Source: Candidatus Delongbacteria bacterium (GTDB lineage Bacteria; Delongbacteria; UBA4055). Taken from it: a stretch of DNA of 53,747 bases. Both the position numbers and the translations under genes were made by a program. Below the pieces are notes generated by a model. That model was given only the letters and a program-made list of their open reading frames with translations, did no database searches and was not told the origin of the DNA. The stretch covers positions 1 to 53,747 of the forward strand of contig JAQICF010000058.1 of the NCBI GenBank assembly GCA_027858795.1, written 5' to 3'. Positions 1 to 53,747 of the stretch are shown piece by piece; position 1 is the stretch's first letter, and each line of letters opens with the position of its first letter.

Positions 1-695
1 TCGTTATCTTCCATTTGTCCTTTGTTTTCTTCAACAAATCTGATTATCTGAGAAGTTGATCCTATAAAGTCAGCTATTTCCAGAACGTCTTTAGGTGATT
101 CAGGATGAACTAAAAGCACACAATTTGGATGCTCATGTTTTGCAATATAAATATCTCCAATACTGAATTCATCGTGAACATAGCAGTATCCATCCCAGAG
201 AATAATATCTGCTCCGGTAACTTCTTTACAGTATTCACCTAAATGCTTGTCAGGTGTGAAAATTATTTTTTTATCTTTATAGAACTCTACAATATCGACT
301 GCATTTGCAGATGTACAAACAACATCACTTTCAGCTTTAACTTCAGCAGAAGAATTGATATAAGTTATTACAACTGCTTCAGGATATTTTTTCTTCATTT
401 CTCTTAGACTATCACCATTTGCCATCATTGCCATAGGACATTTTGCATCTTTTGCAGGAAGTATAACTTTTTTATTCGGTGAAAGGATCTTTGCACTTTC
501 AGCCATAAAATCAACACCACAGAATACAATCATGTCAGCATCAGTTTTTGCAGCTTCTCTAGCTAGAGCTAATGAATCGCCGATAAAATCAGCTATAGGA
601 TGAATTTCCTGTCTTTGATAAGAATGAACTAAAATCACTGCATTCTTTTTCTTCTTTAACTCTATAATTTTTTCTATCAATTCTTTGTTATTCAT
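1..695 (-). CDS. nadA: Quinolinate synthase NadA, N-terminal part (runs off the window)
   Basis: NadA condenses iminoaspartate with dihydroxyacetone phosphate to give quinolinate, the NAD precursor, using a [4Fe-4S] cluster. About 231 residues from the start codon are visible and the 3' end lies outside the window. The translation has the family blocks HSYQRQEIHPIADFIGDS near residues 24-41, FMAESAKILSP near 63-73, AKCPMA with cluster ligand Cys86, CTSANA near 127, and WDGYCYVHDEF with the second ligand Cys171. The third ligand cysteine is expected beyond the edge. No strong Shine-Dalgarno sequence is seen, but ATG at 693-695 is the only start that gives a normal NadA N-terminus. No other NAD-synthesis gene is in the window. 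A consensus promoter lies about 50 bases upstream. Confidence 0.93.
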   Translation of the reverse strand, partial: MNNKELIEKIIELKKKKNAVILVHSYQRQEIHPIADFIGDSLALAREAAKTDADMIVFCGVDFMAESAKILSPNKKVILPAKDAKCPMAMMANGDSLREMKKKYPEAVVITYINSSAEVKAESDVVCTSANAVDIVEFYKDKKIIFTPDKHLGEYCKEVTGADIILWDGYCYVHDEFSIGDIYIAKHEHPNCVLLVHPESPKDVLEIADFIGSTSQIIRFVEENKGQMEDN

Positions 696-747
696 AATTT
701 TTCAATCTACCTTCATTAAATGTTACGCGTATATAAATTACGGGTTT

Positions 748-776
748 AATATAAAAGAGAGCTTACTTAAAGTCAA
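748..776 (-). promoter_or_regulatory. Sigma-70-type promoter for nadA
   Basis: Read on the minus strand, TTGACT (776-771) and TATATT (753-748) are separated by exactly 17 bases and point into nadA. The same TTGAnn-17-TATATT layout recurs before several other genes in this window. This is a sequence match only. Confidence 0.6.
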
Positions 777-792
777 AAGATAAAAAATAATT

Positions 793-986
793 TCTCACGG
801 AGACACAGAGCCACAAAGAAAAAATGAGGGTGGGATGGTACGGGTTCAATATCTTGAACCCAACACACACGAAAGATTAAAGATTATTTTACAGGAAGCA
901 AGGAAGATAAGGAAGGGAATTTCGGACAAGGTGGCTTCAGCCCCAGATCGATCTTCGAGTGCTTCCGTAGGAAGTGTATCGAGAAG
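793..986. repeat. Cluster of four short dispersed-type repeats and hairpins between nadA and the next gene
   Basis: The spacer between the upstream gene's stop codon and the nadA promoter holds four distinct elements in a row. First is a CTCACGGAGACACAGAGCC motif (794-812 and following), a phrase I recall from intergenic DNA of many bacteria. Second is a perfect hairpin GGGTTCAA-TATC-TTGAACCC (842-861). Third is a GTGGCTTCAGCCCCAGATCG segment (931-950). Fourth is a hairpin-like element CTTCC-GTA-GGAAG (962-974) flanked by TCGA boxes, resembling Bacteroidota-type palindromes. The whole stretch is richer in G+C than the flanks. No gene is seen between 696 and 990. Confidence 0.6.
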
Positions 987-990
987 CCGA

Positions 991-3900
991 TTATTTCAGA
1001 AGTAACATTTTCTTAGATATCTTCATATCACCAGTCTTCAATGTGTAGTAATACATCCCACTGTTCAGATCACTAGCTTCAAAAAGTATGTTATGGTTTC
1101 CTGCTTTGAGTTCTTTGTCCAATATTTTTTTGACAAGCTGACCTGCAACATTGTAAAGGAAGAGTTCTACTTTATCGGTTTTGCTTATGTAAAATCTAAT
1201 ATTTGTACTTGGATTAAACGGATTAGGGTAATTCTGATAAAGTTCACAATTGTCAATTATCAATTCTGAATTATCAATGGAAGTTTCATCGTATTCATAG
1301 CATCCTATATCATAATGATTGTCTCTCGGATTACCTGTAATATCGTATATTGGAAAATCATGCGACCTGACACCTGCATCTCTTAAAGGTGAATATTCTT
1401 GTATCATATAGTTATTATTATCAGGGTCTGAGAAATAAGGCGAGAATTCATCTCCTGCATTGTTAGGAGAAAGGGTAATATTGTTTTCGCCTATATGTTC
1501 AAAATTAATTCCACCTTCGATTGCACAGTTATTGATTACCGGTATGTCGGAACCATCATTGGCATATATTTGCTCACCGTCATTATTAAAAATGACAGTA
1601 TTGTACATTTTAACATAAAGATCGTAATAAGATAAATTGATTAGATCAATTCCACCGCAACCGTTTATAGAAGAATTATTAACGATAGTTGTATTGATTA
1701 TTTTATTGTAATCCTCATCTGCAAAAGAGTTTGAAAAACTCAATGAGATTCCGGAACCATTAACTGAATGATTTTCATAAAATAAGCAATTATATATTTC
1801 AGTTAGACAATAATTCCAATCAAATACATGAAGGGAGCTTGTACCATTTGACATATTATTACTAAAAACACATTTGGAAAAAATTATCTTATAACGACCG
1901 GAACTGTAATACGCTCCACCATTATCTTCAGAGAAATTATTTATAAAATTACAATTTTCAATATTCATATTGTATATCGCATTGGAACCGGGAGAATTAT
2001 AAATACCCCCACCCCTGAAAATGGTATAATTATTAGAAAACTCACAATTTCTGATTGTTAGGTGACAACTATTATTATGCATACCTGCTCCACTCGAATA
2101 GTAATATTCATCAGTGAGTGTTTTTATATTTTCAAATCCATTGGAGATCGTAAATCCATCAATTATTCCAATACTTGGAATATCTACATTAACGAAAACA
2201 TGATAGCAATTGTCAGTACTATCTTTTTCTATTCCTATATCACCTGATAAAATTGTTTTGTTGATTTTAAAATTTCTTTCTGATATATCAGTTTCTGTTC
2301 CTTCAAACCCACCATATAGCTTAACTTTATCTCTTAAAGAAAAATGTTTTTCTCTGTTTTCGGAACCACCTTGAGGCCAAGAATTAGGTTTGTAAGTACC
2401 TTTTGCAATCCATATCTCAGAAGCAGGATTGTATTCTATTGCTGTTTGTATGTCTTTTCCGCTCAAAGCATTATTCCAAGATGTACCATCTCCTGTTCCA
2501 TTTTCTTTTATATAGAATATTCCATTTTCATCAGGTGTAATAGAACTTGTAGTAAAATCCTTCTGCTGTCCATAAGTGTATCCCATTCTGTTCTCAGCAT
2601 AGGAACGATAATAATATTTATTATTTTGCAAAAGATCTGAAACAAGTGTTGAAAATTTGGTTCCAGTAAAATCTTCTTTAAAACTATATAATCTGCCTGT
2701 AATTTCAGGATCAAAACCATTTATTTGACTTGTTTTTATTCCTCTTTCAACAAGTGGTGCTCCACCATTACTTGTAACATCTGTATGACAAAGTGCTGTT
2801 GAAGCTGTTTCATTCTCCACGAATGAAGTATTAAGTGTAGGTGCGACAGCATTTGGTTCAGCAGTTTCGTATTCATAAGCTCCCATATCATATGCAGCTC
2901 CCTGAGGTCTTAAAGTTCCTAAAATATCATCATCTGTTTTATACAAATACATTGCTTTATCTTTACAGGCAGAATCGTACTGCAACGAGTAATCATTGTT
3001 TAAAGGATCATTAAAATAAGGTGAATTTATATCTCCCTCATTATTTGCAGACAGATTTATATTAAAATCGCCGTAATAACCACCACTTATTCCACAAAAA
3101 TCTATTGTTTGAATAGGACCATCGACATATTCATATTTATATGTAATGACTGGTTCATCTCCCCAAATTATACTATTCTGAATAATTTCTTCGTTCTTGA
3201 GGGTATCAAAATATAATCCGCTACCATCAGGAGCAATATTATCTGCAATAGTACAATGTTGTATTTTTAATGTGTCAGTTATAAGTTGAGGATAATCATA
3301 ATTAGCCCAGTGAAATATTCCTCCTCCTTTCTCACCTGCACTATTTTTTGATATTACACAATTTAGTAATTGCGGATAACCTGAGATATCGTAAATACCT
3401 CCACCTTCAATATTGGCTAAGTTTTGAGTTATTATTGTATTGGTTATAATTGGTTTTGAATAGCCGTAACTACCTGAGTGACCGTTTATCATGCCACCAC
3501 CCCAGATACCATAATTATTCTTAATTGTACAATTTCTGATTGTAGGGGATGAGCATCTATTGAAAATACCCCCACCGAAGTAACTGTCATCGTATATAGT
3601 ACCATCTGCATATCCGTCCTGAATGGTAAATCCATCAATTACAGAACTACTATCAACCTTATCCTCAGAGAAATGATAGACTACATGATAAGTATTATCT
3701 TGTGCATATCCTTCAGTTCCAATATCACCGGATAGAATTGTTTCATTTACTTTGGTATCTCTTTGGTCTATAGATGTTTCCGTCCCGTCAAAACCACCAT
3801 AGAGTTTTTTGTCAGGTCTTAATGCAAAATGCTTTTCTCTTTCTGTTGTACCGTTGTATTTTTCTGCTTTGTTATTTTCTTTATCTTGAAATCTATATAC

Positions 3901-5517
3901 AAAATCGTTTTCATCTAATTTATGAACTGTTGTTGTACATGGCCAATTCGTAGGAATATATTTTCCTTTAGCTACCCATATTTCTTTAACTGCGGAACTG
4001 TCGATACCATTCTGCAATTCATTTCCATTAAGAGCATTTGTCCATGATGAACCATCTCCTAATCCTTCTTCTTTTACATACAAAATCCCGTTTGCATCCG
4101 GTGTTATATAGATTTTAGGTAATGTTATAAAGCTTTGTTCTTCAGGAGCATAAATGCTACCTATTCTATTCTCGCAATATGCTCTATAATAATATGTAGT
4201 TTCAGGTGTGAGATTTGATATAAATATTTCAAATTCTTCCTCTCCTAATAATTCTAACTGTCTTATAAGTGTTCCATCCGTCTGCGGATCGAATCCGCTT
4301 ACCGTACTATATTTCATTCCTTTGGTTACTACTTGAACACCACCATCACCTGAAATATTACCTTTTAGAGTTGCGTATGTAGCTGATATATTTTCAGCAG
4401 GTAAGGTTGATATAGTTGGTAATACTGCATTAGGGTCTGCACTTTCAAATTCATAAGCTCCGATATCATTACATAATCCTTGCGGTCTTGGAGATAAGTT
4501 TATATCTGTTTCAAGAGGGTCTTCAAGTGCACTCCAATAAACACCTGTATCAATACAAGGGGATGAAGACTGTAACGACCAATCATTGTTTGTAGGGTCA
4601 GTAAAATAAGGTGAGTTAGTATCACCTTCGTTATTTGAAGATAATTCTATATTACAATATCCATCATATCCGCCCTCAACAGCATTGAATGTGAATTCAA
4701 TAGCATACGAAGCATATTGATAAAATTGATCAGAACTATTTCCCCAAATTATATTATTAGTAATATAGTCATTCTCTCGGTTTGTATTATAAACATAAAT
4801 GCCACCACCTAACTCTGCGGTATTATTTACTATTGTGCAGTTAGTTATTACTGTTGTAACTCCAGAACTATGAATTGCTCCACCTTCTTGAGCATGATTA
4901 TCATAAAAGAGGCAGTTTTCTATTATTATAGGGGTAACAAAATTCAAAGCATTAGCAATAGCTCCTCCACAATACTGAGCATAATTATTTCTAAATGTAC
5001 AATTCCTAATCGTTGGAGCTGTATCGTCATTAAACATAGCTCCGCCACTGCCCCCATTACCGCCTGTTATTGTAAATCCGTCAAGTAAAGAAGTAGTACC
5101 TAAACCTTTTTCAGGATTTTTAATTACATGATAACAATTGTCAGAATTATCATCTTCTATTCCAAGATCACCCGATAAAATAGTTTCATTTAGCGAAATA
5201 TTACGCTGATCTATATTTGTTTCGGAGCCATTAAAACCACCGTATAATTTAACTCCTCTTTTCATACTAAAGTGCTTTTCTCTTTCTTCAGTTCCACCAT
5301 TTGGCCATGAATTAGGTTTATATATTCCCATGCAGACCCAGACTTTGTCATCAGCATTGGACTTATTTATTGCTGATTGCAATGAATCGCCAGGTAATGC
5401 ATTTGCCCAAGATGTGCCGAATTGGCTTCCGTTACCTTCTACTGTCACATAGGTAGTTTTTGCAGAACAAATTAAACTCATTATTAATACAAATAGAATA
5501 AATAGTATTTTTTTCAT
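991..5517 (-). CDS. Giant secreted three-module beta-helix protein with T9SS sorting domain
   Basis: This is a 1508-residue exported surface protein of unknown target. A signal peptide (residues 1-19, hydrophobic core after MKK) is followed by three homologous modules at about 20-355, 470-882 and 992-1410. Each opens with a GDGTSW..A block, continues with EREKHFSL..KLYGGFxGTET and NxTILSGDIG, then GGGI/NC parallel beta-helix coils, and closes with SPYFxDPxNNDxSLQ..SPC and DIGAYE (choice-of-anchor/POMP-like beta-helix type). FN3-like linkers of about 100 residues (about 365-465 and 885-990) separate the modules. Residues 1420-1508 form a type A T9SS C-terminal domain (YQNYPNPFNPSTNI, SGMYYY). 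The start is supported by GGAG ahead of ATG and a promoter at 5541-5569. Likely an adhesin or matrix protein at the cell surface; function is inferred from fold only. Confidence 0.85.
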   Translation of the reverse strand: MKKILFILFVLIMSLICSAKTTYVTVEGNGSQFGTSWANALPGDSLQSAINKSNADDKVWVCMGIYKPNSWPNGGTEEREKHFSMKRGVKLYGGFNGSETNIDQRNISLNETILSGDLGIEDDNSDNCYHVIKNPEKGLGTTSLLDGFTITGGNGGSGGAMFNDDTAPTIRNCTFRNNYAQYCGGAIANALNFVTPIIIENCLFYDNHAQEGGAIHSSGVTTVITNCTIVNNTAELGGGIYVYNTNRENDYITNNIIWGNSSDQFYQYASYAIEFTFNAVEGGYDGYCNIELSSNNEGDTNSPYFTDPTNNDWSLQSSSPCIDTGVYWSALEDPLETDINLSPRPQGLCNDIGAYEFESADPNAVLPTISTLPAENISATYATLKGNISGDGGVQVVTKGMKYSTVSGFDPQTDGTLIRQLELLGEEEFEIFISNLTPETTYYYRAYCENRIGSIYAPEEQSFITLPKIYITPDANGILYVKEEGLGDGSSWTNALNGNELQNGIDSSAVKEIWVAKGKYIPTNWPCTTTVHKLDENDFVYRFQDKENNKAEKYNGTTEREKHFALRPDKKLYGGFDGTETSIDQRDTKVNETILSGDIGTEGYAQDNTYHVVYHFSEDKVDSSSVIDGFTIQDGYADGTIYDDSYFGGGIFNRCSSPTIRNCTIKNNYGIWGGGMINGHSGSYGYSKPIITNTIITQNLANIEGGGIYDISGYPQLLNCVISKNSAGEKGGGIFHWANYDYPQLITDTLKIQHCTIADNIAPDGSGLYFDTLKNEEIIQNSIIWGDEPVITYKYEYVDGPIQTIDFCGISGGYYGDFNINLSANNEGDINSPYFNDPLNNDYSLQYDSACKDKAMYLYKTDDDILGTLRPQGAAYDMGAYEYETAEPNAVAPTLNTSFVENETASTALCHTDVTSNGGAPLVERGIKTSQINGFDPEITGRLYSFKEDFTGTKFSTLVSDLLQNNKYYYRSYAENRMGYTYGQQKDFTTSSITPDENGIFYIKENGTGDGTSWNNALSGKDIQTAIEYNPASEIWIAKGTYKPNSWPQGGSENREKHFSLRDKVKLYGGFEGTETDISERNFKINKTILSGDIGIEKDSTDNCYHVFVNVDIPSIGIIDGFTISNGFENIKTLTDEYYYSSGAGMHNNSCHLTIRNCEFSNNYTIFRGGGIYNSPGSNAIYNMNIENCNFINNFSEDNGGAYYSSGRYKIIFSKCVFSNNMSNGTSSLHVFDWNYCLTEIYNCLFYENHSVNGSGISLSFSNSFADEDYNKIINTTIVNNSSINGCGGIDLINLSYYDLYVKMYNTVIFNNDGEQIYANDGSDIPVINNCAIEGGINFEHIGENNITLSPNNAGDEFSPYFSDPDNNNYMIQEYSPLRDAGVRSHDFPIYDITGNPRDNHYDIGCYEYDETSIDNSELIIDNCELYQNYPNPFNPSTNIRFYISKTDKVELFLYNVAGQLVKKILDKELKAGNHNILFEASDLNSGMYYYTLKTGDMKISKKMLLLK

Positions 5518-5540
5518 GACGGTCTCCAGTGGTTCGTTTT

Positions 5541-5569
5541 AATATACACAATTATTGTAGGTTTTACAA
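5541..5569 (-). promoter_or_regulatory. Sigma-70-type promoter for the three-module beta-helix gene
   Basis: On the minus strand TTGTAA (5569-5564) and TATATT (5546-5541) are 17 bases apart, about 24 bases before the start codon. This implies the gene is transcribed separately from the peptidase gene upstream. Confidence 0.55.
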
Positions 5570-5579
5570 AATACATAAA

Positions 5580-5604
5580 AGGGGTCGAATGGAAATCGAC
5601 CCCT
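5580..5604 (-). terminator. Perfect 9-bp palindromic repeat, probable terminator of the peptidase/beta-helix gene
   Basis: AGGGGTCGA (5580-5588) pairs perfectly with TCGACCCCT (5596-5604) around a 7-base loop. On the minus strand it follows the stop codon of the peptidase gene by about 10 bases and is followed by TTTT. Its minus-strand head, GTAGGGGTCG, matches the head of the palindromic repeats at 17054 and 19763. Confidence 0.55.
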
Positions 5605-5614
5605 ACGGGTTATT

Positions 5615-8600
5615 TTATTTTGTTAAAACCATTTTTTTCGTAATGGTCATTCCGTTTGCTTCAAGTGTATAGAAATACATACCTGAATTTAAATTATTAC
5701 CATCGAAATTTACAGTATGTATACCTGCATCTAAACTTCCATTTACAAGTTCAGAAACTAATTGCCCACTGATGTTATATATATTTAACCTAACATTATC
5801 TACATTAGGTAAAGCAAATTTGATTTGTGTAACAGGGTTGAAAGGGTTCGGATAATTCTGATATAGTGTAAATTCTGTTGGTAATGCTGGTTCTGCAATA
5901 TCAGTTCTTTCACCAGTGTCTTCACCCTCATTCAACCTAGTAAGTAAATCATTTAAAGTTTTAGAGTGATCTTCTGTTCTGCTTTTACCTTTGTTGTCAC
6001 TACCTTTCATCATATTCGCAATTATGATATCAATTTCACATAATCTCTCTTCTTCTTCTGAATCAGCTTCAAGTATCATTTCTTCCGAAATAGCAATTGC
6101 TTCATCGTATTTCTTATCCTTTATTTTTGTTGTAACCTTCATCTCTTTAAAGAATTTTTTATTCACTTTATCATCATCTAGTGCCAATTGCTCGTCATAT
6201 AGACTGATAAGCGGTTCAAGATCAAGACCTTCTTCGTTATAACTATCTGGTAGATTGGTATAAGCTACCATAGCTTCTTCACTATCAGGATATTTTTTAA
6301 TTATCTTCTCATAGAAATGAATTGATTTGTCATATTTACCTTCAGATTCAGCTTCAAAAGCTTTCATTAACAGATCAAATGATTTACTATCTGAATCCGG
6401 CAACGGAGAGGTTATAGGTATTCCATCTTCTACCTTAACTTCATCTCGATAATCTATACTATAATATGGATCGGTATAAAACATATCACTAGTAACATCA
6501 TTTGTTCCCCAATAGTTACCTCGAGCATCTACATAATGCTCCACTACTGGAATATTAATTGGACCTTGTTGTAGTATTTTTGCTCCAAGCATACAAAACA
6601 CATCAGAACCTGGGTTAGGGTATATGTAATTATTACAGTATTTCATATAGATATTACTACCGTTAACAACCGAAATCTGTGATGGCATATGTACTATTGG
6701 AACTGGATGCCCAATATAACCATCACCGTTACTGATAATAGTATTACACGGTTCAGCACTTTTTTCGTCACTGAAAGTCATATCCGTTAGAACAGGTACT
6801 GAGTTCAACCCAGATGAATACAATCCATTACGTGCATTACTTTTTATGTAATTACCATACATTTTAGGTGAACAAGAAACATTAATTACACCTCTGAAGA
6901 AACTACTTATCTTGTTATCTATTATTCTTCCGTTGGATTGAACTACTATTATTGCTGTACCCATCAGATCTCTACCCGTAAAAAAGTTAGATGATAGATT
7001 GTAGCTAGTTCCGAACAAATTAACACCATTAATACAATCAACAAATGTAGAATTTGATACATTACACAAATCAGGCAACCCGCTAATTGCTGTTTGTGCT
7101 CCATTGAAATTACAATTCTGAATACGAATAATACTTTCATCTTCACCAACAATACCATCATAACCGCTTCCATTAAATGTTACTCCATCCAAGTTCAACG
7201 TAACACCTTTTTTCAAAGTTATCTTTGAATCTTCTCCAAGAGTAATAGTTGATCCGGTTGCAATGTTTAGATTTGAACCTTCAACAACTTCGATGGAAGA
7301 TTCATTTTGCAATTGAAATTCACAACCATTGTAAACATTGATAAAATCGTCCCAACCCTCTACTGTATCCGCTATCTCCAAAGTAATGGTATGATTTGGA
7401 TCGGATATATAAGGATTATCAGGATCATCGTCTTCTATCCAATAATATGGACTTTCATATGATCCTAGATCTTTATTTTGGTTCCAGACAGGGTTATCAA
7501 GTTGATCATCGATAACAATACTGCCGTCTGCATCCGTATAACCTGCTCCATTGTAATTATCATCGGATGGAATCGCATCTTTTGCAGGTGAACCTACTGT
7601 AAGTTTGTAGAAAGATGTTCCAAATTCATTTTTTAAAGTTGTGAGGAGTGGATCAGTATCGTCAGGATTATCATAAAGATTTCCCAAAGGAATTGATTCA
7701 TCATCACTGATCGTGTAAGAACGTGTGAATGTGACAGGAGAGTCAAAATAGATATTTTGTAACCCATTATTTTTTACTATTGAATTTCTGATATCTAAAG
7801 TAGCATCAGATATTCTTCCTCTATCATAATATATCACAGAGCCGGGTATAAAAAGACTTTTGTTATCAGCAATTGTACAGGAGTTTATTTCTATATGAGA
7901 ACTATTTTTCGAATATAAAAACATTCCATGACCTTTACCGTCTCTTGTAGTATTATCAGAAATTGTGCAATTTTGGATAGTACTACGATTATCCCCCTCT
8001 TGCTTTATCGTAATACCACCTCCTTCAATGTATGATTTATTTCCGACAAAAGCGGAATTTGTAATCATAAATCCTTCCGTTCCTGCGTTAGTTGATTCAA
8101 GATAAACACCACTCATACCCTGATAACCGGAAATGCCGAAATCACGGATACCATTTTCAACGATTGTACACCTGTCAATTTTAGTTTTTCCATTAGTTTT
8201 AGAATATATATATATGCCATGACCATATCCATCGGTAGTATTGTTGTTGGATATTTCACAATTTCGTATTATGTATTCTTCGTCATTATCCTTATTTTTA
8301 CTTATGTAAATACCACCACCATGTATAGATGATATATTATTTTTTATTATACAATTTTCAATTTGTAATGAGTTCAATCCTGATGAATAAATACCACCAC
8401 CCAATTTAGATTTTCCATTTTGGATTGTTAAATTTTCAATTATTATATTTACATCATTCGAATTGTTCAATCCATTTAAATAAAAGATACGTGAAGTATC
8501 CTGATCGTAGTCGAGATGAGCCTGAATTATTGTAGTTTCTGGACTTTCACCAATAATTGTTAAGGATTTTGTAATGTATAAGCCACTACCTGCTCCGAAT

Positions 8601-9781
8601 GTTTCAATACCATCGTCATCTGTCAAAGTAAATGTACCCGCAGTTAGATAAGTATCAGAATTTCCGGCGAGTATAATTGTTGCTCCGGCTCCGGCTGTTT
8701 TTATAGCTTTAGATATTGTTTTAAAAGGAGTTGTTAGTGACAATCCGTCATTTATTTCATCATCTCCTATTGTCTCTTCATTATTAACATAGTATGTTTG
8801 AGGATGATAAGTCTTAACAACGGAAGAGTAGGTAATAGAATTTTCTTCAATGATTATATCGGCATCATTGTATTCCTCTCCATGATCATCTATTATAGAA
8901 ATATATCTAATAAAACCTTCGCCTTGTGGTTCTCCTTCCTCAAGTGAATTCTTTATACTCAAAAAATATTTAATATTATTATTTGGAATTGCATGGATTA
9001 ATAATTTTGAAATATCCAGACTTAATTCTATGGTATTATCATCTCCTGACATTCCATAAAATCCACCCTGTTTATTAAAATGAGAAAAAGATATTTCATA
9101 TTCAGGAGTTGTTGCATCTAAATTATTTGATATACCAGCAGTTATCTCAAGATTACTTCGAACACTGTAGTCAATCGAAGCTTTTAACTTCAGTGAAGAT
9201 GTTGAACTATGAGCTTTTACTACATAAACCTCATTCTGATAAATTCCACCATCAGAAACTCTCTGAGCAAGAGTTCTGTATGGCACCCATGCTTTTCCAC
9301 CAGTACCCCAACCAGCACCCCATGAATTTACCATAATAAGAGCACCTAACTCCCATTCTTTCATAGGTAAAAGATTTCCATCTGCACCATGATTAGTATA
9401 AATTCCATCTTCGTCGTAGTCATACCCAATATGACCATCTCTGTCATAATCCCAACCCATTGTATCATCATATCCAACAAAAGTCATCGCATGATTAACT
9501 ACATCATCCCATCTTTCTACGATAGTATATGGTTCTGGTCCACCTTCAGGAAAAACTAAATGACGCATAATGAAGTTACCACTAACACCTGCAGCAAAAA
9601 CTGCAATTCCACCTGCTTCTGATCCATCACCATGATCGTTCATCCAATGTTTAAGTGTTTGAAGCCCTGTAGTATCTCCAACATCAATACTATAATATTC
9701 AAGTACCCGATTATCCATTCCGCTTTCATATTTGTCATATCCGTTCATCCAATGTTGGTGTGTATTTGTGGGATAGAACAT
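5615..9781 (-). CDS. Interrupted peptidase C1/beta-helix/TPR/T9SS protein, C-terminal fragment
   Basis: This is the larger part of a gene broken by an in-frame TAA at 9902-9904; the same frame is open from 9901 down to 5615. Counting from the ATG at 9781, residues 1-170 hold the second half of a papain-like domain: catalytic-type His97 in NHAMTFVGYDD and Asn152 in NSWGAGWG. An acidic DxDxDG-rich loop (about 111-135) lies between them. A right-handed beta-helix follows (about 327-740, repeated NC..I and GGGIY coils), then a second beta-helix (about 794-1080), TPR-like helices (about 1130-1257, FYEKIIKKYPDSEEA) and a type A T9SS tail (about 1302-1388, YQNYPNPFNPVTQI). Translated alone this fragment has no signal peptide and no nucleophile Cys, so it should be inactive and not exported unless the stop is read through or is a sequence error. 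Confidence 0.8.
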   Translation of the reverse strand: MFYPTNTHQHWMNGYDKYESGMDNRVLEYYSIDVGDTTGLQTLKHWMNDHGDGSEAGGIAVFAAGVSGNFIMRHLVFPEGGPEPYTIVERWDDVVNHAMTFVGYDDTMGWDYDRDGHIGYDYDEDGIYTNHGADGNLLPMKEWELGALIMVNSWGAGWGTGGKAWVPYRTLAQRVSDGGIYQNEVYVVKAHSSTSSLKLKASIDYSVRSNLEITAGISNNLDATTPEYEISFSHFNKQGGFYGMSGDDNTIELSLDISKLLIHAIPNNNIKYFLSIKNSLEEGEPQGEGFIRYISIIDDHGEEYNDADIIIEENSITYSSVVKTYHPQTYYVNNEETIGDDEINDGLSLTTPFKTISKAIKTAGAGATIILAGNSDTYLTAGTFTLTDDDGIETFGAGSGLYITKSLTIIGESPETTIIQAHLDYDQDTSRIFYLNGLNNSNDVNIIIENLTIQNGKSKLGGGIYSSGLNSLQIENCIIKNNISSIHGGGIYISKNKDNDEEYIIRNCEISNNNTTDGYGHGIYIYSKTNGKTKIDRCTIVENGIRDFGISGYQGMSGVYLESTNAGTEGFMITNSAFVGNKSYIEGGGITIKQEGDNRSTIQNCTISDNTTRDGKGHGMFLYSKNSSHIEINSCTIADNKSLFIPGSVIYYDRGRISDATLDIRNSIVKNNGLQNIYFDSPVTFTRSYTISDDESIPLGNLYDNPDDTDPLLTTLKNEFGTSFYKLTVGSPAKDAIPSDDNYNGAGYTDADGSIVIDDQLDNPVWNQNKDLGSYESPYYWIEDDDPDNPYISDPNHTITLEIADTVEGWDDFINVYNGCEFQLQNESSIEVVEGSNLNIATGSTITLGEDSKITLKKGVTLNLDGVTFNGSGYDGIVGEDESIIRIQNCNFNGAQTAISGLPDLCNVSNSTFVDCINGVNLFGTSYNLSSNFFTGRDLMGTAIIVVQSNGRIIDNKISSFFRGVINVSCSPKMYGNYIKSNARNGLYSSGLNSVPVLTDMTFSDEKSAEPCNTIISNGDGYIGHPVPIVHMPSQISVVNGSNIYMKYCNNYIYPNPGSDVFCMLGAKILQQGPINIPVVEHYVDARGNYWGTNDVTSDMFYTDPYYSIDYRDEVKVEDGIPITSPLPDSDSKSFDLLMKAFEAESEGKYDKSIHFYEKIIKKYPDSEEAMVAYTNLPDSYNEEGLDLEPLISLYDEQLALDDDKVNKKFFKEMKVTTKIKDKKYDEAIAISEEMILEADSEEEERLCEIDIIIANMMKGSDNKGKSRTEDHSKTLNDLLTRLNEGEDTGERTDIAEPALPTEFTLYQNYPNPFNPVTQIKFALPNVDNVRLNIYNISGQLVSELVNGSLDAGIHTVNFDGNNLNSGMYFYTLEANGMTITKKMVLTK

Positions 9782-9901
9782 TCCTCCATATGTAGTTACA
9801 TTCGGAATACCGCCATCTTTTATAATATCCCAACCATCAAAATACCAAGAACCATTTTGGAAATTTCCATCGTTAAGGAAATTATAAGTGTAGTGTGTCG
9901 G

Positions 9902-10255
9902 TTATCGATTATCATCAACATTAGCACTTGTTCCTCTTTCAAAATTCATTTCGTAGGTAAAAGCATATCCTACACCGCTTGCCTGACCACAACTTCCCCC
10001 TTCTTGATTAAACACATCTCTGAAATAAGGTTGTTGCGAATTGTCAATATCGGGTGGTAATTCTTTACCAGCATAAGTATCTGGTAACTCCAATACTGGA
10101 ATTGCATCTACTTTTTCTTGTTGTTCAGGTGTTAAAGAACTTATTCCTCCAACAATCCATGGTTCACCGGTAGGATCAGGATTGATGTTGCTTAATTCTG
10201 CGTTTGCAAGATAAGCAAATATTAAAATCATTATTACTGTGAATATTCTTTGCAT
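9902..10255 (-). CDS. Interrupted peptidase C1 protein, N-terminal fragment with signal peptide and catalytic Cys
   Basis: This 117-residue piece is the start of the same gene. It has a signal peptide (about residues 1-19, MQRIFTVIMILIFAYLANA), a short linker and the papain-family nucleophile block GGSCGQASGVGYAFTYEMN with Cys89. It stops at TAA (9904-9902). The 40 codons after the stop, down to 9782, read in frame as PTHYTYNFLNDGNFQNGSWY and onward, which looks like natural peptidase sequence. The break is therefore a single nonsense codon and not a frameshift. The start codon is supported by GGAG eight bases upstream. The intact protein would be about 1546 residues. Read it together with 5615-9781; it could equally be annotated as one pseudogene spanning 5615-10255. 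Confidence 0.75.
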   Translation of the reverse strand: MQRIFTVIMILIFAYLANAELSNINPDPTGEPWIVGGISSLTPEQQEKVDAIPVLELPDTYAGKELPPDIDNSQQPYFRDVFNQEGGSCGQASGVGYAFTYEMNFERGTSANVDDNR

Positions 10256-10739
10256 TTTTTACTCCATGTTTACGTATTAATTCATTTTTTGACTTACGTT
10301 TCGTTAGATTTAAACTTTATAATAAAGTCTTTTTCAAGTATCGAACAACCAGTACAATAAAATTATATTTGGAACATTTATATTCATTTTCACTACATTC
10401 TAATTTTTTCTTTAATCTTCATCATAAGCCATCTGTCAAGCAAAAAATACATCGCTGGGTTTTTATACACTTATTTTACCCACTAAAACTATGCTAAAAA
10501 CCTTATACATTCTGTAAATGATGAATATTACACACTTAATAGAATTCACATAAAACGAATGTAATAGCCTTGAAACTCATTCTGTTTAATTGCTATATTT
10601 TATACCAATTTCAAATTTAAACAAATAATAAACAATAAAATAGGGGACATCGATTTGTGATACTTAAATACGGCATTTGTATTTTATTAGCTACAAAGGC
10701 AGTGAGAATCAAGTAAGTATTTTGACGAAATAACGAGTA
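10256..10739. other. 484-base non-coding stretch between tsaD and the peptidase gene
   Basis: I see no convincing gene or RNA here; it is AT-rich with frequent stops. On the minus strand a TTGACA (10439-10434) lies 17 bases from ATTAAA (10416-10411), a weak candidate promoter for the peptidase gene. Near 10664-10682 an AAATAC/GTATTT inverted repeat of 6 bp with a 7-base loop could be a weak terminator after tsaD. Neither is strong. Confidence 0.35.
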
Positions 10740-11747
10740 CTACTCAGACAATCTTAAAAAGGGGATTGCTTCTACATCAAGAGCTTGTAGATTTTGAGTT
10801 GGGTCTGACTGATATTTTTTATATGCCGTCATAGCAACCATGGCAGCATTATCAGTACAATATTGTGGAGAGGGATAAAATAATTTCATCTTTTTAGATC
10901 TGACAATTTTATCTAATTTACTTCTCAGCATACTATTAGCTGAAACTCCACCAGCAAGTAGAACTGTGTCGCAATTATACTTTTCAGCAGCTTTTAATAA
11001 TTTTTTGACCAGAGAATCAGTCACTGAATCCAAAAAGGAAGCTGCAATATTGTTAATGTTATTTTTTAAGAATTCTTGATCGTGTTTTTCCAGAAAAACT
11101 TTAACGGAAGTTTTTAAACCACTGAAACTAAAATCTAGGCTATCATTCATTCCTCTTGGAAATCTATGAAATTTAGTATCACCTTTCGATGCTAGTTCGT
11201 CAATAATCTTTCCTCCTGGAAAACCGAGTCCCATCATCTTTGATACCTTGTCAATACATTCTCCTGCTGCATCATCTCTGGTCTTACCGATAAGCTCATA
11301 ATGACCAAGTTCCTTAACATATATCAATTCAGTATGTCCGCCAGAAACAACTAAAACAACGAATGGTGTGCTTATTTCTTTATCATGCTCGATAAAATTT
11401 GAAAAAATATGTGCTTCAATATGATTGACAGGTATTAATGGCTTTTTCAGAGAATAACTTAGACCTTTTGCAGTATTTACTCCGACCAGAAGCGGACCAA
11501 CAAGGCCAGGACCATGAGTAACTCCAACTGCATCAATATCACCCAGTGTTTTATTACTTTCTTTGAGAGCTTTTTTAATTATCTCAGTAATATATTTCAA
11601 ATGTGCCCGGGAAGCTATTTCGGGTATAATACCACCAAATTCAATATGTTCGTTCTGTGTATGTGTAACAACGGAAAGGATCTTTCCATCTTCCAAAATA
11701 GCAGCAGAAGTATCATCACAAGAACTTTCTATACCTAAAATGATCAT
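10740..11747 (-). CDS. tsaD: tRNA N6-adenosine threonylcarbamoyltransferase TsaD
   Basis: TsaD transfers the threonylcarbamoyl group from TC-AMP to A37 of ANN-decoding tRNAs, together with TsaB and TsaE. The 335-residue length is normal for the family. Visible motifs are GIESSCDDTSAAIL at the N-terminus (ASKHA nucleotide-binding fold), the metal-binding HIEAH (His109, His113), DDAAGECIDKVSKMMGLGFPGG, SFSGLKT, LLAGGVSANSMLR and the metal-ligand Asp299 in CTDNAAMVA. It is the last gene of a minus-strand group with the 2H phosphoesterase (36 bases upstream) and rmuC. No partner genes tsaB or tsaE are in the window. Confidence 0.96.
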   Translation of the reverse strand: MIILGIESSCDDTSAAILEDGKILSVVTHTQNEHIEFGGIIPEIASRAHLKYITEIIKKALKESNKTLGDIDAVGVTHGPGLVGPLLVGVNTAKGLSYSLKKPLIPVNHIEAHIFSNFIEHDKEISTPFVVLVVSGGHTELIYVKELGHYELIGKTRDDAAGECIDKVSKMMGLGFPGGKIIDELASKGDTKFHRFPRGMNDSLDFSFSGLKTSVKVFLEKHDQEFLKNNINNIAASFLDSVTDSLVKKLLKAAEKYNCDTVLLAGGVSANSMLRSKLDKIVRSKKMKLFYPSPQYCTDNAAMVAMTAYKKYQSDPTQNLQALDVEAIPFLRLSE

Positions 11748-11783
11748 CTATACTCCAAAACAAATAAGATCATGTATTTTCAT

Positions 11784-12329
11784 TTAAACTCCCAGAGAAA
11801 TAAGGTCATGGATCTTCCATCTAAAATCAGTATCAAGAACTGTATAGAATACTTCTTTAACCTTAAACGTCAATTCGTTAGTCTTTAGTAATTCGGTCAG
11901 TTCAATTTTTGCCTTATCCAGATTATTTTCAGAGATATAAGTTCCTACAGAAACATGTGGTGTATATGGAACCAAATTAAGACCAGTCATCCTATCTTCA
12001 AATTTTTTGACAAGCATTTCATTCATTTCAAAGAGTTTCTTGTTTTGTTCATTGTATCCTGGTCCAACCCAGAGAAAATAGGGATCTGTGAAGATGTCTA
12101 TTTTACTTAATTCTAATGTAAAAGGCTTAAATTTTTTTATACACTCAACAACACTTTTTCTATTATCAGGCCATTCTGATCTATAAAAAAAAGAAGGATA
12201 GATCAAAGTAATATGCGGCTTTGGCATAGGTTTTTCGGTTTCATTGAGTTTCTTTTGCCATGATAGTATTTTTTCACTGAGTTTATCAGGTAAAAAAATA
12301 AATAATCCGCCATCTCCAGGTTTAGACAT
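11784..12329 (-). CDS. 2H phosphoesterase (2'-5' RNA ligase/cyclic phosphodiesterase-like)
   Basis: This 181-residue cytosolic protein has the two signature motifs of the 2H superfamily: His39 in PHITL and His125 in PHVSV, spaced as in bacterial ThpR/LigT-like enzymes. The family hydrolyses 2',3'-cyclic phosphates or related RNA ends; the physiological substrate is usually unknown, as here. The second motif has Ser in place of Thr, which the family allows. It lies 8 bases downstream of rmuC and 36 bases upstream of tsaD, so the three are probably one transcript. The nucleic-acid context (tRNA modification, DNA recombination) fits an RNA-end activity but does not prove it. Confidence 0.75.
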   Translation of the reverse strand: MSKPGDGGLFIFLPDKLSEKILSWQKKLNETEKPMPKPHITLIYPSFFYRSEWPDNRKSVVECIKKFKPFTLELSKIDIFTDPYFLWVGPGYNEQNKKLFEMNEMLVKKFEDRMTGLNLVPYTPHVSVGTYISENNLDKAKIELTELLKTNELTFKVKEVFYTVLDTDFRWKIHDLISLGV

Positions 12330-12337
12330 TATATTCC

Positions 12338-13651
12338 TTATAATTCTTCTTCGATCTCTAAATGTTCGATAGTTTCGGGTTCATCAAGCAACGAATTTGT
12401 TTTCTCCTGAGAAAGTTCCTGTACATCTCTGAGTTTTCTTTCCATCGCTCTTGTTCTGACATCAGCTTTATCTATAACATTACTTGCTTCTTGAAGTTTT
12501 TTCTTTGTTTTTTCTAAAATATCTCCAAATTTACCAAATTCAGTTTTCACAGCACCAAGTACTTCCCAAACTTCACTTGACCTTTTTTCAATTGCCAAAG
12601 TCCTGAATCCCATCTGTAAACTATTGAGTAAAGCAGATAGAGTTGTAGGACCGGTCAAAATAACTTTATATTTATTCTTTATCTCTTCAAACAATCCTGG
12701 AATCCTCATTACTTCAGCAAACAGTCCTTCAATAGGTAAGAACATTAAGGCAAAGTCAGTGGTATTTGGCGGGTCGATATACTTTTCCTGAATATCTTTT
12801 GCACTTTTCTTTACAGCATCCTGGAATTTCTTTCTTTCGGAGGTGATCTCGATAAGATTATTATCATCAATAGCCTGATTTAATGTCATATAACTTTCAA
12901 TAGGGAACTTGGCATCTATTGGTAGGAAAACACTCTTACCATCCTTTTGTCCGGGCATTTTAATAGCAAATTCGACTCTCTGCGTTGATCCTAATTTTGT
13001 GACAGCATTTTTCTCATACTGTTCAATAGTTAAAATTTGCTCAAGTATATTTTCCAGCTGATATTCACCCATCATACCACGGGTTTTAACATTAGTAAGG
13101 ACTTTCTGCAAGTCGCCCACATTATTTGCAAGTGATTGCATCTCTCCGAGCCCTTTCTGAACTTTCTCTAATCTATCACTGACAAGTTTGAATGATTCAC
13201 CCAGTCTTGTTTCCAGTGTATTATGTAATTTCTCATCTACTGTAACTCTAATTTCTTCGAGTTTTTTAGTATTGTTTTCCTGAATATCTTTAAGTTTATT
13301 TTCAACAGATTCCCTGATCTTTTCAGTTTTTTCCTCAACAGTCTTATTCAGTTCTTTCTGAATATTGACCAGATCTTCAAATTTAACCTTTAAGTGATCA
13401 TTTTGGTCTTTTATATTCTTATCAAGTTTTTCTTCAAATGATTTGAATGAATTGTTCTGCTCTTCTCTATTCTGCTTGAAAATAGTTGCATTCTCTGTTC
13501 TGTTCCTTGAGAATTCATCCTTAATAAGAGTGTCATTCTTTATGATCAATTTCTCAATATCCGTATTTTGAGATGAGTTTGAATTTTTCAAAAGAACAAT
13601 TATTGCCACAATAAGTGTAAGTATGCTTGTGATTAGAATATAGATTTCCAT
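12338..13651 (-). CDS. rmuC: DNA recombination protein RmuC
   Basis: RmuC-family proteins limit certain recombination events (inversions at short inverted repeats in E. coli) and carry a PD-(D/E)XK-like nuclease fold. The 437-residue protein has an N-terminal membrane anchor (about residues 3-20), a long charged coiled coil (about 35-185, rich in EK/EE heptads), then the RmuC core from about residue 190: TRGMMGEYQLENIL, PIDAKFPIESY, FALMFLPIEGLFAEV and LTGPTTLSALLNSLQMGFR are clearly recognisable. It is the first gene of the rmuC-2H-tsaD group. Its 5' end faces the divergent 13823 gene across 171 bases. Confidence 0.93.
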   Translation of the reverse strand: MEIYILITSILTLIVAIIVLLKNSNSSQNTDIEKLIIKNDTLIKDEFSRNRTENATIFKQNREEQNNSFKSFEEKLDKNIKDQNDHLKVKFEDLVNIQKELNKTVEEKTEKIRESVENKLKDIQENNTKKLEEIRVTVDEKLHNTLETRLGESFKLVSDRLEKVQKGLGEMQSLANNVGDLQKVLTNVKTRGMMGEYQLENILEQILTIEQYEKNAVTKLGSTQRVEFAIKMPGQKDGKSVFLPIDAKFPIESYMTLNQAIDDNNLIEITSERKKFQDAVKKSAKDIQEKYIDPPNTTDFALMFLPIEGLFAEVMRIPGLFEEIKNKYKVILTGPTTLSALLNSLQMGFRTLAIEKRSSEVWEVLGAVKTEFGKFGDILEKTKKKLQEASNVIDKADVRTRAMERKLRDVQELSQEKTNSLLDEPETIEHLEIEEEL

Positions 13652-13668
13652 TATGATCCTTTATTGTT

Positions 13669-13690
13669 AACTAAAAGATTTTAGTTTTGG
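13669..13690. repeat. Inverted repeat in the rmuC/13823 divergent region
   Basis: AACTAAAA and TTTTAGTT form a perfect 8-bp inverted repeat around a GA centre, about 20 bases upstream of rmuC. It could be an operator for the divergent pair. With so AT-rich a background, chance is a real alternative. Confidence 0.3.
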
Positions 13691-13752
13691 TTAATTTAAA
13701 AAATAAACAGACGAATATCTATAATTATTTTAAAGGAAAATTTAATAATTAT

Positions 13753-13768
13753 TGGCTTGCCTTTTGCA
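13753..13768 (+). promoter_or_regulatory. Sigma-54 (-24/-12) promoter upstream of the 13823 gene
   Basis: TGGCTTG-CCTT-TTGCA matches the RpoN consensus TGGCACG-N4-TTGCW at all invariant positions. The GG and GC doublets are exactly 10 bases apart. It lies 55 bases before the start codon of the large secreted protein. No enhancer-binding regulator gene is in the window. Confidence 0.6.
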
Positions 13769-13822
13769 TTTTGTGTAGTTAAAATAAATAATTACTAATA
13801 ATATCTCAGTGGAGAATTCTAT

Positions 13823-16800
13823 ATGGATATCAAGAAAGTATTCATTTACGTATCTCTGATCATTACTTTTTCGTTGTATTCACTACCAAAAACGGACAAA
13901 GATTCTAGTTTTAACTATGATCTGCAACCAACGGCATCGTCTTCAAAAGTAATAAAACCATCTATTGAATACCGGGTACACAGAGCTGGCTTGTTATGGT
14001 TGAACACTTCAAATATGGGATGGATTGGTGATCCATGGATGTCTTTAGAGGATCCATGTACCGGTAAGCCGGTAGTATCTGGAGAAATGCCTGGCGGTTC
14101 AGGCACAAGTTTTATCTTTGTCGGTTCTCTGTGGTTTGGAGGATATTTAGATTCAGCTACAGTTCAAATAGATGGTGTTGACGCTACTATCTTCCAAGGT
14201 CCACTTGTTTCAACTTCTTACGAAGGATGGACAGGAAATCCAATGCCCATGGAAATATGGCCTGTGGAATTTGATGATGATCCAAGTGGTACTACCTTGG
14301 GTCGCATAAAAGAAACATCAAATGTTGAAGGTAGGATAAGCTGTTTATTTGAAGATGTTTATGACCCTTCTGCAACCGCAGAAGAGCAGTTCACTACAAT
14401 GTATACCGATAAATTCGTGTATAGAGGTTACACAGGAATGGATATTGACGATAATAGAGAGCATGTACCCTTAGGTATTGAGATTAGAGAAAAAAGTTAT
14501 GCCTGGTCTTATGCTTATGCGGAAAAATTTATAATTATAGATTATACTTTATACAATAGAAACGAAGATCAAAAAGACATATATGATTTTTTTATGGCGA
14601 TGTACTTAGATTGTGATATTGGAAGTTATTCTGATGAAGTTTCATGGATACATCAGGATGACTTATGTGGATTTATTCAAAAATGGGATGGTTATATAGA
14701 TACTGCTACTGGTGAGCAAAAAACGGTGGATCTTAATCTGGCATGGTCTGCAGATAATGATGGTAGAAATTATACAGGAGAAGATTATTATACCCCTATA
14801 AATGAACCAGGATCAGGCTCTCCTCTAGATGGTGCAACCGGAGTTGCAACTGTCAGAGTTCTTAGAAATCCGAATCCGAACTTACGATATTCTTATAATA
14901 TTGCCAACTATGACAGTTGGGATGAAAGTTTAGACTGGGGACCTTGTTGGAAAATAGGACTTCATTCTGATTGGGAATATGACTTAACTCCTAAGCAAAA
15001 AGGATATGATGATACAAACTACGATGGATTAACAAATGATACTGATCAAGAGATGTTTGGAGGGAGAACTGAAGGTAGGCCTGTAGGTGATAGAGGAAAA
15101 TATATGATGATGTCAAATGGTGAATTTGACTATAACCAAACATCTATCAGGGAAGTGTACTTAGGTATGGATACTCAAATCGATGGTTCACCCATTCCTC
15201 AGGCAGACAAGTGGCAACCGTGGATAGTGACCGGTGATGAAGATCCCGGTGAAATTCCTGACGGAACTATTGCTCAATTAAATGATATTGCAAACGGAAT
15301 CGATCAGAGATCTTACCTCTCATTTGGACCATTGGGGAGTGAATGTTATGTTAATATTGCTTATGATTCAGATCAAGATTCACTTGGAACTTTAGACGAT
15401 GTGAGAAATCAGAAATCCTGGAAATTTGCTTATGGAGATTCTTTAAAATTAACAATTGCATTGATAGTGAGTGAGAATTTTCATACATCACTTAATCAGG
15501 ATCCGAATTATGCAAATGATGAAATAGTTGATCTTAATGATGGTTTGAACGTTTCATTGTTTGATCAGGGATGGTATGATGCGTTTTATAATGTGGTCTG
15601 GGCTGAACGAGTGTATGATATACCTATGTTTGACACTCCAGTTACTAAATACGGTGAAACTAAAACCGATGGCTGGTTTGGTGAAGATGTCGGTGAAGAT
15701 GGAAAATTTGCAGATATTCTTAATTCCAACAATAAATTGTGTTGGTGGTTCGATCAATATTATTTAGCTTTAGATGTTGGAGAGGGCGATTTTGAATTAA
15801 CAAATTTTACGCATGAGTTAACAGACATCTACGGAAATATTACATCAAGTGAAGACAATCTTTTACCTTTTGGAAGAGAAAGTATAGATCAGGAAGGGAT
15901 ATATGGGATAACAGGATCTTCAGATGCAGGTGAAGGCTATGGTTACATGGTTAAGTATGACAAATTTGATGGAGCTTATCCTCAAGGTACATGGGTAAGA
16001 TTTGGCTATGATAACGGAAGAGTTGATGTCGGTGACGGAGTCCCGGATTTTGCAGGACCACCACCACCACCATCACCATCACCAAAGATCAATGTCTCTT
16101 ATAAAAAGAATGATGTCGTAGTGGAATGGTCTTCACACGAATTTACAGAAGATGAAGAAGGAAATATCGGAGTTTCAGGATCTGAACATTATATAGATAA
16201 ATTCTCAAGAAGAAAAGATTTTGAGGGGTATAGTGTTATGCTATCTCCAAATTCAAATGCTCAGGAATATGTGGATATTTTCAGTGTTGATAAGATCAAT
16301 TATGCTTATGAAAACGTTGTAAGGGTTGGAGATTATTTAGATATTCCAGTTCCCGAGGATAGTCTTCTTTCTAATCCAGATATGTTTCCACCAACAATCA
16401 GCTATGGAAAAAAGATATATCAATTAGTTGCTTTTAAAGAAAATAGATCAATGTATGAACCATATTCAACTGAACTTTATACATATTCTGCGACTAAAGA
16501 CTCGATGTTTATCGACACAATGCAAGTAATTTACTATAATTATAAGTTCATCCTTAAGGATAAATTGTATGCAAAGCAGAATTATATAGCTGTTACAGCT
16601 TCAGATAACGGAGATCCGAAAACTGGAGTTCCATTATTAAAATCAAGTCCGGCAATAAATGGTACATCAATAATACCCTCGAAAATAGATGGTGTAAAAG
16701 AAGTCTATGTAGTACCGAATCCGTACAGAGGAGATGTCGATTATGAAGAACTTGGATGGGAAAATCCTGATGGAGGGGAATGGTTCGAGCAGGACAGAAA

Positions 16801-17050
16801 AATTGTATTTATGAACCTGCCTAGAAAATGTGTAATTAGAATTTATACATTAGCAGGTGATTTATGTAAAACAATAGCTCATAATGGAGATGCGAGAGTT
16901 AACACTCCATGGCAATATGGAGAATATGGAGCCTATTGGAATTTTATAAATGAAAATCAGCAGGCAGTTGTATCCGGGATCTATCTTTTCAGTGTTCAGG
17001 ATGTTGACAGTGACTATGAATTTGTCGGGAAATTTGTGATCATAAAATAA
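13823..17050 (+). CDS. Large exported protein, paralog of the 25313 gene, with FlgD-like/T9SS-like C-terminus
   Basis: This 1075-residue exported protein has unknown function. A signal peptide lies at about residues 1-20. The conserved N-terminal block VHRAGLLWLN.SNMG (about 52-68) and the rest of the chain align end to end with the 25313-28606 product, about half the residues being identical by eye (EEQFxTMYTDK, EKFIIIDYTLYN, TVRVLRNPNPNLRY, DGWxGEDVG). A proline/serine stretch PPPPPSPSPK near residue 745 separates a roughly 740-residue globular part from FN3-like domains. The last 110 residues, VVPNPYRGDVDY...RIYTLAGDL...GIYLFSVQD...GKFVIIK, resemble a FlgD-type Ig/T9SS sorting tail but lack YPNPFNP. 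The start follows GGAG. Unlike its paralog it is alone, behind a sigma-54 element. A palindromic repeat begins directly after its stop. Confidence 0.7.
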   Translation: MDIKKVFIYVSLIITFSLYSLPKTDKDSSFNYDLQPTASSSKVIKPSIEYRVHRAGLLWLNTSNMGWIGDPWMSLEDPCTGKPVVSGEMPGGSGTSFIFVGSLWFGGYLDSATVQIDGVDATIFQGPLVSTSYEGWTGNPMPMEIWPVEFDDDPSGTTLGRIKETSNVEGRISCLFEDVYDPSATAEEQFTTMYTDKFVYRGYTGMDIDDNREHVPLGIEIREKSYAWSYAYAEKFIIIDYTLYNRNEDQKDIYDFFMAMYLDCDIGSYSDEVSWIHQDDLCGFIQKWDGYIDTATGEQKTVDLNLAWSADNDGRNYTGEDYYTPINEPGSGSPLDGATGVATVRVLRNPNPNLRYSYNIANYDSWDESLDWGPCWKIGLHSDWEYDLTPKQKGYDDTNYDGLTNDTDQEMFGGRTEGRPVGDRGKYMMMSNGEFDYNQTSIREVYLGMDTQIDGSPIPQADKWQPWIVTGDEDPGEIPDGTIAQLNDIANGIDQRSYLSFGPLGSECYVNIAYDSDQDSLGTLDDVRNQKSWKFAYGDSLKLTIALIVSENFHTSLNQDPNYANDEIVDLNDGLNVSLFDQGWYDAFYNVVWAERVYDIPMFDTPVTKYGETKTDGWFGEDVGEDGKFADILNSNNKLCWWFDQYYLALDVGEGDFELTNFTHELTDIYGNITSSEDNLLPFGRESIDQEGIYGITGSSDAGEGYGYMVKYDKFDGAYPQGTWVRFGYDNGRVDVGDGVPDFAGPPPPPSPSPKINVSYKKNDVVVEWSSHEFTEDEEGNIGVSGSEHYIDKFSRRKDFEGYSVMLSPNSNAQEYVDIFSVDKINYAYENVVRVGDYLDIPVPEDSLLSNPDMFPPTISYGKKIYQLVAFKENRSMYEPYSTELYTYSATKDSMFIDTMQVIYYNYKFILKDKLYAKQNYIAVTASDNGDPKTGVPLLKSSPAINGTSIIPSKIDGVKEVYVVPNPYRGDVDYEELGWENPDGGEWFEQDRKIVFMNLPRKCVIRIYTLAGDLCKTIAHNGDARVNTPWQYGEYGAYWNFINENQQAVVSGIYLFSVQDVDSDYEFVGKFVIIK

Positions 17051-17053
17051 TCC

Positions 17054-17086
17054 GTAGTGGTCGCAGATCTGCGTCATTTACGAATT
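17054..17086 (+). repeat. Palindromic dispersed repeat, copy A
   Basis: GTAGTGGTCGCAGATCTGCG and the following bases match the copy at 19763 at 26 of 33 positions. The core CGCAGATCTGCG is a perfect palindrome. It begins four bases after the stop codon of the upstream gene, so it may cap the transcript as a hairpin. Confidence 0.6.
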
Positions 17087-17108
17087 ACATATTTTCAAAT
17101 ATTTATCC

Positions 17109-17137
17109 TTGAAACATTCTTTTAAAATATGTACATT
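17109..17137 (+). promoter_or_regulatory. Sigma-70-type promoter for the small protein/nucleotidyltransferase pair
   Basis: TTGAAA (17109-17114) and TACATT (17132-17137) are 17 bases apart, 34 bases ahead of the first start codon. Sequence match only. Confidence 0.45.
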
Positions 17138-17171
17138 ATAGCATGAACCGTAATGAATCAAGTAGGTTAGC

Positions 17172-17372
17172 ATGAATAAGAAAGTTACATATGATTTCAA
17201 GGAAGAATCTATAGAGTCTAAAACTAGATGGTTCCGAAATCTAACAATGAGCGAGAGAATTCAAAACTTATGTGACTTTACTGAATTAGCATTAGCTATC
17301 AATCCAAATATAGGGAAAAAGCAAATTGATAAATCTGTTGCAGGGCGTATTCAAGTCATTTCAAAAACATGA
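17172..17372 (+). CDS. Small protein paired with a nucleotidyltransferase
   Basis: This 66-residue charged protein has no signal peptide or membrane segment. The block KTRWFRNLTMSERIQNLCDF and the ending GRIQVISK match what I recall of short proteins commonly encoded just ahead of DUF6036/AbiEii-type nucleotidyltransferases in diverse bacteria. Its 3' end overlaps the nucleotidyltransferase gene by 47 bases in another frame, so the two are likely translationally coupled and work as a pair. A toxin-antitoxin role is an inference. Its own promoter lies at 17109-17137. Confidence 0.65.
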   Translation: MNKKVTYDFKEESIESKTRWFRNLTMSERIQNLCDFTELALAINPNIGKKQIDKSVAGRIQVISKT

Positions 17373-17787
17373 TGTTAAATATGTGGTCATAGGTGGAATA
17401 GCTTCGATCTTATATGGTGTTCCACGTACTACATTTGATTTAGATATTCTGATTGATCCCACTTTTGAAAATGCGAAAAAATTACTTATTGCACTAGAAG
17501 AAGCAGGTATTGGTACTGCAATTTTGACAGATCCTAGTAAAATATTAGAGAATGAAATAACTATATTCCAGGATAGAGTTCGGATTGATGTTCAGACATC
17601 AACTCCGGGGATAGAATTCTCTTCGGCTTGGGAAAATCGTAATACTGTTGAATTCAAAGGTCAAAAATTTCATCTAGTTTCCAAGGAAGACCTAATTGCA
17701 TCAAAAACTGCTGCCGGAAGAAATAAAGATATTGAAGATGTTCGACTTTTAACTTTAGATGATTCAAAGAATAAAGATAACGACTAA
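17326..17787 (+). CDS. MNT/AbiEii-like nucleotidyltransferase
   Basis: This is a 153-residue minimal nucleotidyltransferase. The catalytic signature is visible: G23-G24 (VIGGIAS), then YGVPRTTFDLDI with metal-binding Asp38 and Asp40, and a third acidic residue, Asp88, in RIDVQT. HLVSKEDLIASKTAAGRNKDIEDVR is the usual C-terminal helix of this group. Family members modify RNA or proteins with nucleotides, or act as toxin or antitoxin parts; the target here is unknown. No ATG start is available; the gene begins at TTG 17326 (or TTG 17338) inside the preceding gene. The 47-base overlap ties it to the 66-residue protein. The permease/protease gene starts 15 bases downstream, so co-transcription is possible. 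Confidence 0.75.
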   Translation: MINLLQGVFKSFQKHDVKYVVIGGIASILYGVPRTTFDLDILIDPTFENAKKLLIALEEAGIGTAILTDPSKILENEITIFQDRVRIDVQTSTPGIEFSSAWENRNTVEFKGQKFHLVSKEDLIASKTAAGRNKDIEDVRLLTLDDSKNKDND

Positions 17788-17802
17788 TTTAGATAAAAAA
17801 TT

Positions 17803-19797
17803 ATGAAAAAGATATTCAAATTTGAAGCAAAGCAACTTTTAAGAGACAAGAAAACGATATTCTTTGTTTTTATTTTACCATTGATAGCATTTCCATTACT
17901 GAATGGAGTTTTATCAAAAGTTGTTAGTTCAAGAATGGAAAGTATTTTTGAGCAGAAAGCGACTGTGATAGTTGAAAGGGATTCTTTAGCAGTTGAAGTT
18001 CTTTCAAAGTTCAATGCAGAGCAGGACACAACTTTCCTTATTGAATATGTAGATAAATTAGGCGATCTGGATTCACTTTTGAAGGAATATCCTGCTGCTA
18101 TTAATGTCGTAAGGGATGATTCTACAGGTTTTCCGACTTTTAAAGTTCATTACTCGGCAAAAAATGATAAAAAGAGCATAAAGGCAAAACAGATCTCTCG
18201 AAAATTATATTCCCTCAGAGACAGTATTCAATCAGGAAGATACAAAGGTATTGGCATAAATGAATACAGAGTAAATAAAAGGATCGAATCTTTCAATACA
18301 TCTTCAGCAGAAGAGATGCAAAATTCACAACATTCTGTGATGCTTCCTGTATCATTGATCATAATACTAATGGTCGGAACTTTCATGATATCCAATTATG
18401 TTATTCTCGGAGAAAAAGATAATAATACTCTTGAATCATTGCTAGCAAGCGGGGTTGCCAGAAGAGACATAATTTACGGGAAGTTAGGTATAATATTTTT
18501 AGCCGGAATATTGATGTCATTCCTTGAAATGATATCTTTTGCAGTATATGGTCACTTTACAGGAGTATTTAACTTTGGAATTTCATTCAATACCAGCAAC
18601 ATTTTCATACTAATTCTGTTAATAATATCCGTTACAACACTTATCGCTTCGATTTCAACTTTCATCTCATGTAAAATAAAGTCTTCCACTGCAGGACAAC
18701 TTTTATTCATGCCTATAATGATCGTTTATCTACTGCTTACATTATTAGGTACTTTCGAAGGAGTAGAGATAAAAAGAGGATTGTTATTTGTTCCTATAAT
18801 AAACTCTGCAGGTATTATAAAATCAGTATTAGTTGATAAACTGGTAATGATGGATGGATTGATCGTAATAGTTGTGAATTTTGTATATTCAGTGTTCATA
18901 ATAAATTTAAGCTCAGCTTATCTTAATAGTGAAGCAATTTTAAAAACTGACTCAGACTTGAAAGATTCTGAAAATACTTATTCTCCTGGGATGATTTTTA
19001 CATTATTTGCCCTTTTATTAGTTGCATACATGCTGATTGGAGGATATTTACAGGGAAGGGATATTGTTTCAGGGTTAATCTATTCTCAAGTTGGTATTTT
19101 GGGGATATTCGTAGTTTTTATGGTAAAAAAGAATGGTGTGAAATTTACTGAAATTTTACGACTTAAGAAGTTTAATCCAATATATATATTAATTGGACTA
19201 TTTTTCGGGATTTTTGCAAGGTATCCGATCTCTATTGTCAAAGAAGGCTTTTTCTATTTTTTCCCGATACCTAGATTGATAGAAAATGCAAATATTCTTC
19301 AAACTGGATTGGGAGATCTAAACCAATGGCAGCTGATAGCAGTAATTGCTGTTTTACCTGCTATTTTTGAAGAATTCACTTTCCGTGGAATTTTTCTTCA
19401 TATGTTAGAAAAGAAATATTCGTTTATCAAAGCTTCAGTTGTGATTGGTTTAATGTTCGGAGTGATGCATTTAAATGTGTTTACGTTATTAGAAACAGCA
19501 TTGCTCGGAATTATACTCACTATGATAACAATAAGATCAGGATCAATATTTCCTGCAATTATATTCCATTTTACAAATAATGCATATTCAATAATCCTGA
19601 TGAAAATGATAGAAGATGATAAGTTGAAGGTAAAGGTCAGTATATTCACAAACAGATGGTTTGGATATGATTTTGAGCAAATTATTTCTTTGATGGAAAG
19701 TGACTGGTTCTCTTACACAGCTTCCATAATTGTATTAGGTATTATTGCGTTTATGATTAAGAGTAGGGGACGCAGGTCTGCGTTCCTTACGAAATAA
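17803..19797 (+). CDS. ABC-2 permease fused to a CPBP (CAAX-type) intramembrane protease
   Basis: This 664-residue inner-membrane fusion protein has two parts. The N-terminal 400 residues are a NatB/ABC-2 permease: TM1 after LLRDKKTIFFVFILPLIAFPL, a large extracytoplasmic domain (about 45-175), then a TM bundle with NNTLESLLASGVARRDIIYGK, the typical coupling segment. The C-terminal part is a CPBP glutamic protease domain with EEFTFR (Glu523, Glu524, Arg528), FGVMH (His556) and HFTNN (His589, Asn593), all catalytic-type residues present. The domains are linked by extra TM helices (about 395-510). No ABC ATPase gene is adjacent, so the partner must be encoded elsewhere. The last ten codons (RGRRSAFLTK) come from palindromic repeat copy B, implying a replaced C-terminus. 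It ends directly against the convergent SH3-protein gene with no gap. Confidence 0.85.
   Translation: MKKIFKFEAKQLLRDKKTIFFVFILPLIAFPLLNGVLSKVVSSRMESIFEQKATVIVERDSLAVEVLSKFNAEQDTTFLIEYVDKLGDLDSLLKEYPAAINVVRDDSTGFPTFKVHYSAKNDKKSIKAKQISRKLYSLRDSIQSGRYKGIGINEYRVNKRIESFNTSSAEEMQNSQHSVMLPVSLIIILMVGTFMISNYVILGEKDNNTLESLLASGVARRDIIYGKLGIIFLAGILMSFLEMISFAVYGHFTGVFNFGISFNTSNIFILILLIISVTTLIASISTFISCKIKSSTAGQLLFMPIMIVYLLLTLLGTFEGVEIKRGLLFVPIINSAGIIKSVLVDKLVMMDGLIVIVVNFVYSVFIINLSSAYLNSEAILKTDSDLKDSENTYSPGMIFTLFALLLVAYMLIGGYLQGRDIVSGLIYSQVGILGIFVVFMVKKNGVKFTEILRLKKFNPIYILIGLFFGIFARYPISIVKEGFFYFFPIPRLIENANILQTGLGDLNQWQLIAVIAVLPAIFEEFTFRGIFLHMLEKKYSFIKASVVIGLMFGVMHLNVFTLLETALLGIILTMITIRSGSIFPAIIFHFTNNAYSIILMKMIEDDKLKVKVSIFTNRWFGYDFEQIISLMESDWFSYTASIIVLGIIAFMIKSRGRRSAFLTK
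19763..19795 (+). repeat. Palindromic dispersed repeat, copy B, inside the 3' end of a gene
   Basis: GTAGGGGACGCAGGTCTGCG and the following bases match copy A at 17054 at 26 of 33 positions. ACGCAG and CTGCGT form the inverted repeat. It lies in frame within the permease/protease gene, encodes its terminal residues and reaches the first base of the stop codon. Confidence 0.6.
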
Positions 19798-21033
19798 TTA
19801 TTTATCGATATCGTATTTTCTAAAAGCGATCACTCTTTGAATGATCTTTGTAGGCTTATATTTATACTCAATATACTGACCGTTTTCTAAATTCTTTTTA
19901 TAAGACCAATGATATTCGTTGGTTTCTTTCTGAAAAACAATATCCATATCAAATTTATCTAAATGATGTATATAAAATTTGGAAATCTTATTAGTAATAT
20001 CAGTCTCTTCAATATTTTTCAAAGTTAATGATGCTGTCTTAGGCCTATGAACTATCTCAATTACCTGACAATCAATAGTATCTGCTCTTGTAATTATTTT
20101 TTCGTTTGGTAACTTTCTGAACATAGCGAAATTATGCTTAGATGGGTTTGATTTACTTTCATATTTTTTGACCACATCCTTTATGTCATCACTGAATGTA
20201 AACTTATACAAAAGTGAATCAGTTCCGATCTCTCGACACACCTTATCCTCATTGATGTTCTTTTTTAGATTATTAGATATTAATAGTCCAGAATAAGATA
20301 TGAATCCGCTTTTATTCAAATTGTACATGAAAACTAAAGGATTAATCTCTTTAAGTAATACATCAAAATCTGTTCTTGGTTCATCAATTATAGCCAAATT
20401 TGAAAGAACTTCACTATTTGTAAAGCCAGTAATAAAACTACCATCATTATTTCGATACTTTATTCTGGCGGTATTGTCAAATAAGGAGTCAACAAAAACA
20501 ATATCACCTTTGTTGAGAGTTGTTATTATACTTCCGGATAAGTTTTGATCTAAGAAAACTTTTGAGTTTGATGTTTCGATCCACCTGGGATCGATCAAAT
20601 TATTTTCAATATTATTATTATTATCGCTACTATCCTCAGAAAATGATGAAAATGACCTACCGTAGTACTTCATATTTGATAGGGTCCTTTTTCTAACCCA
20701 GCCTTCTACAAAATTAGGAGGAGTATCGATCAACCTAATTTTTACAAATTTTTTCTTTGGACCGAGTTCCAGATATTCAATAATTGAGTTGATGCTCAAT
20801 GAATATATAATCTCAGCATTATTTTTAGGCGAATCATAAACCAATCCATTGTCCATCTTGACTTCATAAAAAGTAGTTTCTAGAGAGTCAGATCTAAAGC
20901 TGTTGAACGTAATACCTGTCTTACTATCAACTATCGACTTCCTAATGTTAGTTTCCTGAGAGTAACTTATTGAAGAAGTAGCAGTAATTAATAATAATAC
21001 TGATAAATATTGTGTAAGGTGTTTTAATGCCAT
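19798..21033 (-). CDS. Exported protein with two bacterial SH3-like domains
   Basis: This 411-residue protein probably acts in the periplasm; function unknown. I place the start at ATG 21031-21033 because AGGAG lies seven bases ahead of it and it gives a clean signal peptide (MALKHLTQYLSVLLLITATSSISYSQ); an in-frame TTG at 21060 lacks such support. An SH3-like region lies at about residues 60-125 (IIEYLELGPKKKFVKIRL...EGWVRKRTL) and a second at about 150-215 (SKVFLDQNLSGSIITTLNKGD...ARIKYRNNDGSFITGF). Such domains often bind peptidoglycan. The rest, about 220-411, is not recognised. The stop codon abuts the convergent permease/protease stop, so the two transcripts must overlap or end within each other. 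Confidence 0.65.
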   Translation of the reverse strand: MALKHLTQYLSVLLLITATSSISYSQETNIRKSIVDSKTGITFNSFRSDSLETTFYEVKMDNGLVYDSPKNNAEIIYSLSINSIIEYLELGPKKKFVKIRLIDTPPNFVEGWVRKRTLSNMKYYGRSFSSFSEDSSDNNNNIENNLIDPRWIETSNSKVFLDQNLSGSIITTLNKGDIVFVDSLFDNTARIKYRNNDGSFITGFTNSEVLSNLAIIDEPRTDFDVLLKEINPLVFMYNLNKSGFISYSGLLISNNLKKNINEDKVCREIGTDSLLYKFTFSDDIKDVVKKYESKSNPSKHNFAMFRKLPNEKIITRADTIDCQVIEIVHRPKTASLTLKNIEETDITNKISKFYIHHLDKFDMDIVFQKETNEYHWSYKKNLENGQYIEYKYKPTKIIQRVIAFRKYDIDK

Positions 21034-21070
21034 CAAATATCTCCTAATGAAATTGACCAATTTGATTTAG

Positions 21071-21099
21071 AATTTACTTCTTTGCTTCCAAAATGTCAA
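21071..21099 (-). promoter_or_regulatory. Sigma-70-type promoter for the SH3-domain protein
   Basis: On the minus strand TTGACA (21099-21094) and TAAATT (21076-21071) are 17 bases apart, about 38 bases before the start codon at 21033. Confidence 0.5.
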
Positions 21100-21220
21100 C
21101 TTTCTATGTTTTTTATAAAAAATCTTTTAGTTAATATTATACAGCTTTAGTTAAAGATTGTTCCGTTTTATTTTAACGCTAGTGCGTGAAAAATATCAGT
21201 ACAAATATGATAAAAAACAT

Positions 21221-21248
21221 TTGATATAATTAGCTGGTGCTGTATATT
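21221..21248 (+). promoter_or_regulatory. Distal promoter candidate of the surface operon
   Basis: TTGATA (21221-21226) and TATATT (21243-21248) are 16 bases apart. It would give a leader of about 200 bases before the TonB-receptor-like gene. Confidence 0.4.
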
Positions 21249-21352
21249 ATGGTATAATTACACAATAGGGTTGTGCTGAATTTGTATAATATGTAAAATG
21301 TTAGTGTAGCTTAAAAAATGTGTCAATTCATTGAAATAAATTTGTTTTTGGT

Positions 21353-21381
21353 TTGCAATTTTAATTTCCCCTCGCTATATT
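21353..21381 (+). promoter_or_regulatory. Proximal promoter of the surface operon
   Basis: TTGCAA (21353-21358) and TATATT (21376-21381) are 17 bases apart, about 75 bases before the operon's first start codon. Confidence 0.5.
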
Positions 21382-21456
21382 ATCACAGACCTTGACAGGA
21401 AGGCAGGGTTTATGTTGCAAAAAAAAAGACTTAATTAATAAACAATGGAGCCAACT

Positions 21457-24400
21457 ATGAAAAGAAGTATCGTCATTTTGATGATCGCACTCTTCTCCTC
21501 AATGCTATTCTCAGGTACTACCGGTAAGATAAAGGGTATTGCAACCGATGAGAACGGTGAACCTTTAGAAGGTGCTAATATCATGGTAGTAGGTAAAACT
21601 TGGGGTGCTGAGACGGATGAAGATGGTTATTACTATATCATCGGTGTAAGAGCAGGAACTTACCAAGTAAAATGTCAGTACATTGGATACTCTCCAAAGA
21701 CAATTACCAACCTTAAGGTGAGAGTTGGATTGACATCTTCCCAAAACTTTAAGCTGATCTCAGAAGCAATTGAAATTGATGAACTTGAAATCGAAATATT
21801 TCAAGACGAAAAAGTAGAAATGGATGTTACTACCTCTATCAGAAATGTTGATATGGGAACAATGGAAACTCAAGCTCTTACAGAAGTGGGAGATGTTCTT
21901 GGTAGTCAAGCTGGTATTAAAAAAGATTCTGACGGGGAACTTCACTTTAGAGGTGGAAGATCAGGTGAGGTAAACTATGTTATTGATGGTATATCTGTAG
22001 GCGACCCGACAGGTGCTAAAGCTGAGCCAGTGTCTATAAATTTTGCAAATGTTGAATCTTTCAATATTCAGAAAGGTATTCCTGATGCAGAATATGGTGA
22101 TGCACTTTCAGGAAGTGTGAATATTGTGATGAAGATAGGTGATCAAGAAACAACTTCGGGTCATGCTAAATATTCGACAGACACATTTTTAGGAGAGAAT
22201 AGGTTAAATTATACCAGGGGGGAATTTAGTTTAAGTGGCCCAATACCAATTCCTGGAATGAAAGAAAAACCAACATACTATATTGGAACTGATTTTACTA
22301 CTCAAAATGGTTTTGGTAGTACCTACAGAGAGTTGGGAGATGTAGATGGTGATTATTTTGAATATGGTGATTATGACTTAACCGGATTAGGTTTTGAAGT
22401 AGGGCAGGGCAGACAAAATGATTTTAATGTTATTTTCAAAACTGCTTACCAAATAACACCTATGATCAGTCTAAGCACATCATATACAAAATCTAGATCA
22501 CACAACTATGACTTTAATTGGCTTTATAGATACACTCCACAGACAGCTACCGAGAGTATCATGGATGTGACAATTTTTAATGTGAATTTCAAACAAACAC
22601 TTAACCAACAAAGTTATTACGATTTTATTTTTTCATATTATAACAGAGAGTATGAAAGCCTTCCTGGTGGTAAATATCCGAATGAATTTGTTTACGAAGA
22701 TTCGCTTGATTGGTTTAATAGAGGTATTGGAGCAGCAACAGAATCAGATGTTCTAGCGAATTTTGTACGTGATGGTGGAGATGCCGAAGGTTATGTAGAT
22801 GGATTTTACGGTGGTTTTCTTGATGGGAACAATCAAATAAACTACGTTGTCAATGGATATTTTGACAGAGAATACTTCGAGGATGCAAATGGGAACAGTA
22901 ACTTTGATGCTGATGTTCAAGCAGAGTATGATTCCTGGATAGATGCAAATAATAATGGTACGTATGATGGTGATTACCTATATGACTCTAATAAGAATAA
23001 TCAATGGGATTACTGGGAGATAGGACAATCTTTCTCGGGTTTTGTTTCTGATGGATCTATGGGTATATTCACAGATCATATAGTTGAAGGATATCAGGAC
23101 CAAAATTTAAGTGGTCACTACGATAAAAATATTTATGGAGTAGCAAGTGATGAACCATTTATTGACGGGGATAAATTTCAGGAGACAGGAGAACCTTTTG
23201 TAGATCATAAAAGATTTTATATCGAAAATGGAGCGATCGTTAAGTTCTCAAATAATTACTGGGATGAAGGAGAAGTTGTAGTACTTAACGCGAGTGATTT
23301 GGATAGTGCTGATTTCGATTATGCATATCCTAGTTTATGGAGTGAATTGGAAGATATTGAGTCTAACGACCTATATAATGCTGATGTTTTGATTAACATT
23401 GATAGTACTAGAGTAACAATAACTTATCCACAAGAAAATTTTGCAGATCTTAGGTCTTCTTTAGGATCAAGTACGCAAACAACACCAAGATTCAATGATG
23501 TATACAATCCTCAAGACGGGATGTTTGATGAGTTTGAAGCTTATTGTGCTCGTAGACAATATGGGTCAAGTACCAATATTGATGATTTAGGGTGGACTGC
23601 TGGTCATGGACCATTAGATAATCCAACTGATTATTACGAATACATTGGGTCTTACGTAGTTTATAGAACATCAGCTGATATGTATAGCAATATTCCAGGT
23701 TATTATCAGGATTCAGAGGATGGATTAGGAGATAATATTCCAAAAGATGAATATTCGACATGGTTAGATCTTAACAATGATGGTTTCTTAGATATTGAAA
23801 ATGGCTTATATGATTCGGGAGAAAGGTATGTTGACTACAATTATAATGGTGTAAGAAACGATAATAGCGGTTTTTTATTACCAGATTCATATTTGGATGG
23901 GATGACATATCAAAACTTTAATAATACTGTAATGAAATTCAAGGGTAATTATACAAATCAGATAAATAAATTTCATATGATAAAGACTGGTTTTGAGCTG
24001 GCTTTGAATGATTTTGACTATTACAGCCTAAGTAATCCTTTTGTCAATTATATTGATGATGATGGTGCTGTAATTGATGGAGATCCTTATCCTGCTTATG
24101 GAGATCAGAAAACGTCTTATGATTATTCACCGACTGAATTTTCTATGTATGTGCAAGATAAAATGGAATTTGAAGATTTAGTGGTCAATGCAGGTATTAG
24201 ACTTGATATAAGAACTCTAGATCAAGCAGCCGTTGATTATTATAATGACCAACAAGACGAAGAAGAAGTGGGATATGAAGAAGAGTTGGATCAAACAATA
24301 TTTGCAATAAGCCCAAGATTTGGGATTTCTCATTCAATTTCTGAAACTTCAAAACTGTTTTTCTCATACGGGCATTTATACCAAAAACCAACTTATACAC

Positions 24401-25266
24401 AAGTTTTTGCGCCAAATACAGCAGCAGACGTAGCCAATCCACTATTTGGTAATATGAATCTTGGTTATCAAAGAAATGTGCAGTATGAACTAGGGGTTGT
24501 TAATGAGCTAGGACTCTATTTGATAGATATAACAGGCTATTTTAAGGATATTTACGATATGATAAACACAAAACAAATCGAAGATCCTGTAGAACCTGTA
24601 ACAATTTATTATAACTCTGATTATGGTAAATCAAGAGGTGTAGAAGTATCTGTGGATAGAAGTTTGAAAGATCATTATTTATGGGGTTTATCTTACACAT
24701 TGTCGTATGCATACGGAAAATCATCTGATGAAGAATCTAATATGTTTGAAGATGCTGTTGAAGTAAAAGAATTCCCTCTAAACTGGGATGAAAGACATTC
24801 GTTATCTACTTATTTTACTTTACTATTTGGTAGGGGGGAAACATTATTTGATCTTCCTTATACAGATAACTGGTCATTTGGTTTGAATACAAGTTTTGGA
24901 AGTGGATACCCATTCACACCAACTACTGATTATTATAGACCTGAAATAGTAGCAGAAAAAGATATTGAAACGAATTCAGAGAGAATGCCTTGGACATCAA
25001 ATACAGATATTAAATTTAGTAAAACTTTTGCTTTTTCCGGTGAAAATAATGTTTCTTACGGAAATTTAAAATTTGAGTTTAATGTTTATAATGTATTTAA
25101 TAAGATAAATGTATTTGAAGTTCATACCGACACAGGAAGTTGGTGGAGAAGAAGTGAAGCCTATTACGAGGATGATCAAAACTCAAATTTTGCTGAAGTG
25201 AATGCTAATCCAGCAAGAATTGCAGAGAGAAGACATTACAAGTTTGGTGTAAGCTATGCGTGGTAA
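21457..25266 (+). CDS. TonB-dependent-receptor-like outer-membrane protein with calcium-loop insertions
   Basis: First gene of the surface operon; 1269 residues from ATG 21457, chosen because GGAG lies six bases ahead and it starts a clean signal peptide (MKRSIVILMIALFSSMLFSG). An in-frame ATG at 21445 has no ribosome site. Residues about 20-100 are a carboxypeptidase-regulatory (CarboxypepD_reg-like) domain (GKIKGIATDENGEPLEGANIM). About 125-230 is a plug domain (LRSQ-like LGSQAGIKKDSDG, FRGGRSGEVNYVIDG). The rest is a beta-barrel ending in the aromatic outer-membrane signal ...FGVSYAW. Between about 470 and 820 sit five DxNxNG-type loops (DANGNSNFD, DANNNGTYDGD, DSNKNNQWD, DLNNDGFLD, DYNYNG) resembling calcium-binding repeats, which is unusual in a barrel. 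No TonB box is obvious. The substrate is unknown; it may be a structural or transport partner of the downstream exported proteins. Confidence 0.8.
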   Translation: MKRSIVILMIALFSSMLFSGTTGKIKGIATDENGEPLEGANIMVVGKTWGAETDEDGYYYIIGVRAGTYQVKCQYIGYSPKTITNLKVRVGLTSSQNFKLISEAIEIDELEIEIFQDEKVEMDVTTSIRNVDMGTMETQALTEVGDVLGSQAGIKKDSDGELHFRGGRSGEVNYVIDGISVGDPTGAKAEPVSINFANVESFNIQKGIPDAEYGDALSGSVNIVMKIGDQETTSGHAKYSTDTFLGENRLNYTRGEFSLSGPIPIPGMKEKPTYYIGTDFTTQNGFGSTYRELGDVDGDYFEYGDYDLTGLGFEVGQGRQNDFNVIFKTAYQITPMISLSTSYTKSRSHNYDFNWLYRYTPQTATESIMDVTIFNVNFKQTLNQQSYYDFIFSYYNREYESLPGGKYPNEFVYEDSLDWFNRGIGAATESDVLANFVRDGGDAEGYVDGFYGGFLDGNNQINYVVNGYFDREYFEDANGNSNFDADVQAEYDSWIDANNNGTYDGDYLYDSNKNNQWDYWEIGQSFSGFVSDGSMGIFTDHIVEGYQDQNLSGHYDKNIYGVASDEPFIDGDKFQETGEPFVDHKRFYIENGAIVKFSNNYWDEGEVVVLNASDLDSADFDYAYPSLWSELEDIESNDLYNADVLINIDSTRVTITYPQENFADLRSSLGSSTQTTPRFNDVYNPQDGMFDEFEAYCARRQYGSSTNIDDLGWTAGHGPLDNPTDYYEYIGSYVVYRTSADMYSNIPGYYQDSEDGLGDNIPKDEYSTWLDLNNDGFLDIENGLYDSGERYVDYNYNGVRNDNSGFLLPDSYLDGMTYQNFNNTVMKFKGNYTNQINKFHMIKTGFELALNDFDYYSLSNPFVNYIDDDGAVIDGDPYPAYGDQKTSYDYSPTEFSMYVQDKMEFEDLVVNAGIRLDIRTLDQAAVDYYNDQQDEEEVGYEEELDQTIFAISPRFGISHSISETSKLFFSYGHLYQKPTYTQVFAPNTAADVANPLFGNMNLGYQRNVQYELGVVNELGLYLIDITGYFKDIYDMINTKQIEDPVEPVTIYYNSDYGKSRGVEVSVDRSLKDHYLWGLSYTLSYAYGKSSDEESNMFEDAVEVKEFPLNWDERHSLSTYFTLLFGRGETLFDLPYTDNWSFGLNTSFGSGYPFTPTTDYYRPEIVAEKDIETNSERMPWTSNTDIKFSKTFAFSGENNVSYGNLKFEFNVYNVFNKINVFEVHTDTGSWWRRSEAYYEDDQNSNFAEVNANPARIAERRHYKFGVSYAW

Positions 25267-25312
25267 TGATATGATATCTAATGATAAATTAAAATAATTA
25301 GGAGACTGATTA

Positions 25313-28300
25313 ATGAAAATCTATAAGCAAATGACCATATTACTAGTTTTGATTGTAATGATGTCAGCTTTTACCAAATCAGCCCCAAGTGTTGATAATG
25401 AGACGGGTGACCTTGGTATAACTAAAGCTTCTAAACCCGATGTTCTAAATAGGGTTCATAGGGCTGGTTTACTATGGCTGAACGTGACGAATATGGGGCA
25501 TTATGGAAATCCAAAGAACTTTAGAGATCCATGTACAAGAAGAACTGCAGTGTCAGGAGAATTACCTGGTGGATCAGACACTGATTTTTTGTTTGCTGGA
25601 GCATTGTTATTTGGAGGTTATAAGAATCTAGATGCAATTAATGGTGCAATACCTTTTGAAGGGCCTTATGTTACTACTGCTTATGCTGGTTGGGACGGTA
25701 ACCCTATTATGCCTAATGAATGTTGGCCTACATTATTCGATGCTGATGGTGGTGGCTCAGGGGATATGAAAGAAATGTCAAATGTTGAAGGAAAAATAAG
25801 TTGCCTTTTTGAGGAAGTTTATGATCCTGCAGCAAATGCTGAAGAGCAGTTCAATACGATGTATACGGATAAGTATGTCAATTCATCCTATACAGGAGAA
25901 GATGTATTTGATTTAAGAGATCATATACCATTGGGTATAGAAGTAAGGCAGAAAAGTTATGCATGGTCTTATGAATATGCACAGAAATTCATTATTATAG
26001 ACTATACATTATATAACATGTCAGACGAAAAGCAAAATCTCTATGATTTTTTTATGGGAGTGTATTTAGATTGTGATATTGGAATGCCAGGAGATGGAAC
26101 AGGATTTCATGCAGATGATCTTGGTGGATTTATCCAAAAATGGGAAGATCCAATACCCGATCCTGCAACAGGAGAACGTAAAATTCATAATCTAAACCTT
26201 GCATGGGGAGCGGATAATGATGGTAGAAATTATAACGGGACTGATACTAGCCCGTCAGAACCCGGAGCAGGTGCGCCTTTAGACGGAGCAACTGGTATTG
26301 TAACAGTTAGAGTACTTAGAAACCCAAATCCAAATTTAAGATATGCATTTAATATGTATGTTGCGGACTCACGTAGTGAAAGTATTGATTGGGGACCAAG
26401 ATGGAAGCCAGGACTTCATGGTCCGGATGATGCTCCTATTGATGGTGAAATTCCATTACCATGGGATTATGATTTAACTGCAGCACAGCTAGGTTACGAT
26501 GATTATAATCAAGATAACTTGACAAATGACGGAGGTCAGGAACTATTTGGTGGTAGAGTAGAGGGAAGACCAGCCGGAGATAAAGGTAAATATATGGTCA
26601 TGTCAAATGATGAATTTGACTATAATCAGTATGATCTTATAGACGTTGATCGTGGGAACTTTGATGACCCTGATTATCTAGATGAAAATAATCCAGCAGA
26701 CGTACAATTTATGCAAGCGAATAAATGGCAACCATGGATTACTCCTGATGAGGTAGATGCAGAAAATCCAGTTACAGATGGTTCTATACGAGATAGGAAT
26801 GACCTTGCAAATGGAAGAGATACAAAATACATCTTATCTTTTGGACCTCTCGGAACTGAAAAAACGATCAGCTTTGCATATGATTCAAACAAGGATGGCA
26901 ATGTTGATAGTTTAGACACACCAATGGATAAAACAATTTGGGAATTTGGTTATAGAGATTCTCTTAAACTTACATTGGCATTCATTGTAAACGATAATTT
27001 TCATACATCACTTGATCAAGATCCAAATTACGATGATATAGATCTTGAGGATACTGCTGGTGGAATTGACAAGTCGTTATATGAAAAAGGATGGTATGAT
27101 GCCTTATATAATGTTGTATGGGCTGAGAAAGTTTATGATATACCGATGCATGATACATCAGTTAAAACTCTTGAGTACCCTGAAGGAGCGGGTGATGGTT
27201 GGTATGGAGAAGATGTAGGATCTGATGGTATATTTGCAACTGGAGTTGATGTGACAGAATGTTGGTGGAATGATCCGGTGGAAACCTATCTTGCTCCTGA
27301 TGCTGATAAAAGTGAAGGAAATGAAGAATTAGATGACTTTATTACACCATTTACAGATACTTACGGAAATCTTGCAACATCAGAAGATGATCTTCTTCCA
27401 AAAGGAAGAGAAATTGCAGAAGAAGGTGTTGGTACTACCGCAGGTGGTTATGGATATATGGTAAAGTATATCGGGCCTAATGCAGCTTATAATGATCAAT
27501 GGGTTAGATATGGTTTTGGTAACAATAATATCGATATTGGAGACGGAGTTCCGGATTTTACAGGACCACCACCACCACCATCACCAAAAATTGAAGTAAG
27601 TTACGATGGTAATGATGTGATTGTAAAATGGGCTTCTAAAGAGTTTTCAGTTAACGAGTCAGGTTTTGAAACCTACTCTGGACCTGAAGAATTCAAAGAT
27701 CCTTTTACAAGGATTAAAGATTTTGAAGGTTATCAGGTTAGATTATCTCCTGATTTGCAACAGCAAAATTATGTAGAAATATTTAGTGTAGACAAAAAAA
27801 ATTATGTATATGAGAATCTTGGAGAGACTGGTGATTACTTAGACAGACCATTCTCTATAGAAGAAAGAGATAGCCTTCATGCCAATGGTTTGGATATAAT
27901 TTCTGCAGAAGGCACAATGTATCAAATTATACCATTTGGAGATAATAGACCAATAGCCAATGATACTACTTCTGTATCTCACTTCGAACAGGGAGTTTAT
28001 GAGTATAGTTCTACTGCAACGACAAAGGACATTATAATGGAGTCTTTTGCTGGTACTGACAGTATTGCAACGGTGGATTACTTTCAGTATGAATTCAAAC
28101 TGTTGGATAAGCTGTATGCTAGAGAGAGTTACATAGCTGTAACTTCAACGGACTTTGGTGATCCTGCAACCGGAACACCTGCATTAAAATCTAATCCGAC
28201 AGTTAATGGTTCTTCGGTTATACCAACTAAACTGAGCAACACGGAAGATGTAGTCGTTGTTCCTAACCCATACCGAGGAGATGTTGATTACTTTGACTTA

Positions 28301-28606
28301 GGATGGGAAAATATTGGTGGTGAAGAGGATGAATGGCAAGAGCAAGACAGGAAGATAGTTTTTATGAATATACCATTAAGATCTGTAATCAGAGTTTATA
28401 CTCTAGCAGGTGATCTTGTAAAGACTATTGCTCATAATGGCAACGCAAGAGTTGATGTAAGGTATCAGTATGGAGAATATGGAGCAGCCTGGGATCTGAT
28501 AAACGAAAATGATCAGGCTGTTGTTTCAGGTATATATTTATTTAGTGTACAGGATGCTGATGACGATAGTTATGAGCAGATCGGTAAATTTGTAATTATT
28601 AAATAA
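25313..28606 (+). CDS. Large exported protein, operon paralog of the 13823 gene
   Basis: Second gene of the operon, 1097 residues, function unknown. It has a signal peptide (about 1-23, MKIYKQMTILLVLIVMMSAF), the N-terminal family block VHRAGLLWLNVTNMG (about 48-62), a globular region aligned throughout with the 13823 product, a PPPPPSPK linker near residue 755 and FN3-like domains. The C-terminus (VVPNPYRGDVDYFDLGWEN, RVYTLAGDLVKTIAHNG, GIYLFSVQD, IGKFVIIK) looks like a FlgD-Ig/T9SS-like sorting tail. Two acidic stretches (DYNQDNLTND, DSNKDGNVDSLD) are calcium-loop-like. The start follows AGGAG. It lies 46 bases after the barrel gene and 11 before the lipoprotein gene, so it belongs to the same transcript. 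A surface role dependent on that barrel and the PorV-like protein is an inference. Confidence 0.72.
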   Translation: MKIYKQMTILLVLIVMMSAFTKSAPSVDNETGDLGITKASKPDVLNRVHRAGLLWLNVTNMGHYGNPKNFRDPCTRRTAVSGELPGGSDTDFLFAGALLFGGYKNLDAINGAIPFEGPYVTTAYAGWDGNPIMPNECWPTLFDADGGGSGDMKEMSNVEGKISCLFEEVYDPAANAEEQFNTMYTDKYVNSSYTGEDVFDLRDHIPLGIEVRQKSYAWSYEYAQKFIIIDYTLYNMSDEKQNLYDFFMGVYLDCDIGMPGDGTGFHADDLGGFIQKWEDPIPDPATGERKIHNLNLAWGADNDGRNYNGTDTSPSEPGAGAPLDGATGIVTVRVLRNPNPNLRYAFNMYVADSRSESIDWGPRWKPGLHGPDDAPIDGEIPLPWDYDLTAAQLGYDDYNQDNLTNDGGQELFGGRVEGRPAGDKGKYMVMSNDEFDYNQYDLIDVDRGNFDDPDYLDENNPADVQFMQANKWQPWITPDEVDAENPVTDGSIRDRNDLANGRDTKYILSFGPLGTEKTISFAYDSNKDGNVDSLDTPMDKTIWEFGYRDSLKLTLAFIVNDNFHTSLDQDPNYDDIDLEDTAGGIDKSLYEKGWYDALYNVVWAEKVYDIPMHDTSVKTLEYPEGAGDGWYGEDVGSDGIFATGVDVTECWWNDPVETYLAPDADKSEGNEELDDFITPFTDTYGNLATSEDDLLPKGREIAEEGVGTTAGGYGYMVKYIGPNAAYNDQWVRYGFGNNNIDIGDGVPDFTGPPPPPSPKIEVSYDGNDVIVKWASKEFSVNESGFETYSGPEEFKDPFTRIKDFEGYQVRLSPDLQQQNYVEIFSVDKKNYVYENLGETGDYLDRPFSIEERDSLHANGLDIISAEGTMYQIIPFGDNRPIANDTTSVSHFEQGVYEYSSTATTKDIIMESFAGTDSIATVDYFQYEFKLLDKLYARESYIAVTSTDFGDPATGTPALKSNPTVNGSSVIPTKLSNTEDVVVVPNPYRGDVDYFDLGWENIGGEEDEWQEQDRKIVFMNIPLRSVIRVYTLAGDLVKTIAHNGNARVDVRYQYGEYGAAWDLINENDQAVVSGIYLFSVQDADDDSYEQIGKFVIIK

Positions 28607-28617
28607 CGGAGTAGGAA

Positions 28618-30702
28618 ATGAAAAAAATAATATTAGTATTTATCGTACTGCTCATATCGATGCTCTTTTATTCCTGTGAAACAGAGTACAAGGGTTCAGT
28701 ACCGACTAATACAGAGCCAAAACTGATAATCTATGACACGTCAGATATAATCAGTAGTAAACTAACTAAAATACAATGGTATGGAAACGATTCAGATGGT
28801 ACAAAAATGACATACTATTATTGTGTTACAACAGATACCACACTAACAGTAGATAATGCATCATCTGCTTTAGCAGGTAAATGGAAACAAACATCTAATT
28901 CTTATGTGGATATTTCAATGCCTTTTGCAAAATATAACGCAGATACGATGTTTGTCGATAGTTCTATTTATACCGATCCATTAGAAGGTATTGAAGTAAA
29001 AAGATATATTGTTCATTCCGAATTCTTTTTGTATGGTGTTGATGAGGATGGCGGAATGACAGAAACAGTATCAAAGAAATTTGGAAGAACGAACAGAATA
29101 CCAAAGCATCCAATGGTAAACTCAAAAAAACTGGATGTTTTTGGATATGACCAGTATTGGTTCACTATTGGACCGGATTCTGCGGTAATGGTGCTTAGTA
29201 AGGAAACATCGTTTTGGAAACCAATTGATTTCAAATGGATGGGTTCAGATCCTGATGGTCCGGATGTTGATCTTGAATTCAAATGGGAATTAGTGGCATT
29301 AGACGATTCAGGTGATTCAATTGAAGTTATTGATCATTCAAATGACTGGTCTATAAGTTATTTGTCTGTTGAGTTTTCTGATATAATATTCAACTATAAT
29401 AATGAAGGTAAATATTCATTTAGAGTATATGTTAGAGATGATGCATTGGAACAATCAGAAAATCATGCAACAGTTAACTTTGAAGTATATGCACCTCAAT
29501 TAGACAGAGGAATTCTTCTCATTGATGATACTGACCCAACTCTATATCCTCAGCAATTTACATCTAAGCTGTATATGGGGAATCCAAATGCAGATAGCAC
29601 AACTGTGTTCTATGAATCATTATTAAAGTATGCTGGTTTTGAACCTGAAGGTGCAAGTTTCGCTCCGGATGATTCTTTAAATCTTTATAGAATAAAGAGA
29701 TTCTCAAAAAAAATTGTAACTGTAGGATGGGATTACATTTGGGATGATCACGACCTTGATCCTTCTACCCCAATTCAAATAGTAGATTCTGTTGAAATAG
29801 AACGAGGATTTTACTCACCGGATATAAGAGAGTTAAGTAGATATAACCTTGTTATTATTACTTCAGATGATCGAGGTAATTCAAACGGTGTTGATTTTAA
29901 AGGGCAGGAACCTTATACGGGATATGGAGAGTATTTATCAAGTTATCTTGATATAGGTGGAAATGTAATGGTACTAGGTAATTCTGTATTAATGGGTGCA
30001 TTATATTCATCACCGGATCAATTACCTATAAATGCCTATAAAGCCCCTTATAGACAGGTGTTTGATCCTGGCGCAGTTGCAACATCAACATTAAGTGATA
30101 ATACATTAGAATTCTTCAGAGATTATTTTGGTATTTATTCAATGACATTTCCGGAACAGAAGTCATACTTTATGGAAAATTCTACTAGGCAAACATGTAA
30201 AGATGATCATCAGCTAGCGGATAATTATGATTTTATAGGTATTACTCCTTATGAACATATTGATGATATAAATATAAAAGAAATGAGAATTGATAGTGCA
30301 CGAGTAAATGATGCATGGTGGGATAAAGATGAATCGGGTACTATTAGAAAATTATCTTTAAAAGATAATGGTACTGTATTTTCAGGAGTTCCAACAATAC
30401 AAGCTTTTAAGGGAGAGGCTGTTTACAAGTATAAATCTGTTTATTCTCTTGATAGAGATCCATCTAATGATTCTTTAGTAGTTGATGGTGATCTTACACA
30501 CTCTCTTTTTTGGACTAATAGATTAACCGGAGAGAAAGGTCCTATCTTGGAAAAATCCGGAACGATAGCTACTCGATATATTGCTGATGGAGATATATTC
30601 AGAACTGCATTCTTTGGAATGCCAACGTATTTCTTGGATAATTCAGATAATCAAGTAAGTGAAATGTTTAAAGCAATGGTAGACTGGTTCGAAATTAAAT
30701 AA
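28618..30702 (+). CDS. Large lipoprotein of the surface operon
   Basis: This 694-residue protein has a lipoprotein signal (MKKIILVFIVLLISMLFYSC, lipobox Cys20), so it is probably anchored in the outer or inner membrane. Two Ig/FN3-like segments carry a (G)xDxDG motif: KIQWYGNDSDGTKMTYYYC (about 45-65) and FKWMGSDPDGPDVDLEFKW (about 204-222). A region at about 295-480 (GILLIDDTD, NLVIITSDDRGN, YLSSYLDIGGNVMVLGNS) resembles class I glutamine-amidotransferase or ThuA-like folds, without a recognisable catalytic Cys. It starts 11 bases after the preceding gene behind GGAG and 16 bases ahead of the PorV-like gene. Its exact role is unknown; position suggests a partner of the two barrels and the big exported protein. 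Confidence 0.65.
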   Translation: MKKIILVFIVLLISMLFYSCETEYKGSVPTNTEPKLIIYDTSDIISSKLTKIQWYGNDSDGTKMTYYYCVTTDTTLTVDNASSALAGKWKQTSNSYVDISMPFAKYNADTMFVDSSIYTDPLEGIEVKRYIVHSEFFLYGVDEDGGMTETVSKKFGRTNRIPKHPMVNSKKLDVFGYDQYWFTIGPDSAVMVLSKETSFWKPIDFKWMGSDPDGPDVDLEFKWELVALDDSGDSIEVIDHSNDWSISYLSVEFSDIIFNYNNEGKYSFRVYVRDDALEQSENHATVNFEVYAPQLDRGILLIDDTDPTLYPQQFTSKLYMGNPNADSTTVFYESLLKYAGFEPEGASFAPDDSLNLYRIKRFSKKIVTVGWDYIWDDHDLDPSTPIQIVDSVEIERGFYSPDIRELSRYNLVIITSDDRGNSNGVDFKGQEPYTGYGEYLSSYLDIGGNVMVLGNSVLMGALYSSPDQLPINAYKAPYRQVFDPGAVATSTLSDNTLEFFRDYFGIYSMTFPEQKSYFMENSTRQTCKDDHQLADNYDFIGITPYEHIDDINIKEMRIDSARVNDAWWDKDESGTIRKLSLKDNGTVFSGVPTIQAFKGEAVYKYKSVYSLDRDPSNDSLVVDGDLTHSLFWTNRLTGEKGPILEKSGTIATRYIADGDIFRTAFFGMPTYFLDNSDNQVSEMFKAMVDWFEIK

Positions 30703-30718
30703 AGTTAAGGGGAATAAA

Positions 30719-31735
30719 ATGAATAAAGTACTGCTAATATTTATGATGCTTATCATAGTCTTTGTACCTTCTTCTTTGGCACAGGATAAAGCGGGAACAG
30801 CCGGTATGCCATTTTTGAAGATAGATGTAACTGCAAGAGCCTTTTCAATGGGAGGAGCTTTTATTGGTTTATCGAATGACGCATCTACTTTGTACTATAA
30901 TCCGGCAGGATTAATAAATCTGAAACATATGGAATTTGTAACAACACACAATATGTATCTTGCTGATATAAGTTACAATTATTTGGGTGCTACTTATCCA
31001 TTGCCACAATTAAATGCGGGAATGGGATTACAGGTTGCTTATCTTTCAACAGGTGATATAGATGAGACTACAATTAAATTTCCGAATGGAACAGGAAGAA
31101 CATTCAGTGCTTATGACTTTATGGTAGGTGCTTCTTATGCACAGATGCTAACACCAAAGTTTTTTGTTGGTGGAACATTAAAGTTCTTAAGCGAAGGCCT
31201 TGCGGATGAAAAAGTATATACTGCTGCAGGTGATGTAGGTACATACTATAATACAGGATGGCAATCACTGATCTTTGGAATGTCGATTAGAAATTTCGGA
31301 GGAAATTATTCGTACATTAGTGAAGACACACCGTTACCAATGTTATTTATATTCGGTTTGAGGTATGCACCTATTGATGATAAGGTGAATAGACTGGATG
31401 TACTATTGGAAGCAGCACATCCATCTGATAATAGTGAGTATATGGTGTTAGGATTGGAGTATTCATATGAGAATATGTTCTTTCTTCGATTCGGTAGAAA
31501 ATTTGATAATGATGAATATTGGATCACAAAAGGTGATGATATAGAAGTTGCATCCGACGAAGAATCTCCAGATTCTGAGCTGTATTACGAAGAAAGTGGT
31601 ATTAACTGGATGGGTACAAGCTTAGGACTTGGATTTAATATGGAATCAATGGGATTGAAAATTGATTATGGTTGGAAGCATATGGGGTATTTGGGAATGA
31701 CCCACATGATCACACTTGGTTACACGTTGAAATAA
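30719..31735 (+). CDS. PorV/PorQ-family outer-membrane barrel
   Basis: This 338-residue FadL-like outer-membrane barrel has a signal peptide (about 1-21, ending SSLAQ). The family signature is clear: AGTAGMPFLKIDVTARAFSM, then GGAFIGLSNDASTLYYNPAGL (about 44-64). In Bacteroidota PorV shuttles T9SS cargo from the translocon to the attachment complex; members in other FCB phyla are usually linked to T9SS cargo by context. Here it stands directly before a gene with a YPNPFNP sorting tail and after a large exported protein and a lipoprotein. It ends in IDYGWKHMGYLGMTHMITLGYTLK, typical final strands. The start follows AGGGG. Whether it is a true PorV or a paralogous operon-specific shuttle cannot be decided here. 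Confidence 0.82.
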   Translation: MNKVLLIFMMLIIVFVPSSLAQDKAGTAGMPFLKIDVTARAFSMGGAFIGLSNDASTLYYNPAGLINLKHMEFVTTHNMYLADISYNYLGATYPLPQLNAGMGLQVAYLSTGDIDETTIKFPNGTGRTFSAYDFMVGASYAQMLTPKFFVGGTLKFLSEGLADEKVYTAAGDVGTYYNTGWQSLIFGMSIRNFGGNYSYISEDTPLPMLFIFGLRYAPIDDKVNRLDVLLEAAHPSDNSEYMVLGLEYSYENMFFLRFGRKFDNDEYWITKGDDIEVASDEESPDSELYYEESGINWMGTSLGLGFNMESMGLKIDYGWKHMGYLGMTHMITLGYTLK

Positions 31736-31774
31736 GTTAGAATTAAAGAATAATAAAATAAGGAGGAGTCGAAA

Positions 31775-33967
31775 ATGTTTAAGAAAATCACGGTAGTTTC
31801 TCTAGTGCTCATTTTTTCATTGTCTATGGCATTGGATAATGTGGATAAGCTAAAAACAAGAAAAATGGTAAAATGGAATAAAGTAAATGACACTAAGAGT
31901 AGTGCAAGTTCAAGTTCAAAACTACCATATGTAGCAGAATTTGGTACAACTTTTGATCAAGGATTCAATGGATATGGTTGGGGAAATAGAACTGGAAGAA
32001 GGATAGAGACAAACATGGATCCAGCAACAGGTTTAATGATTGGAACCCATTTTAGAAATAATGATTTGTCAGCCTCAGCAGCAGGTGGGGCTATTGGTGG
32101 AATGATAGGTGTTTGGGATACAGCTTTTTTAGGAAATTCTTCAACGATTTATGGAGAATCTATTTATCAGGACGGAGCTGTAGGTGAACCAGGTGGTAGA
32201 TATGTTGCTTCTTGTGCGTTTATTAACGGATTTTACTTCGGTGTTTTCAATGATTACGATCTAGTTGGTCCTGGAACACCACCTTATGGAGAAACATCAC
32301 AGCCAATGTTCACTGTATGTGATGCAACATGGGGTTATGATGATTTATTATGGACAACAGACAGAGTTGAAGCTACAGAGGGTGGAGCAGTAGTTCCGGA
32401 TGCTTGGACAGGTTCCGGTGATGTTGTTTATGAACAAGCTACTGGTTTATATCATTGGTCTCAAGTATGGAATTCAGGTCTAGCAAATGGAGCTGAATCT
32501 GTATGGTCTGTAGTAAATGGACAATCTTTAACTCCGGACGTTCCTGAAAGTTGGATATGGACAGATTATCAGGATTTAGGTTTTAATTGTACTGATTCAT
32601 TAACTGGTGAATTTGAAATGGGTGATCTATATCCGGCTTTCTGTAAGGATATATATGGAAATGGTACAGGATATGGCATTATGATTGGAAATGCAGTTCA
32701 AGTAGATGATTCTGTTATGAATTCTTTAGGTCAGACAGTAGCTCCAAACGCAAAAATATCATATATGTACACAACAAACTGGGGTGCAGAAGATGATGGT
32801 GGTGGTTATTCTCCTAATTGGATATCAGATGGTGGACAATTATTCCAAATAGAAAGTAAAGATCTTTTTGATTGGTTTGGTGAGGAGATAATAACTAGAG
32901 ATTCTATTGGATGGGATGATATACTCGAAGAAACGATTTGGGATACAACAGAAGTTATACCTATGGATGATCCATCAATACAACATAATGTATCGGTTAT
33001 AGCAACTGAATACAATGCAGTTCATTTACTTATTAGAGTATGGGCAGGTTCTTTAAACTCTCCAGGTTCTTATTACCCATTGGGAGGTAATGATTTTAGG
33101 GGTGGTTATTACCATGTTAGAGGTCAGATATCTGATACTGGAGTAACTTGGAGTAAAGCTACGATGATAGCAGGAAATATAGATAATTATATTGATGCTG
33201 ACGCAGATGGAGATTATGACTTTGAGTATAAATATTACAATAGTAATAGTCTGAGTATTGGTTATGCTGGATTCGGTCAAGTTTATGCTTCATGGATGGA
33301 TAAACCAACAAGTAGAGCCGTTGCAAACCCTTTTGCAGATCTTCAAGATGCATGTCTTTATAAAGATGATGCTTATTTTTCTATTTCTGGAGATGATGGA
33401 GATACTTGGCAAGTAGATTACCTTGATTCTGTATTGTGGGATACTGGTGAAATTTGGGTTATGCCGGTAGGTTATAACTTAACAAATACAGGTAAAGTAC
33501 ACGAAGCTGCATGGGCAGTAGCTAAAAACGGAACTCAAGAAACTGGTGAGTTGACTTTATACGGAGTATCACAGAGTTATGATCCTAATGCTTTGACTAA
33601 TCCTGATAATGACAGTATGATGTGTTATGAGCAATTTTATAATATTTGGAAGATAACAGGTACCATGACTAATGGTATTGAGGCGGAAGAAGTTTCAATG
33701 GTAAATGACTTTGAATTAATGCAGAACTATCCAAACCCATTTAACCCTAGTACTAAGATCAGTTTTAAGATCCAAAATGAAGCTAAGGTTAAACTTACTG
33801 TATTTAACTCAAATGGTGAGACAGTAGCATCATTAGTTAATGGTAAAATGGCAAAAGGACTTCACAAAGTTAATTTCGATGCTTCAAAATTAAACTCTGG
33901 AGTTTACTTCTATCAGTTAGACGTAAGCGGAATGAAGACAACTAAGAAAATGGTATTAGCTAAATAA
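31775..33967 (+). CDS. T9SS-secreted protein with Asp-box (BNR-like) repeat
   Basis: Last gene of the operon; 730 residues with a signal peptide (about 1-19) and a type A T9SS sorting domain at about 645-730 (MQNYPNPFNPSTKI, SGVYFYQL, KKMVLAK). The body contains an Asp-box, SGDDGDTW (from about residue 538), and a degenerate one, SDTGVTW (about 452), as in sialidase-like beta-propellers. GQVYASWMD between them fits a propeller blade. Catalytic residues of sialidases are not recognised, so enzymatic activity is not claimed. A very strong AAGGAGG ribosome site precedes the ATG. It is probably the exported end product of the operon, delivered by the T9SS with the PorV-like protein. The core T9SS genes are not in this window. 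Confidence 0.75.
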   Translation: MFKKITVVSLVLIFSLSMALDNVDKLKTRKMVKWNKVNDTKSSASSSSKLPYVAEFGTTFDQGFNGYGWGNRTGRRIETNMDPATGLMIGTHFRNNDLSASAAGGAIGGMIGVWDTAFLGNSSTIYGESIYQDGAVGEPGGRYVASCAFINGFYFGVFNDYDLVGPGTPPYGETSQPMFTVCDATWGYDDLLWTTDRVEATEGGAVVPDAWTGSGDVVYEQATGLYHWSQVWNSGLANGAESVWSVVNGQSLTPDVPESWIWTDYQDLGFNCTDSLTGEFEMGDLYPAFCKDIYGNGTGYGIMIGNAVQVDDSVMNSLGQTVAPNAKISYMYTTNWGAEDDGGGYSPNWISDGGQLFQIESKDLFDWFGEEIITRDSIGWDDILEETIWDTTEVIPMDDPSIQHNVSVIATEYNAVHLLIRVWAGSLNSPGSYYPLGGNDFRGGYYHVRGQISDTGVTWSKATMIAGNIDNYIDADADGDYDFEYKYYNSNSLSIGYAGFGQVYASWMDKPTSRAVANPFADLQDACLYKDDAYFSISGDDGDTWQVDYLDSVLWDTGEIWVMPVGYNLTNTGKVHEAAWAVAKNGTQETGELTLYGVSQSYDPNALTNPDNDSMMCYEQFYNIWKITGTMTNGIEAEEVSMVNDFELMQNYPNPFNPSTKISFKIQNEAKVKLTVFNSNGETVASLVNGKMAKGLHKVNFDASKLNSGVYFYQLDVSGMKTTKKMVLAK

Positions 33968-33977
33968 TATCATTAAG

Positions 33978-34005
33978 GATCTCCGTGTCAAGCACGAAGA
34001 TGACA
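33978..34005 (+). repeat. GTCATC...CACGG palindromic repeat after the surface operon
   Basis: ATCTCCGTG (33980-33988) and CACGAAGAT (33994-34002) pair with one mismatch around TCAAG. The reverse strand reads GTCATCTTCGTGCTTGACAC, similar to the GTCATTCCCGTGCTTGAC-type intergenic repeat I recall from several bacterial phyla. It begins about ten bases after the stop codon. Confidence 0.5.
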
Positions 34006-34010
34006 ACTTA

Positions 34011-34037
34011 AAAAGGGAGTTTTTACTCCCTTTTTTT
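34011..34037 (+). terminator. Strong intrinsic terminator of the surface operon
   Basis: AAAAGGGAGT (34011-34020) and ACTCCCTTTT (34025-34034) form a perfect 10-bp stem with a TTTT loop, followed by a run of T. It marks the end of the five-gene operon. Confidence 0.9.
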
Positions 34038-34038
34038 A

Positions 34039-34067
34039 TTGCTAAAATTAATTAAAATGAATAGTAT
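34039..34067 (+). promoter_or_regulatory. Promoter candidate for the transglutaminase-like gene
   Basis: TTGCTA (34039-34044) and TAGTAT (34062-34067) are 17 bases apart, immediately after the terminator and about 40 bases before the start codon. Confidence 0.4.
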
Positions 34068-34107
34068 TCTGATTGAAGAAAAAGACTAAAGAGTGGTAGA
34101 AAATAAT

Positions 34108-36711
34108 ATGAAAAATATAATAATAATTTTACTTGTTTTATTATTTGGCAAAGCTTTTTCGATTGAAAAAGAAACAGTAAAAATGATAAATAAATATTCA
34201 GGCAAAAATAAAAAAGCATTACTAGAGATGGTAGATTCTAAAAAAGGTAAAACCCTAGAATATATCAATTTTATATTAGATAATTCATCAGCGAATGATC
34301 TTGCCGTGCTTACTCCTGAGTATATACTTGAAAGTGTTGAGTATGCAATTAAATCAAAAGAATTCTTATATTCAAAGCAATATGATGATAATATATTCAA
34401 ACATTTTGTGTTGCCATTAAGAATGTCTCAAGAACCATTTGAAGAATGGAGAAAAGAATTCTATACAGAACTCAAACCGATTGTAGAAAAGATAGAAGAT
34501 ATTGAAGAGGCTGCAATAGCTATAAATTTCTGGGCATATGAACAAATGACTTACAAATCAACTCACGGTAGGGATCAAGGCCCGATCACGACAATGAAAA
34601 GAGGCTGGGGACGATGCGAAGAAATGATGATAATTTATATGGCTGCTGCAAGAAGTGTCGGAATACCAGTCAGATCCGCAGGAGCACCATTCTGGAATTT
34701 TACAGATAATAATCATGCGTGGGTTGAAGTATGGACACCTAAAGGATGGAAATATCTTGGCGAACCGGCAAATAGGTTAAATAAAACCTGGTTTTCTCAT
34801 ACGACTTTAAGGGCATCTTTAATTACTTCAAGAGCTTTTGGAAATTATGAAAGTAAAAATGTGATCAAAACTGAGAACAAGTCAACATTGCTAAGCTCGA
34901 TAGAATATTATACGGATAAATATGATGTAAGTAAGATCATGGTTGATGATGAGGATGGCCAACCAATTGAAGGAGCTTTAGTAACGCTTTATGCAGTGAC
35001 TTATGGTGGAATTATGCCATTGATAGATGCAAAAACTGACCAATTCGGTCAAGTATCAATACCAATCGGTAAAGGATCTGTTTTTGTTACAGCTTATGAT
35101 AATAAATCGAAGTTCGGTTATGGACTTTTCAACAGCCTTGAAAATGGACCTGAATTCAGACTCATTCTGAAAGAAGATAATGAGAAGATCGACATTAGTG
35201 TAAACTACAAATTTCAAATTTATCAAAGTGAATTCAAGCACGATAGTTTACAGAAAGAATATTTCAATGGTACATTCGACATAAAGAATCAGCTGGCAAA
35301 CGAAAAAAGAAAAAATAAATTTAAAAACTATGAGAGAACTTCAGAATTTGTAGAATATTTTCAACGAAGTTTAAATAAGAATATAGATACTGGTTATTTC
35401 AAGAGACAAAAAAAATATTTGGATAAATGTAATTCATTAGGAGAAAATACTTCTGAATTTTTGAAGGTATATGAGAGTATTAAGGTCAACAAGAGTAAAA
35501 ATTATATTTTAACAACCATGATAGAAAAATGGAATGAAAAAGAACTTAATGAAATTCCTGATAGTCTAACAATTCATGATCTGGTTGATATTTATTATGA
35601 AGGTAGAAATAAATATATAAAAGTAGTCCCTGATACTATGTTTACAAATAATGTGATCGGTTCTACATGGAAATCTGCCACACCACCTCAAAATGGTTGG
35701 CAAAAAGAACTTTACAGTAAAATTAAAGACTTAAGATCTTACAATATGAATACCACTGTAAAAGATATTCTTTCATGGGTTGATTCACAAGTCGAGGTAG
35801 ACAGTAATTTTACCTACAGTTATTATGCGGGATCATTAAATCCGGTACAAATATTGAATATGAAATCAATTCCTCCATTCTACAGAACTAAGATAATTAA
35901 TTCATCATTGAAATTATTAGGGATCCCTGTACAGTGGAAAGGAAGATTAGAGTACTATAACGGAAAAAAATATGTAAGTGTTGAAAGTAAAACAACTGGC
36001 AAAAAAGATTCTCAGGAAAGAGAAATTCGATTGTCACTGTTTGTTGATGACGAACAAGTAAAAGCTGATCCATGGAGCAACTTCTTACTTGGAGAATATA
36101 ATAAGGGTGTTATCGAATCTTCATATTTTGATGGTAAGAATGATTCTTTGGATTACATATTAACACTTCCACAACAGGATGAAAAGTTCTTGTATGTTGA
36201 ATCTGCAATAAGAAACTCTAATGGTGATGCCAATGTTGTAATAAAAAGCATCAATAACGATGATAATGAACTTACAATAAAGTTAAATACTCCAAAAGAA
36301 TATTTAGATACTTCATCTGAGCTATCAGAAAAAGCGATATTAAGTATTATTGAGCTCACATCAACTATTCCTGATGAAAAGACCAAGATAATTCTTATCA
36401 GGGGAGTTATACCTAATGAACCCACAAAAAGAATGCTTAACCTATTGACTGAAAAATCTGCAAAATTCAATGAACTTGATGCTTCTATTGTTATATACAC
36501 AGAATTGAGAGATAATAATGATATTAAAAATATATCAGCAGAAAATATTATTAAAAAACAAGGTGAGATACTCATTCCGGAAACTTCGGATGAATCGTAT
36601 CCAATAATCTTATTAGTAGATAAAGACAACAAGATATTATTTGCTTCAAAAGGGTATAATATGAGTATAGCAGATCTACTTTTAAAGAAGTTAAAGAATC
36701 TAAAAAAATAG
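34108..36711 (+). CDS. Exported multidomain transglutaminase-like protein
   Basis: This 867-residue exported protein starts at ATG 34108, which begins the signal peptide (MKNIIIILLVLLFGKAFS); an in-frame GTG at 34093 would add five residues. A transglutaminase-core domain spans about 110-250, with Cys170 in GWGRCEEMM and His near 203 in NNHAWVEVW. The third position reads GEPANRLNKTWF, the variant ending seen in many bacterial members, in place of a clear Asp. About 280-350 is a carboxypeptidase-regulatory/Ig-like domain (DDEDGQPIEGALVTLY). A second, degenerate transglutaminase-like stretch lies at about 545-650 (IPPFYRTKIINSSLKLLGIPVQWKG), without the Cys. The C-terminus (IILLVDKDNKILFASKGYN) looks thioredoxin-like without a CxxC. 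The ribosome site is weak. Possibly a surface protease or cross-linking enzyme; substrate unknown. Confidence 0.75.
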   Translation: MKNIIIILLVLLFGKAFSIEKETVKMINKYSGKNKKALLEMVDSKKGKTLEYINFILDNSSANDLAVLTPEYILESVEYAIKSKEFLYSKQYDDNIFKHFVLPLRMSQEPFEEWRKEFYTELKPIVEKIEDIEEAAIAINFWAYEQMTYKSTHGRDQGPITTMKRGWGRCEEMMIIYMAAARSVGIPVRSAGAPFWNFTDNNHAWVEVWTPKGWKYLGEPANRLNKTWFSHTTLRASLITSRAFGNYESKNVIKTENKSTLLSSIEYYTDKYDVSKIMVDDEDGQPIEGALVTLYAVTYGGIMPLIDAKTDQFGQVSIPIGKGSVFVTAYDNKSKFGYGLFNSLENGPEFRLILKEDNEKIDISVNYKFQIYQSEFKHDSLQKEYFNGTFDIKNQLANEKRKNKFKNYERTSEFVEYFQRSLNKNIDTGYFKRQKKYLDKCNSLGENTSEFLKVYESIKVNKSKNYILTTMIEKWNEKELNEIPDSLTIHDLVDIYYEGRNKYIKVVPDTMFTNNVIGSTWKSATPPQNGWQKELYSKIKDLRSYNMNTTVKDILSWVDSQVEVDSNFTYSYYAGSLNPVQILNMKSIPPFYRTKIINSSLKLLGIPVQWKGRLEYYNGKKYVSVESKTTGKKDSQEREIRLSLFVDDEQVKADPWSNFLLGEYNKGVIESSYFDGKNDSLDYILTLPQQDEKFLYVESAIRNSNGDANVVIKSINNDDNELTIKLNTPKEYLDTSSELSEKAILSIIELTSTIPDEKTKIILIRGVIPNEPTKRMLNLLTEKSAKFNELDASIVIYTELRDNNDIKNISAENIIKKQGEILIPETSDESYPIILLVDKDNKILFASKGYNMSIADLLLKKLKNLKK

Positions 36712-36762
36712 GTTGAGAAACATATATTTAAGAAATTAAAAAAATAGGTTGAGAAACATATA
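36691..36762 (+). repeat. 36-base tandem duplication over a gene 3' end
   Basis: Two head-to-tail copies (36691-36726 and 36727-36762) share an identical core, TAAAAAAATAGGTTGAGAAA plus CATATA, and diverge in their first ten bases. The first copy contains the transglutaminase gene's stop codon, so the second is a duplicated, now non-coding gene end. Confidence 0.85.
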
Positions 36763-36788
36763 ACTAACTAATATATTTTCATCGAACT

Positions 36789-37112
36789 ATGGCACTGAGT
36801 AAAAAAAGAAAAAGAAAGAGGATCTTGATCATTATCGTTAGTATTATGATACTGTTAGCAAGTTATTATCTTTTTTTTCAGGGACAATTCTCGGTTTTTA
36901 GATTAATTGAAGATAAAAAGTTATACGAAGAGAAGAAAATAGAAGTTGAAGTGCTTGAGAAGAAAATTGAACAACAAAAAGAAAGTAATGAACTCTTAAA
37001 AAATAAAGACCCTTTTGAAATGGAGAAAAAAGCCAGAGAGCAGGGAATGGTAAAGGAAGGGGAAAAAATATATAAATATAAAGTTGAAAAGGAGAATGAA
37101 AATGGCCTTTAA
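36789..37112 (+). CDS. FtsB/DivIC-family septum formation initiator-like protein
   Basis: This 107-residue bitopic membrane protein has the FtsB layout: a short basic cytoplasmic N-terminus ([11 protein letters not shown]), one TM helix (about 12-30) and an extracytoplasmic coiled coil (about 38-75, [20 protein letters not shown]), ending with the family's [17 protein letters not shown] block. FtsB-type proteins link FtsL and FtsQ in the divisome. No Shine-Dalgarno sequence is visible before the ATG. Its last 11 bases overlap the start of the ornithine carbamoyltransferase gene, whose ribosome site lies inside this gene, so the two are probably coupled. It is not next to other division genes here. 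Confidence 0.8.
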
Positions 37113-38103
37113 TCTAAGAAATAGAAACTTCCTAAAGCTTCTGGATTTTACTCCAAAAGAGATAAGATTTCTACTTAAGTTATCAAGTGACCTAAAAGAA
37201 GCGAAATATACTGGAACCGAAGTACAGAAGTTAAAGGGTAAGAATATTGCGTTGATCTTTGAAAAAGCTTCAACAAGAACAAGATGTGCCTTTGAAGTTG
37301 CTGCTTATGATCAGGGTGCTCATGTAACATATCTTGGACCTTCAGGTTCACAAATTGGTTACAAAGAATCAATGAAAGACACTGCTAGAGTTCTTGGTGC
37401 AATGTATGACGGTATCGAATATCGTGGTTTTGGTCAAGAGATCGTAGAAGAATTGGGAGCATATGCAGGTGTTCCAGTATGGAACGGACTTACTACAGAA
37501 TACCACCCAACTCAGATCCTAGCTGACTTTTTAACAATGATGGATAATTCAGATAAGCCACTAAGTCAGATTTCATTCAGTTATCTTGGTGACGGAAGAA
37601 ACAATATGGGTAATTCACTTATGGTCGGTGCAGCAAAGCTTGGAATGGATTTCAGAATGGCAGCTCCAAAATCTGCTCAACCTGAGAAGAAACTTGTTGA
37701 TGAATGCAAGAAGATAGCAAAGGAAACAGGAGCTAAGATATTGATCACAGAAGATGTAAAGAAAGCTGTAAAAGGTGTTGATTTCCTTTATACTGATGTT
37801 TGGGTATCTATGGGAGAACCTGATTCAGCATGGAAAAAGAAGATCAAGCAAATGTTACCTTACCAGGTGAATAAGAAAGTTGTAAAAGATACTGGCAATC
37901 CAGATGTTAAATTCCTTCATTGCTTACCAGCATTTCACAATAGAGACACAATTAAGGGCGAGGAGATATACCAGAAATATAATGTTAATGGTATGGAAGT
38001 AACTGATGATGTGTTTGAATCAGAGAATTCATTGGTTTTTGAGGAAGCGGAAAATAGACTTCATACTATCAAAGCTGTAATGGTTGCCACGCTCGGTTCT
38101 TAA
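37102..38103 (+). CDS. argF: Ornithine carbamoyltransferase
   Basis: This enzyme makes citrulline from ornithine and carbamoyl phosphate in arginine synthesis; the catabolic homologue ArcB runs the reverse. The 333-residue length is normal. Carbamoyl-phosphate-binding STRTR and HPTQ, and the ornithine/catalytic FLHCLPAFH are all present; [23 protein letters not shown] is the conserved C-terminal helix. The start is ATG 37102, seven bases after AGGAG; an in-frame TTG at 37084 has no such support. No other arginine gene is adjacent, so the anabolic (argF) versus catabolic (arcB) assignment rests on the family alone. The transcript ends at a strong UUCG hairpin terminator. Confidence 0.93.
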
Positions 38104-38150
38104 ATTTATTTTAAAAAACCTAAGTTTAAAATATTATATGAGTTATTAAA

Positions 38151-38175
38151 GGTGATCTTCGGATCGCCTTTTTTA
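38151..38175 (+). terminator. UUCG-tetraloop intrinsic terminator after the ornithine carbamoyltransferase gene
   Basis: GGTGATC (38151-38157) pairs with GATCGCC (38162-38168), with one G-T wobble, around the extra-stable TTCG loop, followed by seven T. Confidence 0.93.
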
Positions 38176-38193
38176 TTTATAGAATTATTTAAG

Positions 38194-38222
38194 TTGATAT
38201 AAATAGATATGATTTCTATATT
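38194..38222 (+). promoter_or_regulatory. Sigma-70-type promoter for ychF
   Basis: TTGATA (38194-38199) and TATATT (38217-38222) are 17 bases apart, directly after the terminator and 29 bases before the ychF start. Confidence 0.65.
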
Positions 38223-38251
38223 TACAGCTGAATTATTGCAAAGGAGAAAAC

Positions 38252-39355
38252 ATGAGTATCATAGCAGGTATAGTCGGAATTACCAATACAGGAAAGACTA
38301 CTATTTTTAATGCTCTGACATCGTCAGAAGCAGAATCAACAAGTTATTCGTTTTCAACAGTTAAGCCAAACATTGCGATAGTTGATGTACCTGATAAAAG
38401 GGTAGACACGATTTTTGAACATATTACTTCAAATAAGAAAGTATATAATAACCTGGAGATAATGGATATAGCCGGTCTTGTAAAAGGATCTGCCTCCGGT
38501 GAGGGATTGGGGAATAAATTTCTCGGAGATATTAAGCAGGTAGACGCTGTATTACATGTGGTTCGTTGCTTTGATGATGAAAATATTATTCATGTTGATG
38601 GTTCTGTGAATCCATCCAGAGATATGGAAACTATTGATGCCGAACTTATAATGAAAGATCTTGAAACTGTAGAAAATAGATTAGCCAAGAATGACAAATT
38701 GATCAAAGCCAGAAATAAAGATGCAATTGCTTTACAACCTATATATGAAAAGCTAAATTCTGTAATGTCAGAGTTAGAACACCCAAGATCGTTAGGTCTT
38801 AACGAAGATGAATTGAAATTGATCAGAGATATGAACCTTCTGACATTTAAGCCAATGATATTCGTATGTAACATTTCAGAAGATGAATTGATGGAGGGAA
38901 AAGATTCTGATTATACACTAGCAGTAAAAAAATATGCTGCAGAAAGAAATTATGGAGTAGTTTCTATCTGTGGTAAAGTTGAATCTGAAATTGCATTGCT
39001 TGATGAAGAAGAAAAGAGAGAGTTCTTAACGGATTACGGACTTGAAGAACCGGGATTGAACTTATTATTAAAAGAAACTTATTCATTACTTGGTCTAAGC
39101 ACATTCCTTACAGAAGGTGAGATAGAAGTTAAAGCGTGGAATATTAAAAAAGGAATGACAGCCCCACAAGCTGCCGGAGTAATTCATACTGACTTTGAAA
39201 ATAGATTTATTAAGGCTGATGTAATATCTTACGATGATTTTGTTGAGAGTGGATTTGATAGAGCTGTAGCAAGACAAAATGGAAAAGCAAGATTGGAAGG
39301 TAAAACCTATATTGTTCAGGACGGAGATGTTATTATTTTCCGATTCGGAAAATAA
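38252..39355 (+). CDS. ychF: YchF/OLA1-type ATPase of the Obg family
   Basis: YchF binds ribosomes and, unlike other TRAFAC GTPases, prefers ATP. The 367-residue protein has G1 GITNTGKTT (Lys and Thr kept, but GITNT in place of the usual GLPNV), G3 DIAGLVKGAS-like with SASGEGLGNKFL following, and the ATP-type G4 NxxE (NISE, about residue 209). The C-terminal TGS domain (about 275-367) ends with the family block AxGKARLEGKTYIVQDGDVIIFRF. AAAGGAG precedes the ATG. Its stop codon overlaps the start of the next gene (TAATG), so that gene is translationally coupled. The promoter is at 38194-38222. Confidence 0.92.
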   Translation: MSIIAGIVGITNTGKTTIFNALTSSEAESTSYSFSTVKPNIAIVDVPDKRVDTIFEHITSNKKVYNNLEIMDIAGLVKGSASGEGLGNKFLGDIKQVDAVLHVVRCFDDENIIHVDGSVNPSRDMETIDAELIMKDLETVENRLAKNDKLIKARNKDAIALQPIYEKLNSVMSELEHPRSLGLNEDELKLIRDMNLLTFKPMIFVCNISEDELMEGKDSDYTLAVKKYAAERNYGVVSICGKVESEIALLDEEEKREFLTDYGLEEPGLNLLLKETYSLLGLSTFLTEGEIEVKAWNIKKGMTAPQAAGVIHTDFENRFIKADVISYDDFVESGFDRAVARQNGKARLEGKTYIVQDGDVIIFRFGK

Positions 39356-40248
39356 TGGAATTAAAAGTAATTAGACATAAAACATCAAAAGAATTCTTCG
39401 AAGGATTTTATCCTGAAGCGCAAGTAGGATCTTATGCATATCAATTGGAAAGAATGTTTGAGCAAGGTTCGGCTGTTGAAGGAGACCTTTTCGTAGTAAC
39501 AGATAAAGAAGAACCGTTGATTTCTTTGGAGATTTACAGAAATAATACCCGCAGAATCTTAGAAAAAATGCCTATACTCGCAATTGGAATTCAGGTTAAT
39601 AGCAAAGAATACGTTGAGGCATTAGCTTTGATCTTTGATCATCTCAGTGAAGATATGATCTATGGAGATATTCAGAAAAAATTAGAGATCGCTATTATTG
39701 AAAATTATGAATTTTACAATGAACTTAAGGCTGTAATTGATAAGTTTGGCTATAAAACGATAATTAAAACAATTAATTATGCTGTAGACCCAGAAGAAAA
39801 TTATGATATGGAAGTTGAAGATCATAATTCAAAGAAATTCATAGACTATCCTGTAGATGATAGATTTGATCTTTTGTCAGACAGTATAAACCACGCACTT
39901 ATTAATGATCTTTCATCAGAAAAATTGTACTTGGATCTTTTGGAAGAAGGATATCAGAGTGAAGAACTTTGGGAAGTAATATTATACAATGGTAAAATGC
40001 TAGGTTATATTTTGCCTGTTTTTAAGAATGGTTTGAAAAATTCTATTGAGATGATCGACTATGGTTTAAAAAGTTCAGATGATATATTTCAAAAGATCAC
40101 GATAAATAGACTAGTAGAAATCGCAAAAGATAACGATGTTGAAGATCTTACCATAAATGTTAATGATTCTGATACATGTTTTGTGAATTTGGCAAAAGAG
40201 TTGAAGTTGACTAAAAATCATATAACTGAAAAATTTTTAAAAGTATAG
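39355..40248 (+). CDS. Protein of unknown function coupled to ychF, possibly GNAT-like
   Basis: I do not recognise this 297-residue protein with confidence. It is acidic and soluble, with no signal peptide or membrane segment. Two parts show alternating strand/helix patterns like N-acetyltransferase folds: about 1-130 (EGDLFVVTDKEEPLISLEIYRNNTRRI) and about 150-297 (DLLEEGYQSEELWEVILYNGKMLGYILPVF...NRLVEIAKDNDVEDLTINVND). The canonical GNAT acetyl-CoA loop (Q/RxxGxG/A) is not visible, so the assignment is weak. The ATG overlaps the ychF stop (TAATG), and the phosphatase gene starts a few bases after its own stop; this suggests a ychF-linked operon. Confidence 0.55.
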   Translation: MELKVIRHKTSKEFFEGFYPEAQVGSYAYQLERMFEQGSAVEGDLFVVTDKEEPLISLEIYRNNTRRILEKMPILAIGIQVNSKEYVEALALIFDHLSEDMIYGDIQKKLEIAIIENYEFYNELKAVIDKFGYKTIIKTINYAVDPEENYDMEVEDHNSKKFIDYPVDDRFDLLSDSINHALINDLSSEKLYLDLLEEGYQSEELWEVILYNGKMLGYILPVFKNGLKNSIEMIDYGLKSSDDIFQKITINRLVEIAKDNDVEDLTINVNDSDTCFVNLAKELKLTKNHITEKFLKV

Positions 40249-40263
40249 AAATTGGTGATCACT

Positions 40264-40854
40264 GTGGATAAAGAGATACTATTTTTTTTTAACAGAACTA
40301 TTCATTCAGATATATTGAATCCAGTGTTTGTATTTTTCTCAAGCAGAGTTGCAGCTCTACTCTTTTTGATCTTTCCAATAGTCCTTCTTATAAAAGGATA
40401 CAGAGCAAAAGACAAAAAATTAGTTAAAGAAATATACATAATGCTGATAGTAACCGGGATTACAATAGCATTGGCAGATATTATCTCTAGCAGGATATTC
40501 AAACCTTTTTTTCAAAGACCAAGACCTTGCCAAACCATAGCAGATCTTTGGTTCTGGAAAAAGAAAAGTGGAATGTGGGTGTTGACAGATGGAGTAAAGA
40601 GCTTTAAAGGATCTTTTTCTTTTGTATCATCACATGCTTCAAATTCAATGGGCGTGGCAGTTCTATGGAGTATGTTTTATAAAAAGTGGGCATGGTTATT
40701 TATTCCTATAGCGCTTTTAGTAGGAATTTCCAGAATGTATCTTGGAGTACATTATCCATCAGATATTATCGGAGGTTTTGCACTTGGAAGTTTTATCGCG
40801 ATATTTTGCAAATATCTCATTATGATTCTCAAGAAGAAATATATAAAAGATTAA
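40264..40854 (+). CDS. PAP2-family membrane phosphatase
   Basis: This integral membrane lipid phosphatase has the three PAP2 motifs: KPFFQRPRPC, SFVSSHASNS and SRMYLGVHYPSD, including both catalytic-type His residues. Several TM helices are evident (for example VAALLFLIFPIVLLI and AWLFIPIALLVGI). Family members dephosphorylate phosphatidic acid, undecaprenyl pyrophosphate or PGP; the substrate cannot be told here. I prefer the GTG at 40264, because GGTG lies six bases ahead and it gives a normal N-terminus (MDKEILFFFNRTIHSDILN); an in-frame TTG at 40252 is the alternative. It follows the unknown ychF-linked gene closely. Confidence 0.85.
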   Translation: MDKEILFFFNRTIHSDILNPVFVFFSSRVAALLFLIFPIVLLIKGYRAKDKKLVKEIYIMLIVTGITIALADIISSRIFKPFFQRPRPCQTIADLWFWKKKSGMWVLTDGVKSFKGSFSFVSSHASNSMGVAVLWSMFYKKWAWLFIPIALLVGISRMYLGVHYPSDIIGGFALGSFIAIFCKYLIMILKKKYIKD

Positions 40855-40893
40855 AATAATCTTGATAGCGGATTTTTCATATATTTTTTAATA

Positions 40894-40922
40894 TTGATTT
40901 TACATATAGTGAATTGTATATT
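40894..40922 (+). promoter_or_regulatory. Sigma-70-type promoter for the response-regulator gene
   Basis: TTGATT (40894-40899) and TATATT (40917-40922) are 17 bases apart, about 50 bases before the start codon. Confidence 0.6.
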
Positions 40923-40974
40923 AGCAAGGTAAAGCTCTAAACAAAGCAAAGATTAGTATAATTGAGGAAATTTT

Positions 40975-41352
40975 ATGAGTAATCTGAAAATTCTTGTGGT
41001 TGATGATGAAGAGAATATGCTGAATATGCTGAAGAGCTTTTTCTTGATCAACGAATATGATTGTAAAACGGCCACAAATGGATTAGAAGCTTTAGACGTA
41101 ATAAAAAAAGATCATATTGATATTGTTATTACAGACATGAAAATGCCAGAAATGGATGGAATGGAGCTTTTGAAGGTCATAAGAGAAAAGCATGAGGATA
41201 TTTCAGCCGTGATCATGACTGGATTTGCAGAAGAATATACTCAAACTGAAGCTTTAAATCTAGGAGCAGAGGGTTACATTACAAAACCTTTTAGAAACAA
41301 AGAATTACTTTTAATACTCGATAGAATTCAAGAACTCAATAAATTCGAGTAG
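40975..41352 (+). CDS. Single-domain response regulator (CheY-like)
   Basis: This 125-residue receiver domain has no output domain. All phospho-relay residues are present: acidic pair Asp10/Asp11 (VVDDEEN), phospho-acceptor Asp54 (VITDMKMPEMDG), Thr82 (IMTGFAE) and Lys104 (YITKPF). No histidine kinase gene is in the window, so it is an orphan. GAGG precedes the ATG and a promoter lies at 40894-40922. The SpoIID-type lipoprotein gene begins 33 bases downstream and is probably co-transcribed. It may signal by protein contact. Confidence 0.9.
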   Translation: MSNLKILVVDDEENMLNMLKSFFLINEYDCKTATNGLEALDVIKKDHIDIVITDMKMPEMDGMELLKVIREKHEDISAVIMTGFAEEYTQTEALNLGAEGYITKPFRNKELLLILDRIQELNKFE

Positions 41353-41385
41353 TTTTTTTATCCCAATTATCGATAAGGAACTCGA

Positions 41386-42813
41386 ATGGGTTTGTTTTAC
41401 AGAATATTTTTAATATTTATTTTTATTTTTCTAAGCTGTACACCTATCACTCAAGACAAAAATATTTCTATCAAAGAACAGATAAAAGAAAAGATAGCGA
41501 TTGAGCCAAAGCAAAAAAAGAAACCAATATCAATAGTAGATAAGCCAATCGTAAAAAGCACTAAAAATGTAAGAGTTGGATTGGTTGAAAATGAGAAAAA
41601 GATAATATTTTCATTTAAAGGGTCATATTCCATTTATAATGAACAAAAGATGATCTTTAAAAAGCAACAATCTACTGATACCTGGAAAGCATATCTTACT
41701 AAAGACAAAATTCTTTGTGTTGAAAATGTAAACACAGGTGAAAAGGTAGCTGTAAATAATAAAATAATTTTTAAACCTGAGCAGATAGCTTCATATATAA
41801 AGCTAGGTAAGATAAAATCAGGCAAAGGTTGGCATTGGGAAAACACAAAATCTCGGAGCTATAAAGGAAATATAGAATTTATCAAATTCAAAGGTAAGAT
41901 CACAGTTGTAAATGATGTTGGTATTGAGCAATATCTATACGGTGTTGTTCCTTCAGAGATGTCAGCATTATCACCATTTGAAGCATTAAAGGCTCAAGCA
42001 GTGCTTGCAAGGACCAATGTATTTTCAGATCTGGGGAGAAAATATAAGGACAAACCTTATACATTATATAGCGATGTATATAGTCAGGTATATACCGGGA
42101 TTAGTAAAACTCACGTAAGAGCAAATAAAGCAGTTGATGAAACAAGAGGTTTGATACTCAAAAATAACGAAAGACCTATTCAAGCTTTGTTCCACTCCGT
42201 GTGTGGTGGGCATTTAGAGTCAAATGATGTTATTTGGAGTGGTAATAAACTTAGTTATCTACCTTCAAAACCAGACAGAATTGGTGGTTTGGAAAAATAC
42301 AACGACCTAAGCAACGAACGTTTATTTAAGAAATGGATAGATTCAAGACCTGATGCATATTGTAATATGGCGGATAAAAAAGTTGATAATGCACTTAATT
42401 ATGCCAAAAAGTACTTTAGGTGGACCAAAAAGTATTCTCGTAATAAGTTAGAGCAGATCATAAAAAATAAAACTGGTAAGAACTTTGGATTTTTAAGGGA
42501 TATACAGGTTGTTGGCAGAGGTAAGTCAGGTAAAGCAATTGCTGTGAAAGTGATCGGTTCAAAATCTACAATTACAATAAACAAAGAGTTGAACATTCGA
42601 AAAAAGCTATCTAGCCCACCTTTATACAGCGCTAATTTTTATGTTATCAAAAACGGTAGCGATTTTATATTTAAAGGAGCAGGTTTTGGACATGGAACCG
42701 GAATGTGTCAGATCGGAGCATGTGGAATGGCATCACTTGGAAAGGATTTTATAGAAATATTAGATTTTTATTTTCCTAACACAAAATTAAGCAGTATTGA
42801 AAAAAGTAAATAA
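41386..42813 (+). CDS. SpoIID/LytB-domain lipoprotein
   Basis: SpoIID proteins are lytic transglycosylases acting on peptidoglycan; outside spore-formers they occur as SpoIID/LytB-domain lipoproteins. This 475-residue protein has a lipobox at Cys18 (IFIFLSC), a basic linker (about 20-65), an N-terminal SpoIID block (IEQYLYGVVPSEMSALSPFE, then KAQAVLARTN, about 180-210), ALFHSVCGGHLESNDVIW (about 267-284) and the C-terminal FGHGTGMCQIGACGMA block (about 430-445). The catalytic-type Glu of VPSEM is present. AAGGA precedes the ATG. A sporulation role is not implied; cell-wall remodelling in division is the likelier use. Confidence 0.88.
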   Translation: MGLFYRIFLIFIFIFLSCTPITQDKNISIKEQIKEKIAIEPKQKKKPISIVDKPIVKSTKNVRVGLVENEKKIIFSFKGSYSIYNEQKMIFKKQQSTDTWKAYLTKDKILCVENVNTGEKVAVNNKIIFKPEQIASYIKLGKIKSGKGWHWENTKSRSYKGNIEFIKFKGKITVVNDVGIEQYLYGVVPSEMSALSPFEALKAQAVLARTNVFSDLGRKYKDKPYTLYSDVYSQVYTGISKTHVRANKAVDETRGLILKNNERPIQALFHSVCGGHLESNDVIWSGNKLSYLPSKPDRIGGLEKYNDLSNERLFKKWIDSRPDAYCNMADKKVDNALNYAKKYFRWTKKYSRNKLEQIIKNKTGKNFGFLRDIQVVGRGKSGKAIAVKVIGSKSTITINKELNIRKKLSSPPLYSANFYVIKNGSDFIFKGAGFGHGTGMCQIGACGMASLGKDFIEILDFYFPNTKLSSIEKSK

Positions 42814-42888
42814 ATTTTATTTTTTTATTAAAAAGTTTTCATTTTTTTTAAAAGTTTTCAAAGATTCGTTTTTTAACCAAAAAAAAGA

Positions 42889-42917
42889 TTGACATTTAAA
42901 TTTAATATTAGTATATT
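42889..42917 (+). promoter_or_regulatory. Consensus promoter of the ribosomal str-S10-spc operon
   Basis: TTGACA (42889-42894) and TATATT (42912-42917) are exactly 17 bases apart. It is the best promoter match in the window and starts a leader of about 110 bases before rpsL. Confidence 0.8.
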
Positions 42918-42925
42918 CGTTGCTC

Positions 42926-42985
42926 TGCGTAAAAGCAGGTTTTCTGTGCTGTAAAGAACAGCGGAAATTAGTGCCTGAAAACGCA
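42926..42985 (+). ncRNA. Candidate structured mRNA leader of the str operon
   Basis: Three nested helices can be drawn: TGCGT (42926-42930) with ACGCA (42981-42985), CAGG (42936-42939) with CCTG (42974-42977), and GCTG (42948-42951) with CAGC (42959-42962). The region lies just after the promoter and is less AT-rich than its surroundings. Ribosomal operons often carry leaders bound by one of their own proteins (S7 or EF-G products here). The structure is my own pairing and short helices can arise by chance. Confidence 0.4.
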
Positions 42986-43033
42986 AGGGAAAAGAGAACA
43001 GTAAAAATAACATAGATTATTTGGAGAAATTTA

Positions 43034-43408
43034 ATGCCAACAATCAATCAGCTAATAAGGTTTGGCCGCAAAACGATCAAAAAGAAGACAAAATGTCCAG
43101 CTTTGGATGCATGTCCGCAAAAGCGTGGAGTATGTACTAAGATCACAACCTTAACACCAAAGAAACCTAATTCTGCACTAAGAAAAGTTGCCAGAGTAAG
43201 ATTGTCAAATTCTCAAGAAGTTTGGGCTTATATTCCTGGAGAAGGGCACAACTTACAAGAGCACGCAGTTGTATTAATTAGAGGTGGAAGAGTAAAAGAC
43301 CTTCCTGGTGTGAGATATCACATCATTAGGGGTACGCAAGATACTGCAGGTGTTGAAGGGAGATTGCAGTCTCGTTCAAAATATGGTGCGAAAAGACCAA
43401 AAAAATAA
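43034..43408 (+). CDS. rpsL: Ribosomal protein uS12
   Basis: First gene of the ribosomal operon, 124 residues. uS12 sits at the decoding centre of the 30S subunit. [29 protein letters not shown] and [17 protein letters not shown] are typical. Lys43 and Lys88, the positions changed in streptomycin-resistant mutants, are wild type, and Asp89 (a methylthiolation site in some bacteria) is kept. GGAG precedes the ATG. Transcribed from 42889-42917 through a possible structured leader. Confidence 0.98.
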
Positions 43409-43429
43409 AATTTGTAGTAAGAGGATATA

Positions 43430-43903
43430 ATGTCAAGAAGATCCAAAGCAATTAAAAGAAAGATTTTACCCGATCCAGTTTATAAAGATCTCGTAATTGC
43501 AAAATTCATCAATAATATGATGAAATGTGGAAAGAAATCTATTTCAGAAAATAATTTCTACACAGCAATGGAGATAATTGAGCAAAAGGAAAAGGGTAAG
43601 AAAGGTAATGAAATATTTAGGCAGGCAATTGAAAATGTAAAGCCGGTTCTTGAAGTTAAATCAAGAAGGATAGGTGGTTCAAATGTTCAAGTGCCTATTG
43701 AGATCAGAGCCGAAAGAAAAGAAGCTCTAGCTATTAGATGGGTTATCACCAATTCGAGAAAAAGAGGTGGTAAATCTATGGCTATCAAACTTGCAGATGA
43801 ATTTATGGCAGCTTCCAAAAATGAAGGTGCTTCAGTAAAGAAAAAGGAAGATATGCATAAAATGGCAGAAGCTAACAAGGCTTTCGCTCACTTTAGATGG
43901 TAA
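43430..43903 (+). CDS. rpsG: Ribosomal protein uS7
   Basis: This 157-residue primary 16S rRNA-binding protein nucleates the 30S head. [39 protein letters not shown] ([20 protein letters not shown]) and the C-terminal [21 protein letters not shown] are characteristic. It is 21 bases after rpsL with an AGAGG site. In E. coli S7 autoregulates the str operon by binding its mRNA; whether that holds here is not known. Confidence 0.98.
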
Positions 43904-43907
43904 TATA

Positions 43908-45977
43908 ATGGAATTAAGCAAGCTTAGAAATATTGGCATTATGGCACACATTGATGCAGGTAAGACTACAACTACCGAAAGGATATTGTATTATACCGGA
44001 AAATTGCACAAGATCGGAGAAGTGCACGATGGTACTGCTACTATGGACTGGATGGAACAGGAGCAGGAAAGGGGTATAACTATAACTTCAGCCGCAACAA
44101 AATGTGATTGGAAAGACCATACTATAAACATTATTGATACTCCTGGGCATGTTGATTTTACCGTTGAAGTGGAAAGATCTTTGAGAGTTTTAGACGGAGC
44201 AATTGCTTTATTCTGTGCAGTTGGCGGAGTTGAGCCTCAGTCTGAGACAGTTTGGAGGCAAGCGGATAAATATAAAGTTCCAAGAATTGCATTTGTTAAT
44301 AAAATGGATAGGACAGGAGCTGATTTTTATAATGTTCTTGATATGATCAGGGAAAGACTGGGTGCTAATCCAATAGCTCTGCAAATACCTGTTGGTGTTG
44401 GTGAAATGTTTTCCGGAATTATTGATCTTATTAATATGAAAGCAAGAATGTATAAGAAAGACGATGGGTTGATCTTTGAGGAAATGGATATTCCTGAAGA
44501 CCTGATAGATATCGCCAACGAATACAGAGAGATAATGCTTGAGGCTATTTCTGAATATGATGACGACCTGATGGAATTATTTTTAGACGGAAAAGATATT
44601 TCTGATGTAAAAATAAGAGCTGCGATAAGAAAAGCTGCTCTTGATATAAAAATAATTCCCGTATTTTGTGGTTCTGCCTTTAAGAACAAAGGTGTTCAGG
44701 GTTTGTTGGACGGAGTTTTAGATTATCTGCCTTCTCCAATTGATACAGAACAATATCAAGGTTTGGATAATAAAGGCGAAAACTTTATTTACAGAAAACC
44801 TTCACCTTCTGAACCATTTTCTGCTTACGCATTCAAGGTTATGACAGACCCATATGTTGGCAAATTGATCTTCTTGAGAGTTTATTCGGGTAAAGCTAAA
44901 GTGGGTGATGCAGTATATAACACTAATTCTGACAAAAAAGAAAGATTTGGTAGAATATTGCAAATGATGTCAAATAAAAGAGAAGAAAGACAATTTTGTC
45001 AAGCTGGTGACATTGTAGCTGTTGTAGGTCTTAAGAACACTAGGACCGGTGATACATTGTGTGATAATAACAATAGAATCAGATTTGAAGTTGTTAGCTT
45101 CCCTGAACCGGTAGTTCACATTGCGATAGAACCAAAAACAAAACTGGATTCAGATAAGTTAACAGATTCAATGATTAAATTGGCAGAAGAAGATCCAACT
45201 TTCATAACAACTTATAATGAAGAGACAGGACAGACTATAATTTCAGGAATGGGCGAATTGCATTTAGAAATAATAATTGATCGACTAAAAAGAGAATTTA
45301 TGGTCGAGGCAAATGTTGGTACTCCTCAAGTTGCATATAGAGAAAAATTAAAAAAAGAAGTTCAAGTAGATTATAAACACTCCAAGCAATCCGGCGGAAA
45401 AGGTCAATATGCTCATGTTAAGATCAGGGTATATCCTGGAGAATCAAATAAAGGTTTAGTGTTTAGAAACAAGATCGTCGGTGGAAAAATCCCAAAAGAA
45501 TATATCCCTTCAATTGAAAAAGGAATTAAGCAAGCAATGGTGTCAGGTCCTATCGCAGGATATCCTATTATGGATAGTGAAGTTGAGCTTTACGACGGAT
45601 CGTATCATGCTGTTGATTCGTCAGAAATGGCTTTTATGACTTGTGGAAGTTTAGCATATAAAGAAGCTACACGAAAGTCAGGAACTGTTCTGATGGAGCC
45701 GGTAATGAAGGTGGAAATACACACACCTTTAGCTTATGTTGGTGCTATAACCGGTAATTTATCTTCTCGAAGAGGTAGGGTAGAGGGTTTAGAGATAAAA
45801 AATGATTTCCAGATTATCAGGGCAATAGTACCACTGTCGCAAATGTTTGGATATACAAGTAGATTAAGAAATTTGTCTCAGGGAAGAGCATCTTCATCAA
45901 TGGAATTTAAAGAATTCCTTGTTGTACCTGAGGCGGAGTTAAAAAATATAATGAAGCAATTTGGTTACGATTATTAA
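43908..45977 (+). CDS. fusA: Elongation factor G
   Basis: This translocation GTPase has 689 residues, the standard length. G1 [15 protein letters not shown] (about residues 12-26), switch [11 protein letters not shown] and G4 [10 protein letters not shown] are intact, followed by the domain II-V blocks ([49 protein letters not shown]). It begins four bases after rpsG, with only a weak GGT as ribosome site, so translation is probably coupled to rpsG. A single fusA is present in the window; no fusidate-resistance feature is claimed. Confidence 0.98.
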
Positions 45978-46025
45978 ATAAATAATAATACAAAACGTAT
46001 AAGTTTTTAAAGATGGAGGTATTCG

Positions 46026-47219
46026 ATGGCTAAGGAAAAATTTGATAGGACTAAACCGCACGTAAATATCGGTACTATCGGTCACGTTGACCATGGTAAA
46101 ACGACATTGACTGCTGCGATCACTTTGGTTCTTTCTAAAATTACCGGCGCTAAGGTAATGGCTTTTGATGAAATTGATAAGGCCCCAGAAGAAAAAGAAA
46201 GAGGTATTACAATCGCAACTGCTCATGTTGAGTATGAAACAAGCAATAGACACTATGCGCACGTTGATTGCCCAGGGCACGCTGATTATGTAAAGAACAT
46301 GGTTACTGGTGCTGCTCAAATGGACGGAGCTATTGTAGTTGTTTCGGCTGCGGATGGTCCTATGCCTCAAACAAAAGAACACATTCTGCTTGCAAGACAG
46401 GTGAATGTGCCTTACTTGGTAATTTTCTTGAACAAAGTTGATCAAGTTGATGACGAAGAATTGTTAGAGTTGGTAGAAATGGAAGTTCAAGAAATTCTTG
46501 AGCAGTATGAATTCCCTGCAGATGAAATTCCTTTCATCAGAGGTTCTGCGCTAAACGCTCTAGAACACCCTGAAGATCCTGAAATGACTAAATGTATTAT
46601 TGAACTTATGGAAGCTGTGGATACTTATATCCCAACTCCGGAAAGAGATAATGCTAAGCCTTTCTTGTTGCCTGTAGAAGATGTATTCTCTATCACTGGT
46701 AGAGGAACTGTTGCGACTGGTAGAATTGAAAGAGGTGCAGTACACATTGGTGATGCTGTTGAGATCGTTGGTTTAAGAATAGAGAAGCTGAAGTCAGTTT
46801 GTACTGGTGTTGAGATGTTCAGAAAGCTTCTTGATGAAGGTCAAGCAGGTGATAACGTAGGTCTTCTTCTTCGTGGTACCAAGAAAGAAGAAATCGAAAG
46901 AGGTATGGTAATTGTTAAACCTGGTAGTGTAACTCCTCACATTAAATTCAAAGCTGAGGTTTATGTACTTACTGAAAAAGAAGGTGGAAGACACAAGCCA
47001 TTCTTTAATAATTACAGGCCACAATTCTTTATCAGAACTACAGACGTTACTGGATCTATCACTCTTAATGAAGGTACTGAAATGATCATGCCTGGTGATA
47101 ATACAGAGATCAATGTAGAGCTTATCTACCCTGTTGCTATTGAGCATGGATTAAGATTTGCTATTAGAGAAGGTGGAAGAACAATCGGAGCTGGTGCAGT
47201 TTCTGAAATAGTAGAGTAA
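46026..47219 (+). CDS. tuf: Elongation factor Tu
   Basis: EF-Tu delivers aminoacyl-tRNA to the ribosome. The 397-residue protein has G1 [14 protein letters not shown], effector [16 protein letters not shown]3 [12 protein letters not shown] and G4 [15 protein letters not shown], and domain II/III blocks [13 protein letters not shown] and [21 protein letters not shown] strong GGAGGT lies just upstream. Its codons look more biased than those of neighbouring genes, as expected for a highly expressed gene. It bridges the str part (rpsL-rpsG-fusA) and the S10 part (rpsJ on). Confidence 0.98.
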
Positions 47220-47250
47220 TTGCGAAAGGCGTAAAAGTTAAGAGGTAAAA

Positions 47251-47559
47251 ATGGCTGCACAGAAAATAAAAATCAAATTGAAATCATACGATTATCATTT
47301 GATTGATATTTCAACCGAAAAGATTATTAAGAAGGCTAAAGAAACAGGCGCGGTTATATCCGGACCTGTTCCTTTGCCAACTAAAAAAACTATATATACG
47401 GTTCTTCGTTCTCCGCACGTGAACAAGAAGTCGAGAGAGCAGTTTGAAAAAAGAATATATAGAAGATTGGTTGAAATTCTTAACTCATCACAGGAAACTA
47501 TGGAAGCGTTGACAAAGCTCGAGCTTCCCGCTGGTGTAAACATTGAAGTAAAAGTGTAG
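47251..47559 (+). CDS. rpsJ: Ribosomal protein uS10
   Basis: This 102-residue protein of the 30S head also acts in transcription antitermination (NusE). [21 protein letters not shown] at the start, [26 protein letters not shown] and [11 protein letters not shown] at the end are typical. It follows tuf by 31 bases, behind AGAGGT, with no separate promoter or terminator seen, so the str and S10 operons appear fused. Confidence 0.98.
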
Positions 47560-47570
47560 GGTAGAATTGT

Positions 47571-48197
47571 ATGAACGTGATAATGGGTAAAAAATTAGGA
47601 ATGGCCAGTTTCTTCGGTCCTACCGGCAGAGAATTTCCTGTAACTATAGTTGAAACAGGTCCTTGTGTTGTTGTTCAAGTGAAAACACTCGAAAAGGATA
47701 AGTACGAAGCTGTTCAACTAGGTTTTGTAGAAAAGAAAGAAAAGGGAGTAAACAAGCCATTGAAAGGACATTTTCAAAAGGCTGGAGTAACTCCAAAAAG
47801 ATTCTTGAAAGAATTCAGGTTCGAAGGTGCCGGTGAACTTGAAGTAGGATCAGAAGTAAACGTTTCCATTTTCAATGAAGGTGACTCTCTTGCAGTAACC
47901 GGAACTTCTAAAGGTAAAGGGTTCCAGGGTGTTATAAAAAGATGGGGCATGAAAAGACAAGGTAGATCACATGGTACTCACGAATCAAAAAGAGGCACTG
48001 GATCAATTGGTCAATGTGCTTGGCCTTCAAGAGTATGGAAAGGAAAGCATATGGCTGGAAGAATGGGTAATGATACTGTTACCATAAGTAATTTAGAAGT
48101 ATTGAAGATCATTCCAGAGAAGAATATTATTTTCGTAAAAGGTTCTGTACCTGGTGGTAAGAATGGATTACTTAAAATCAGAAAGCAGGAGGTATAA
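47571..48197 (+). CDS. rplC: Ribosomal protein uL3
   Basis: uL3 is an early-assembly 50S protein near the peptidyl-transferase centre. The 208-residue chain has GKKLGMASFFGPTGREFPVT and the tip-loop block GTSKGKGFQGVIKRWGMKRQGRSHGTHES. It starts 11 bases after rpsJ with only a weak ribosome site. Its stop codon overlaps the rplD start (TAATG), and its last codons contain the AGGAGGT that serves rplD. Confidence 0.98.
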   Translation: MNVIMGKKLGMASFFGPTGREFPVTIVETGPCVVVQVKTLEKDKYEAVQLGFVEKKEKGVNKPLKGHFQKAGVTPKRFLKEFRFEGAGELEVGSEVNVSIFNEGDSLAVTGTSKGKGFQGVIKRWGMKRQGRSHGTHESKRGTGSIGQCAWPSRVWKGKHMAGRMGNDTVTISNLEVLKIIPEKNIIFVKGSVPGGKNGLLKIRKQEV

Positions 48198-48859
48198 TGA
48201 AAAAAGTTGCTGTGTATGATATTGAGGGAAAAAAGACCTCCGAAGAAGTTGAACTTAATGATTTGGTTTTTGGGATTGAGCCGAATAAAAGTATAGTTCA
48301 TCATGCTGTAAAAGTGTATTTGGCTAACCAAAGACAAGGAACTGCTAAAACAAAAGGCAGATCTGAAGTTTCTGGAAGTCAGGCTAAGGCTATCAATCAA
48401 AAAGGTAGTGGTGGGGCTAGACGTGGAAGTAAGAGATCACCCCTTTTAGTTGGTGGTGGAAAAACTTTTGGTCCTTCACCAAGAGATTACACTATGAAAA
48501 TGAACAGAAAGCAAAAATTATTGGCGAAAAGATCAGCATTTTCTGATAAAGCAATTAGTGATGGTGTGTTCGTTTTTGATAATTTTAAGTTCGATGTACC
48601 AAAAACAACAAAATTCCTTAATGTCCTAAAGGGCATGGAAGTGTTAGGTAAAAAAGTATTAGTATTAGTTGATTCGTACAGTTATATTGACGACGATTCA
48701 AAGTATGATAATACGGTTAATATCTTAAAATCAGCTCGTAATATCAAGAATATTAGATGTCAAGTTGCTGATACGGTTACAACTTATGAGATAGTTAATG
48801 CTGATTACGTAGCAATTCAGAAGGATGCTTTAATAACAATCGATAGGGTGAACGCGTAA
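48197..48859 (+). CDS. rplD: Ribosomal protein uL4
   Basis: This 220-residue 50S tunnel-wall protein is the S10-operon autoregulator in E. coli. KVYLANQRQGTAKTKGRSEVSGS and KRSPLLVGGGKTFGPSPRDYTMKMNRKQK form the extended rRNA-binding loop. Its start overlaps the uL3 stop, behind a perfect AGGAGGT. The rplW start follows its stop with no gap. Confidence 0.97.
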   Translation: MKKVAVYDIEGKKTSEEVELNDLVFGIEPNKSIVHHAVKVYLANQRQGTAKTKGRSEVSGSQAKAINQKGSGGARRGSKRSPLLVGGGKTFGPSPRDYTMKMNRKQKLLAKRSAFSDKAISDGVFVFDNFKFDVPKTTKFLNVLKGMEVLGKKVLVLVDSYSYIDDDSKYDNTVNILKSARNIKNIRCQVADTVTTYEIVNADYVAIQKDALITIDRVNA

Positions 48860-49141
48860 ATGAAGCTGATATTAAAAAAGCCGGTAGTTACTGAAAAAAG
48901 TAGTATGTTGCAAGAAGCTAACAATCAATACACTTTTTTGGTTGAAAAAAAATCTAATAAGATCGAGATCAAAAAAGCCGTTGAGGTGAAATTCGGTGTA
49001 GGTGTTAAAAGAGTTAACACTGTGAATTACATTGGAAAAGCTGCAAGGGTTGGTAAATTTTTCGGCAAGAAAAGTGATTTTAAGAAAGCTGTTGTTACAT
49101 TGAATAAAGGTGAAGCGCTGGACGTATACGGACAAGCGTAA
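48860..49141 (+). CDS. rplW: Ribosomal protein uL23
   Basis: This 93-residue 50S protein at the tunnel exit docks trigger factor and SRP. LKKPVVTEKSSMLQEANNQYTFLVEKKSNKIEIKKAVE is split here as KKPVVTEKSSML and VEKKSNKIEIKKAVEVKFGV, the family core. The ATG lies directly after the rplD stop without its own clear ribosome site, so re-initiation or coupling from rplD is likely. Confidence 0.95.
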   Translation: MKLILKKPVVTEKSSMLQEANNQYTFLVEKKSNKIEIKKAVEVKFGVGVKRVNTVNYIGKAARVGKFFGKKSDFKKAVVTLNKGEALDVYGQA

Positions 49142-49178
49142 AATTGTTAGTTGAAAAGTAGTAGAATTTGGAGTTAAG

Positions 49179-50006
49179 ATGCCAGTAAAAAAATTCAAAC
49201 CATATACCCCGAGTAGAAGATACATGGTCATATCGGATTTTAGTGAAGTCACTAAGAAAAAACCCGAAAGATCATTGATTCAAAAGAAGACCAAGACCGG
49301 CGGTCGTAATAACTTGGGAAAGATCACCACAAGACATATTGGTGGTGGACACAAGCAGGCTTATAGAATTATTGATTTTAAAAGAAATAAGCTTAACATC
49401 GTGGCAAGAGTTGCAGCAATTGAATATGATCCAAATAGATCCGCTAGAATTGCTTTATTAAACTATGTTGATGGTGAAAAAAGATATATTCTTGCTCCTG
49501 CGGGTTTGCAGGTTGGAGATAGAATTGAGACAGGTGAGAAAGTTGAAATTAAGACTGGAAACGCACTGCCTTTAAAATCAATACCAGTTGGTCAAATGAT
49601 ACATAATCTTGAGCTTAAGATAGGAAAGGGAGCTCAGATAATAAGATCAGCAGGAACCTATGCAGTTCTAATGGCAAAAGATGGCAATTACTGTCACGTA
49701 AAAATGCCGTCTGGTGAAGTAAGATTGATCCACCAGAACTGTTATGCAACATTGGGTCAAGTAGGAAACATCGACCATTTCAAGCAAGTTAGTGGTAAAG
49801 CCGGAAAAACAAGATGGAAAGGTGTAAGACCTACAGTAAGGGGTGCGGCAATGAACCCAGTTGACCATCCACATGGTGGTGGTGAAGGTAAAACATCTGG
49901 TGGAAGACAACCAGTATCTCCTTGGGGGGTTTACGCAAAAGGTTATAAGACCAGAAAGATCAGAAAAACATCTGATAAATACATAATAAAGAAAAGAAAA
50001 AAATAA
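49179..50006 (+). CDS. rplB: Ribosomal protein uL2
   Basis: This 275-residue protein, one of the most conserved of the 50S subunit, is needed for subunit association and peptidyl transfer. [14 protein letters not shown] at the start, [22 protein letters not shown], and the catalytic-region block [18 protein letters not shown] (conserved His in HPHGGG) are intact. GGAG precedes the ATG, 37 bases after rplW. Confidence 0.98.
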
Positions 50007-50023
50007 ACACCGGAGTTTATTAA

Positions 50024-50311
50024 ATGCCAAGATCCGTAAAAAAAGGACCATTCGTTGACGATCATTTGATCAATAAGATCATGAAAATGAATCAAACCAA
50101 GCAAAAAGCAGTATTGAAAACTTGGTCAAGAAGATCAACAATAGTTCCAGAGTTTATCGGCCATACTATCGCTGTACATAACGGAAAACAATTTATTCCT
50201 GTATATATTACGGAAAATCATGTTGGTCATAAATTAGGTGAATTTTCTTTAACAAGAACATTCAGAGGTCATCCTGAGAAGAAATCAGAAAAAGCCTCAA
50301 AGAAAAAATAA
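50024..50311 (+). CDS. rpsS: Ribosomal protein uS19
   Basis: This 95-residue 30S-head protein forms a complex with uS13. [38 protein letters not shown] and [13 protein letters not shown] are diagnostic. The lysine-rich tail ([11 protein letters not shown]) is usual. GGAG lies about eight bases before the ATG; rplV follows after nine bases. Confidence 0.98.
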
Positions 50312-50320
50312 GAGGATGTA

Positions 50321-50665
50321 ATGGAAGCATATGCAAAAGCAAAATGGGTAGGATATCCTGTTAATAAGGTTAGGTTAGTTTTAGATTTGATTAAGGAAAA
50401 AGATGTTGAGTCTGCAGTTACTATTTTGAAATTTACTCCTAACTTTGCAGCAATGCCAATAGCAAAAACATTGAAATCTGCAGTAGCAAATCTTATTGAT
50501 ACGAATAGGGATGTGGCTATAGATACAAGTAATGTATTTATTGCTGAAATGTATGCTGATGAAGGGCCTACAATGAAAAGATTCAAGCCTCGTGCTCAAG
50601 GTAGGGCGACTAAAATCAGAAAAAGAACAAGTCACATTTTTATTAACGTGTCGACAAAAGAATAG
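50321..50665 (+). CDS. rplV: Ribosomal protein uL22
   Basis: This 114-residue protein has a loop lining the 50S exit tunnel. KWVGYPVNKVRLVLDLIK, ILKFTPNFAAMPIAKTLKSAVAN and GPTMKRFKPRAQGRATKIRKRTSHI are the family blocks; the tunnel-loop residues around RFKPRAQGRA are normal, with no macrolide-resistance deletion visible. GAGG precedes the ATG. The next gene, rpsC, uses a TTG start ten bases after its stop. Confidence 0.97.
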   Translation: MEAYAKAKWVGYPVNKVRLVLDLIKEKDVESAVTILKFTPNFAAMPIAKTLKSAVANLIDTNRDVAIDTSNVFIAEMYADEGPTMKRFKPRAQGRATKIRKRTSHIFINVSTKE

Positions 50666-50675
50666 GGAGGACTTT

Positions 50676-51320
50676 TTGGGTCAAAAATGTAATCCGATAT
50701 CGCTTCGCCTAGGTATAAACCGAACGTGGAATTCAATTTGGTTCGATCAAAAGAACTTTTCGGAGAATCTTCTAGAGGATCTCAGCATAAAGAAGTATCT
50801 TAGAACTAGGTTAAATGATGCATCCGTATCTAAGGTAACGATTGAAAGAAAGCCTAAAGAGATTAAACTCAATATACATACTGCAAAGCCTGGTATAGTT
50901 ATTGGAAGAAAAGGAAGTGAGATTGAAAAACTTAAAGAAGAACTTAAGACGGTTTTCAAGAAGAAGATCAATTTAAACATCTTTGAGATCAAAAGACCGG
51001 AAACGGATGCTTACCTTATCGGAGAATCAATAGCAAAGCAGCTTGAAAGAAGAGTTAATTTCCGAAGAGCAATGAAAAAGGCTATGGACATGGCTATGAA
51101 ATCTAATGTCCAAGGTATCAAAGTACAATGCAGTGGAAGACTTGGTGGAGCCGATATGGCAAGAACTGAGAGTTACCACAAAGGAAGAGTGCCACTTCAC
51201 ACGTTAAGATCAGACATTGATTATGCTTTAGTCGAAGCTCATACTACCTATGGAAGATTAGGGATTAAGGTATGGGTTTATAATGGTGAAAAATTTGGAT
51301 ACTTGAAAAATAATTCTTAG
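50676..51320 (+). CDS. rpsC: Ribosomal protein uS3 (TTG start)
   Basis: This 214-residue protein of the mRNA entry site has a KH domain. The mature start GQKCNPISLRLGI matches the family's MGQKxNPxGxRLG, so the initiator must be TTG at 50676-50678; a perfect GGGAGG at 50665-50670 lies five bases ahead. A longer in-frame reading from within rplV would add 28 unrelated residues and is rejected. The KH motif GIVIGRKGSEIEKL and C-terminal GRLGGADMARTESYHKGRVPLHTLRSDIDY are present. The rare start may tune its translation. Confidence 0.97.
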   Translation: MGQKCNPISLRLGINRTWNSIWFDQKNFSENLLEDLSIKKYLRTRLNDASVSKVTIERKPKEIKLNIHTAKPGIVIGRKGSEIEKLKEELKTVFKKKINLNIFEIKRPETDAYLIGESIAKQLERRVNFRRAMKKAMDMAMKSNVQGIKVQCSGRLGGADMARTESYHKGRVPLHTLRSDIDYALVEAHTTYGRLGIKVWVYNGEKFGYLKNNS

Positions 51321-51335
51321 CGGAGAAAAAGTAGT

Positions 51336-51755
51336 ATGTTAATGCCAAGAAAAGTTAAGCACAGAAAAGTACAAAAAAACCTATCAAAGGGTTTGGCATA
51401 TAAAGGAAGCACAATTGCATTTGGAGATTACGGTCTCAAAGCGCTAGAGCAATTTTGGATGACTTCCAGACAAATAGAGGCTGCTCGTGTTGCCATCAAC
51501 AGAACCATGAAAAGAGGTGGTAAGATGTGGATAAGAGTTTTTCCTGATAAACCTATTACAAGCAAACCAGCTGAAACTAGGATGGGTAAGGGAAAGGGAG
51601 CTCCAGATCATTGGGTAGCAGTTGTTAAGCCAGGTAGGATCCTTTTTGAAGTGCAGGGAGTGGAAGAGGAATTGGCAAAGAAGGCTTTGAATTTAGCTTC
51701 GAATAAATTGCCAGTTAAAACTAAATTTTGTTCAAGAAAAGAATTTGGGGAGTAA
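51336..51755 (+). CDS. rplP: Ribosomal protein uL16
   Basis: This 139-residue protein binds near the A-site tRNA elbow on the 50S subunit. [13 protein letters not shown] at the start is the standard form. [54 protein letters not shown] and [12 protein letters not shown] are diagnostic; the arginine hydroxylated in some bacteria lies in the RMGKGKG region. GGAG precedes the ATG. Confidence 0.98.
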
Positions 51756-51759
51756 TGAA

Positions 51760-51972
51760 ATGAAAGTAGCTGAGATCAAAGAATTGAATAAGGAAGAACT
51801 CCTAAAAAAAATTCAAACTGCACTACAAGATCTAGATGAATTAAAATTCAAGCATTCTTTGAATCAACTTGAAAATCCATTGATGATCAGAAATCTTAGA
51901 AAAGAAATAGCAAGAATGAATACTATTCTTACTGAGAAACCTAATTCAGATCAGGATAAAGCTGAGAAGTAG
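51760..51972 (+). CDS. rpmC: Ribosomal protein uL29
   Basis: This two-helix 50S protein has 70 residues from ATG 51760 (MKVAEIKELNKEELLKKI). That start follows GGGGAG; an in-frame TTG at 51745, inside rplP, would add MGSNE and is less likely. The conserved FKHSLNQLENPLMIRNLRKEIARMNTIL region is split here as LKFKHSLNQLENP and RNLRKEIARMNTIL. The acidic tail NSDQDKAEK is variable in the family. Confidence 0.95.
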   Translation: MKVAEIKELNKEELLKKIQTALQDLDELKFKHSLNQLENPLMIRNLRKEIARMNTILTEKPNSDQDKAEK

Positions 51973-52004
51973 AACTTGAATTCAAAATTTGTTGGAGCAA
52001 ATAA

Positions 52005-52265
52005 ATGGTAGAAAGAGAAAATTTAAAGAAAGAAAGAACCGGTATTGTTGTAAGTGACAAGATGGATAAGACAATCGGAGTTCTTGTAACAAGAAAGGTT
52101 AAACACCCGACTTATAAAAAATTCTACAACAGATGCAAGAAGTATCTTGCCCATGATCCAGAAAACACATGTACAGAAGGTGATAAGGTAAAAATAAGTG
52201 AATCAAGAAAACTCAGTAAGAGAAAAACTTGGTATCTTGTTGAAGTTATAGAGCGAAAAAAATAA
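52005..52265 (+). CDS. rpsQ: Ribosomal protein uS17
   Basis: This 86-residue OB-fold 16S rRNA-binding protein is needed early in 30S assembly. TGIVVSDKMDKTIGVLVTRKVKHPTYKKF is the family core, read here as GIVVSDKMDKTIGVLV and KVKHPTYKKF; ISESRKLSKRKTWYLVEVIE closes it. GGAG lies upstream. It follows rpmC by 32 bases. Confidence 0.98.
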   Translation: MVERENLKKERTGIVVSDKMDKTIGVLVTRKVKHPTYKKFYNRCKKYLAHDPENTCTEGDKVKISESRKLSKRKTWYLVEVIERKK

Positions 52266-52280
52266 CACTTAGGGTTAGAC

Positions 52281-52649
52281 ATGATTCAAGAAGAAAGTAG
52301 AGTAAATGTTGCAGACAACACAGGGGCTAAATCAATCTTAGCTTTTAGAATATTGGGTGGTACCAAAAAGAGGTACGCGAGTATTGGGGATGTTATTGTA
52401 GCGTCGATCAAGAGTGCGATACCGGGTGGTACTGTGAAAAAAGGAGAAGTTGTTCGTGCCGTTATTGTAAGAACAAAAAAAGAAATAAAAAGGGCTGATG
52501 GTTCATATATTAGATTCGATGAAAATTCTGCTGTTTTATTAGATGAAAAAAATGAGCCGAGAGGAACGAGAATATTTGGCCCTGTAGCAAGAGAGTTAAG
52601 AGAAAAAGGCTACATGAAAATTATTTCACTAGCTCCGGAAGTATTGTAA
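52281..52649 (+). CDS. rplN: Ribosomal protein uL14
   Basis: This 122-residue 50S protein lies at the subunit interface and is the docking site of the silencing factor Rsf[43 protein letters not shown] and [20 protein letters not shown] are typical. AGGG precedes the ATG, 15 bases after rpsQ. Confidence 0.98.
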
Positions 52650-52667
52650 CAAAAAGGTTATAATTAA

Positions 52668-52976
52668 ATGAAGATTAAAAGAGACGACAAAGTAAAAATA
52701 ATAGCCGGTAACCATAAAGGTAAAGAAGGAAAAGTGTTAAAGGTACTTCTTTCTAAAAATCGAGTGATCGTAGAAGGTGTAAATATAGTTAAAAAACACC
52801 AAAAACCAAATCAAGCGAACCAGCAGGGTGGCATAATAGAAATGGAAGCATCAATAAATGCTTCAAATGTTATGTTAGTTTGTGAAAATTGTGGTAAAGC
52901 CGTAAGAAGCTCATCAAACAGAAACGAAGACGGAGCTGTTACAAGAGTATGTGTAATTTGTAACAAAACTGTTTAA
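52668..52976 (+). CDS. rplX: Ribosomal protein uL24 with C-terminal zinc ribbon
   Basis: This 102-residue 50S assembly-initiator protein has a KOW motif near the N-terminus ([18 protein letters not shown], about residues 10-27) followed by [20 protein letters not shown]. The C-terminus holds CENCGKAV and CVICNKTV, a CxxC-x(n)-CxxC zinc ribbon found in many but not all bacterial uL24 proteins; E. coli lacks it. AAGG lies upstream. Together with the zinc-type uS14 downstream, it adds two probable zinc-binding proteins in adjacent parts of the operon. Confidence 0.97.
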
Positions 52977-52989
52977 TGTAGAGGAAATA

Positions 52990-53556
52990 ATGAATAATCA
53001 ACCTAGACTAAAAACAAAATATAAAGAAACAGCGTGTCCTCATTTAATGGATAAGTTCCAGTATAAGAGTGTAATGCAGCTTCCTAAAATATCCAAAGTT
53101 AAATTGAATATGGGAATGGGAGAATCGATAAAAGACAGTAAACTTTTAGATGCTGCCGTACAAGAACTTACTTTAATATCAGGTCAAAAACCTGCTATTA
53201 GCAAAGCTAAAAAATCTGTTTCTAATTTCAAGCTTAGAAAAGGGATGGATATAGGTGCTCACACAACTCTAAGAAGCAAGATCATGTATGAATTCTTAGA
53301 TAGATTAATTACAGTTTCTATTCCTCGTGTAAGAGATTTTCAAGGATTTCCGAGAGAATCATTTGATGGAAGAGGAAATTATAATTTTGGTGTGAAAGAA
53401 CAAACTGTTTTCCCTGAAATCAAGTTTGACAATGTTATCAGAGTAAATGGACTTAACATTACTATTGTAACTACAGCAAAGACAGATGAAGAAGCTTTTG
53501 AGCTATTAAAAGTTATGGGTTTCCCATTCAAGAAAACAAAAACTGAGGAAGAGTAA
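52990..53556 (+). CDS. rplE: Ribosomal protein uL5
   Basis: This 188-residue 5S rRNA-binding protein has [58 protein letters not shown] and [18 protein letters not shown] as family blocks. GAGG precedes the ATG. Its stop codon overlaps the rpsN start (TAATG), so the two are translationally coupled. Confidence 0.98.
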
Positions 53557-53741
53557 TGGCTAAGAAATCAATGATTGCAAAAGCTAATAAAAAACAAAAA
53601 TTCAAAGTTCGCCAATACAATAGGTGTAAGAGATGCGGAAGACCTAGAGGGTATATGCGTGAGTTTGGTGTTTGTAGAATTTGTTTTAGAGAGCTGGCAA
53701 GTTACGGTGAAATAACTGGTGTAAGAAAAGCTAGCTGGTAA
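53556..53741 (+). CDS. rpsN: Ribosomal protein uS14, zinc-binding (type Z)
   Basis: This 61-residue short form of uS14 has Cys24, Cys27, Cys40 and Cys43 in CKRC...CRIC, a classic zinc site, and ends [11 protein letters not shown] as usual. Long zinc-free uS14 forms are about 90-100 residues. The start overlaps the uL5 stop. Only six bases follow before the window ends; rpsH would be expected next. Confidence 0.98.
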
Positions 53742-53747
53742 GATAAA

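Follow-up and report, generated by a model that had tools for sequence, protein, structure and literature searches.

An unnamed outer-membrane gene set joining a TonB-dependent receptor, a predicted T9SS cargo and a PorV/PorQ-family barrel in uncultured bacteria

What could be built at the cell surface by a tandem run of genes encoding a TonB-dependent receptor, large exported proteins, a lipoprotein and a PorV/PorQ-family barrel? Such a run occupies positions 21457–33967 of the window, the whole 53,747-nucleotide stretch of Candidatus Delongbacteria DNA analysed here. Its five plus-strand genes, G1 to G5, were confirmed as open reading frames with the order and the intergenic gaps (46, 11, 16 and 39 bases) given in a preliminary description. 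The TonB receptor, lipoprotein, PorV/PorQ-family barrel and T9SS-tailed protein named there are likewise supported by domain models and the lipobox. The features of the locus are the following:

13823..17050, plus strand: second G2-family gene, solitary, 1075 aa, 1715 bits to the G2 profile
19798..21060, minus strand: Up, divergent gene adjoining G1, 420 aa, SH3-like match below threshold
21457..25266, plus strand: G1, TonB-dependent receptor, 1269 aa, CarboxypepD_reg, Plug and TonB barrel
25313..28606, plus strand: G2, exported protein, 1097 aa, predicted supersandwich, FnIII and T9SS C-terminal domain
28618..30702, plus strand: G3, lipoprotein, 694 aa, FnIII/Ig domains and C-terminal alpha/beta domain
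30719..31735, plus strand: G4, PorV/PorQ-family outer-membrane barrel, 338 aa
31775..33967, plus strand: G5, secreted protein, 730 aa, ordinary type A T9SS tail (TIGR04183)
34010..34035, plus strand: intrinsic terminator-like hairpin, 11 pairs, then a T-run
34093..36711, plus strand: G6, transglutaminase-like protein (PF01841)

The single promoter region proposed earlier for G1–G5 is plausible, given the divergent upstream gene and inner gaps of at most 46 bases, but promoter-like sites are no more frequent than chance predicts (65 observed, 62.8 expected). Similarly, the proposed strong terminator corresponds to a hairpin with more base pairs than any other of the four terminator-like sites, although as a class these sites do not exceed expectation (5.2).

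G1, which starts at 21457 with an alternative in-frame ATG at 21445, matches PF13620, PF07715 (39.1 bits) and PF00593 (80.6 bits), each above cut-off, and thus carries both the plug and the receptor barrel of a TonB-dependent receptor. The SusC/RagA model TIGR04056 reached 50.9 bits on G1, against a cut-off of 368.25. TonB was found in all 13 Delongbacteria genomes, and SusD_RagB (PF07980) in none of the 13, the Bacteroides control being positive.

G2 did not match any Pfam or NCBIfam family, sortase and PorZ propeller families included, and PDB sequence searches gave no convincing match for either G2 or G3; assignment of these proteins to a known family by sequence was dropped. The structural reading of both proteins rests on a second inspection that goes beyond the raw Foldseek lists. 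For G2 the Foldseek matches are a mixture of sugar enzymes, PorU, PorZ and antibodies, and no SusD entry appears among the matches listed for G2 or G3. The predicted domains of G2 are a supersandwich (~41–751), an FnIII region (~751–975) and an Ig-like T9SS C-terminal domain (~977–1097), ending in GKFVIIK. Hence the protein described earlier as simply exported is indeed exported, but as a predicted T9SS cargo, whose C-terminal domain had been missed and is modelled with the fold of those of PorZ and PorU. Among 40 tails of barrel-linked G2 proteins (alignment A4, which excludes the tails of solo G2), 20 matched PorZ, nine PorU and none type A at E ≤ 0.01, with weak scores; the window's own G2 tail matches PorZ weakly (E 0.0024), and the sole PDB match of the A4 profile is PorU (E 0.67). 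The tail classes nevertheless grade into each other, since the type A model also recognises 11 of the 13 A5 tails, and the PorU model all 31 ordinary tails. The G2 family is large (of 7992 candidates scored, 1331 are relatives at E ≤ 0.001) and expanded, with up to 19 matches per genome (the maximum, in G007, counting fragments), its genes often being solitary or in tandem; its alignment (A1) comprises 34 matches hand-picked for spread from the best 120 of 239 found. A viral origin was rejected, as none of 35 pattern matches in a scan of viral contigs was confirmed as a relative.

The lipobox of G3 ends in Cys20, which is invariant in a 23-row alignment (A2) built with 22 G3 matches hand-picked for spread from 54. 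Its predicted domains are FnIII/Ig (~30–293) and C-terminal alpha/beta (~292–694); its single Pfam/NCBIfam match, Y_Y_Y, lies below threshold, and its Foldseek matches are mainly generic Ig, FnIII and cadherin entries. With its lipid anchor, Ig-like domains and alpha/beta C-terminal domain, G3 corresponds in layout to an SGBP-type utilisome lipoprotein. Both supersandwich and alpha/beta folds are widespread among proteins, and their presence in G2 and G3 is no proof of glycan binding.

G4 belongs to the PorV/PorQ family (NF033709, 189 bits, cut-off 90), in line with the PorV-like barrel noted earlier, but judged by model scores it lies nearer PorQ than PorV, while remaining below both equivalog cut-offs (104/220 and 74/250 bits, respectively). 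This would suit a tether for a retained tail more than it would a recycling shuttle. At E ≤ 0.1, five families are listed for G4, and the PorP/SprF family TIGR03519 is not one of them. The core PorV is encoded separately, and the tree places the operonic barrels in a clade of their own, outside it; the group labels, assigned partly by G4-profile score (at least 400 bits) and locus, depend on sequence, though the clades as such were given by the tree, in which the program flags long branches among the outer rows. In the Delongbacteria locus L186, the core PorV gene is adjoined by genes for M6-like and TolB-like proteins. We propose G4 as the cognate tether of G2.

The gene set recurs in several groups of uncultured bacteria. 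All five genes form one run in six further loci from five of 13 Delongbacteria genomes; G6 follows this run in five of the six (the sixth, L103, ends before G6), and the divergent gene Up is conserved beside G1 in other loci. The order receptor, lipoprotein, G2, PorV/PorQ barrel, G3 lipoprotein is kept in 25 of 51 G2 loci of a second phylum. These loci were collected with G2 matches of at least 1153 bits (52 matches in 51 stretches, two of them within L140), and partners on the same strand were called with our own thresholds of 140 bits for the receptor, 300 for the lipoprotein, 900 for G2, 150 for the barrel and 180 for G3. A solitary G2 with the same tail type and no partner occurs in 17 of the 51, which counts against reading the set as one complex. 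Outside both phyla, receptor, G2 and barrel occur together in nine of 15 loci. These 15 were hand-picked among the stronger matches and include neither the one in G152 (230 bits) nor the second in G060 (238 bits). In paralogous operons, receptor and barrel are the repeated unit, and the protein that recurs next to the barrel carries a PorZ-like tail. The most variable part of the cluster is G5 and its position. Since homologs keep their neighbourhood, they are not scattered, though solitary G2 copies are common. A link to pilins, suggested by pseudopilin-sized small genes adjoining G2–G3 in L109 and L110, was dropped on reading these genes, which we take to be rnpA, yidC and a polyprenyl synthase gene.

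Does the class of the tail go with the barrel? In loci collected through G2 or PorV matches, a barrel is the next or second gene for 31 of 85 G2-family genes with GKF-type tails and for none of four with ordinary tails; the other 54 have no barrel as first or second downstream gene, contig ends counted, and a strict rule that a GKF-type tail always lies by a barrel was therefore rejected. Among proteins outside the G2 family, a barrel lies this close for 17 of 28 with GKF-type, 13 of 44 with ordinary and 8 of 38 with unclassed tails, the last including G3, BH and unrelated proteins; the PorU end of L185 fell in the ordinary class. Since the patterns are crude and the loci were collected by G2 or PorV matches, this tally is descriptive and does not constitute a test. 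The idea that distant barrel-side G2-like proteins are akin to G2 in the tail alone was also rejected, because 11 of 13 match N-terminal G2 blocks as well. Tail–barrel coupling can consequently not be told apart from descent of the whole protein from a common ancestor; the exceptions are PorU–PorV and two proteins, both in the receptor-less locus L190, that share the tail alone with G2.

We suggest, at roughly even confidence, that G1–G4 form one TonB-linked, utilisome-like complex for surface capture and uptake, with G5 as an accessory. The receptor G1, the surface lipoprotein G3 and the large soluble surface protein G2 would constitute a single outer-membrane complex. G2 would be exported across the outer membrane by SprA, the translocon of the T9SS, and retain its PorZ/PorU-like C-terminal domain, held by G4 as PorQ holds PorZ. 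Placed above G1, G2 and G3 would capture a substrate, at best guess a glycan or glycoconjugate, and pass it on to G1 for TonB-driven import. G5, whose tail scores 39.5 bits with TIGR04183 (cut-off 23), would be a second, replaceable cargo that the central sortase could process. Such a system would not be self-contained, as had been proposed: export requires the chromosomal SprA, present in all eight Delongbacteria genomes examined, and uptake requires TonB.

G4 could instead be an ordinary extra PorV that shuttles G2 and G5 from SprA to the central sortase, the operon being a receptor co-transcribed with two secreted proteins. PMC10994853 does describe PorV as accepting cargo tails from SprA; in L001, L002, L005 and L103 the gene for the ordinary-tailed G5 lies immediately upstream of the barrel gene, as does a G5-like gene in L183; and the PorU model recognises ordinary tails too. 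However, the existence of a separate core PorV, the higher score of G4 with PorQ and the PorZ-like tail of the barrel-side protein in paralogous operons make us regard this as unlikely. We find it similarly improbable that G2 and G3 form a surface layer or adhesin anchored by receptor and barrel, without import. The expansion of the G2 family, with its solitary and tandem genes, and the lack of any recognised glycosidase or other catabolic enzyme in the operon would suit such a structural role, but both plug and receptor barrel are found in G1, TonB is present, and receptor and barrel recur as a unit. Lastly, swaps of G4/G5 order among Delongbacteria loci, the apart or divergent G3 of L221, L225 and L226 (outside both phyla) and the split set of the deep Delongbacteria genome G018, where G1–G2–G3 stand without G4 and G4 lies elsewhere beside a G5-like gene, could indicate a loose collection of surface genes that form no single complex. 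Against this, order is kept across phyla and the barrels are linked at clade level, and we consider it very unlikely.

The preferred reading, a TonB-linked capture complex with a tethered cargo, may represent an alternative to SusC/SusD nutrient capture. More tentatively, and with some doubt, the set could be a distinct and ancient FCB-group class of TonB-dependent uptake machine, several per genome, whose SusD-like partner is a T9SS-exported non-lipoprotein on its own PorQ-like barrel, thereby joining secretion and uptake; PorU–PorV and PorZ–PorQ would then be special cases of one shared tail–barrel rule. If the capture reading is right, phyla with a T9SS and without SusD_RagB would place the receptor's partner by the secretion system and hold it by a dedicated barrel. 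Many PorV/PorQ paralogs that are so far unexplained (7–21 matches per second-phylum genome, weak ones counted) would thereby gain a role and the large unannotated cargo family of G2 a name, and a testable rule would follow by which the tail class predicts the barrel partner.

Among the papers listed by our literature searches, no described locus type of this composition appeared, in agreement with the preliminary description. The G3 layout is that of the glycan-binding lipoprotein of the SusCD levan utilisome of Bacteroides thetaiotaomicron, whereas SusD_RagB is absent here, G1 is far under the SusC/RagA cut-off and the soluble partner would be exported by the T9SS and have a PorV/PorQ-family barrel dedicated to it. 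According to PMC5562754, PorU is anchored by PorV and PorZ by PorQ; the C-terminal domains of PorU and PorZ are reported in the literature to stay uncleaved, held by these barrels. The present set is alike in that a secreted protein with a predicted PorZ/PorU-like C-terminal domain is encoded with a PorV/PorQ-family barrel, but G2 resembles no sortase or PorZ propeller, G4 is neither equivalog by score, and the set is linked to a TonB receptor and occurs in many copies. For SprB–SprF, a type B cargo with a PorP/SprF-like barrel, PMC9143113 proposes that a cognate FadL-type barrel retains the T9SS cargo at the surface. The same principle of a cognate surface holder could apply here, with a barrel of the PorV/PorQ family instead of PorP and a tail that is PorZ/PorU-like.

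The five genes of the operon lie where the preliminary description placed them, all on the same strand with gaps of 46, 11, 16 and 39 bases, and the terminator hairpin it claimed is also present. Promoter-like matches in the window are at chance level. The relevant features are:

991-5517 (-), large right-handed beta-helix protein with an ordinary T9SS (type IX secretion system) tail (Pfam Beta_helix, Por_Secre_tail)
5615-9781 (-), adjoining protein of the same kind, with the same Pfam matches
13823-17050 (+), second G2-family gene, 1075 residues, without receptor or barrel, with a DUF6036 gene on its 3' side
17803-19797, ABC2 permease-Rce1 fusion protein, following the DUF6036 gene
21457-33967 (+), operon G1 to G5
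34010-34035, terminator hairpin

Domain searches identified G1 as a TonB receptor with CarboxypepD_reg and Plug domains, G4 as a PorV/PorQ-family barrel and G5 as a protein with a type A (ordinary T9SS) tail. G3 is a lipoprotein whose Cys20 is invariant in the alignment, and the 1097-residue G2 has no family match in Pfam or NCBIfam. Among the matches listed, named homologs come mostly from Candidatus Delongbacteria, with several under the name Clostridiales bacterium that are probably mislabelled MAGs.

Scanning genome contigs with the profile of the 1097-residue family (A1) yielded 48 loci, which were then annotated by profiles. The gene set, proposed from this window to be a self-contained system, recurs as a full five-gene run in six loci (L001, L002, L003, L005, L035 and L103) from 5 of 13 Delongbacteria genomes; L002 and L035 belong to one genome, and the L002 receptor and L103 barrel are truncated at a stretch end. 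The order is G4-G5 in the window, L003 and L035, and G5-G4 in L001, L002, L005 and L103. Genomes G006 and G008 show G1-G2 and then a contig end (L012, L030), and the loci of G020 and G021 lie on small contigs (L056, L104, L089). Genome G018 carries two G1-G2-G3 sets without G4 (L101, L102), its G4 ortholog adjoining a G5-like gene elsewhere (L183). Genome G019 has a G2-G3 pair (L071) with a weak receptor match, and G017 has a lone G4 ortholog (L182) and lacks G2 except for a tail-only match. G3 was found in 12 of the 13 genomes. In G007 the order is rearranged to G5-G1-G3-G2 (L106); there, at 2186-5813, the receptor is split over two open frames separated by a gap with unknown bases, and G3 lies 5' of G2, perhaps through a mix of misassembly and genuine rearrangement.

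G2 copies that stand alone or in tandem are frequent in Delongbacteria, and G2-G3 pairs occur away from the receptor operon (L109 5654-8806, L111 2873-6004). The G2 of L109 ends in a type A-like tail of the ordinary kind and has no barrel next to it, a natural tail swap and possible control.

The G2 family (profile A3) was matched in 38 of 39 genomes of a second phylum, whose MAGs are named KSB1, Electryonea or Calditrichaeota, with one labelled Puniceispirillum. We took the 51 stretches with G2 matches of at least 1153 bits, from 34 genomes. The order receptor-lipoprotein-G2-barrel-G3 on a single strand was present in 25 of them (25 genomes); G2 had at least one partner in 34 and none in 17. 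The barrel lies directly 3' of G2 in 20 of the 25 ordered loci. In L150, L162, L164, L167 and L171, G2 and the barrel are separated by a small gene and one for a large relative of the beta-helix set; elsewhere this pair of genes separates the barrel from G3. In L165, other genes part the receptor from the remaining set. Both the lipoprotein and the intervening large cargo may be beta-helix proteins, as read from sequence rather than from a family match. Profile comparison between the two phyla gave 100% for G2 (E 1e-149, 848 columns) and 99.3% for G3 (E 2e-20, 372 columns, G3 residues 1-456). In several genomes of this phylum (L124, L126, L131 and L132) the operon is directly downstream of what may be an isocitrate dehydrogenase gene, with a small gene between in L126.

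Some A3 match, often tail-only, was found in 79 of 290 relatives of genome G001. Outside both phyla, 15 loci from 11 of the A3-matching genomes were sampled, and receptor-G2-barrel was present in nine (9 genomes). G3 comes next in L212, L216, L219, L222 and L224, is divergent or apart in L221, L225 and L226, and is missing from L213. The other six (L214, L215, L217, L218, L220, L223) lack this arrangement, G2 being at or near a contig end in three.

A G2-like protein lies upstream of 51 of 56 distinct barrels (at least 120 bits), and a TonB receptor is in the same run as 39, in a non-random set of loci gathered by G2 or PorV matches. Paralogous receptor, G2-like and barrel operons recur inside single genomes (e.g. 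L124, L174 and L180 in G009). In a tree of 82 barrels, nine from Delongbacteria, including two orthologs outside the operon (L182, L183), and 31 operonic ones from the second phylum form one clade (100/98), which 11 paralogous-operon barrels extend to 51 (100/100). Six core PorV, encoded outside the operon, form a separate clade (100/100); two second-phylum core genes adjoin PorU (652.6 and 693.7 bits; cut-off 420). In L187, L188, L191, L209 and L210, more distant PorV-family genes occur as tandem pairs behind genes for secreted proteins of ~500 residues, whose ends (e.g. WGKIAVIN, L191) resemble GKF-type tails.

The 40 operonic G2 tails matched the NCBIfam models of PorZ in 20 cases, PorU in 9 and type A in none. 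The respective counts were 11, 9 and 11 for 13 other barrel-linked tails, and 5, 31 and 31 for 31 ordinary tails. Eleven of those 13 more distant G2-like proteins match G2 in N-terminal blocks and tail; the other two, from L190, where there is no receptor, match it in the tail only. In profile searches of the PDB, the operonic tails (A4) found PorU alone, at E 0.67. The other barrel-linked tails (A5) found PorZ, with a match that runs as far as the last residue of PorZ (E 1e-6), as well as PorU (3e-4) and 8glj (0.56). A further tail profile (A6) matched 8glj (5.5e-6), FlgD, PorU (0.0012) and gingipain (0.015), PorZ not being among its matches.

The translocon SprA was matched in all 16 genomes behind the studied loci, above cut-off in 14, including all eight from Delongbacteria. 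TonB_C occurs in 13 of 13 Delongbacteria genomes and SusD_RagB in none, with a positive Bacteroides control; this absence is limited by MAG incompleteness, yet incomplete genomes would hardly account for a lack in all 13.

The preliminary description knew of no system of this composition, and we likewise found no such locus in the titles and abstract openings listed for open-licence literature on Delongbacteria, on PorV/PorQ-TonB/Sus operons and, more broadly, on PorV and SprA in the FCB group; for T9SS in KSB1 or Calditrichota this literature gave no paper at all. By analogy with published tail-barrel pairs, G4 would hold the tail of G2, which would put the predicted sugar-enzyme-like fold of G2 beside the receptor G1 and the lipoprotein G3. 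Such anchoring is probable and better supported than the later steps: import linked to G1 is evenly balanced, and a glycan substrate is a tentative suggestion. In the known systems, tails pass from SprA to PorV (PMC10994853), PorV anchors PorU and PorQ anchors PorZ (PMC5562754), both of these anchored proteins retain the C-terminal domain (PMC11285876), and PorP-like barrels hold type B cargo (PMC9143113).
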